From: a virus | IMG/VR virus record: IMGVR_UViG_3300025098_000151 | Location: 1-34,313 of that record | DNA length: 34,313 nucleotides | Strand: one strand, 5' to 3' | Part shown: positions 1-34,313 of the stretch, in pieces | How the letters are laid out: each line of letters opens with the position of its first letter | Position numbering within the stretch: the stretch's first letter is position 1 | Made by a program: the position numbers and the translations under genes | The notes under the pieces: generated by a model | Databases searched by the model: none | What the model saw: only the letters and a program-made list of their open reading frames with translations | What the model was told of the DNA's origin: nothing

Positions 1-1
1 G

Positions 2-160
2 TTGTGTTCTGGCATAGCCCTACTGCGTGACGCACTTGATAAACTTGATGGTCAGTTTGAGCCATCAGCGTTTGAGGCAGCCCTCGACATTATCGATGAA
101 GCTGACCCCAACACCGCCGAGAGCGCCGCGCTGGTCGCCGAGCTAAGGCAAGCAATCTAA
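2..160 (+). CDS. C-terminal end of an unidentified protein (partial)
   Basis: An open frame enters from the left edge and runs 52 codons to TAA at 158-160. The visible peptide is acidic and helix-forming (contains ALDKLDGQFEP and AALDIIDEADP) with no recognisable motif. It is the only rightward gene at this end and converges on the leftward virion-hydrolase gene. The two stops share the four bases CTAA, so there is no intergenic terminator. The function cannot be stated and the start lies outside the window. Confidence 0.6.
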   Translation: MCSGIALLRDALDKLDGQFEPSAFEAALDIIDEADPNTAESAALVAELRQAI

Positions 161-1086
161 AACATTACAAGGGGTGGCAGGGAGACCTGCTGCCCAAGTG
201 TGCGGCGGTAGTCGGCCACACGTTGGGCCACTGAGGCGGGTGACGTGTCGATGTCGAGCGTCATGCGCTCAGTGGCGTCGAACAGTGGGCCAAGGGCTTG
301 TGACATGCTGGGCATTTCGAGCATGCGAGCGCTGGCAGATGAGGCGGTCAGCTTCTGGCCAATGCTGTCGTTGGCGGACTGATTGTTGTTGAGGCTGACG
401 GGGACGACGGTCTGGTCGGCTGCGATGATAGCAGCGATGGGGTCGGCTGATGCAACGCCGGGATCTTCTTGCGTCGTGAAGGCTGTGCGGCCACGTTTTA
501 TCTGAGCCTTGATGTCGACGCCGTCGAGCATGCGGGTCATGGCTTGGGCATTCAAATTGTCGCTGGTGCCGCCGCTTTCCCACGCAAACATCGCTTTTGC
601 TACTGAGGCAAGCTGGTCTTCGTCGAGGACTTGAGTGGCGTCGAGGCCTGTCTGGCGCTTGATGTACTGCTTGTACTTTTCTGGGTGGCCAGTGGCATAG
701 GCCTTCATAATTTTGTCGATGGTGGGCTGGTCGCCGACACGGGCTTGGATGAAATAGCCGTAGTAAGCGACGCCGTCTTCGGGGCTGTCGAAGGCTGGCG
801 TGGCGAGAGCCTTGCCGTCGCTTCCGGGTAGGTCAGCCATGGAGGTGGCGCCAAGGAGCTTGTGGCCATCGTCGGAGCGCTTGCCGATAGCCCCCGGATT
901 GTAGTGCCGGATGCTGGCCGGTGGCGCTGAGTTGCCACCTGCAAACGTGAGGCCAAGGGTGTTGTCTTTCTTTGCTTCCTCGTAGTTGACAGGAAACATG
1001 CGGCCTTCACTGGGGCTGGCGAACAGCTGACCGATACGGGCTGTTGGGATCGGCGGCATAGCCGTGGTCTTGGGGACGTCTACCAT
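157..1086 (-). CDS. Virion-associated lysozyme/transglycosylase-like structural protein
   Basis: The product is about 309 aa. Around residues 60-75 it has an IRHYNPGAIG motif, which resembles the R-N-N-N-P-G-N-I signature of phage virion peptidoglycan hydrolases of the lysozyme fold. This is followed by FDSPEDGVAYYGYF and a region listing short helices (PTIDKIMKAYA), as in those families. The likely role is local cell-wall opening during DNA entry, or a structural derivative of such an enzyme; no second catalytic residue could be fixed by eye. I chose ATG 1086 because GAAGG lies 9 nt upstream. A longer frame opens at TTG 1119 without a good ribosome site. The C-terminal half is Ala/Ser/Gln-rich. 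It is the last gene of the leftward left-hand cluster, far from the other virion genes. Confidence 0.55.
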   Translation of the reverse strand: MVDVPKTTAMPPIPTARIGQLFASPSEGRMFPVNYEEAKKDNTLGLTFAGGNSAPPASIRHYNPGAIGKRSDDGHKLLGATSMADLPGSDGKALATPAFDSPEDGVAYYGYFIQARVGDQPTIDKIMKAYATGHPEKYKQYIKRQTGLDATQVLDEDQLASVAKAMFAWESGGTSDNLNAQAMTRMLDGVDIKAQIKRGRTAFTTQEDPGVASADPIAAIIAADQTVVPVSLNNNQSANDSIGQKLTASSASARMLEMPSMSQALGPLFDATERMTLDIDTSPASVAQRVADYRRTLGQQVSLPPLVMF

Positions 1087-1167
1087 CTGTCTTGGCCTTC
1101 GGAAAAAATTAGGGGGCAAAAGATCATCAGGTCATAGTAGCGAGACGTCTTGGACTGGTCGTCCGTC

Positions 1168-1479
1168 TTACCTTGCCGCCAACAGATCGTGCGTGTGCTT
1201 GCAGACGGTTTCGCGAACCCGGCCAAAGGTGCGCATGCAAGACCTGACGCTGCCGCCAGCTTCGATGAAGATGCGCATCTGTCTGATCTCGTCAGCCGTG
1301 ACGCGCTTGTGTAGGGGTGGCTCGGGCAGTGCGCCGTGAATGTAGCGGTACGTGCGTCCGTGGGCCACGTCTGTAATCGTGCGTTCAGACTTGCCGTAAT
1401 CATAAGCGAGGACTTTGACCTGCTCGCCTGCGGCTCGGCGCTCGCGGATTTCGTGGACTTGTCGTGTGGTGAGCTTCAT
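1168..1479 (-). CDS. Small protein with two tandem helix-turn-helix units
   Basis: The product is 103 aa. Residues 3-45 read like a resolvase/HNH-associated HTH: TTRQVHEIRERRAAGEQ, then a GKSERTITDVAHGRTY recognition segment. Residues 70-103 repeat the plan: TADEIRQMR, AGGSV, then FGRVRETVCKH. The protein therefore looks like an internally duplicated DNA-binding module with no nuclease domain. The start at ATG 1479 is supported by AAGGA 8 nt upstream; the longer frame to 1515 lacks this. It probably acts as a DNA-binding regulator or accessory factor in the leftward cluster. It is separated from the upstream Rap1a-like gene by two inverted repeats. Confidence 0.6.
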   Translation of the reverse strand: MKLTTRQVHEIRERRAAGEQVKVLAYDYGKSERTITDVAHGRTYRYIHGALPEPPLHKRVTADEIRQMRIFIEAGGSVRSCMRTFGRVRETVCKHTHDLLAAR

Positions 1480-1505
1480 GCGAGCGGTCCTTGTGTTTGG
1501 TGCGC

Positions 1506-1579
1506 CCCCAGCCAACAGGGAGGAGAATGATGGCTGGGGACTGGGTGTAACGTCGCTGGGAGGACGGTGACGTTACGCC
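1506..1579 (-). repeat. Two tandem inverted repeats between the Rap1a-like and HTH genes
   Basis: CCCCAGCCA (1506-1514) pairs with TGGCTGGGG (1531-1539). Next to it GGTGTAACGTC (1544-1554) pairs with GACGTTACGCC (1569-1579), with one G-U wobble in RNA. The second hairpin includes the stop codon of the Rap1a-like gene. No clear T-run follows in the leftward direction, so these are processing, attenuation or mRNA-stabilising structures rather than textbook intrinsic terminators. Confidence 0.5.
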
Positions 1580-1956
1580 TTAATGCTTTGGCAGGGGTAC
1601 TGATCCTCAAAAGCGAGGGGCACGGCGACCTCAAGCAGGATGTCGGGGTTGTCCATCAGGTCGTTGGCGAGGAGCCAACGCATGACGACTTCCTCAGTCT
1701 TGGCCGTGTCTTCGAACGGGTGGGTGTCGCAGATGGTCGGCTCGCCCGTGAGAATAATGTTGGCGGCGTTCGCGCCAGAGATGATACCCGCAATGTAGAA
1801 CCAGAACGGGTGCAGGGGTTGGTTGCGTGCGTCAGCGAAGGCTGCGAAGAAGCTGTCGCGTGGCGTGACGATGTTCATCGACCGGGCGTACTGGGTGAAG
1901 AACAGGGTGCCAAGGAGGAGCATGGTGGCCGCGAGGGCTATCTTGAGCGTGCGCAT
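1573..1956 (-). CDS. Secreted Rap1a/Tai-like protein
   Basis: The product is 127 aa. It starts with a Sec-type signal or membrane anchor (MRTLKIALAATMLLLGTLFF). The rest resembles the Rap1a/Tai immunity family fold: FYIAGIISGANAA, a Cys-Asp-x-His-Pro segment (ICDTHP), a helix ending before NPDILLEVAVPLAF, and a terminal YPC. Known Rap1a/Tai members sit in the periplasm and neutralise type VI amidase effectors; related domains of unknown role occur in phages. The first family cysteine seems to be absent. Start ATG 1956 overlaps the upstream stop as TAATG, so translation is coupled. The longer frame upstream is only a shadow of the neighbouring gene. Confidence 0.5.
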   Translation of the reverse strand: MRTLKIALAATMLLLGTLFFTQYARSMNIVTPRDSFFAAFADARNQPLHPFWFYIAGIISGANAANIILTGEPTICDTHPFEDTAKTEEVVMRWLLANDLMDNPDILLEVAVPLAFEDQYPCQSIKA

Positions 1957-2591
1957 TAGTGAGCCTCCGACTTCTTGCGGATGGCCTCGAAGAACCACGC
2001 GATGTGGTGGGTGGCCATTTCCTCTATGCCCTCGGAGATTTCGTCTGGTGGGTCGCGGTGGTCGATGGGTGTGAGACAGCACACGGCAATCGTCCACATC
2101 GAGGCGATCTCTTGTGACCCGGTCGTGCGGCCAGTGTCTGCCAGTCGAGACAGAGCAGGGGTGACGTCGAAAGTATCGCTGCCTAGGAACGAACGGAACG
2201 GCTCGTACCAATCGTGCAGCTCTTTGCGGCATAGGTTGGCGTCAACGAAGGCGTCGCAAAGCTCGACGGCGTCCTCGTTGAAATCCCAGAGAGCTTGTTG
2301 GCGGTCGTTGAGGCCGTCAGCAAACCTGTCGCAAAGCGTGAGCGCCAACTTGTCGTCGAAGGCCAGCTCCTCTTCCGGCTCGCTGCGGGAGGCCACGACT
2401 TCGTCCATTGCCCCGTTGATGAGCTGCTGGACCTCAGCCGCTGCGCCCGTGGGAATGCTGGCGATGACCTTGACTTGGCTCTCTGTGTCGTCGTCCGTCT
2501 CACTGATGATGAAGGCGACGACGGCCAAAGGGTCGTCGATCTCCGTGAGCGTGGCACGTAACTCGGTGACGAGCTTGTCGTTAAGCTTCAT
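1956..2591 (-). CDS. Acidic protein of unknown function, 211 aa
   Basis: I do not recognise this protein. It is 211 aa, strongly acidic (SEPEEELAFDD, EISEGIEEMA), without signal peptide or membrane segments, and has several Trp and Cys residues in its second half. ATG 2591 lies inside the 3' end of the upstream nuclease gene (11-bp overlap), and its stop overlaps the Rap1a-like start, so it is embedded in a translationally coupled operon. The frame can be extended to 2795, but that extension is low-complexity Ser/Thr antisense to real coding and was rejected. Confidence 0.6.
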   Translation of the reverse strand: MKLNDKLVTELRATLTEIDDPLAVVAFIISETDDDTESQVKVIASIPTGAAAEVQQLINGAMDEVVASRSEPEEELAFDDKLALTLCDRFADGLNDRQQALWDFNEDAVELCDAFVDANLCRKELHDWYEPFRSFLGSDTFDVTPALSRLADTGRTTGSQEIASMWTIAVCCLTPIDHRDPPDEISEGIEEMATHHIAWFFEAIRKKSEAH

Positions 2592-2958
2592 CGGTGTCTC
2601 CCTTGACGTAACCCTTGTGGGCCAACCATCCCGAGTAGAGGTCGGCAAAGTCTTGCAGGTAGAGGACCACGTAGCTGTCGTGCGTGGGCTGGCGGCTTTT
2701 TCTATTGATGACGACTGGCCGGTCGAGGCCGCAGTTTTTCCGGGCTTGCTGCATCCAAGTGTCGACGGACAGGCGCTCGTGGCGCTTGGCCTCAATGGCT
2801 AGGCCGGGTGTGCCGGTGAGGTCGGGTAAGGCTTCGCCACGTCCGCCGCCTGATAGGGGCGTGCGGTGTGAGTTGAGGCCGCAGACCTCGTTGAAGAAGG
2901 CGGCGAGTTCGCGTTCGTAACCGTCGCCTTTGGCTTTCGCGCCTCTGCCCTTAACCAT
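2581..2958 (-). CDS. PD-(D/E)XK nuclease, Holliday-junction-resolvase-like
   Basis: The product is 125 aa, a normal length for Hjc-type resolvases. The catalytic pattern is visible: Glu15 in GYERELAAF, Asp46 in LPDLTG, and Glu56-x-Lys58 in LAIEAKRH, preceded by a PLSGGGR loop typical of Hjc-like enzymes. The family cuts four-way or branched DNA using Mg2+. In phages it resolves replication and recombination intermediates before packaging. The start ATG 2958 overlaps the upstream zinc-finger gene by 8 bp. Fit to the superfamily is strong; the exact substrate is inferred. Confidence 0.7.
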   Translation of the reverse strand: MVKGRGAKAKGDGYERELAAFFNEVCGLNSHRTPLSGGGRGEALPDLTGTPGLAIEAKRHERLSVDTWMQQARKNCGLDRPVVINRKSRQPTHDSYVVLYLQDFADLYSGWLAHKGYVKGDTDEA

Positions 2959-3223
2959 CTAAAGACTGCCTGCACTTGCTGCAGAAGTAGTGGTTGCGTG
3001 GACGGCGCTTGGTTGTGCCGCACCCCATGCATGGACGCTTCCAGTAGGCTGGCTTGCGGGGTTGGAATTTGGCGCCGGGATATTGACGGAGGCCAAGGGC
3101 AACGTGCAGGCGCTTGACCGTGTCAGTGCAGCAGCCCAGATAGGCAGCTTGGTCTGGTAGTGGGTCTGCAACATGGGCACGTAGCCATTCCTTTTCATCG
3201 TCAGAAAGTTCACGCTTTGCCAA
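2951..3223 (-). CDS. HTH plus zinc-ribbon DNA-binding protein
   Basis: The product is 90 aa. Residues 8-45 form a likely helix-turn-helix (DEKEWLRAHVAD, then a TDTVKRLHVALGL helix). The C-terminus carries two Cys pairs, CMGC and CSKC, a zinc-ribbon pattern. It starts at TTG 3223; no internal Met exists. AGGA lies 9 nt upstream, and the palindromic promoter element at 3241-3272 ends 19 nt before the start, which supports this start. It is the first gene of the leftward cluster and may be an early regulator. The target is unknown. Confidence 0.6.
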   Translation of the reverse strand: MAKRELSDDEKEWLRAHVADPLPDQAAYLGCCTDTVKRLHVALGLRQYPGAKFQPRKPAYWKRPCMGCGTTKRRPRNHYFCSKCRQSLDG

Positions 3224-3240
3224 GAGCTTCGTTCCTGCTG

Positions 3241-3272
3241 TTGGTGTAAAGTTTATTTACACCTTTTTAACT
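3241..3272 (-). promoter_or_regulatory. Palindromic promoter/operator element, copy 1
   Basis: The core GGTGTAAA-N5-TTTACACC (3243-3263) is a perfect inverted repeat. Read leftward it is preceded by AGTTAAAAA and followed by CAA. It ends 19 nt before the TTG start at 3223. A sequence differing at only a few positions occurs at 30549-30579 in the same orientation. Leftward TTGCTA and TAAACT, 17 nt apart, can serve as a -35/-10 pair. Confidence 0.65.
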
Positions 3273-3341
3273 TAGCAAGCAAAAACTCTGTGGATCGCGT
3301 ACCGACCCCCAAAGGGAGGGGAGCGCGCACGCTAGAAGCTG

Positions 3342-3360
3342 GACGCTCCGGGGGAGCGTC
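3342..3360. repeat. GC-rich hairpin 1
   Basis: GACGCTCC (3342-3349) and GGAGCGTC (3353-3360) form an 8-bp stem with a 3-nt loop. It shares the 13-nt core GCTCCGGGGGAGC with the hairpin at 3381-3397. Confidence 0.6.
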
Positions 3361-3380
3361 TGGCGTGACAGTAGGAGCGG

Positions 3381-3397
3381 AGGCTCCGGGGGAGCCT
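3381..3397. repeat. GC-rich hairpin 2
   Basis: AGGCTCC (3381-3387) and GGAGCCT (3391-3397) form a 7-bp stem with loop GGG. It has the same core as the hairpin 39 bp to the left. Only TT follows on the right, so it is not a good intrinsic terminator. Confidence 0.6.
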
Positions 3398-3535
3398 TTG
3401 CGGGACAAACGGCTCGACAATCGTCGGGTTTATCTCCAGTGCTGTTTTGAGATATGCAGCACGCCAGTTGCGCAACCTGTGCCCCTTTTTTTCGTGGCTT
3501 GTCCAGCACACTGAACCTCATAACACGGGGGAAAC

Positions 3536-3560
3536 GGTGTAAACTATTGACACACTTTTT
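3536..3560 (-). promoter_or_regulatory. Palindromic promoter/operator element, copy 2
   Basis: Read leftward: an A-tract, then GTGTGTCAATAGTTTACACC. The GTGT and ACAC half-sites (3537-3540 and 3552-3555) have the same 19-nt outside spacing as copies 1, 3 and 4. It is not directly in front of a gene and lies about 310 bp upstream of the leftward cluster start at 3223. Confidence 0.45.
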
Positions 3561-3610
3561 GAGCTGTGCCCCTATATAGATAACTGGTTTGTAGGTAGTA
3601 GTTCGTTACA

Positions 3611-3634
3611 CAAACATACGCTTCGCTATGTTTG
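3611..3634. repeat. Hairpin with CAAACATA/TATGTTTG stem
   Basis: CAAACATA (3611-3618) and TATGTTTG (3627-3634) are perfectly complementary around an 8-nt loop. This is an isolated structure in the non-coding region; its role is unknown. Confidence 0.5.
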
Positions 3635-3656
3635 CTTCTAGTCGACTGGTTACAAG

Positions 3657-3686
3657 GCTTTTGCTCCCCTTGGGGTCCGCAAAAGC
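3657..3686. repeat. Two-part hairpin GCTTTTGC/GCAAAAGC
   Basis: GCTTTTGC (3657-3664) pairs with GCAAAAGC (3679-3686). The loop contains its own CCCC-TT-GGGG palindrome (3666-3675). There is no T-run on either side. It lies beyond the 3' end of the primase-helicase gene and may stop or protect that transcript. Confidence 0.5.
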
Positions 3687-3739
3687 AGTGGCTCTAAGTT
3701 ATCCAATTCATCTACGTGCCTCTTGGTTCTTGCTGATAA

Positions 3740-3943
3740 ATGTACCAGAATTTCCGTAAACAATTTGAGACAATTTCCGACGTATCTGCGCGGGAGAGCA
3801 ACCGTGCGGCGGAGCCGCAGCTCGCCGCCTATGTTGATGACATCAGGAAGCTGTTTGGCGAGGCTAAGGTTGTGTACCTTGGCCCCCGCCGTTTAGACCC
3901 CACTCGACAAGCAGCGGCACAGGAACTCGAAGAGCCTTGCTGA
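3740..3943 (+). CDS. Possible small protein antisense to the primase-helicase 3' end
   Basis: A 67-aa frame whose translation looks protein-like: MYQNFRKQFETISDVSARES, then an amphipathic AAYVDDIRKLFGEAKVVYLG. Against it, TAA lies immediately upstream of the ATG, there is no Shine-Dalgarno sequence, and the last 80 bp are antisense to the leftward primase-helicase gene. No family is recognised. It could also be a chance frame. Confidence 0.35.
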   Translation: MYQNFRKQFETISDVSARESNRAAEPQLAAYVDDIRKLFGEAKVVYLGPRRLDPTRQAAAQELEEPC

Positions 3944-5861
3944 TTGCCGCTAACGGGTCGGGCAGGCCGGAGTACCTTGGGTTTGTGGCCATCGCCATAG
4001 CAGCCTGCTTGGCACTCATAGTGCTGTGCAAGGTTGGCCGCCAGTCACCAGCCTCAATCGTTTGGCCCAAGTAGTAGCTGCGCTCCGTGATGGGGTTGGC
4101 CTCACGCACCTTCCCGTAGGCAATCTGACTGACCCGGTCTAGCGGCTCCGCAATGTTGTGCGTCAAGCCAATCGCTTGATAGGGCGTACAGGCCACGCCC
4201 CGTACGTTCATCTGAAACTTTTCGTCGTGATCAAAGATGCCGTGCTTGCGCTGGGCCATCGCTTCGTCCTGATACACAGGCTTCACAAAGATCTGGGTGC
4301 TGATGTTGGTCAGCGCGTGGCTACTGCCAGCTTCCGTGCTGTGGCCATCTGCTCCGGGCTTGTTGCTGTGGTGCAGCCACACGACACACAGTCCCCGCCG
4401 TGTCAGCGCTTGGGTCAGCAGGTTGTAGGCTGTCCACTCGGATGCCTCGTTCTCTTTTAAACCGGGAAAGTGGGAGCGAACCGTATCAAAGACGACGATG
4501 TCTGGTTGGTGTAGCTTCAGCAGTCCAGTGAGCTGACCCGTGCCTGACTTCGACGCAAGGTCCAAGGCCGTGTCCATCATCCCGTCTGGCCCCGGCACGC
4601 TGCCCGGTACGACGCGCAAGTTGTCGCCGCTTTGGCCAATCAGTCCGAAGCGCTTGAGGCGGTCAGCGATCAGGTGTGGGTTGTTCTCCGGGTCGAGTAC
4701 CAAGGCGCGTGGCGTGCTCTGGATCTGCCATGGGCCAACAAAGCTCCCCAGCTTGGTCGGGTCACACGCTGCCTTGAGCAGCATCATCAGCAGCTCAGAC
4801 TTACCACTGCCTGAGTACCCGGCCACCATCGTCGCCTTGCCCGGTTCGAGGATCGTTTCCACAAAGGCTGGCTTGCGCGGGGGCAGGGCATCAATAAACT
4901 TCTGAGACGTCGCGTCGGACAAGTAGCCAATCAGTGGCGGCTTGGGCGGCTCCTCTTCCTGTTGGCCGCCGTGCAGGTCCGGGTGGTTCTGTAGGTCGGC
5001 TCGCCACAGGCTATCGACAATGATCTCAGTCTGCTTGCCTGCGTACTTCTCGTGGTCCCAGTAAATCGCACCCAGACGTTTTGCTTCGTCCAGAACCCAC
5101 GCTTTGTCCCGGCGCTCGTGGATCAGCTGCCCAACGACAAGCTTCATCGTCTCGTTGCGCTGGCCCTTCGTGATCTTTTTGCCTTGGCACACCTGCATCA
5201 GCCACTCTTCGGCTGTCTGGCCCTTAACCGCGTAGTCAGTCAGGTCGAGATCTTCGAGCTTTGGCCCATCGTCTTTTGGCTTTGGGGACGTGATGCCCGG
5301 AAAAGGGGGCAGATCGTCTATGTCGCATCGCGATAACCATTTTAGCCCCGAGCTGGGCGGTACGCGAGCGAGGCCGCCGTCCCCTCTGATGTCCAGCCCA
5401 GCGATGCCTTTGCTCGCTGAGTTGCGGACGTCCTCGCCTGTGTGGCGGAACCAGTAGTGCCAGCCTTTGGTGGTCTGGATTGCCATGGGGGTGTCGGTCA
5501 GGCCAATGCTTTGCGCGTACTCACGCGCCTCTGCCGTGTCACAGTCGACAACAATGATGCCCGACAGCGCACCAGTGACTACACCTATGTCCAGTGGCAC
5601 GGGCGTGGGCCAAGCTCGTCTGGCTTTTCCGTTGGCACGCAGCCACGGGCGGCCAGTGTGACGGTCGCCGTCTTCCCGTAGCCAATCAGGCGGCTCGGGG
5701 CTGCGAAAGTAGTCGTCCATGTCCAGAAGATCGTCTTCTGTCTGGCGTACCGTTTGTAAAAATTGCCACTGATGGGCTGGGATTTTCTCCCCTTGCTTCA
5801 GAGCTAGGACTTGAAGTCCCTCCTCGTGCAGCTCCAGCGCAAGGTCAATCCAACTCGCCAT
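3864..5861 (-). CDS. Bifunctional Prim-Pol / RecA-fold helicase
   Basis: The product is 665 aa. The N-terminal third matches the bifunctional primase-polymerase fold: Asp106-x-Asp108 in IIVVDCDT binds metal, GWHYWFRH (133-140) gives the S/W-H-x-x-x-x-H strand, and GLDIRGDGGL (155-164) is the third motif. The C-terminal part is a RecA/RepA-like ATPase: Walker A GYSGSGKS (348-355), LVLDPEN (387-393), IVVFDT (455-460), and a WLHHSNKPG sensor segment near 495-503. Such fusions prime and unwind DNA at the phage fork. ATG 5861 has GGAGGA 8 nt upstream and overlaps the regulator gene by 17 bp; the frame to 5909 lacks a good site. No DNA polymerase accompanies it here. Confidence 0.85.
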   Translation of the reverse strand: MASWIDLALELHEEGLQVLALKQGEKIPAHQWQFLQTVRQTEDDLLDMDDYFRSPEPPDWLREDGDRHTGRPWLRANGKARRAWPTPVPLDIGVVTGALSGIIVVDCDTAEAREYAQSIGLTDTPMAIQTTKGWHYWFRHTGEDVRNSASKGIAGLDIRGDGGLARVPPSSGLKWLSRCDIDDLPPFPGITSPKPKDDGPKLEDLDLTDYAVKGQTAEEWLMQVCQGKKITKGQRNETMKLVVGQLIHERRDKAWVLDEAKRLGAIYWDHEKYAGKQTEIIVDSLWRADLQNHPDLHGGQQEEEPPKPPLIGYLSDATSQKFIDALPPRKPAFVETILEPGKATMVAGYSGSGKSELLMMLLKAACDPTKLGSFVGPWQIQSTPRALVLDPENNPHLIADRLKRFGLIGQSGDNLRVVPGSVPGPDGMMDTALDLASKSGTGQLTGLLKLHQPDIVVFDTVRSHFPGLKENEASEWTAYNLLTQALTRRGLCVVWLHHSNKPGADGHSTEAGSSHALTNISTQIFVKPVYQDEAMAQRKHGIFDHDEKFQMNVRGVACTPYQAIGLTHNIAEPLDRVSQIAYGKVREANPITERSYYLGQTIEAGDWRPTLHSTMSAKQAAMAMATNPRYSGLPDPLAAISKALRVPVPLLVEWGLNGGGQGTQP

Positions 5862-6048
5862 TCGTGTCGTCCTCCATAATGTAATCCTTCGGGTCCAACC
5901 CCGCAGCACGGCAGATCCGGACTAAGTCTGCGATCCGCATGTCTCGTGACCTTCGCCAGTGGTAGGTCGCCGTCCTAGAGCGACCAGCCAAGGCTGCGAG
6001 CTGGGGCATTCCCCCGACTGCGGACACAAGCTTTTCGAAGTTGAGCAT
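5845..6048 (-). CDS. Cro-like helix-turn-helix regulator
   Basis: The product is 67 aa. Residues 4-55 have the layout of small Cro/YdaS-type repressors: FEKLVSAVGG, a first helix MPQLAALAG, a recognition helix SRTATYHWRRS, and a packing helix IADLVRICRAAGLDP. The tail is acidic. ATG 6048 follows a purine-rich leader (AAGAAGG, AAGAGA). The frame upstream to 6129 runs through the control region and is not needed. It stands between the leftward primase-helicase and the rightward recombination operon, next to a palindromic element at 6081-6105, the usual position of an autoregulating switch protein. That it binds this palindrome is inference. Confidence 0.7.
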   Translation of the reverse strand: MLNFEKLVSAVGGMPQLAALAGRSRTATYHWRRSRDMRIADLVRICRAAGLDPKDYIMEDDTNGELD

Positions 6049-6080
6049 GTTTTCTCTTGCCTTCTTATTATTTCTGCTGC

Positions 6081-6105
6081 AAAAAGTGTACTGTTTTTTG
6101 ACACC
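6081..6105 (+). promoter_or_regulatory. Palindromic promoter/operator element, copy 3
   Basis: AAAAA followed by GTGTACTGTTTTTTGACACC. The half-sites GTGT (6086-6089) and ACAC (6101-6104) keep the 19-nt spacing. Here the A-tract points rightward, toward the ATPase gene starting 24 nt further on. The element also lies 36 nt upstream of the divergent regulator, so it could control both directions. Confidence 0.55.
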
Positions 6106-6129
6106 ACCAAGCGGGAGACGCAAGAGCAA

Positions 6130-6879
6130 ATGTCATTACCAATCAGATCAACCAGCAGCATCGCGCTCGATGAACCGAGCAAGTCACTCCTGTATTGCCA
6201 TATGGGCTGGGGCAAGACTTACACGGCACGTTACTTCGCCGAGGCCTATGGCAAGGGCGTGATCTTCTCAGGCGAGGCAGGGCTTAAAAGCCTGCAAGAC
6301 GTCGAGATTGACTACATCCCGTTTACTGGCTGGGAGCAGCCAGAAGGCGACGGGCTTGCCTTCAAGGATCTGCTGAAAATGATGCGCAGTCCTGATTTTA
6401 AAAAGGCAGGCTACAAGTGGATTATGGTGGATAGCCTGACTGAACTGTCCGACATTATTTTTCGGCACTACGACAAGCTTTACGGCGATGCCAACGGCTT
6501 CAAGGTGTGGGCCGATTACGGCAAGGCCGTCGAGGGCACACTGCGCATGATGCGCGACCAGAATGACTTCCATATCGTCTTTACCTGCCTCGCGGCTGAA
6601 GAAATTGATGCCAACGGCGTCACTCATTATTGGCCGCAAGTTCAAGGTAAAAAGCAGGGCAAGAAAATCCCGGCCCTGTTCGATAACGTCTTCGCCGGGG
6701 CCAAAGTCTCGAGCAAGACGAGCGACGGACCACCCGTCGTGCAGCGGGTTATCTACACCGACGAGATTAATGGCTGGCACGGTAAGGTCCGCGACCCATA
6801 CAACGCCAGCCGCCCAGTCGAAGAGACGGCAAACATCGTCGAAATTATCAAGCGTATTCAAACAGGAGAAACGAAGTGA
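6130..6879 (+). CDS. P-loop ATPase, AAA_24/Sak4-like recombination protein
   Basis: The product is 249 aa. The P-loop is CHMGWGKT (23-30), followed by the Walker B strand WIMVDSLTE (97-105). It then has a helix with YGKAVEGTLRMMRD and a strand HIVFTCLAAEE, as in phage RecA-fold ATPases of the AAA_24/Sak4 type that anneal or pair single strands. The first Gly of the classical Walker A is Cys23. ATG 6130 is preceded by GGGAGA and AAGAG. The gene opens a rightward operon with an SSB-like protein and a Cas4/RecB-like nuclease, the expected partners. Annealing activity is inferred from the family and context. Confidence 0.7.
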   Translation: MSLPIRSTSSIALDEPSKSLLYCHMGWGKTYTARYFAEAYGKGVIFSGEAGLKSLQDVEIDYIPFTGWEQPEGDGLAFKDLLKMMRSPDFKKAGYKWIMVDSLTELSDIIFRHYDKLYGDANGFKVWADYGKAVEGTLRMMRDQNDFHIVFTCLAAEEIDANGVTHYWPQVQGKKQGKKIPALFDNVFAGAKVSSKTSDGPPVVQRVIYTDEINGWHGKVRDPYNASRPVEETANIVEIIKRIQTGETK

Positions 6880-7379
6880 GCCTCACTTTCTCAGACCTCG
6901 ACCTTAGCAACGTCAGCGAGGGCAGCGCCCTTGGTGCTGGCGTCCACCTTGTGACGATCAGCGACGCTAAGTTTGGCCCTCGCAACGACGGCGAACGCCC
7001 CGTCTTGGAACTGGAGCTGAACTCAAACGGTGCGACCTATACGGACGTGCTTCGCGTGTACAGCGAGAGCGAAGCTGGCGCACGTATCAGCCAGCAGCGG
7101 CTCAAGCAGTACCTTGTGGCCATCGACCACGACAACCCGAACAAGCCCGGTGACGTCAACTCGCTCAAAGGCAAGCGGTGTAAGATTAAAATCGAGCCGG
7201 GTAAGTCTTTCCGGCGTGATGATGGCAGCACCGGCAACTACAAGAACGTGACGGCAGTCTACAAGCCTGACGCTGACGTGGACTACGTTCCAGCTGCAGC
7301 ACCAGCGGCTGCGTCGATGGCCGGGATCATGGCCGCAGTGCCTGCCGCCGCCACCTTTGATGATGAGATCCCGTTCTAG
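6876..7379 (+). CDS. Single-stranded DNA-binding protein-like
   Basis: The product is 167 aa. The body is a beta-rich, OB-like domain (VHLVTISDAKFGP, RPVLELELNSNGATYTDVL, KGKRCKIKIEPGK). A flexible Ala/Pro-rich linker follows, and the protein ends in DDEIPF, the acidic-plus-Phe tip that SSBs use to recruit partner enzymes. It starts at GTG 6876, overlapping the previous stop as GTGA, with AGGAGA upstream. It probably coats single strands for the neighbouring ATPase and nuclease. The fold is judged by eye; the C-terminal tip is the firmest evidence. Confidence 0.65.
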   Translation: MSLTFSDLDLSNVSEGSALGAGVHLVTISDAKFGPRNDGERPVLELELNSNGATYTDVLRVYSESEAGARISQQRLKQYLVAIDHDNPNKPGDVNSLKGKRCKIKIEPGKSFRRDDGSTGNYKNVTAVYKPDADVDYVPAAAPAAASMAGIMAAVPAAATFDDEIPF

Positions 7380-7381
7380 TC

Positions 7382-8191
7382 ATGTCAGAAATCGCCGAGA
7401 CCATACTCACCAAGATCGACGAGGGCTTTGTCGGACGTCGCAAGTCGAAGCCACGGGCCTACATTGGTGGGTCTAACATCGGCGGACCATGCGAAGCCGC
7501 GCTCTCATTCTCTCTCCGTGGCTTCCCAGACGATGAGCCTCCCCCTAAGACGCAGCGTATATTTGCGTTGGGCCATGCGCTCGAAGACCTCATCGTCGCT
7601 GATCTCAAGCACTCGGGGATCACCGTCATAGACCGTGACCCCGAAACCAACTGGCAGTTCGCTTACAAAAAATACGGCGGCCACATTCGTGGTAACGCCG
7701 ATGGCCAGATTGAGGTGGCCGATGGCGAGCTTGCTTTGCTTGAGATCAAAACCATGAACGCCGCTAAGTGGCGTGCGTTCGTGAAGAAGGGGGTGGCCGA
7801 AAGCCACCCCCAATATATTGCGCAGATGCAGACCTACATGGGGTTAGGCGGCTTCGAGAAAGCCGTCCTCCTTGGCTACAACAAGGACACGTCCGAGTAT
7901 CACTGCGAGGTCGTGGAGTTTGACCTGATCGAGTACCACGCGCTTTTGGCTCGTGCGGAACGGGTCATGGGTGGCCAAGCGCCAAGGGTTACAGACAACC
8001 CAGACGACTGGCGTTGTAGGTTCTGTTTTAAACGGGGTGCGTGCCGTGAAGGCAGGAAGCCAGAAAAAGACTGCGCGACCTGCCTTCACTCCGTCGCTCA
8101 AGACGACGGACGCTGGTACTGCAAGCTTAAATCTGAGACGGCGCAGGAGCTGTGTGATGACTATAGAATTTGGACGCCCACAGAAGAGTGA
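7382..8191 (+). CDS. Cas4/RecB-like PD-(D/E)XK exonuclease with iron-sulfur cysteines
   Basis: The product is 269 aa. Nuclease motifs are visible: His65 and Glu68 in GHALED, Asp107 in GNADG, Glu121-x-Lys123 in LLEIKTM, and the QxxxY helix Gln148-Tyr152. Cys37 near the N-terminus plus Cys212-x2-Cys215-x5-Cys221 match the four-cysteine 4Fe-4S staple of Cas4 and AddB. A second group, Cys231-x2-Cys234, Cys247 and Cys258, looks like an extra metal site at the C-terminus. It is likely a recombination or end-processing exonuclease acting with the ATPase and SSB-like protein just upstream. The gene starts 2 bp after the previous stop; the ribosome site is weak, suggesting coupling. Confidence 0.75.
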   Translation: MSEIAETILTKIDEGFVGRRKSKPRAYIGGSNIGGPCEAALSFSLRGFPDDEPPPKTQRIFALGHALEDLIVADLKHSGITVIDRDPETNWQFAYKKYGGHIRGNADGQIEVADGELALLEIKTMNAAKWRAFVKKGVAESHPQYIAQMQTYMGLGGFEKAVLLGYNKDTSEYHCEVVEFDLIEYHALLARAERVMGGQAPRVTDNPDDWRCRFCFKRGACREGRKPEKDCATCLHSVAQDDGRWYCKLKSETAQELCDDYRIWTPTEE

Positions 8192-8438
8192 CGACTTGAT
8201 CGATCACCCTGATCACTACGCCCACGGCGACAACGGCATTGAGCCAATCGAGTTCATCATGGCTAACGACCCAAAGGGTTATTACGTCCGTGGGGCCGTC
8301 ACAAAATACGCAAGCCGTGCAGGCTTCAAGCTGTATGCAAATATGGACGCCACGCAGTCAGAGATTACTGACTGGCGTAAAGCGATGCGGTATTGCGAGA
8401 TGCGCATCCGCCAGCTTGAAGGCGAAGCGGTCGTCTAA
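8157..8438 (+). CDS. DUF3310 family protein
   Basis: The product is 93 aa. It matches the DUF3310 pattern common in phages: DHPDHYAHG, IEPIEFIMA, GYYVRGAVTKYASRAG, then a Trp-Arg-Lys-Ala helix (DWRKAMRYCEMRI). The biochemical role is unsettled; members lie among nucleotide-metabolism and replication genes. ATG 8157 has AGGAG 7 nt upstream and overlaps the nuclease gene by 35 bp. A longer frame to 7953 is only a shadow of that gene. Its stop shares CTAA with the convergent spanin-like gene, so the rightward operon has no room for a terminator here. Confidence 0.75.
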   Translation: MTIEFGRPQKSDDLIDHPDHYAHGDNGIEPIEFIMANDPKGYYVRGAVTKYASRAGFKLYANMDATQSEITDWRKAMRYCEMRIRQLEGEAVV

Positions 8439-8632
8439 TAGTCGCACAGCTGCTGGTGCAGGAGATTGTGCTCCAGCACCTGCCGCTTGGTCTCCATGGT
8501 GTCGCCCATGGCTGGGTAGATGTAGTCGTAGATCTCGCAAGCGCTACTGACGGAACCACCCACCTTCGCGCAGCCGCTTGTCAATGTCAGCGTCAGAAGC
8601 AGTGCGAACGCTGCGCTCAATGTCTTTGGCAT
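8435..8632 (-). CDS. Rz1-like outer-membrane lipoprotein (o-spanin candidate)
   Basis: The product is 65 aa. A lipoprotein signal, ending TSGCAK, gives a mature N-terminal Cys21; the mature part is only 45 residues. It contains a phage lysis-region motif: CEIYDYIYP, ETKRQVLEHN, and a terminal QLCDY. Similar tiny proteins accompany Rz-type genes. GAGGAG lies 10 nt before ATG 8632. The gene overlaps the Rz-like gene out of frame by 89 bp, the arrangement typical of overlapped Rz/Rz1 pairs. It probably bridges to the inner-membrane partner to disrupt the outer membrane at lysis. Confidence 0.6.
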   Translation of the reverse strand: MPKTLSAAFALLLTLTLTSGCAKVGGSVSSACEIYDYIYPAMGDTMETKRQVLEHNLLHQQLCDY

Positions 8633-8780
8633 GACGTTTGATCTCCTCTAGCCGCTCTTGGTCGCGGCGTGCTTGATCCCGTTTGTTGTCACGACGGCCA
8701 GCAATGTAAATGAAGAGGCCGAAGGCCGCCGCTGCTGCGGCTGCGCCCCCGGCAATGATCTGTTGAACCAGCATCTCCAT
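8544..8780 (-). CDS. Rz-like inner-membrane coiled-coil protein (i-spanin candidate)
   Basis: The product is 78 aa. An N-terminal membrane segment (IIAGGAAAAAAAFGLFIYIA, about residues 8-27) is followed by a charged coiled coil (RDQARRDQERLEEIKRHAKD) and a short tail ending GGWFRQ. This is the topology of an i-spanin. ATG 8780 begins one base after the stop of the giant virion-protein gene, so it is probably translated by coupling. The next gene, a lipoprotein, overlaps it out of frame. It could alternatively be another single-pass lysis accessory protein. Confidence 0.6.
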   Translation of the reverse strand: MEMLVQQIIAGGAAAAAAAFGLFIYIAGRRDNKRDQARRDQERLEEIKRHAKDIERSVRTASDADIDKRLREGGWFRQ

Positions 8781-8781
8781 C

Positions 8782-11700
8782 TTAGAAGTCCGTCGTACCG
8801 TAAGTGGTTCGCTTGTAGGTGCTGCCACCGATGCCGCTGGACTTGCCCTCGACTGGCTTGAGATCGGTCAACGCCTCCTTCAGTGCCCGGTTGCCACCGA
8901 CCAGTGGGGCACGGCCTACCACGGAGCGGATTGCCTGACGTTGCTTGCCGGGGCTGCCTTCGCCGCCCATGGCCTCACCGACAGCGTCACCCACACCCTC
9001 TGAGATCTTCAGTGCGTCGTTGAACAGGCCGAACGTCGGGCCAAGGATCGTGGATGCGATGCGCTCACGTCCGTAAGCCCCGTTGTCCTGCTGCTCTGCT
9101 GTGGTGCGGAAGATGTCGCCAAGCAAACCAAGGCCACCCGCCTGCATGAACGACTGGAAGTACCAGCCTGACATGGCGTCCAGCTGCTCGTTGGACCACT
9201 CGGGGCCAAACGTGTTGCTGAGCTTGGTAGTCTGGTTGATGCCGACGCTCTGGCCTTCTTCGCCGCCACGAGCCATGACCAAGTCCTTGCCAGCAATCGA
9301 GCCTGCGGCAACCGCTGGCCCCAGTGTCATCAGCAGGGCTGGCTTTTTCATGTACTGAGCCGCCGTGCCGTAGTCGCCTTTGGAGAGGGCTTGCCAAGCC
9401 ATGCCTGCTTCGTCGACTGTCATCTCCTTGGCAAAGCGCCCGTACATGATGGCAAACGATTTGAGCTGGTAGACCATCGCACCCCATGGGCTGTTGGCAA
9501 ATAGCGGCATGTCGTGTGGCTTTGGGGAGAAGATCGTTGCATCGGTAAAACGGATCACCGCACGCTCGAACATCTCATCGGCAGGCGTGCCGCCACCCAG
9601 CTTTGGTATGGGCTGAGATGGGTCGTAGCTCATGCCGAACTTTATCAGCTCACGGGCGTGACGGTTGTAAGCCGGGGAGCTTTGAGCCGCTGGCCCCATT
9701 TTCTTGAGGGCTTCCATATGGTGACGGAGGCCATGCTCGCCGATGGCCGCTGCGCCAGCACGTTGCATGTTGGTCCATGGCGTGAGGCCAGTCATCTTGA
9801 AGAAGGTGGACTGAACAATGTTGCTGCCGTCGCCAACGAGTTGGGCCATCCGCTCGTGCGTGATGCCGTCCATCGCAATGCCGATGCGGCGGATTGTGTC
9901 CCGGTAATCCTTGTCGCCGATGTACTTGGACCAGCCCTGCCACGCTGCCTTGAAGTCACCGCTGCGGATGATTGGCATGGCAAGGTCAGAGAAGGATGAG
10001 ATGGTCGCGTAGGACAGCAGCGTCACGTTTTGGAAGGCACGCAGCGAACGCGACACGTTACGCATCGATTGGCTGGCGTCCTTGCTCGCCGACTTGCGCA
10101 TGATCAATCGGCTGTAGCCGTTGACTGCGATCAGGTCGTCCTGTGTGATCTGAGCTTCCTTGCCCTTGAAGTCCTTGAGGGCGTCGATGATCGCATCCAC
10201 ACGGCGCGTGTAAGTGATAGGCCGCGAGTTGGCTGCGTAGGCGTCGTACATGACTTTACGTGCGCCTTCGAAGTTCCCGAGTTGAGCTTCTGCAAATGCC
10301 TTCTCGCCCGTTTTTTTGGCGAGTGCTGGGGGCAGCATGCTGATGCCGATTGTCTCGGTCTTCTGTTCAAGACCATCGGGGCCAACAGTGCGCCGGTTGG
10401 TCGTGAACCGCTTCTCGCTTTGCAGCAGCTCAATGATGCCGCTCTTACCTTCTTGTGCGGCCTTGGCGTAGTCCATGATCCCGTGGCCATTGACGCCAAA
10501 GTAGTCGGCCTGCTGGATCACGCGCTCGGTCTCATCGAAGTACCGAACGACCGTGGCCATCAGGGACTGCTCCTGATACTTCTGTGCGCTTTCCAGCAGC
10601 TCGGGGGCCACTTGGTGGAACTTCAACAGCCGGGTGAAGTCTGCACTGTCGATCAAGGCCTTTGGGCTGTCAGGGTCGAAGTCGACTACGCCCGTGTCGT
10701 TGTTTGTGATGTTGGAGTAGACCTTGTCAGCGAAGGCCTTCGCCTCGTCGTTGGAGGCTGTGCGCTGCTCCTCCTTAAAGTAGCTGAACATCAACCCTTT
10801 GAACCCTTCTTCATCACGGCGGATGTACTCGGGGTTCCAGACTTGTGGGAAGTAATCAGGGCCAAGATCGCCCACTAGGATGCCTGCTGTTTGCATGCGT
10901 TCCAGTTGTTTTTGGAAGGCGCCGCGCAGGTGCTTATACATCTGGCGCTCGCTGTCGTTGGCCAAAGACCCTACCTTCTTTGGGTCGATCATTGCTGCTC
11001 GGATCCGGCCCAACGGAGCTGGTTCGTCGAAGTTCTTGAACAGCACCTTGTTGCCCTGCCACGACGTGGTCATGTAGTTGCTGACCTTGGAGAGCAGGTT
11101 CGCTGGCATGCCCGGAAGATTGTTAAGGCCGACGAGCTTCTTGTTCTTGTCGCCTTCGAGCATCGGCATAATGATCTGGCCGGTCTTGCGAGTGTGCTCA
11201 GCGGTGAAGTCGTTGAACTTAGCCGACAGCGTACCCATCCCGGCTTTCTGGAGCCGTTGCTCTGCGCCGTCAATGAGGGCACGTAGCGCTTGTTGCACGC
11301 CGACTGTAGCCCGTGATCCTGTGATCATCTCCGAAATGGCCTTGGCCACCTCTCCCGGCACTTTCTTGGTCAGGCCAAGGTGATCCTCAACAGCACCAGC
11401 TGCTGATGGTGGCAGCTTAGTCTCGGAAGCGACCAGCTCCCAGAACGATGCGCCGACGCCTGACTGAAGTACGGCGTCTTCATCTGGCTCAATCGGAAGA
11501 TCCGGCGCCCGAAGACTGCGGATGTCGTCACCGTTGAAGATGGCATAGACGGGGCGAGCTGCGCCCTCATCGTTAATGGTGCCTGCGATGCCGTCATAGC
11601 CAGCCGCCCGGAGACGCTGGATGATGACGTTGCGCGCTTGACCAGAACCAAGACCAGCTCGCTCAAGCACGTCGACAGCGTGCATGAACAAGTCATCACC

Positions 11701-14700
11701 GTCCGTCACGTCATCGAGCGTCTGGCCGAAGAGCAGCCCAGCGCGCTGATCTGCGTCAGTAATGGCGCTGGCAAGCAGCTTGGTCATCTCACTGTTAGGG
11801 CCGTACTGCGCAGTCTCTTGGAAGTTGGCAATGGACTGAGCGCGGGTCACAACGGGGGCCACATCATCGAAGCTGCGCCCTGTGTCGTCCAGTTTCTCCA
11901 GTAAGCCTTCACGCTGATCGAGCAGGGTGGATACGCGGTCTCGTGCCGCCAGTGCTTCGGCGCTGGTCTCTGCCATGGCTTGCTGGCCACGCAACCGTAA
12001 GAGATCCTCGTCGATGCTGGCCACACGCTCGACCAGATCTTGAGCTTGTGCCTCCATACCGGTGCGAGCCGGGATGTCGCCGTTTTTGGTGCGCAGTGCG
12101 CCAACGGGGTCTGAGGAAATGTAGGTCGCCATGCCAAACATGCCGTTGGTTTGAGCGCGTCCTTGGTTGTCGACCTGAGATCCTCTACGCACTGGAATGT
12201 ACATTGCAGTAGGCATTCCGTTCGGCAGCACGTTGAACGCGCCCTTGGTGAAGCGCTGGATGCCAGCACGAAGTTGGGCTGTACCGTGCTTCAACACTTC
12301 GGAGAAAGCATCTGCCGCCACTTCTGGGGCTACGGCATTGCCCACGCCATGCATTGCAGTGATTGGGCGCTTGTTGGTTGCGAACATGTCCCCATAAACG
12401 GTCAGGCCGGGGTACTTCTTCCGCAGGGATTTGCTGGCCACAAGTCCGTTGGCGAGGTAGCCGGTGCGGTCCATGTAGTTTCGAGCGCGCTGCAGGAATA
12501 CGGAGCGGTCTGGGCTGTTTGGGAACACGCGGTCAAAGGTGGTCTTGCCTGAGAGAAGCTGGACTACGGCGTCAGCCATGAACTCGTCCGCTGGGCGGCC
12601 ATTGATTGAGTTAAGGTCGAGGTCGTTGCTGCCACGGATGGCCAACAAGGCAAGGTCACGGACGGTGTCTTCCCCGTTCTTGAGGCCCAACGCAATCTGG
12701 CGCAGCTGGGTGCGCAGGTTACGGTACAGTTGGCTGTCTTCAGTTAGGGCAGGGCCACTGGGATCAGGCTGTAAACCGAACAGTGGGGCAAGCACGCTTT
12801 CACGCGCTGGACCGTCACCAGCCTTTGTGCCGCCGACCAAGTTCATTGTGCGGAAGAACAGCTGACGCATCGTGGACGCTGTCTCGTCGTCCCGGCGGAC
12901 GTTCATCTTTTCTTGCAGGCGCTGGATCTGAGGCCGTGCGTTGAGCGACACGCCGTCTTGGTTCAGACCGTTCTCGGAAATCTCAGTCAAGCGCAGGGCG
13001 TCGACCATGCCATCTTGTGGAGGCATGTTCTCCTTGCCGCCCACGCTGCGGTAGGCAGCACGGTACTTGGCGAAGTCGTCCATGTCGTTCGCGTGAAAGC
13101 TGGCCAACATCATGGAGTACAGCTTCGCAGGATCACTAAGGGACGTGTCGAGCGCGGGGCCATCATAGACTGGCTCGGCATCGAGCTTGCGCTTGATGAG
13201 TTGCGCGATGGCACGCTCCTGTCCGCCCAGTGGGCCTGTGCGTGGCGTGAAGTCCAACAGGCCTGCCAATTCCTCGACAGACGCATCGACTGGCACGGAC
13301 ACCTTGGCCGCATTCTTGGCTAAGGTTTCGTCCGTTTTGTTTACATTGTCTGGGCTGAATGCGCTGTTGGCGAACACCTTCCAACGGCCCTTCTTGAGAG
13401 CCGTCTTCTCAGCTTTGGATGGGCCGATACTGGCTTTTTCTTTCTGAGCCTTGATGCCTTTATCGAGCTTCATCTGGTACTGGCCAGCGGCGAAAGCCTC
13501 AAATCGATCCCGCAACTGGTCATCGACTTTCTGCAAGGCTTCAGCGATCACGCCCTGTGTGTCAGCAACACCAGTCCACCCTTGCGCGATGCGCTCATAC
13601 TTCACAGGGTCAAATTCTGTCGTGAGGAAAGGCAGGGTTTCTGCTTCGGGGTTATAACCGTACTGGTTCGTGCTCTTCGACGTATCAATGACCTCGACCA
13701 GTTCATTAATATCGGCGATAGCCTTGCGTATTGGGAAGGCAATGAACGCGACCGGCTCGAAAGTCCCCGTGTTGTTGCCTCGCGTTGATCCACCGGACTT
13801 GCGCGCGATGTAAGCGTTCTGGTTCTTTGTGTTTGTTAGGCTGTGCAGGAAGCCAACAGTCTTGATGGCAAGCCCTTCCAGCGCGCCGCCTTGCTCGACA
13901 GCCGCAGTCCAATCCCCTTTGAGTTCTTGTAAGAAGTCGTAGCGCGACTGGATCGCGCGTGCCGTCTTGTCTTTTGGTGGGTTGGCCAAGTCGTCAATGC
14001 GGTAAATCAACCGCTCCGTGTCGCCAAGGATATTGGAGAAGATCGGGTCGAAGTTCTCGGGCACGCCGCCTGACATGAAGAAATCAAACAGTTGGTTGAA
14101 GATCTTGCCGAGCTTCTCAAAGAACGTCATGCCTTTGGCCTGCAGGCTCTTGCGGAATACTTTGTCGCTGCCCCATTTGGTGAACAGGTTAGCGAACACC
14201 TCTTGGAAGTTGGAGCCAACGTCTAGCGCCTCTGGTGCGTCGCCTAAGCCCAGCTTGTCCAAGCGCAAGTTGCCGCTGTCGTCGATGTAGGTGGCCAGCT
14301 CTTTGAACCAGTCAGCCTTGATGCGCGGTGTCAGAACGTAGTCCGTGGACCAGTGGCCAAGCTCATGCAGCATGGCGTGCATCGGGTGGAAATAGAGGCT
14401 TTGAGGGTTAAGCGCAATCGTCCCAGAGGACTTGAAAGCGAACTGTTGCACGCCCACTTCGTCGACCTGCACAGCCGCAGGGCGGTACGTGCCAGCTTGG
14501 TCAAACGGCATCGCCTCGCCAACGATGTTGGGGGCACCATCGGATTTAACGCCAGCCATCAGACGCTTCAGCATCTCTAAGGTCTCGGTGTCAGCATCGC
14601 GGTAGATGCCCTCCAGCGCCCTGTAGGCCGCAGCTCGAGTGGCCTGCGGGTAGGTGATACCCTGCGGCAGGACACGGGACATGTAGCCGTAAAACAGCGA

Positions 14701-17655
14701 TGCCTTGCTAATCAGAGCGGCTGCGTTTCCGTCTTTTAAACCCACACGCCACATCTCGGCCTCACGGGTCAGCAAGTCTTTGAATGTGCGAAGTGGCTGA
14801 TTGCCATCGATAAACATCTTGAAGAGCGTCTGCTCTTCGTCAGTCTCGGGCACAGGCAGATCTAGCTCTGCCAGCTCGCTGAACAGTGGAGCGCCTGCTA
14901 CCTTGTCGTCGTAGCTCTTGCGCTGCAGCGGAATGTCGTCTTTGCCCGTGCGGAATGGGGTCTGCCCTTTGATAGCCTCTTCAAGCACGGCTTGTTTGTT
15001 GCTGGTCGGCGGGGCCAATGGGGCGAAGTACAGCTCCCAGTGATCGGGGTTCCAGTTGTCGGCCATCGGCTGCCCTCGACGAGGTAGGCCAATCAAGTCT
15101 CGAAATGTTCCGCCCTTGGCGGCCTGCTTGGCCGTTGCTTGCCGAATTGGAACAGACGGGCCTGTTGCTTTCGGGCCAGTGTAGACTGCGACGAGGTACT
15201 GGTCGGCTTTAGCCATTGGTGTGGCCAGCATCTTGTCGTCGGCAGCGCTGCTGGTGGCTCCGTAGTCGAAGCGTGTCGCGCCGTTCTTGTCTAAGAAAGT
15301 GGCAACCGCACGGTCGTCTGCCTCCTTGGCCATGCGCTTGGCTGCTGGGGCCATCTCTTGGTTCTGCAGCACCCGGTCGAGAGCCTCGCGTGCTTCTTCC
15401 AAAGTCTCGCCAGCGAAGGACTTGTTCATATCAGCGCTGTAGATGACGATGCTGCCCCTCGGAGCCATCTCATCGAAGCTTTCAGTGGTCGCTGCCTTCA
15501 CGCTGCCACTGGACTTGTAGACCACGTAGCCACCTTGAGCGCTCAGCGTTTCGGTCATGCCGTCTTGAGCCGCGTTCAACTCGCTCGTGCTGTCCATCCC
15601 CTTGCGGAACTCACGGTTGATCTGAGCCAGTGCTTTCTTGCGAGGTTCGGGCTTGCCTGCTGCCTTCAGCTCTTCAGTAAGCGTCTTCAACCGTTCCTTC
15701 TCGACGTCGGTCAGGTCAGCAACCTTGCGCTTGCTGGCCTCCATCTTCTTGCCGAGGATGTCGCGACCGAACACGGGGCCATCTTTGGTCAGGCTTTCTC
15801 GTGCCAACATCTCTGCGTAGTTGCGCTCGACGGAGTTGAACGTCGGAAGGTTGAACGACTTGCGCAGGATCTTCTGCAGGCCGCCAGCGATACGAGTGGT
15901 CCGCTTGGTGGCAGGGTCGACGTTCTCGACCAGACTGCGGCCAGCCAGCTCGTCGCCAGTGGCCAGTTCTTCCATGGACTTGGCTGTGCGGTCGGCCATT
16001 CGGGCGGGGGTAGGCCCGTCGCCTGCTATGGCGGCACGGTCAACTTCGCCAAATGCCTTCTCGACGGCCTTGGTCAGGTCCATCGAGGTCTTGAGTTCTT
16101 GAACCCGGTTGTGGACCTGCTGCTGGCTTGCTGCGTCCAGCGCGGTAAAGCGGCCAAGGAACTCAGCAGGGAAGGGGTTGTTCGCAATGGCTTCGGCTAT
16201 TGCTGCTGCTTCAGCTGGATCAACGCCAGCTTCTTCGGCGGCGCGCTCAGCGTTGGCTGCCGTGTCCTCCGGTGTCCCTTTCTGTCCCGTTCTGGTCTCT
16301 GCTGCCTGCTTCTCCGCGACAACCTTGGCGGCCACAGATGTCGGGGTTTCTGCTGTTGCTTCAGCAACCGGCTCTGCGCCGCGTGACGTGATGAAGTCGC
16401 GGATTTCATCAAGGCGCAGACTGTTGGTTACTTTGCCGGGGGCGTCGCCGTTCATGGCACGCGAGATGACAAACTGTTCTAGTTCTGGGTCGTTGAACGA
16501 TCCAGTTTTGGGGTCTGTCGTCACGTCGATGTTATTCTCGGCGGCGGCCTTCTGTGCCTTCACAGAAACTTTTCCGTTAGTCCGCTTACTCATGTCGGGG
16601 CCAGCAACGGGGGCAGCTTCAGGCACGGCTTCAGGCGCGGCCTCGCCAGCAACGGCTTCGGTTGTCTCAGTGGCCGCCTCCGTAGGGGCGCCAGCTAGTG
16701 AGACGGGGCTTTCGCCGTCTGCCGCAAATGTTACGGCGCTGGTGTCGTAAGACATTGCCTCAATGTACTCGCCGACAAGGTCGTCTTCGAGGTCGAGCTT
16801 GCCTTGGCCACTGGCCGCTGCGGCGTCTTGCAGGAGAGCCATCTGGTGCTGATCGGGCGTGGGTGTTGCCGGAAACGCTGGGGGTGTGGGCACTGCGGCT
16901 GCCGAGGTGGTCTCTTCGGCTGGGACATCTGGGTCTAACCGTGCTGCACCGCCACGGAAGATCGCGCCACCTGCGCCACCCAATGCGCCACCGATACCTG
17001 CACTGAATGCGGCCTCGCCAGCGACGTCAGCTGCCAACCGGCCAAGGGAGAACTGGTCTTGCAAGCCAAGCTTGATGTCGACGTTCTGGTTGCCAACGGA
17101 GTAAACGGCACCGAAACCTGCGCCGAGTGCGCCTTCGTAGGCTGCACCACGGAGAGCGCCAGCTTTGGCTGCTGCAATGGTTGGGCTTTTGCCTGCCATC
17201 GTGGCGATTTGGGCGGCCTTAGCGACACCCTTACCGCCTGCGCCGATGAAGCCACCGACAAGGTTGATGGGGTCAAGGACAAGCGCCTTGGCGTAAGAAG
17301 GAAGTGCTGTTCCGGCACCAACGCCGCCCTTCTGGAAGAAGGCTGGCAGCTTGTTGTGCGCATCGCGGAGACGCGCCTGTCGAGCGCGGCTTTCTGGCGT
17401 AGCTGCCTCGGCGCGCTGGTAGGCGTTGAATGGGCCAATGGTGGCATTCAGCTTGCTGAAGGTCTGGTCGTCGTAGAACTTCCGCATCAGCTCATCGTCG
17501 TCGGCGATGTAGATGCCTCGGTCTTCAAATTCCTTACGGACGTCCGCCACGACACGCGGGTCGGACATGATGTCCTCGCCTCGAACGTCGGAGTAGGTGG
17601 TCTGTGGGGCGGAAGAAAGGGTCGACGAACCCAGCAGTGAGGACTTGCGGAACAT
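8782..17655 (-). CDS. Giant (2957 aa) polyvalent virion/ejection protein with a metallopeptidase motif
   Basis: This is by far the largest gene. The first 250 residues include a Gly/Ala-rich membrane-active stretch. An Ala/Glu/Pro-rich linker follows (around 330-450). A zincin site HELGH at 1097-1101 has a likely third ligand Glu1152 in QEVFANLF. Segments resembling ADP-ribosyltransferase-type polyvalent domains lie at His1769, Tyr1845 (ATYISSDP) and 2017-2050 (AAGYDGI then VYAIFNGDDIRSL). The C-terminal ~900 residues are helical and resemble large ejection proteins. Position after the internal virion proteins fits a packaged protein injected with DNA. ATG 17655 is preceded by GGAGAA. Metallopeptidase is the firmest domain call; the ART-like call is tentative. 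Confidence 0.75.
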   Translation of the reverse strand: MFRKSSLLGSSTLSSAPQTTYSDVRGEDIMSDPRVVADVRKEFEDRGIYIADDDELMRKFYDDQTFSKLNATIGPFNAYQRAEAATPESRARQARLRDAHNKLPAFFQKGGVGAGTALPSYAKALVLDPINLVGGFIGAGGKGVAKAAQIATMAGKSPTIAAAKAGALRGAAYEGALGAGFGAVYSVGNQNVDIKLGLQDQFSLGRLAADVAGEAAFSAGIGGALGGAGGAIFRGGAARLDPDVPAEETTSAAAVPTPPAFPATPTPDQHQMALLQDAAAASGQGKLDLEDDLVGEYIEAMSYDTSAVTFAADGESPVSLAGAPTEAATETTEAVAGEAAPEAVPEAAPVAGPDMSKRTNGKVSVKAQKAAAENNIDVTTDPKTGSFNDPELEQFVISRAMNGDAPGKVTNSLRLDEIRDFITSRGAEPVAEATAETPTSVAAKVVAEKQAAETRTGQKGTPEDTAANAERAAEEAGVDPAEAAAIAEAIANNPFPAEFLGRFTALDAASQQQVHNRVQELKTSMDLTKAVEKAFGEVDRAAIAGDGPTPARMADRTAKSMEELATGDELAGRSLVENVDPATKRTTRIAGGLQKILRKSFNLPTFNSVERNYAEMLARESLTKDGPVFGRDILGKKMEASKRKVADLTDVEKERLKTLTEELKAAGKPEPRKKALAQINREFRKGMDSTSELNAAQDGMTETLSAQGGYVVYKSSGSVKAATTESFDEMAPRGSIVIYSADMNKSFAGETLEEAREALDRVLQNQEMAPAAKRMAKEADDRAVATFLDKNGATRFDYGATSSAADDKMLATPMAKADQYLVAVYTGPKATGPSVPIRQATAKQAAKGGTFRDLIGLPRRGQPMADNWNPDHWELYFAPLAPPTSNKQAVLEEAIKGQTPFRTGKDDIPLQRKSYDDKVAGAPLFSELAELDLPVPETDEEQTLFKMFIDGNQPLRTFKDLLTREAEMWRVGLKDGNAAALISKASLFYGYMSRVLPQGITYPQATRAAAYRALEGIYRDADTETLEMLKRLMAGVKSDGAPNIVGEAMPFDQAGTYRPAAVQVDEVGVQQFAFKSSGTIALNPQSLYFHPMHAMLHELGHWSTDYVLTPRIKADWFKELATYIDDSGNLRLDKLGLGDAPEALDVGSNFQEVFANLFTKWGSDKVFRKSLQAKGMTFFEKLGKIFNQLFDFFMSGGVPENFDPIFSNILGDTERLIYRIDDLANPPKDKTARAIQSRYDFLQELKGDWTAAVEQGGALEGLAIKTVGFLHSLTNTKNQNAYIARKSGGSTRGNNTGTFEPVAFIAFPIRKAIADINELVEVIDTSKSTNQYGYNPEAETLPFLTTEFDPVKYERIAQGWTGVADTQGVIAEALQKVDDQLRDRFEAFAAGQYQMKLDKGIKAQKEKASIGPSKAEKTALKKGRWKVFANSAFSPDNVNKTDETLAKNAAKVSVPVDASVEELAGLLDFTPRTGPLGGQERAIAQLIKRKLDAEPVYDGPALDTSLSDPAKLYSMMLASFHANDMDDFAKYRAAYRSVGGKENMPPQDGMVDALRLTEISENGLNQDGVSLNARPQIQRLQEKMNVRRDDETASTMRQLFFRTMNLVGGTKAGDGPARESVLAPLFGLQPDPSGPALTEDSQLYRNLRTQLRQIALGLKNGEDTVRDLALLAIRGSNDLDLNSINGRPADEFMADAVVQLLSGKTTFDRVFPNSPDRSVFLQRARNYMDRTGYLANGLVASKSLRKKYPGLTVYGDMFATNKRPITAMHGVGNAVAPEVAADAFSEVLKHGTAQLRAGIQRFTKGAFNVLPNGMPTAMYIPVRRGSQVDNQGRAQTNGMFGMATYISSDPVGALRTKNGDIPARTGMEAQAQDLVERVASIDEDLLRLRGQQAMAETSAEALAARDRVSTLLDQREGLLEKLDDTGRSFDDVAPVVTRAQSIANFQETAQYGPNSEMTKLLASAITDADQRAGLLFGQTLDDVTDGDDLFMHAVDVLERAGLGSGQARNVIIQRLRAAGYDGIAGTINDEGAARPVYAIFNGDDIRSLRAPDLPIEPDEDAVLQSGVGASFWELVASETKLPPSAAGAVEDHLGLTKKVPGEVAKAISEMITGSRATVGVQQALRALIDGAEQRLQKAGMGTLSAKFNDFTAEHTRKTGQIIMPMLEGDKNKKLVGLNNLPGMPANLLSKVSNYMTTSWQGNKVLFKNFDEPAPLGRIRAAMIDPKKVGSLANDSERQMYKHLRGAFQKQLERMQTAGILVGDLGPDYFPQVWNPEYIRRDEEGFKGLMFSYFKEEQRTASNDEAKAFADKVYSNITNNDTGVVDFDPDSPKALIDSADFTRLLKFHQVAPELLESAQKYQEQSLMATVVRYFDETERVIQQADYFGVNGHGIMDYAKAAQEGKSGIIELLQSEKRFTTNRRTVGPDGLEQKTETIGISMLPPALAKKTGEKAFAEAQLGNFEGARKVMYDAYAANSRPITYTRRVDAIIDALKDFKGKEAQITQDDLIAVNGYSRLIMRKSASKDASQSMRNVSRSLRAFQNVTLLSYATISSFSDLAMPIIRSGDFKAAWQGWSKYIGDKDYRDTIRRIGIAMDGITHERMAQLVGDGSNIVQSTFFKMTGLTPWTNMQRAGAAAIGEHGLRHHMEALKKMGPAAQSSPAYNRHARELIKFGMSYDPSQPIPKLGGGTPADEMFERAVIRFTDATIFSPKPHDMPLFANSPWGAMVYQLKSFAIMYGRFAKEMTVDEAGMAWQALSKGDYGTAAQYMKKPALLMTLGPAVAAGSIAGKDLVMARGGEEGQSVGINQTTKLSNTFGPEWSNEQLDAMSGWYFQSFMQAGGLGLLGDIFRTTAEQQDNGAYGRERIASTILGPTFGLFNDALKISEGVGDAVGEAMGGEGSPGKQRQAIRSVVGRAPLVGGNRALKEALTDLKPVEGKSSGIGGSTYKRTTYGTTDF

Positions 17656-17717
17656 TAGGCTTCTCCATTTGTTCCGCCGAGTATCGCTGTCCCGCTTTTA
17701 GCTGTCGTCCCGGTTAG

Positions 17718-19964
17718 TTACCGCTGGATAATTCGTGCGCCGGATGGAAGGCCTTGGCTTGGCCTCGGGGTCTCAAAGCCTTCAACCCGCGAAGGGTTAT
17801 TGAAGTTGGCATACTTTCCTACTTCCATAGCAGTTAATGAAGACTGGGTAGATTGTCTCAGCCACAACGTAAAGTCTCCAACCAATGCTTCTCGTGTCTC
17901 CGCGTCGAGACTTGGGATGAGTTCGACCGTTGCTTTGAACTGGCTACGTGCGGCTATGCGAGCATCGTTGTAACGTGGGAAGGGTGCGAACGGTTTAGTC
18001 CAGTTTGTGTCAATGTAATTTTGCGCCCACCCTGCCAAAACACCGGCCAGACTAGACTTGTTCTTAGCAAAGTTTGTGAGGCCACTGTCGTCTCGGAAAG
18101 AATTGAACACGTCAATCGACGCGGCTACTGCCTTAGCAACGTCCGACTTGATGGTTTCGTTGGTCAACGCTTCTACGAGAGGAGTGTCTGGGAGGACAGC
18201 GTTTTGGTTGAACTGCATTCTGCCAACTTCGTCGCTGGTGATCGTGTTCTCCCTCCTTGCTGTTGGCACTACTAACTCAAGGACAGACTCGACCTGTTCG
18301 TCCCCAAACTCAGCCTGCATGACCCCAAGCGCTACGTCTTGTAGTTTAGCTTGTTCCGCCGCCTCGTTGGCTTCGCTGGAAACCATTACTGACGCGGCGT
18401 TCTCGCGGCCAAAGGCCAGCATGCTTTCGTAAGCGTCGTCGAACGTCGAGGCAAAGGCTTGGCGGTCGTAGCTTGAATGCATCGAGGCTGGCAGAACATC
18501 GAGAGGGTAAACCCCTCCATTGGCGTAGATTTCGGCAATCCGGTCGTTCAGCGTCAAAGACTTAAAGTAGTCCATCCGAACCTTTTGTTGAGCCAAGATT
18601 TGCTGTTGTTCGTATAAGCTGCCTGCTGCAGCGAGTTGCGCTTTGACTTCAGCGACAACGCCTTCTAGCTCCTTACGCTGGCCATCAAGCAGAGCCGCGC
18701 CACTCTCGGCTTGGCCCTCATTGAGGACCGCCTGCTCGCGCAGAGTGGCCAACTCGCTTTTGTCGAAGATGCCAGCTTGGTCAAGCTGCCCTTTAAGGCC
18801 AGCGAGCTGGTTGCCCATATTTGTTAGTGGGGTTAAGTCCGCTGTGCCGTCTTTGTTGAGAGAAAAGAACGGCGCAACAATTGCTTGGAACGCATCCAAC
18901 TTGTCGAAAGGAATGACCCGGCTGTCCAACACGCCACCGTTATTCAACTGGCTTTCGTAAATGTCCTTCAGCGAGATCGGGATAGCGTTCTTACCTTCAC
19001 CAACTGTAATGGAAAGAGAGCTTGGCTCGTCGCCTTCTAACGCGGCGTTGAAACGAGTGTCGTCTAAGCCTTCATCGTATAGGCGCACAAAATTAGTTGC
19101 TTCAAGAGCCTGTGCAATTTGCGCCGGGGGCAGGGTACTACCTTCTCGCTGAGCCAGTTGTACGGCGTCTCGCTTCAGCATCTCATACCCGTTCGGCCCC
19201 GCGTACTTTCCCGGATTGTTCTCAAATAGGGTTGGCAGGGCTTCTTCGAACTGACGCTGGGCGATCTGAACCCCGGCGTTGCCCACTGACATCGGGGCAG
19301 AGGGTGCCGACGAGGTGGGCATCGGGCCATAAGTGTTTTGAGCTGTGGCCGGAGACCGGGGGGACTGGCCAAACCTTTCGGTTACTATCCGCCTTGCGTC
19401 CTGATCCGTCATAAAGGGGTTCTGACCTTTGAGGCTCAGCTCAAATTGGTATAGCGCCTGCTCTTGTTTGAACTCCCGGTCGTACTTCGCCTGTGCCAGT
19501 TGGTCCTCTTTTTGTGCTTGCTCTGCTTCGAAATTTGCCTTGATGCCCTTGGCCAACGCGAAGTTTTCTGGCGACAACTCCATACCAGTTTTACGCAGGG
19601 CTTCGTCTACATCGACACCAGAATTAATCTGTTCACGGAGAAACGCGCTCTCCGTATTAGCCATGTTCAAATTGTCAACGCGCAGCTTTCTGGCTCTGTC
19701 GGCTTCAGCCTCTTGCTTGCGGCGCAAGTTTTCTGCGGCCATGCGTTGGATGCTGGAAGCGTCGGGCAGAGCTACGCTGCCGCCGGGAGTGGTGGCGCCT
19801 AACTGCTTTACCTTGGCATGGAAGTCCATCGCCGTGGCGTTGGGGTTGTTCGCTTTCCAGCGCTCAAACTCATCGCGAATAGCAGCGCGTTCGTTGCGGA
19901 TTTCATTGCGGCGTTTTCGAGCGCCCTGCGCAAATGCGCCAACGGAACCAAGTGCGTAGAACAT
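17718..19964 (-). CDS. Internal virion protein, 748 aa
   Basis: No catalytic motif is seen. The protein starts with a short hydrophobic stretch and a basic helix (GARKRRNEIRNERAAI), then has a long charged coiled-coil region around residues 90-170, a Pro/Ser/Ala-rich linker, and a helical remainder. Size, composition and place between the glycine-rich protein and the giant protein resemble the internal core/ejection proteins of T7-type podoviruses. The start ATG overlaps the previous stop as TAATG. The function is inferred from gene order. Confidence 0.6.
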   Translation of the reverse strand: MFYALGSVGAFAQGARKRRNEIRNERAAIRDEFERWKANNPNATAMDFHAKVKQLGATTPGGSVALPDASSIQRMAAENLRRKQEAEADRARKLRVDNLNMANTESAFLREQINSGVDVDEALRKTGMELSPENFALAKGIKANFEAEQAQKEDQLAQAKYDREFKQEQALYQFELSLKGQNPFMTDQDARRIVTERFGQSPRSPATAQNTYGPMPTSSAPSAPMSVGNAGVQIAQRQFEEALPTLFENNPGKYAGPNGYEMLKRDAVQLAQREGSTLPPAQIAQALEATNFVRLYDEGLDDTRFNAALEGDEPSSLSITVGEGKNAIPISLKDIYESQLNNGGVLDSRVIPFDKLDAFQAIVAPFFSLNKDGTADLTPLTNMGNQLAGLKGQLDQAGIFDKSELATLREQAVLNEGQAESGAALLDGQRKELEGVVAEVKAQLAAAGSLYEQQQILAQQKVRMDYFKSLTLNDRIAEIYANGGVYPLDVLPASMHSSYDRQAFASTFDDAYESMLAFGRENAASVMVSSEANEAAEQAKLQDVALGVMQAEFGDEQVESVLELVVPTARRENTITSDEVGRMQFNQNAVLPDTPLVEALTNETIKSDVAKAVAASIDVFNSFRDDSGLTNFAKNKSSLAGVLAGWAQNYIDTNWTKPFAPFPRYNDARIAARSQFKATVELIPSLDAETREALVGDFTLWLRQSTQSSLTAMEVGKYANFNNPSRVEGFETPRPSQGLPSGARIIQR

Positions 19965-21790
19965 TATCTGGGCACTCCGTTGTCGACGTAGACCCTCGGG
20001 CCAATCTGATAGGCATTGCCGTTGTTAGTTTGCTGACCTTCGCGCCTTGCCATGTAGTCCTCGAAAATGTTGCCTAGCTCCGCCAAGTTCTGGCTGGTCT
20101 GCTGGCCGTAATACTTTGTTTGGGCGCCGTAGTTCGTGGCCATATCTCCATAACCGTCTTGCAGGCCGCCCATCAGATTAGAGACGAGGTTCGGTGAGCT
20201 GGACGCCCCTATCATAGCGCTTGGGGGGCTGAAGTTACCTTGCACTGCGCTTGGCATGCTGAGCTGCTGGCCGATGCCGCTAGGCAGCGAGCCAGAATAC
20301 TGCGCCGAGTTGATGGCCACTGGTGGGGCCACGTTGGCTGACCCGAAGCGTTGTTGTAGCACGCTGGAGCCAATCGGAATTGGCGCAGCCACGTTTGCTG
20401 ACGGCAGAGCGCCCATCAAGTTGCGGCGCTGGTCGAAGCCAGCCAAGCCAACGCTGGCTGTCTCACCCATGATGGCGTTGCGCGTTGCGATGTCGTTCTG
20501 GATGTCGTCGAACAGGAGGCCACGTTCGCCGGAGATGTAAGCCAGTGCTTGCTGCTCGGCCTGCATCTGAGTGGCGGCGAGGTCATCGGCCAAACGCTGG
20601 GCCATGCGGCTGCGGGTGTCGCCCGGATCGGTGGCCGCGATGCCACGACGGCGGAGGTCGGCTTCGTTGAGGCTGGACATCTGCTCGATGACTTCGTTGT
20701 AGCTGTCTCGGGCCGTGTCTCGGTAACGTCCAACTTGCGCGTCGATCTGGCCTTGGGTCAGTGGGTCCATCCGGCGGATGTCGCCCAGACCTTCTTGCAC
20801 GCGGCGCAGCTCGTCTTGGAAGCTAGTCAGCTGGCTGTCGAGGCTGTTGCGGATGCGCTCTTCTTGCGAGCGTTCGTCAGCGGCAATGCCTTGCGCACGT
20901 TCGAACTGCTCGACGCTGTACTGTCTCTCCGCTTCGGCACGATACTGGTTGTCGTAGTATTGGCGCAGCTCTTGATCGCGCTCGCCCTGTGCGATCTGCT
21001 GGGCACGGTACAGCTCCTGCAACGCGAACTCGCGCTCTTGCTCAGCGATCATCTTGTTCTCAAGCATGAAGCCAAGCTGCTCAGCGCGCTCAGCGGCGGC
21101 CTGCTTATCTACGAACTCTTGGCGCTGAATAAAGTAGTCGCGCTCTTGCTGGAGCTGTGCGTTGTTTTCGAAGTAAATGTCAAAGGCTTGCTGGCGTTCG
21201 TTCTGGGCAATCGTCTCGTTCAACGCCTGCTGCGAGCGCAGATATTTGCGTTCGCCGTTTAAATAGTCGACCTCGTCCCGGAGCAAGTCCTGCATGAACT
21301 GGAGGTTGCCAGCTTGCTGCTCTATGGCGCCTCCCATGTTTTCGCCAGACTCACCAGTATTCAGAAAGTTAGAAGCAGCTCCAATTCCAGCCAGACCAAG
21401 TTGAGTTTTTTCGTACATGCTTAGACCTCCTGCCGCAGCAGCGCCGCTTGTTCCGCCGCCTGCTGCGGCTGTGGCACCGCCGCCAAGGAATGCGCCGCCA
21501 CCAAAGCCCGCCAAGCCAGCCGCCGTGGAGCCATAGTCCAACAGAGCGTCGCTTTCGCGGCTGCCAGTCATTTTGCTTTCGGCAAAATCATAAAGTTGAT
21601 TGGCTCCGGAGAACCCCGCCGTAGCACCTGCTGCTGCCCCGACAGGGCCGCCGAGAGCAAAACCGGAAACGCCGCCCACCACGCCGCCGATGGAATTTGC
21701 AAAAATGTTGCCAAGGTTGTTCAGAACCCCTCTTTCCGAGTTCCAGATGCTGTCGGAACCATCGTTGAGGTCATAGTCAAAAATTTCCAT
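19964..21790 (-). CDS. Internal virion protein with Gly-rich membrane segment and long coiled coil, 608 aa
   Basis: Residues 25-130 are rich in Gly and Ala with hydrophobic runs (SIGGVVGGVSGFALGGPVGA), a pattern found in ejection proteins that insert in membranes. Residues about 155-400 form a long Gln/Glu/Arg coiled coil (repeats such as QEREFALQELYRAQQ). The C-terminus is Ser/Pro/Ala-rich. It probably belongs to the ejected core with its two neighbours. AGGAG lies 5 nt before ATG 21790. No enzyme motif is visible. Confidence 0.6.
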   Translation of the reverse strand: MEIFDYDLNDGSDSIWNSERGVLNNLGNIFANSIGGVVGGVSGFALGGPVGAAAGATAGFSGANQLYDFAESKMTGSRESDALLDYGSTAAGLAGFGGGAFLGGGATAAAGGGTSGAAAAGGLSMYEKTQLGLAGIGAASNFLNTGESGENMGGAIEQQAGNLQFMQDLLRDEVDYLNGERKYLRSQQALNETIAQNERQQAFDIYFENNAQLQQERDYFIQRQEFVDKQAAAERAEQLGFMLENKMIAEQEREFALQELYRAQQIAQGERDQELRQYYDNQYRAEAERQYSVEQFERAQGIAADERSQEERIRNSLDSQLTSFQDELRRVQEGLGDIRRMDPLTQGQIDAQVGRYRDTARDSYNEVIEQMSSLNEADLRRRGIAATDPGDTRSRMAQRLADDLAATQMQAEQQALAYISGERGLLFDDIQNDIATRNAIMGETASVGLAGFDQRRNLMGALPSANVAAPIPIGSSVLQQRFGSANVAPPVAINSAQYSGSLPSGIGQQLSMPSAVQGNFSPPSAMIGASSSPNLVSNLMGGLQDGYGDMATNYGAQTKYYGQQTSQNLAELGNIFEDYMARREGQQTNNGNAYQIGPRVYVDNGVPR

Positions 21791-21799
21791 GCTCGCTCC

Positions 21800-23419
21800 T
21801 TACGCCAGACCCAGTCCACGACTAAACCCGCTTGTCTGGTAGTAGGGGTCTTCAGTCCCCATGCCCAAGTTGCGCAGGTAGGCGCTGTACTGGTCCGCTG
21901 TCATGTTTGAGTTGAAAGCGCTGCCGCCACCCTGTGTTTGCAGGGCGCGTCGACGTTCGATTTCTTGGCGTGCGATCCGAGCGGCTTCGTCTCTCTCAAG
22001 ATCCGAGCGAGCGCTTTGGATTTGGTTGGTCAACTGCTCCAGCTCGTCTGCTGCCGATGCAGCGTCGAACAAGTCGCGTTGGCCACCAAGGTCGCGCAGC
22101 GCGTCTTCAAACGCACGAATGTCGTCTGGGCGCGTTAGCCGAGCGCCTGCCAGTGCGTCGAGTTGAGCCTGTGCGTCTGTCTCGATCTGACCCTGACGGC
22201 CACGGAGCTGGTCGGCGAGCTGGCCATAGATCTCGTCTTGGTCAAAGATTTCACCACGTAGTTCGTTGGAGCGAGTGCCCGAGCCATAAACGTCGAGTGA
22301 GTTCAACGCGTCGTTGAGTTGGTCGCGGATGTCGTAGACTTCGCTGGCGCTTTGGATGTCGCGCAGTGGCATGCCGCCGGGGATCGGCTTTTCGTCGACG
22401 ATCCCTTCGGGGATCGGCATCGTGCTGTCTGCTGGGCTTCCGTCAGGGAGCGTGTTTCCGTAGAAGCCTTGCAGCGTGTTGCCAAGAGCGCCGATGTCGT
22501 CGCCCAGCATGTTCAGTTCACGCATGCGTCGGTCGCGCATGTTCTGTACAACTTCGCGGTACGGATCGACGTCGCCCGACATGTCGCTAAAGTCATAGTT
22601 CAGCTCGACGTCGAGATTGGGATTGGTGATCTGGTCCAGCTGGCGAGACAGGCCGTCGAGGGCTTGCGCGTTTCTGTAATCGACATCGGTGTACGCGGTG
22701 CCAAAACCAGTCAGGCTGTTCTGTGCGTCTCGGCGTGCTTGGTCGATTATGCCCTGTTGCTGGGTGCGGTCTTGGCTCAGACGGCCAATGTCGTCCAGCG
22801 CCATTTGGATACGGCCAATGGTGCTGGCATCCGCGTTGTTGTTCTGCGCATTGGCCAGCATGGCGCGCAGGTTTTGCTCTGCTGCGTCGAGGTCGTTGTT
22901 GACCGTGTAGCCGTCGTAGTTGCCGAGCTGTGAGTTCAGTCCGCCAAGAAAGTTGTTGGTCGGGGCTTGAGTGCCTTGCGTGGGTGCTGGGGCGCTGGAC
23001 TGGCCTTGAGCGGCGTCGCCTTCGTAGAAAAAAGTCGGTGTTGTAGCATCCTCGTTGGCATAGCCGTAGCCCGTAACGCGTTGGCCGGTCGCTGAGTTTA
23101 CAACCGGGCCACCGTTCACAGAGTGGTTGCCGTAGCCGATTGGAACGCCTGCCGAGATCAGCGTGTTGACCCTGTCGTTGTAAGCGTTGGCTTCTGGCGA
23201 CCTAGCAAAGCCTGCCGCATAAGACCCCTCGGCGGCTTTCATCGCGTCAGTCTTTGGAACGTATGGCTTTTGCGCACCAAACAAGCTGACGTTTGCGCGT
23301 CCCGCGTAGTTGCCGCTCGCGTACTTGTGCGGCGTGTCAGCCATCTGTTGACCCATGCTGCCTTGCTGGGTGGTGTTGCCCGCGAGGTAAGGGGCGGACC
23401 CCTGCAAAAAGTTATTCAT
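21800..23419 (-). CDS. Virion structural protein, 539 aa
   Basis: The protein is Gln/Asn/Gly-rich at the N-terminus, acidic in the middle, and has a coiled coil near 400-500. It ends in ADQYSAYLRNLGMG and a short tail. No family is recognised with certainty. The position between a tail-fibre gene and the internal virion proteins suggests a tail or internal component. Residues 14-20 (GNTTQQG) are encoded by an 18-nt stretch identical to one in the scaffold gene. The start overlaps the upstream stop as TAATG. Confidence 0.55.
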   Translation of the reverse strand: MNNFLQGSAPYLAGNTTQQGSMGQQMADTPHKYASGNYAGRANVSLFGAQKPYVPKTDAMKAAEGSYAAGFARSPEANAYNDRVNTLISAGVPIGYGNHSVNGGPVVNSATGQRVTGYGYANEDATTPTFFYEGDAAQGQSSAPAPTQGTQAPTNNFLGGLNSQLGNYDGYTVNNDLDAAEQNLRAMLANAQNNNADASTIGRIQMALDDIGRLSQDRTQQQGIIDQARRDAQNSLTGFGTAYTDVDYRNAQALDGLSRQLDQITNPNLDVELNYDFSDMSGDVDPYREVVQNMRDRRMRELNMLGDDIGALGNTLQGFYGNTLPDGSPADSTMPIPEGIVDEKPIPGGMPLRDIQSASEVYDIRDQLNDALNSLDVYGSGTRSNELRGEIFDQDEIYGQLADQLRGRQGQIETDAQAQLDALAGARLTRPDDIRAFEDALRDLGGQRDLFDAASAADELEQLTNQIQSARSDLERDEAARIARQEIERRRALQTQGGGSAFNSNMTADQYSAYLRNLGMGTEDPYYQTSGFSRGLGLA

Positions 23420-25044
23420 TAGGTTGCGCTCACATAATCGGCTTCGATGACGACTTCGAGGTTATCGGGGACTGTTGGTGACGACAGGTTGCTGGCAATA
23501 ATCCCGATGCTGATGGGGCCAGTTCGGGCGTCGATGATGATGTCGGAAGTCGGCACAATGGCTACGGGTGTGCTGCTGACGGCAATGGCCAGAGACTGGC
23601 CTACGCCAGCGACGTTGACGTCTAGCGTCAAGGTGCCTGCGTCTAACACTGCGTGGATCTTCTTAATCTTGATGCGAGCGCCACTGATGCGCTTCATGCG
23701 CACTTCGTTGGTAGTCGGCGCAGCAACCTGTGCGTCCATCATCAGCATTGGATACTGCTGGAGGACCGAGAACGCTGGGATGCGGTCGATGCTGATGAGC
23801 AGGTTGCTGTCGAGGCTTGGCACGCCGTTGGCCGCGTCTTTCTGAGCGGATGTTATGTAGCCGCTCAGCACGTCGGTCAGGGCCGACAGCTCGTAGGCGC
23901 CTGCTGCGGACACGCGGATGAACTTACCGCCATTAGCTGAGCTAGGCGAGGGGATGTCGACCGCCGGGTTAATGTCTACGTTTTGGGTGGAGCTGACCTT
24001 GAAGCGCAAGCGCGGCGAGCCGGAAACATCTTCGAGGTAGAAGGTGTTGGTCGGGCCAGCGCTGAGAGCCGTGCCGCCTGCTGTCACGTCAGAGAGACCA
24101 GCCTTGCCAGAGAGGCTAGTGGTCAGCCCGTTCACCTTGGCTTGCGCGATGGCGTTGTCTGCCAGTTCTAGCTTGTCGAATAAAATCTTGCCGGTCTGAG
24201 CATTGGTGAAGACCTGCTCAAGCATGAGGCCAGCAACCACTTGGTTTGTCGTATTTTCGACCGTGATGATCGAGACTAGTTCGCCGCTGGTTACAGCGTT
24301 CGTAAAGGTAACGGTGTTGTTGCTGTTGTCGCGGACATAGTCGTTGACCGTGCCACTTGCGCTTTCGCGCTGGAGCAAGCCGTTGCGGTAGACTTGGATC
24401 TCGGTGTTGGCGTCCATCGTGAACGAGAACACGGACTGGGAAGCAGTCAGGTCGAAGTCGGAGCGCTGGAAGCTGGTGATGGCCGTCGCACGGATCTTGT
24501 AGACCGTGACGCTGTCTGGCGCTGTTGTGGTGAGCGCTGCGGTGAACGTGACCGTGTTGCCAGTTGGACTGGTCGTGTAGTCGTTGGATTGCCCTTCGAC
24601 TTGCAGCAGCCCATTCTTGAAGACGACCAGCGTGTCGGTCGCTTCGTGGCTGTACTCCAAGACTGTCGTGTTGGTAGGATAAGCAACGCCAGTGCTGGCT
24701 TGGATCGTCGTGCCGATGATGTAGTCTTGGCGGGTATTGAAGATAGGCGCGCCGATGTCGCCTACGTTCTGGCCAGCGTCACCGCGCAACGCAGACAGAG
24801 CAGCAATCGTAGTGTAGCTGCCAGTCGTGCCAACGCGATACTGAAGTCCCGCTGCGCTGTCGAGTTGGAAGCTGATGTCTGTGGCGAGGTTGCCATCTGC
24901 GTCTGTGAGATTGTCAATGACCTCACCCAGCGTCTTGCTGCCGACCTCGGCTTGCTGAAGGTAACGAATGATGTTCTCGAACTCAGTCTGCACCTTGTCA
25001 GAGCTGGCATATTCAAAGGCTGCTGTTTGGCGGATACCGGCCAT
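23419..25044 (-). CDS. Tail fibre/appendage protein with repeated beta modules, 541 aa
   Basis: Residues 10-85 are an adaptor-like N-terminal domain also found in the protein at 32733-33389 (QQAEVGSKTLGEV, LTDADGN, LQYRVGTTG). Two related modules follow at about 130-185 and 203-262, both with V-(F/Y)-(K/R)-N-G-L-L-Q, N-D-Y and NTVTFT, a repeat familiar from phage fibres. The rest is beta-rich with a collagen-free shaft-like part and a compact C-terminal domain. The likely role is receptor binding or an appendage base. AAGGAA precedes ATG 25044. Confidence 0.7.
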   Translation of the reverse strand: MAGIRQTAAFEYASSDKVQTEFENIIRYLQQAEVGSKTLGEVIDNLTDADGNLATDISFQLDSAAGLQYRVGTTGSYTTIAALSALRGDAGQNVGDIGAPIFNTRQDYIIGTTIQASTGVAYPTNTTVLEYSHEATDTLVVFKNGLLQVEGQSNDYTTSPTGNTVTFTAALTTTAPDSVTVYKIRATAITSFQRSDFDLTASQSVFSFTMDANTEIQVYRNGLLQRESASGTVNDYVRDNSNNTVTFTNAVTSGELVSIITVENTTNQVVAGLMLEQVFTNAQTGKILFDKLELADNAIAQAKVNGLTTSLSGKAGLSDVTAGGTALSAGPTNTFYLEDVSGSPRLRFKVSSTQNVDINPAVDIPSPSSANGGKFIRVSAAGAYELSALTDVLSGYITSAQKDAANGVPSLDSNLLISIDRIPAFSVLQQYPMLMMDAQVAAPTTNEVRMKRISGARIKIKKIHAVLDAGTLTLDVNVAGVGQSLAIAVSSTPVAIVPTSDIIIDARTGPISIGIIASNLSSPTVPDNLEVVIEADYVSAT

Positions 25045-25047
25045 GAT

Positions 25048-26544
25048 TTAGTTCCTTAGTTCTACGGCTATACCGATGATGCGAAACAGTCCCTTACCCG
25101 AGTAGGTGAAGGTGAGCTGGAGGCCACGGTAACGATGCTCGAACGGTCTCAGATATTGGGCGGAGAGTGGCACGGAGCGCTTACCGCTGTCGTCCGCCTC
25201 TGTGAGCTGAATGGCCATGGCACCGAGGTCGCGCCCATTTTCGTCTTGGGCCTCGATCTGTAGCTCGCCGTCGCCGAAGGCTTGGATGAGCAGGCTTTTG
25301 CTTTGCTTGCGTCCATCAAACGGTCCCGTCCAGAGAACGGGTGTCTTGGCACGCATAGTGGGCGTGGCGGTATCCGTGTCTTCAATCTTGCCAACGGTGT
25401 AGATGCCAAAGGGTGTTCCGACGACAAAGTTGCCGAACAGAAAGGCGCCGCAGGTGGCGTTTAGGTGGTCGCTGCTGGACCACCGGGTCTGTACGCCGCC
25501 TTCGCCCGAGACAAACGTCATGGTCAGGCGGGTAGTGTCGCCACTGGAGCCAAGTGGGAAGTAAACATGATATTGCTGCTCGTCTCGGTCATAGACGGCT
25601 GTGATGGTCTCGGGGTCTTCGACCTGCTGGAACAACCGGCGGTACTCAAGGTCGATGCGCTCGCTGAGCTTGACGACGCCCACTTGCAGGCCGTTCTCAC
25701 TGACGCGGCGCAGGGCGTGGACGCCAGAGCGCGAACAGTACAGGAGGTCAGTACCCGCTTGCTGAATGGTGTTGTGGCTGGCGCAGCCGATGCCCACGTT
25801 GGTGTCGGTGTCCAGTTCGATACGGCTGATGTCGGGATCCATGGCGAAAACGAATACTCGGTCGCTGGCGAAGACGACGAGCTTGTCTTGCTCAAAGCTG
25901 GACAGCCCCGTGATCTCGTCTGCGGTGCCAAGAAGGTTTCGGATGTCGAGCGTGCCAGCGCGCAGAGCGCTTTCGCTATTGGGATCTGTGTCGTTGAAAT
26001 GCTTGTCGAGGTTGCCGTCCTCGCTGATGAGGATCTGTGTGCTGCTGGACTTGAGGCCAGCGAAACAAGCGCGGTCACGCACTGTCGTGCAGTAGGCTGG
26101 CAGCTCAGTGTTGAGGTGCGTACTGGTCGTGGTACGCCAGCGGTTGCCCGTGTAAATCAGTGGTTGGAGGCCACGTACAGAGAATACTAGCTCGCGGTTG
26201 AAGACCGTCGTAGTGGGGATGATGTTCTCTGGGTAGACGGTGGGGCTTTCGATCCCAGTTTCGCTGATAAAATGCGTACCGTCGCCGTGAACTTCTGCGT
26301 AGGCGATTTGGTCCTTCGAAAAGAAGGCGATGTGTTTGACGCGACTATTGGCTGCGCGCCGGGTAACACCGGCATCCCGAACGATCTGGCCACGCTGGTC
26401 GCAGAAACCATTGTTCAGATCCACCAGCGCTTGGCCCGTGCCCGTGTCCATGTTGACAACATCGCGAGACGTATCCAGTCCGGTGAACTGTTCGTAAGCT
26501 ACGAAGCGCGTCTTGTCCGCGCTGTTTGCACGGGTTGTGGTCAT
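25048..26544 (-). CDS. Tail tubular protein B-like (nozzle) protein, 498 aa
   Basis: The protein is beta-rich throughout. It opens with FTGLDTSRDVVNMDTGTGQALVDLNN and a region on an initial variable-containing sequence (QIVRDAGVTRR), typical of the T7 gp12-like nozzle/stabilisation proteins that cap the tail. Propeller-like strands such as DKLVVFASDRVFVF recur. The gene follows the tail-adaptor gene, as gp12 follows gp11 in T7. The start overlaps the previous stop as ATGA. Confidence 0.65.
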   Translation of the reverse strand: MTTTRANSADKTRFVAYEQFTGLDTSRDVVNMDTGTGQALVDLNNGFCDQRGQIVRDAGVTRRAANSRVKHIAFFSKDQIAYAEVHGDGTHFISETGIESPTVYPENIIPTTTVFNRELVFSVRGLQPLIYTGNRWRTTTSTHLNTELPAYCTTVRDRACFAGLKSSSTQILISEDGNLDKHFNDTDPNSESALRAGTLDIRNLLGTADEITGLSSFEQDKLVVFASDRVFVFAMDPDISRIELDTDTNVGIGCASHNTIQQAGTDLLYCSRSGVHALRRVSENGLQVGVVKLSERIDLEYRRLFQQVEDPETITAVYDRDEQQYHVYFPLGSSGDTTRLTMTFVSGEGGVQTRWSSSDHLNATCGAFLFGNFVVGTPFGIYTVGKIEDTDTATPTMRAKTPVLWTGPFDGRKQSKSLLIQAFGDGELQIEAQDENGRDLGAMAIQLTEADDSGKRSVPLSAQYLRPFEHRYRGLQLTFTYSGKGLFRIIGIAVELRN

Positions 26545-27011
26545 GTCGTTTTATCAAGGCCTGTGTTTGGATCTGTTGTGCCCGAAGTGCGGGTCTTGTT
26601 CGTCCCGCCATCCCATGGCCGCATCTGGATTTTTGTGTTGCCAGCAGTCTGCCGCCACAGCTCTTGGTTCATGGTCCGTGCGAACTTCGGGCCATAGGCC
26701 GCCGTCCGCTCGGAGCCTTGCTGCTCGGCGTAGTAGAACAGCAGGCCAGCCACCATGATGTTGTCCGGGATGATGCTGCGTTCTTGCATCGAGTTATAGT
26801 ATCCGGTGGCCTGCATGGTCGTGCTGGCGTAGGGGTGCATCCGCACGTCGTCGATCACCATGTTGGCCAGCTCGATCATCATCGAAAGAGCTTCGGCCTC
26901 AATGGTGCTAGCACTGAAGTCGCCATAGCGCCGGAACACCATGCGCGACAGGTCTTCAAGACGGCTGGTGGCGCCGTCTTGGATGTGCGGGGTCAGGCTG
27001 TCAGTCGACAC
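26541..27011 (-). CDS. Head-tail adaptor/tail tubular A-like protein, 156 aa
   Basis: The protein is mostly helical (LEDLSRMVFRRYGD, MMIELANMVIDDV, VAGLLFYYAEQQGSER). Length and place between the capsid block and the nozzle gene match the adaptor that joins portal and tail in podoviruses (T7 gp11 or P22 gp4 analogue). The start is GTG 27011, overlapping the upstream gene by 11 bp. No diagnostic motif was found; the assignment rests on context. Confidence 0.55.
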   Translation of the reverse strand: MSTDSLTPHIQDGATSRLEDLSRMVFRRYGDFSASTIEAEALSMMIELANMVIDDVRMHPYASTTMQATGYYNSMQERSIIPDNIMVAGLLFYYAEQQGSERTAAYGPKFARTMNQELWRQTAGNTKIQMRPWDGGTNKTRTSGTTDPNTGLDKTT

Positions 27012-27264
27012 GAACTACGATCCCGCCTTGGTACTCACGGGTCTTCTCAAACGCCGCTACGTCAGCCGCTGGCACCTTGTAGAAGCATGGGCCGGGGATG
27101 GATGGCATCGTTGGCCGAAAGCCACAGACGAGCAGGCGACCTGTTTGGTCAGCGACCGTCTTGTAGCGAACGGGGCCAGCAGCCTTCTTGACGATGGGCT
27201 TGGGGGCTTCGACCTTGTCGATGGTCACTTCTTTAGAAGCAGCCTTGGGTGTCTTGGTAGCCAT
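27001..27264 (-). CDS. Small basic structural protein, 87 aa
   Basis: A Lys/Ala/Pro-rich N-terminus (KTPKAASKEV, PIVKKAAG) is followed by a compact domain (YKTVADQTGRLLVCGFRP). Unrecognised. It lies just downstream of the capsid terminator and ahead of the adaptor, the place of head-completion proteins. ATG 27264 with GGAGA 5 nt upstream is preferred over the longer frame from TTG 27276. Confidence 0.6.
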   Translation of the reverse strand: MATKTPKAASKEVTIDKVEAPKPIVKKAAGPVRYKTVADQTGRLLVCGFRPTMPSIPGPCFYKVPAADVAAFEKTREYQGGIVVRVD

Positions 27265-27274
27265 TGGGTTCTCC

Positions 27275-27308
27275 AAAAAATAAGGGGGACAGCGTGCTGA
27301 CCCCCTTT
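27275..27308 (-). terminator. Intrinsic terminator downstream of the capsid gene
   Basis: In the leftward transcript AAGGGGG (27301-27307 complement) pairs with CCCCCTT (27282-27288 complement). An inner AGC/GCT pair extends the stem, and ATTTTTT (27275-27281) follows. It lies 32 bp after the capsid stop, like the terminator after the T7 capsid gene. Its T-run abuts the ribosome site of the next gene, so partial read-through is expected. Confidence 0.85.
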
Positions 27309-27339
27309 ATGAACGAGTTACGTTTTGTTGGCGTCCGCC

Positions 27340-28542
27340 TTACGCTTTGCGTGCGGACCAGCCTTCGATAACAGCGTGTACGCTGTCCTGCATCAGCTCA
27401 AGGCCTGCCTCGGTAAGATATTCCGAGACCTCGGTGTCGGCACCGGGGTTCTGGCGACCTTCCAGCAACTGAGTATCGCGACCTTCGAGGTAGCGGTACG
27501 ACAGGTATGGGAAGTCGACGATGACCATTGCCGTGTCCATGCCGGGGATCTGGCGGAATTGCGGATGCAAATGAACCATGAGATCTCCCGCAAAGGTGGA
27601 GTAACGGGTCAGGTTTACGCCGTATGCACCTTCGACTTGGGTTGGCTGCCAGCGGTCCTTGCCGAACTGCTGAAGGTGGTTTGCCACCTTAGCGCCAACG
27701 AACGCGATCTTGGAGTTCGAACCGAACTTAAAGATCGTTTCGGTCAGAGCCAGATCAAACTCTTCTTCGGTCAAGATGCCGTCCGCTGCGTTGATCGCAG
27801 AGGAAGATGCCGTGCCAACGTCGAACTTGTTGGTCAGGGAGGTCATCAGACCACCAGTGAAGCGACGTGGCTGAGCGGAAGACGCGTTGTCTTCGTCTTT
27901 CTTGCCAAAGAACATAGCCCGCTCGATGTCGGACATGTGCATCTTCAGAGCCTTCACGCGAGCTTCGTCCTGCTTGTCGCCAGTGCGCAAGTAGGTCGAG
28001 TTCATCGTGCCGGTTACGGAGAAGCTGGTACGGAAGATCTGACAGAAGTTTTCAACCATGACAGCATCGAAGCTAACAGCGGTTGGAGTGTCTGCACCTT
28101 CCTGCGCCGCGAAGCCTGCGATGAACAGTTCCGCATCGTCTGCGATAGCGTGGGCGGTGCCGCCGACGTTACGAGTGACGACGAGGCTAGTGCCACTTGT
28201 GTCGGAGGTTACGTGCATCACTTCGCCCGTAGCACCGTTGACGACGATAGAGCCTGAGATCGCAAACTTGTTCTCGTTGTCAGCGTCCAGAGTAATGGTC
28301 TCAGAGCCAGTGCCGGTGGAAGTGACCGCACCGTTTACCTTCATCCGGCGCTCTGGGAGTTCGTCCCGGAAGTTGCGGAATGCTGGGTCATTTGTGCTTT
28401 CGGATTGGCCCATCGAAAGTAGTGCATTGAGTGGGCTATTCCCGTTTGGCTCGAGAAGGGTGAAGAGTTCACGGTAGTTGCGAGGGCGGAAGGTCGTGTC
28501 GAACTGACCGGAGCCGCGCAACCCTTGGATTGGGGTAGACAT
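27340..28542 (-). CDS. Major capsid protein (SU10/DUF5309-like, HK97 fold)
   Basis: The product is 400 aa. Features fit the SU10-type major capsid family: the N-terminal SGQFDTTFRPRNYRELFTLL segment, a central ARVKALKMHMSDIERAMFFG helix (spine), a mid-protein beta domain, and a C-terminal part with TRYSTFAGDLMVHLHP and DTAMVIVDFPYLSYR. It follows the scaffold gene, has its own strong promoter and GAGGAA 8 nt before ATG, and ends at a terminator, as expected for the most abundant virion protein. Confidence 0.8.
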   Translation of the reverse strand: MSTPIQGLRGSGQFDTTFRPRNYRELFTLLEPNGNSPLNALLSMGQSESTNDPAFRNFRDELPERRMKVNGAVTSTGTGSETITLDADNENKFAISGSIVVNGATGEVMHVTSDTSGTSLVVTRNVGGTAHAIADDAELFIAGFAAQEGADTPTAVSFDAVMVENFCQIFRTSFSVTGTMNSTYLRTGDKQDEARVKALKMHMSDIERAMFFGKKDEDNASSAQPRRFTGGLMTSLTNKFDVGTASSSAINAADGILTEEEFDLALTETIFKFGSNSKIAFVGAKVANHLQQFGKDRWQPTQVEGAYGVNLTRYSTFAGDLMVHLHPQFRQIPGMDTAMVIVDFPYLSYRYLEGRDTQLLEGRQNPGADTEVSEYLTEAGLELMQDSVHAVIEGWSARKA

Positions 28543-28586
28543 AGCTAAAGTTCCTCAGAAGGGAGGTTGTATAAGAAGGGTGTCAG

Positions 28587-28608
28587 CTCGCGGAATTCCC
28601 GTCGCGAG
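28587..28608 (-). promoter_or_regulatory. Hairpin in the capsid mRNA leader
   Basis: CTCGCG (28587-28592) pairs with CGCGAG (28603-28608), and the loop contains GGAATTCC. It sits 45 nt upstream of the capsid ATG. It is probably a 5' stabilising hairpin; this role is inference. Confidence 0.4.
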
Positions 28609-28640
28609 TAATAGCGCATGTGGGGCCGAAGCGCCGCGCT

Positions 28641-28670
28641 GTAGGGGTGTTATACAGTGTACACCCCTAC
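28641..28670. repeat. 30-bp perfect inverted repeat overlapping the capsid promoter
   Basis: GTAGGGGTGT (28641-28650) and ACACCCCTAC (28661-28670) are exact complements around a 10-nt centre. The inner GTGT-N10-ACAC resembles the other palindromic elements but is one base shorter. It covers the -10 box and spacer of the leftward promoter, consistent with an operator. Confidence 0.65.
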
Positions 28671-28678
28671 ATTGTCAA
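28649..28678 (-). promoter_or_regulatory. Sigma70-like promoter of the capsid gene
   Basis: Read leftward: TTGACA (complement of 28673-28678), an 18-nt spacer, and TATAAC (complement of 28649-28654). This is a near-consensus host promoter with a perfect -35 and 5/6 -10, located about 107 bp before the capsid ATG in the non-coding gap after the scaffold gene. Confidence 0.65.
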
Positions 28679-28687
28679 ATATGCGGA

Positions 28688-29707
28688 CTAGCCGAAGCGC
28701 TTGGTCATCGCAGCGTCAGCCATTTGGTCAAACGGCGTGGTGGCCTCAGTTGGTGCCGCAGCAGCCGCAGCACCTTGACCTGCTGTGTTGCCCATCGTGC
28801 CATTGAACGAGAATGCCTGACGGCGCTGAGCCGCCTGACGTAAACGCTCCATCTCTGGCTGGCTGCGCAGATTGGCGAAGTCAGACATCGCACGGTCGGC
28901 CAGAGCAGGATCTACAAAATCATCGGTGGTGTAACCGCGCTCGTAGATGAAAGCCAAGAAGTCGTTGCTCGCGTCCGCATCTGCGGTTCCCAGATGACGC
29001 TGGGCTGCTGCGTCGATGTTCTGGCCAATCCGCTGCTGCATCAACTGGCCACGGTCTACGGCCTGCTGCTGTCCAGCTTGGCGAGCCGCGCTGGCTACGC
29101 CTTGGCTTTGGGCCAAGAGTTGCTGCATCATCTGCTGCATCTGCCCAAGCTGCTGGCTCTGGGCGTCACGGCCAGCCACAAGCTCACGGTAGCCCGGTGG
29201 AAGCTGCACAGCGTTCTGTTCCTCGTACTGGGCGAGCATGTCGCCAGACAGCAGGTCGTTCGGGGCTTCACCTTTGTCACCTTGCTGGGTGGTGTTGGGT
29301 GCGTTGCTTTGTTGGCCCATGGTCGGGTTGTGCTGCTTGGCCTTCAGCGCCGCGATGATCTCTTGGTTCATCATGTCAGCGTCGATGCCGGTACGCTCCA
29401 TGAGCTGGCTGACCGTGTCGATCACTGGCTTCATTTGGCTGTGCTTGAAGTTGAGGTCGCGGTAGCGCTCAAAGGTGCCAGCGATTTGCTGCTCACTCAG
29501 TTCGCGTTCTTGGTCGCCCATCTTAATCTTGTACAGCGCAGACAGCTCTTCGTTGCTGACTGGCTCTGCTGCTGGCTCGGCGATCCTGTCGCCCTCAGTC
29601 TGTGGAGCAGCCGCTTTCTCAGTGGCTTCGCGGTTGTCGGTGGGGTTGTCTGTCTTGGGAGCGAGACCTTGAGCCTCGTTTACGCGGTCGATTAAATTGT
29701 CAGCCAT
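28688..29707 (-). CDS. Scaffold (capsid assembly) protein, 339 aa
   Basis: The protein is acidic and Gln/Ala-rich, with a helical middle (LNFKHSQMKPVIDTVSQLMER) and long Gln-rich coiled coil (QLGQMQQMMQQLLAQSQG). The C-terminus is Ala-rich and ends in a short basic tail, FDQMADAAMTKRFG, as scaffolds use to hold the coat protein. It directly precedes the major capsid gene. ATG 29707 has GGAG 9 nt upstream and overlaps the 98-aa gene by 8 bp. The portal gene usually found just upstream is absent. Confidence 0.7.
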   Translation of the reverse strand: MADNLIDRVNEAQGLAPKTDNPTDNREATEKAAAPQTEGDRIAEPAAEPVSNEELSALYKIKMGDQERELSEQQIAGTFERYRDLNFKHSQMKPVIDTVSQLMERTGIDADMMNQEIIAALKAKQHNPTMGQQSNAPNTTQQGDKGEAPNDLLSGDMLAQYEEQNAVQLPPGYRELVAGRDAQSQQLGQMQQMMQQLLAQSQGVASAARQAGQQQAVDRGQLMQQRIGQNIDAAAQRHLGTADADASNDFLAFIYERGYTTDDFVDPALADRAMSDFANLRSQPEMERLRQAAQRRQAFSFNGTMGNTAGQGAAAAAAPTEATTPFDQMADAAMTKRFG

Positions 29708-29990
29708 GGTTTTTATCTCCAGCCTTGGCGGGGTTCGCGTGCGCAGCCATTGGAAGTTCGTTGGTCAGTTGCGCGATGCGACGTTGGGGGAGGTCGATGA
29801 CCATCGCGGCGGCGTCAACGCGGCCACGTCTCCAATGGAGTTCTTCGTTTGTGATGTCGGGCGTTTGGCCAAGGTTCACGACAGCGCCGTACATCTCGCG
29901 TTTCATCACCGAGACGAGGTCGTGCCAGCCGGGGTGCTTGGCTAAATCTTCGAGGGCTTTGAGCTTGGCTTGGATTTCTCGTTCAGTCAT
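29700..29990 (-). CDS. Small conserved-looking phage protein, about 96 aa
   Basis: Function unknown. The sequence is helical (EREIQAKLKALEDLAKHPGWH, then MVIDLPQRRIAQLTNEL), without membrane segments. It lies between the amidase and scaffold genes and overlaps both. ATG 29990 sits over the amidase stop (ATGACTGA); a TTG two codons earlier is the alternative. Confidence 0.55.
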   Translation of the reverse strand: MTEREIQAKLKALEDLAKHPGWHDLVSVMKREMYGAVVNLGQTPDITNEELHWRRGRVDAAAMVIDLPQRRIAQLTNELPMAAHANPAKAGDKNHG

Positions 29991-30534
29991 CGACAAGCCA
30001 CGCCTTCATTTTTGAAAGCCACCTGCGCTTAGGCTTCTGGACCTCAGACTTGGGCTGTTCGGGAGCTTCTTTGATGGGCTGCTTCTTCGACCGGAGTGGA
30101 GGCATACGGCCAGTGCTGTCGAGCTTGAGGTAGGACTTGTAGTCGTAGATCGGGCAGTCGCGGATTACGACCTCGCCGTGGCCATGGAATGTGACAGCGC
30201 CGCCATAGGCGTAGCGGATGTCTTCGCAGAATTCGCGCAGCGTGACGATCTGCTTGGTGCTGAAGTCGTCCCGTGCGTCTTGGCCGCCGTGCATCGCGAT
30301 GGCGATGGTGCCTTTGTTGTGGCCTTTCTGAGCGGCGGGGGTCTTCTCAAGATCGCGACCGGCGCTGATGCTGCCGTCCTTGTGGATCATGTAGTGGTAG
30401 CCTACGTCAGACCAGCCACGGCCAAGGTGCCAAGCGCGGACGACCTCGATGTCGTCGTGATGGTCGTAGCTGCTGGCTGTGCAGTGCAGGAAGACGCGGT
30501 CAACGTGTCTGTTTGGGCGGGTAAAGGATGTCAT
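29983..30534 (-). CDS. N-acetylmuramoyl-L-alanine amidase endolysin (T7 lysozyme-like)
   Basis: The product is 183 aa. Zinc ligands of the Amidase_2 fold are visible: His17 in FLHCTAS, His119 in GHGEV, and Cys127 in IRDCP. Tyr46 (VGYHYMIHKDG) and the KGTIAIAMHGG strand also fit. The usual Lys two residues before the Cys ligand is Arg125. After about residue 140 there is a basic, Pro/Lys-rich tail (LRSKKQPIKE). It cleaves the amide bond between muramic acid and the peptide at lysis. A promoter-like palindrome lies 16 nt upstream of ATG 30534 and the XhlA-like gene precedes it. Confidence 0.8.
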   Translation of the reverse strand: MTSFTRPNRHVDRVFLHCTASSYDHHDDIEVVRAWHLGRGWSDVGYHYMIHKDGSISAGRDLEKTPAAQKGHNKGTIAIAMHGGQDARDDFSTKQIVTLREFCEDIRYAYGGAVTFHGHGEVVIRDCPIYDYKSYLKLDSTGRMPPLRSKKQPIKEAPEQPKSEVQKPKRRWLSKMKAWLVDD

Positions 30535-30548
30535 GCCGTCTCGCTGTC

Positions 30549-30579
30549 TTGGTGTACAATTTATTTACACCTTTTAACT
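30549..30579 (-). promoter_or_regulatory. Palindromic promoter/operator element, copy 4
   Basis: GGTGTACA-N5-TTTACACC (30551-30571), read leftward with a preceding AGTTAAAA and following CAA. It matches copy 1 at 3241-3272 over nearly 30 bp with a few differences and one indel in the A-tract. It sits between the XhlA-like gene and the amidase. Confidence 0.65.
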
Positions 30580-30587
30580 GCAAGCGG

Positions 30588-30848
30588 CTACCCCGTCATC
30601 ATACCGCCAGCAAAGACGAACGCGGCGAACTGGGCCACGAATGCGCCCACTATGAACAAGACGACTTTGTTGGCGTTTTGGTTCAGCCGGGTCTGGGCGT
30701 CCTTGATGTAGGACAGGTCCGACTTCATCACGGCAAGTTCGACGGCCAAGTTCTTGACGTCGTCGGTGGCCTTGCGCAAATCGTCGACGTCCTTACGCAG
30801 CTCTGCGAACGTGATTTCGAGGTTCTGGATTTTGTAGTCGACGTCCAC
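30588..30848 (-). CDS. XhlA-like coiled-coil membrane protein (holin accessory)
   Basis: The product is 86 aa. Residues 1-60 form a charged helix (LRKDVDDLRKATDDVKNLA); residues 62-82 are a single membrane segment (VVLFIVGAFVAQFAAFVFAG). This is the layout of XhlA-type and similar lysis membrane proteins. It starts at GTG 30848 with GGAG 8 nt upstream. The adjacent amidase supports a role in its release or timing. It could also be a spanin-like protein. Confidence 0.6.
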   Translation of the reverse strand: MDVDYKIQNLEITFAELRKDVDDLRKATDDVKNLAVELAVMKSDLSYIKDAQTRLNQNANKVVLFIVGAFVAQFAAFVFAGGMMTG

Positions 30849-30914
30849 TGGGCAGGCTCCGGCTTTTGGTTTGGAGGATTTTAGGGGGTGGGGCGACTGA
30901 TGTCGTCCGGGTGT

Positions 30915-32348
30915 TTATGCGCTGAAACGGTAGAGCTTGTAGTCGGTGGAGTAGCTGCTGTCTTCGTGCCAGTAGTATAGGTAATCGTCGTAACCAACGA
31001 TGGCGTCTTGAAAGCCTGCCCTAAAAGAAGATCCGCTAAAGGAAACCAAATCACCGAGGTCGTCCCAGCTCTGGGTTGAAACGACATTTGCTAGGTTTGA
31101 TGGGGGGTCATACTCAGTGACGGTTACGAGGTCGCCCGACCCTCCAAAAATAAAGCGATCTGGGTTTGGGCCGTGCATGTAGGCGATGCCTCGACTGATA
31201 TCGAAGCCGGTCGGGAGGTTGGTGATACTTAAACCTGAGTTGGCAACGCTGCCGGCATCAGGGCTACCGCTGTCTGGGTCAATCCCTGAGATTTCTATAA
31301 ATTCCGGGTCGTCCGTCGTGCCGCCCTTCATAACGAAGAGCTGTGGGTTTGAAGAGCTGTTGCCAATTCTTGTCGTTGCAATGTCCAGTCCGGTTGTGCC
31401 ACCGGGCCAGTTGCCAACTTGGCCTAGCAGATCGAACGTGCTGCCGTTCGATGCGTAACCGTCTGCGTACAAGCATGGGGCTGAATAGCCGTTGTGTGTC
31501 GCCGTGTTGCTCAAAACGTAAAACTTGTTACCTACCAGCCAAACATGCTTGATGTAACCGTGCTGGCTGTTGCTGCCCAAGCCTGAGCTAATAGTCGGCA
31601 GGGACTGGGTATAATAGTTGCCCGAGTTAAAGAACTGGCCGTTATCCAGCCTAACGATAAAGTAGCTTAGGTCGCCGTCGTTCGGCTCATTTAAGTGCAT
31701 GAGGAACAGGTAATCATCCTCCGCCAACGCGACATCAAAGTTACCGCCGATGTTGCTCTTTTGATTGTTGTAACGTGTGCGCTGACTAGACGAAGGCGCG
31801 CCAACGTAAGTGCCGGTTTCAAAGAAGACGTCTGTTACGGTTATTGAAACGGCTTGACTGTCCGAGCCAAGGGTGTTTGTCGCCACGACGTTAATCGACT
31901 GAGAGCGGTCTGCCGCTGTCTCGTAGTCCGGCGACACAGCGAAGGTCAGCTGGCCGGAGCTGTTGATGTTGAAGTTGCTGGCGTCAGTTCCGGTTACGGA
32001 CCAAGTGACAGGCAGGCTTGTTGCTGCGTAAGTGGCCAAGACGGTACTGGTGTTGGTGTTCTCGGCAACACTGAAGCTGGCCGTACCTGAGACTGTGGGG
32101 GGACCGGGGATGACGCGAGCGCCATGCTCCCCGAGCGTCAGGACGCCAGTGTCGACGAGACTGTTAGAAACGATTACGTCACGACCGATGATCCCACCCC
32201 AGTTTAACTGGGGGTAGTCGTCAGTAGATGGGACTTCAATACCGGCTTCATCTAAAGACAACATGCCGCGAAACCGATGCCCCTCCGTTAGCGCCGCCCT
32301 CATAGCGGGCACCCCAAGAAGGCCGCCAAAAGAATTTCTCGTACTCAT
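30915..32348 (-). CDS. Tail fibre with cadherin-like domain and propeller-like C-terminus, 477 aa
   Basis: After a short N-terminal anchor (residues 1-60), residues about 88-172 have a cadherin-like module: FSVAENTNTSTVLATY, TGTDASNFNINSSGQL, and a C-terminal SQAVSITVTDV strand. The remaining 300 residues are beta-rich with repeated blade-like segments ending in YKLYRFSA, suggesting a propeller or lectin-like tip. The likely role is host-receptor binding. GAGG lies 8 nt before ATG 32348. The fold of the C-terminal part is inferred from composition. Confidence 0.6.
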   Translation of the reverse strand: MSTRNSFGGLLGVPAMRAALTEGHRFRGMLSLDEAGIEVPSTDDYPQLNWGGIIGRDVIVSNSLVDTGVLTLGEHGARVIPGPPTVSGTASFSVAENTNTSTVLATYAATSLPVTWSVTGTDASNFNINSSGQLTFAVSPDYETAADRSQSINVVATNTLGSDSQAVSITVTDVFFETGTYVGAPSSSQRTRYNNQKSNIGGNFDVALAEDDYLFLMHLNEPNDGDLSYFIVRLDNGQFFNSGNYYTQSLPTISSGLGSNSQHGYIKHVWLVGNKFYVLSNTATHNGYSAPCLYADGYASNGSTFDLLGQVGNWPGGTTGLDIATTRIGNSSSNPQLFVMKGGTTDDPEFIEISGIDPDSGSPDAGSVANSGLSITNLPTGFDISRGIAYMHGPNPDRFIFGGSGDLVTVTEYDPPSNLANVVSTQSWDDLGDLVSFSGSSFRAGFQDAIVGYDDYLYYWHEDSSYSTDYKLYRFSA

Positions 32349-32361
32349 ACGGGCCGCCTCG

Positions 32362-32721
32362 TTAGGTCTCGGATATAACTTCGTAGCTGCACACTACGTC
32401 GAAAGCGGAGAGAGTATTGGAGGTCACTCGCAGGGCGTCGCCTTCCTCAAGGTAGAGGCCTTTGTTCAGCAAATCCAACGTAGCGCCAGCGGGGATCGAG
32501 ATGTCCTTCGCGATGGTGTAAGCAACGCTGGACCGAAACAGGTCGACCGTGACAGTGGCCGCAGCCGACAGGAGGTTCGAACAGGTGAGTAAGTTCACCT
32601 TGTAGACCTGACCGGAGGAAGTGGCGTTGGTTGCGATTGCGACTGGAGTAGTGCCCACCGCAGCGGAGACATCAGTTTTACCCGTGATTGTAGCCACGGC
32701 GACTACGTTTGGAGCCGTCAT
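32362..32721 (-). CDS. Small beta-rich virion protein, 119 aa
   Basis: The protein is almost all beta-prone residues (VVAVATITGKTDVSAAVG, YKVNLLTCSNLLSAAATVTV), similar in character to small decoration or fibre-associated proteins near tail fibres. No specific family is identified. AAGGG lies 8 nt before ATG 32721. Confidence 0.55.
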   Translation of the reverse strand: MTAPNVVAVATITGKTDVSAAVGTTPVAIATNATSSGQVYKVNLLTCSNLLSAAATVTVDLFRSSVAYTIAKDISIPAGATLDLLNKGLYLEEGDALRVTSNTLSAFDVVCSYEVISET

Positions 32722-32732
32722 AGTTTTTTCCC

Positions 32733-33389
32733 TTATCCAAAGACGATTGCCATGGCGATGGCTTTTCCGGTTGTTGCTAGGCTGCTGGATCCAGCATTGA
32801 ACTGGCGGATTTCAGAGCTTGTCCCTAGAGCTAGATCGTCAGCCACGGTCTCGATCAGGCTTGGCGTGGCCTGCAAGTCGTTCGAGACAGCGATAAAGCC
32901 TGCGTCGAGAATGACGCCGTCTCGGGCTGACTGAACGTCTGCCAAGACGCCTGCTGGGCTTTCAAGAAGCAGCTGGGTGTTGGAGCTGGCGATGAAGGCG
33001 GCTTGGCTAGCAAAAGCAGTCTGGTTTGTCTTGACCAAGTAGAGGTTGGTCGCAGAGCCAGAGGTGGTGGTGACGAGGTCTAGGGCGCTGTAGGCCGTGC
33101 TGGTCGAGAAAGCGCCACGGTCGTTAAAGAAGCCAACGAGATCTGTGAACGCGCCTGTGCCGTTGATGCGGTACTGAAGCGTGAGCTGGCCACTGGACTG
33201 GGCAATCTGGTACTCCGGCACGATCTCCTCGGGCGCGAAGTTGCCACCTGCATCGAACAAGTCGCCCATGAGCTGGGCGAGCGAGCGATTGCCAATCTCT
33301 GCGGCTTCGAGGTAGGTGTCGATGTTATGCTCGCCTGTCTTACTGCTGGTGAAAACTAGCTGCTCAAGGCGGGGTCTGGTCTGGGGCAT
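32733..33389 (-). CDS. Tail protein sharing its N-terminal domain with the 541-aa fibre
   Basis: The product is 218 aa. Residues 10-88 align with the start of the protein at 23419-25044 (EAAEIGNRSLAQL, DAGGN, LTLQYRINGTGAF), suggesting the same virion-attachment site. The C-terminal half is a different, beta-rich domain (TSGSATNLYLVKTNQ). It is probably a short appendage or base for another fibre. The start codon lies 1 bp after a perfect 11-bp hairpin, and only a weak GAGA ribosome site inside that stem is available. Confidence 0.6.
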   Translation of the reverse strand: MPQTRPRLEQLVFTSSKTGEHNIDTYLEAAEIGNRSLAQLMGDLFDAGGNFAPEEIVPEYQIAQSSGQLTLQYRINGTGAFTDLVGFFNDRGAFSTSTAYSALDLVTTTSGSATNLYLVKTNQTAFASQAAFIASSNTQLLLESPAGVLADVQSARDGVILDAGFIAVSNDLQATPSLIETVADDLALGTSSEIRQFNAGSSSLATTGKAIAMAIVFG

Positions 33390-33390
33390 G

Positions 33391-33425
33391 AGTAGTCTCG
33401 CGCTGGTTGTGAGAGCGAGACTACT
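33391..33425 (-). promoter_or_regulatory. Perfect 11-bp hairpin immediately before a start codon
   Basis: AGTAGTCTCGC (33391-33401) and GCGAGACTACT (33415-33425) are exact complements with a 13-nt loop. In the leftward mRNA the stem ends one base before the AUG at 33389 and would include any ribosome-binding site. No T-run follows, so it is not an intrinsic terminator. Confidence 0.6.
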
Positions 33426-33451
33426 GACGCGCTTGTAGCTTGTCGTCCTGC

Positions 33452-33658
33452 TTAGCGGGTAATAAGGCTACTGGCCGTTACGCGGCCCCACAGGCCAACG
33501 ACGCCTGCCAGAACAGTGACTACCGTGAGGGCAGTCTCAGTGAGTTCGCCCTCGAAGGGGCCAATGTCGATGCCGACGGAGCGGAGGCCGACGCCTGCGA
33601 GCATGATTAGGGTGGCCCAAACGGTTTTGCTGGCCCACCACGCTTTTGTGTCAGTCAT
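33452..33658 (-). CDS. Holin-like protein with two membrane segments
   Basis: The product is 68 aa. It starts KAWWASKTVWATLIMLAGVG, with a first membrane segment, then a short loop with acidic residues (GPFEGELTE), a second segment (TVVTVLAGVVGLWG) and a basic end (RVTASSLITR). The WW-SK and GR-T motifs are typical of a common phage holin family. It would form the inner-membrane holes for the amidase. AAGGAAG precedes ATG 33658, and a weak version of the GTGT/ACAC palindrome lies just upstream. Confidence 0.65.
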   Translation of the reverse strand: MTDTKAWWASKTVWATLIMLAGVGLRSVGIDIGPFEGELTETALTVVTVLAGVVGLWGRVTASSLITR

Positions 33659-33723
33659 GGATTTCTTCCTTGGTTGTCAGGAATGTTGACACTAGGTGGG
33701 CGAGGGTCGGGTGTCGTCCGCCT

Positions 33724-34155
33724 CTACAGCCAAGTACGGTGTGGTGTCACGGGCGAAACGCCGTCTGCCGCATCTATCGCCTCGGCTTCGTCCCGCATGT
33801 AGTCCCCACGGATGCGCAAGTTGACGTGCCAGCCATCGATAGGGGCCATCTCAGGGTACTCGGTGCCTTCGGCGTCCGTCAGCATGTTGCCCGTAGCTTC
33901 GTGGATCAGGCCAACGATGTCGAAGCTGTGGTCGTGGCTGTTCATGACGAGGTAAGCGTCGCCATCGTTTTCCATGACGGGTTCGCCTGTTTCTTCGTCG
34001 TACAGTTTGTCGCCCGTCTCAGGGTCAACAGACTGCACCTGCGGTTGGTAGTAGAACGGCTGGAGTGCCGTTGCTGCTGCCGCCTCGTCGGTGAAGGCGT
34101 AGTAGAAGTCCCGCTTCGGAGCTTCTGCGATGATAATGGGTTCTTCGGTTGTCAT
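33724..34155 (-). CDS. Tail-associated protein of unknown function, 143 aa
   Basis: The protein is acidic, with EPVMENDGDAYLVMNSHDHS in the middle and an IDGWHVNLR motif near the C-terminus that recurs in small proteins downstream of phage fibre genes. It starts at ATG 34155, overlapping the lectin-like gene stop (ATGA) with AGGAG 8 nt upstream. It may be a fibre assembly or accessory protein; not certain. Confidence 0.55.
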   Translation of the reverse strand: MTTEEPIIIAEAPKRDFYYAFTDEAAAATALQPFYYQPQVQSVDPETGDKLYDEETGEPVMENDGDAYLVMNSHDHSFDIVGLIHEATGNMLTDAEGTEYPEMAPIDGWHVNLRIRGDYMRDEAEAIDAADGVSPVTPHRTWL

Positions 34156-34313
34156 GCCGTAAGCTCCTGAAGTTGTGCGTCGGTGAGACGGCGGGGGTAG
34201 TATTTGAGGGACTTGATGTGGCCGTTGAGACTATTATTGTTGCTGGTGTTACCACTAAGTCGAACAGTGGTTATGCCTCCGGGTACAGTTGATGTCCCGT
34301 CACCTGCTTCTGC
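34152..34313 (-). CDS. C-terminal end of a tail fibre with a lectin/LamG-like fold (partial)
   Basis: 53 residues enter from the right edge and end at TGA (complement of 34152-34154). The end reads GHIKSLKYYPRRLTDAQLQE before a short tail, a signature that closes concanavalin/LamG-like domains in many phage fibres and surface proteins. It overlaps the next gene as ATGA. The start and domain arrangement lie outside the window. Confidence 0.6.
   Translation of the reverse strand, partial: AEAGDGTSTVPGGITTVRLSGNTSNNNSLNGHIKSLKYYPRRLTDAQLQELTA

Follow-up and report, generated by a model that had tools for sequence, protein, structure and literature searches.

Dispersed operators are a known means by which one phage protein can act at many places in its genome. 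The phiC31 repressor binds dispersed intergenic conserved inverted repeats (CIRs), and belongs to a family different from that of the small helix-turn-helix (HTH) protein considered here. In the temperate phage SPbeta a short operator repeated between genes, SPBRE, was found in silico, and ChAP-seq then showed that the master repressor MrpR binds it (PMC10516654). Cluster A mycobacteriophages such as L5 carry many dispersed sites (stoperators) for their repressor Rep, which diverge together with the repressor lineage, and autoregulation has been proposed to act through a site that precedes the gene for Rep (PMC6550527). In a further report, stoperators are described as 13-bp asymmetric sequences, mainly in one orientation, that are bound by a monomer and terminate elongation (PMC9283540). 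Closer in protein type is YdaS of CP-933P, a small HTH protein which, via palindromes at the divergent junction, represses both the promoter of its own gene and the one facing away from it; in lambdoid systems of this kind, as in PaaR2/YdaS, operators are common to CI-like and Cro-like proteins (PMC8630535).

The DNA analysed here (the window, 34,313 nt in full) is a 34-kb viral fragment whose major capsid protein (MCP) shares 70% identity with its counterpart in Roseobacter phage CRP-810, and by its sequence the window phage is a relative of this temperate roseophage. Both have the gene order RusA, zinc-ribbon protein, primase-polymerase, and then a divergent block of Sak4, SSB and a Cas4-type exonuclease. 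CRP-810 integrates into its host and is the type of a marine, diverse and globally distributed family, most members of which have an integrase, and the paper that introduced the family suggests a LuxR gene as a possible lysis-lysogeny switch (PMC11288001). We found no integrase in the window fragment; integrases are present in its lineage relatives G001 and G007. Relatives were gathered from IMG/VR and GTDB genomes, where an MCP alignment search found a Poseidonocella prophage and a contig scan that used just the MCP of the window gave no match. The window had no hits in Rfam and tRNA searches. Past the exonuclease block lies a 2957-aa ORF that probably encodes a giant protein of the virion or one that is ejected; its CRP-810 counterpart in the same block is 2016 aa long and unnamed.

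Repeated palindromes in the window

The first-pass annotation had described two near-identical palindromes 27 kb apart, and both are indeed found on the minus strand, as AGTTAAAAAGGTGTAAATAAACTTTACACCAA at 3241-3272 and AGTTAAAAGGTGTAAATAAATTGTACACCAA at 30549-30579. Their 21-bp cores, GGTGTAAATAAACTTTACACC and GGTGTAAATAAATTGTACACC, end 19 nt before the zinc-ribbon TTG (3223) and 16 nt before the amidase ATG (30534), respectively, and the outer half-sites of the dyad, in minus-strand reading, are GGTGTA and TACACC or equivalents. The one-sided A-tract that had also been described is present at O1 and O2 but is not a general feature, as the relatives do not all have it. In a motif search of the window this pair proved to be the strongest members of a larger set, with further copies of the same geometry that had previously been missed (Table 1). 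All five window sites are intergenic, and where the downstream gene is clear they lie 14-36 nt upstream of its start codon.

Table 1. Operator-like sites and associated genes of the window.
Feature	Positions	Strand	Remarks
O1	3243..3263	-	GGTGTAAATAAACTTTACACC; operator-like palindrome upstream of zinc-ribbon/RusA genes; best copy
O2	30551..30571	-	GGTGTAAATAAATTGTACACC; between holin-like (XhlA/hemolysin family) gene and amidase
O3	6085..6105	-	GGTGTCAAAAAACAGTACACT; between divergent HTH-primase and Sak4 operons
O4	3536..3556	-	AGTGTGTCAATAGTTTACACC; weaker copy, primase/zinc-ribbon intergenic region
Fifth copy, weaker	33673..33693	-	AGTGTCAACATTCCTGACAAC; 14 nt upstream of ATG at 33658
RusA gene	2581-2958		after zinc-ribbon gene
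Zinc-ribbon protein gene	2951..3223	-	under O1; HTH-like N-terminus by eye
Primase-polymerase/AAA gene	3864..5909	-	PF09250, PF13481; proposed operon partner of HTH gene
HTH gene, unannotated	5845..6048	-	67 aa, Cro/YdaS-like; overlaps primase start; O3 directly upstream
Sak4-like annealing/recombinase gene	6130..6879	+	phrog_124; divergent operon under O3; start set from where relatives' matches begin
2957-aa ORF	8782-17655		no Pfam match; C-terminal match only, to phrog_16310
Amidase (endolysin) gene	29983..30534	-	under O2; phrog_822, E=1.7e-35

The enrichment of the motif is specific to one spacing. The window has four copies of RGTGT-N11-ACACY (at 3243, 3536, 6085 and 30551), whereas each of the other spacings between 0 and 59 bp gives 0 or 1, and in 1000 dinucleotide shuffles of the window the mean was 0.095, with at least two copies in 8 shuffles and four in none. 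For the relaxed 21-bp core, with at most two mismatches allowed, 0.08 copies were expected (100 dinucleotide shuffles) and no shuffle contained two. Moreover, when a weight matrix trained only on the sites of relatives was used to scan the window, the top five positions were 3243 (31.1 bits), 30551 (29.2), 6085 (22.1), 33673 (19.7) and 3536 (16.4), and the sixth-best position scored 7.1 bits. Repetition of one motif at several intergenic places of a single phage genome, above chance, is thus seen in the window, and it is seen in CRP-810 as well.

Several other structures were noted in the same fragment. In the primase/zinc-ribbon intergenic region two GC-rich hairpins follow one another at 3335-3405 (GGACGCTCCGGGGGAGCGTC and GGAGGCTCCGGGGGAGCC), which are perhaps terminators or structured RNA, and a 23-nt perfect hairpin, GGGGGTGGCCGAAAGCCACCCCC, lies at 7789-7811 inside the Cas4-type exonuclease gene. 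A palindrome at 28646-28665 was considered as a further operator and rejected: it is a 20-bp look-alike within a long hairpin (28640-28672, -17.9 kcal/mol) between the scaffold-like and MCP genes, with perfect 11-bp arms, TGTAGGGGTGT-N10-ACACCCCTACA, and because compensatory changes preserve this hairpin in relatives (TATGGGGGTGT/ACACCCCCATA in L011) it is more likely an RNA structure, probably one of processing or attenuation.

A small HTH protein as the candidate binder

The position of O3, between Sak4 and the unannotated 67-aa HTH ORF, points to a probable binder, and O3 itself is a probable autoregulatory operator. Almost all of the genomes examined have a site immediately above the HTH gene, whose product is 61-99% identical within the lineage and 37% identical to gp24 of CRP-810; a tblastn search with it against the phages collection gave no match. 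AF2 predicts five helices (pLDDT 88), and the closest PDB folds to this model by Foldseek are Xfaso1 Cro (3bd1), C.BclI (2b5a), P22 c2 and N15 Cro, the first three with TM about 0.6, probability about 1 and E of 0.01-0.1, values that stay below formal significance even at the best E of 0.01. Most of the top folds are of the same fold class, and the Pfam matches point to HTH families while remaining under their cut-offs (HTH_31 17.0 against 27 bits, HTH_26 16.1 against 22, YdaS 15.3 against 30). The model predicts a Cro/CI-type helical HTH fold, and the protein is probably the binder of the dispersed sites.

Taken together, we consider it likely that the palindromes, of which four to five copies lie in the fragment, form the dispersed operator set of this phage-encoded and presumably dimeric Cro/YdaS-like protein, which would regulate its own gene and most likely repress genes of replication, recombination and lysis. 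The HTH protein would bind dyads of the type TGTMAA-N5-TTNACA just upstream of several operons. From O3 it would control its own HTH-primase operon together with the divergent Sak4 recombination operon, from O1 the zinc-ribbon/RusA operon, and from O2 the amidase independently of the holin-like gene, and in relatives the integrase-region and packaging genes would be controlled as well. Because promoters are not recognisable at O1-O4, the mode of repression is one that we infer: it would most likely act by covering the promoter or start region, and at O1 and O2, which are near the start codon, the bound protein could block just downstream of the transcription start. These units would then stay silent in the lysogen, or be switched off together in the course of infection, and at some sites activation is an alternative.

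Sites in relatives and the spacing of the dyad

Within the lineage of the window, O1 recurs at the orthologous position in those contigs whose region upstream of the zinc-ribbon gene is readable, with some copies shifted by a few bases or weaker (e.g. in contig L026). O2 is kept in L005, L006, L007 and L012 and is missing from L010 and L011 because the intergenic gap is gone there, the stop codon of the holin-like gene abutting the amidase start. Relatives that keep the genes and lack the element had been named as evidence against the initial proposal, and only O2 provides such a case, since L010 and L011 retain the holin-like and amidase genes. The copy at 33673 is kept in L005 and L006 and not in L010-L012, and O4 was seen elsewhere only in the near-identical L020; both are weak, with conservation limited to near-identical contigs. 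In general, conservation of the sites at orthologous positions persists while their flanks diverge. The 41-kb G001 has more copies than the window, around its integrase region and just before the packaging genes, and G007 has additional copies near its integrases. In these two genomes (L081, G001 21500-41160; L082, G007 8000-21712) we also observed two tyrosine integrases placed face to face with small genes between them, and operator-like copies at the starts of these small genes.

The more distant genomes carry a related dyad. CRP-810 has seven copies of TGTA-N10-TACA, against 0-2 at neighbouring spacings, and by its deposited annotation 7/7 are intergenic in a genome with a non-coding share of 7.9%. 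They are found at the HTH/Sak4 junction, twice upstream of the zinc-ribbon homologue, twice between the integrase and its neighbouring gene, before luxR and before cobS. The zinc-ribbon homologue itself is present in the CRP-810 record (L003 14038-14313) and is not annotated there. The peak at this spacing is clear in CRP-810 and several relatives and not in every distant genome, with no TGTA-N10-TACA in G029, and with copies in the AT-rich G026 and G028 that form no peak. In 12/12 contigs of the window lineage TGT-N11-ACA precedes the HTH orthologue, 49-58 nt before its start, and in 12 of the 14 other genomes of CRP-810 type, the Poseidonocella prophage among them, TGT-N12-ACA occurs at most 110 nt upstream of the HTH gene; the background is about 0.046 per 110 nt, and as the genomes are related these counts are not independent trials. 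The two distant genomes with no TGT-N12-ACA at the junction are G021 and G025.

Combined, the seven CRP-810 sites and the N11/N12 junction counts point to an operator set with a 1-bp longer dyad in the lineage with the diverged HTH protein. This 1-bp difference in spacing follows the split between the two HTH lineages, in which the recognition segments read SRTATYHWRR and VRTAPYGWVRR. We would only tentatively extend this to the suggestion that a stand-alone Cro-like protein of 67-75 aa is the master regulator of the CRP-810-type family and acts genome-wide, its dispersed dyads extending to genes of lysis, integration and packaging, and that the 1-bp change (TGT-N11-ACA against TGT-N12-ACA) makes two operator dialects whose lineages may be mutually heteroimmune. 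With these sites the family gains a candidate regulator not annotated as such and probable binding sites in many genomes, and the spacing difference makes switch and immunity groups directly testable. What had been proposed from the first pair was a phage-specific promoter or operator that coordinates an early and a lysis unit. Its operator half is well supported, as a phage-specific family that spans unrelated gene blocks, is intergenic, has orthologous sites in relatives and varies by phage lineage, whereas the coordination of early and lysis genes was too narrow, with copies also before the HTH regulator/Sak4 operon and, in relatives, at integrase-region and packaging genes.

Other readings and comparison with known systems

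The sites could instead be operators of another DNA-binding protein, namely the zinc-ribbon/HTH protein encoded at 2951-3223, a repressor outside the window, or a host regulator, which we regard as unlikely. The HTH protein is a mere 67 aa, and its role as repressor is one that we infer; the zinc-ribbon gene is found family-wide, lies under O1 and has an HTH-like segment; and as the window is a fragment, a separate CI-like repressor could be encoded outside it, the lambdoid sharing of operators by CI-like and Cro-like proteins (PaaR2/YdaS, PMC8630535) also counting for another binder. However, in most of the distant subgroups the site is kept at the HTH junction and is absent upstream of the zinc-ribbon gene, a host factor would not readily account for a split of N11 and N12 by phage lineage, and the distribution of the sites is not matched by that of the LuxR or XRE candidates. 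LuxR (gp13) has no tblastn match in G018, G020 and G026-G029, all six of which have a junction site, and the XRE proteins of G001 and G007 were not detected in any other genome searched. Two known boxes were likewise rejected as the identity of the sites on account of their spacing: the host TyrR box is TGTAAA-N6-TTTACA, where the window sites have N5, and the Lux box is TGT-N8-ACA.

That the copies are phage-specific promoters, recognised by an RNA polymerase of the phage or by that of the host after modification by the phage, seems to us improbable. The near-identity of O1 and O2, their distance of 16-19 nt to start codons and the one-sided A-tract suggested it, and at O1 several relatives have TTGCTT-N17-TAAATA or similar, a weak resemblance seen by eye. 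Yet the copies are dyads, O3 is placed between divergent genes, and relatives keep the half-sites and not always the A-tract. None of the scanned ORFs was recognised as encoding an RNA polymerase, and a scan confined to sigma-70 -35/-10 hexamers 16-18 nt apart gave 0 at O1-O4, which leaves the promoter half of the first-pass annotation unsupported. More improbable again are intrinsic terminators for antisense (+ strand) transcripts: although on the + strand O1 forms a hairpin of 8 bp with TTTTT after it (-9.6 kcal/mol), the folding of O3 (z 0.55) and O4 (z 0.08) does not exceed that of shuffled sequence, O2 was not called by the terminator scan, the TGT/ACA half-sites persist where stem pairing is lost, and the strand of the T-tract differs among copies. 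A chance or mobile repeat is scarcely credible, for although near-perfect copies are just two and the pattern also matches in the unrelated phages L031 and L037, it is contradicted by the shuffle controls and by conservation at orthologous positions despite diverging flanks. The matches in L031 and L037 were rejected, as they lie within coding sequence and look like chance; other matches to the pattern are in the AT-rich contigs L030, L032, L034 and L035.

Read as the dispersed operators of the HTH protein, the palindrome set is of a known type of system, in which site and putative binder differ from the known examples. Similar to SPBRE and MrpR, a short operator is repeated across the intergenic regions of a phage genome; there, however, it is a 15-bp motif with a recombinase-related repressor, and here a 21/22-bp dyad with a small, by prediction Cro-like, HTH protein. 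With the Cluster A stoperators the set has in common that sites are dispersed, that one lies above the candidate regulator gene, and that they diverge with the lineage of this candidate. Unlike those asymmetric 13-bp sites in one orientation, the window sites are 21-bp symmetric dyads near start codons, with O3 between divergent genes. The likeness to lambdoid Cro/YdaS systems is in the palindrome at a divergent junction and in an HTH protein with a weak YdaS match and a Cro-like predicted fold, but whereas the operators characterised there sit together in a single immunity region, the window has its copies one by one across about 27-30 kb, with a lysis gene among those they precede.
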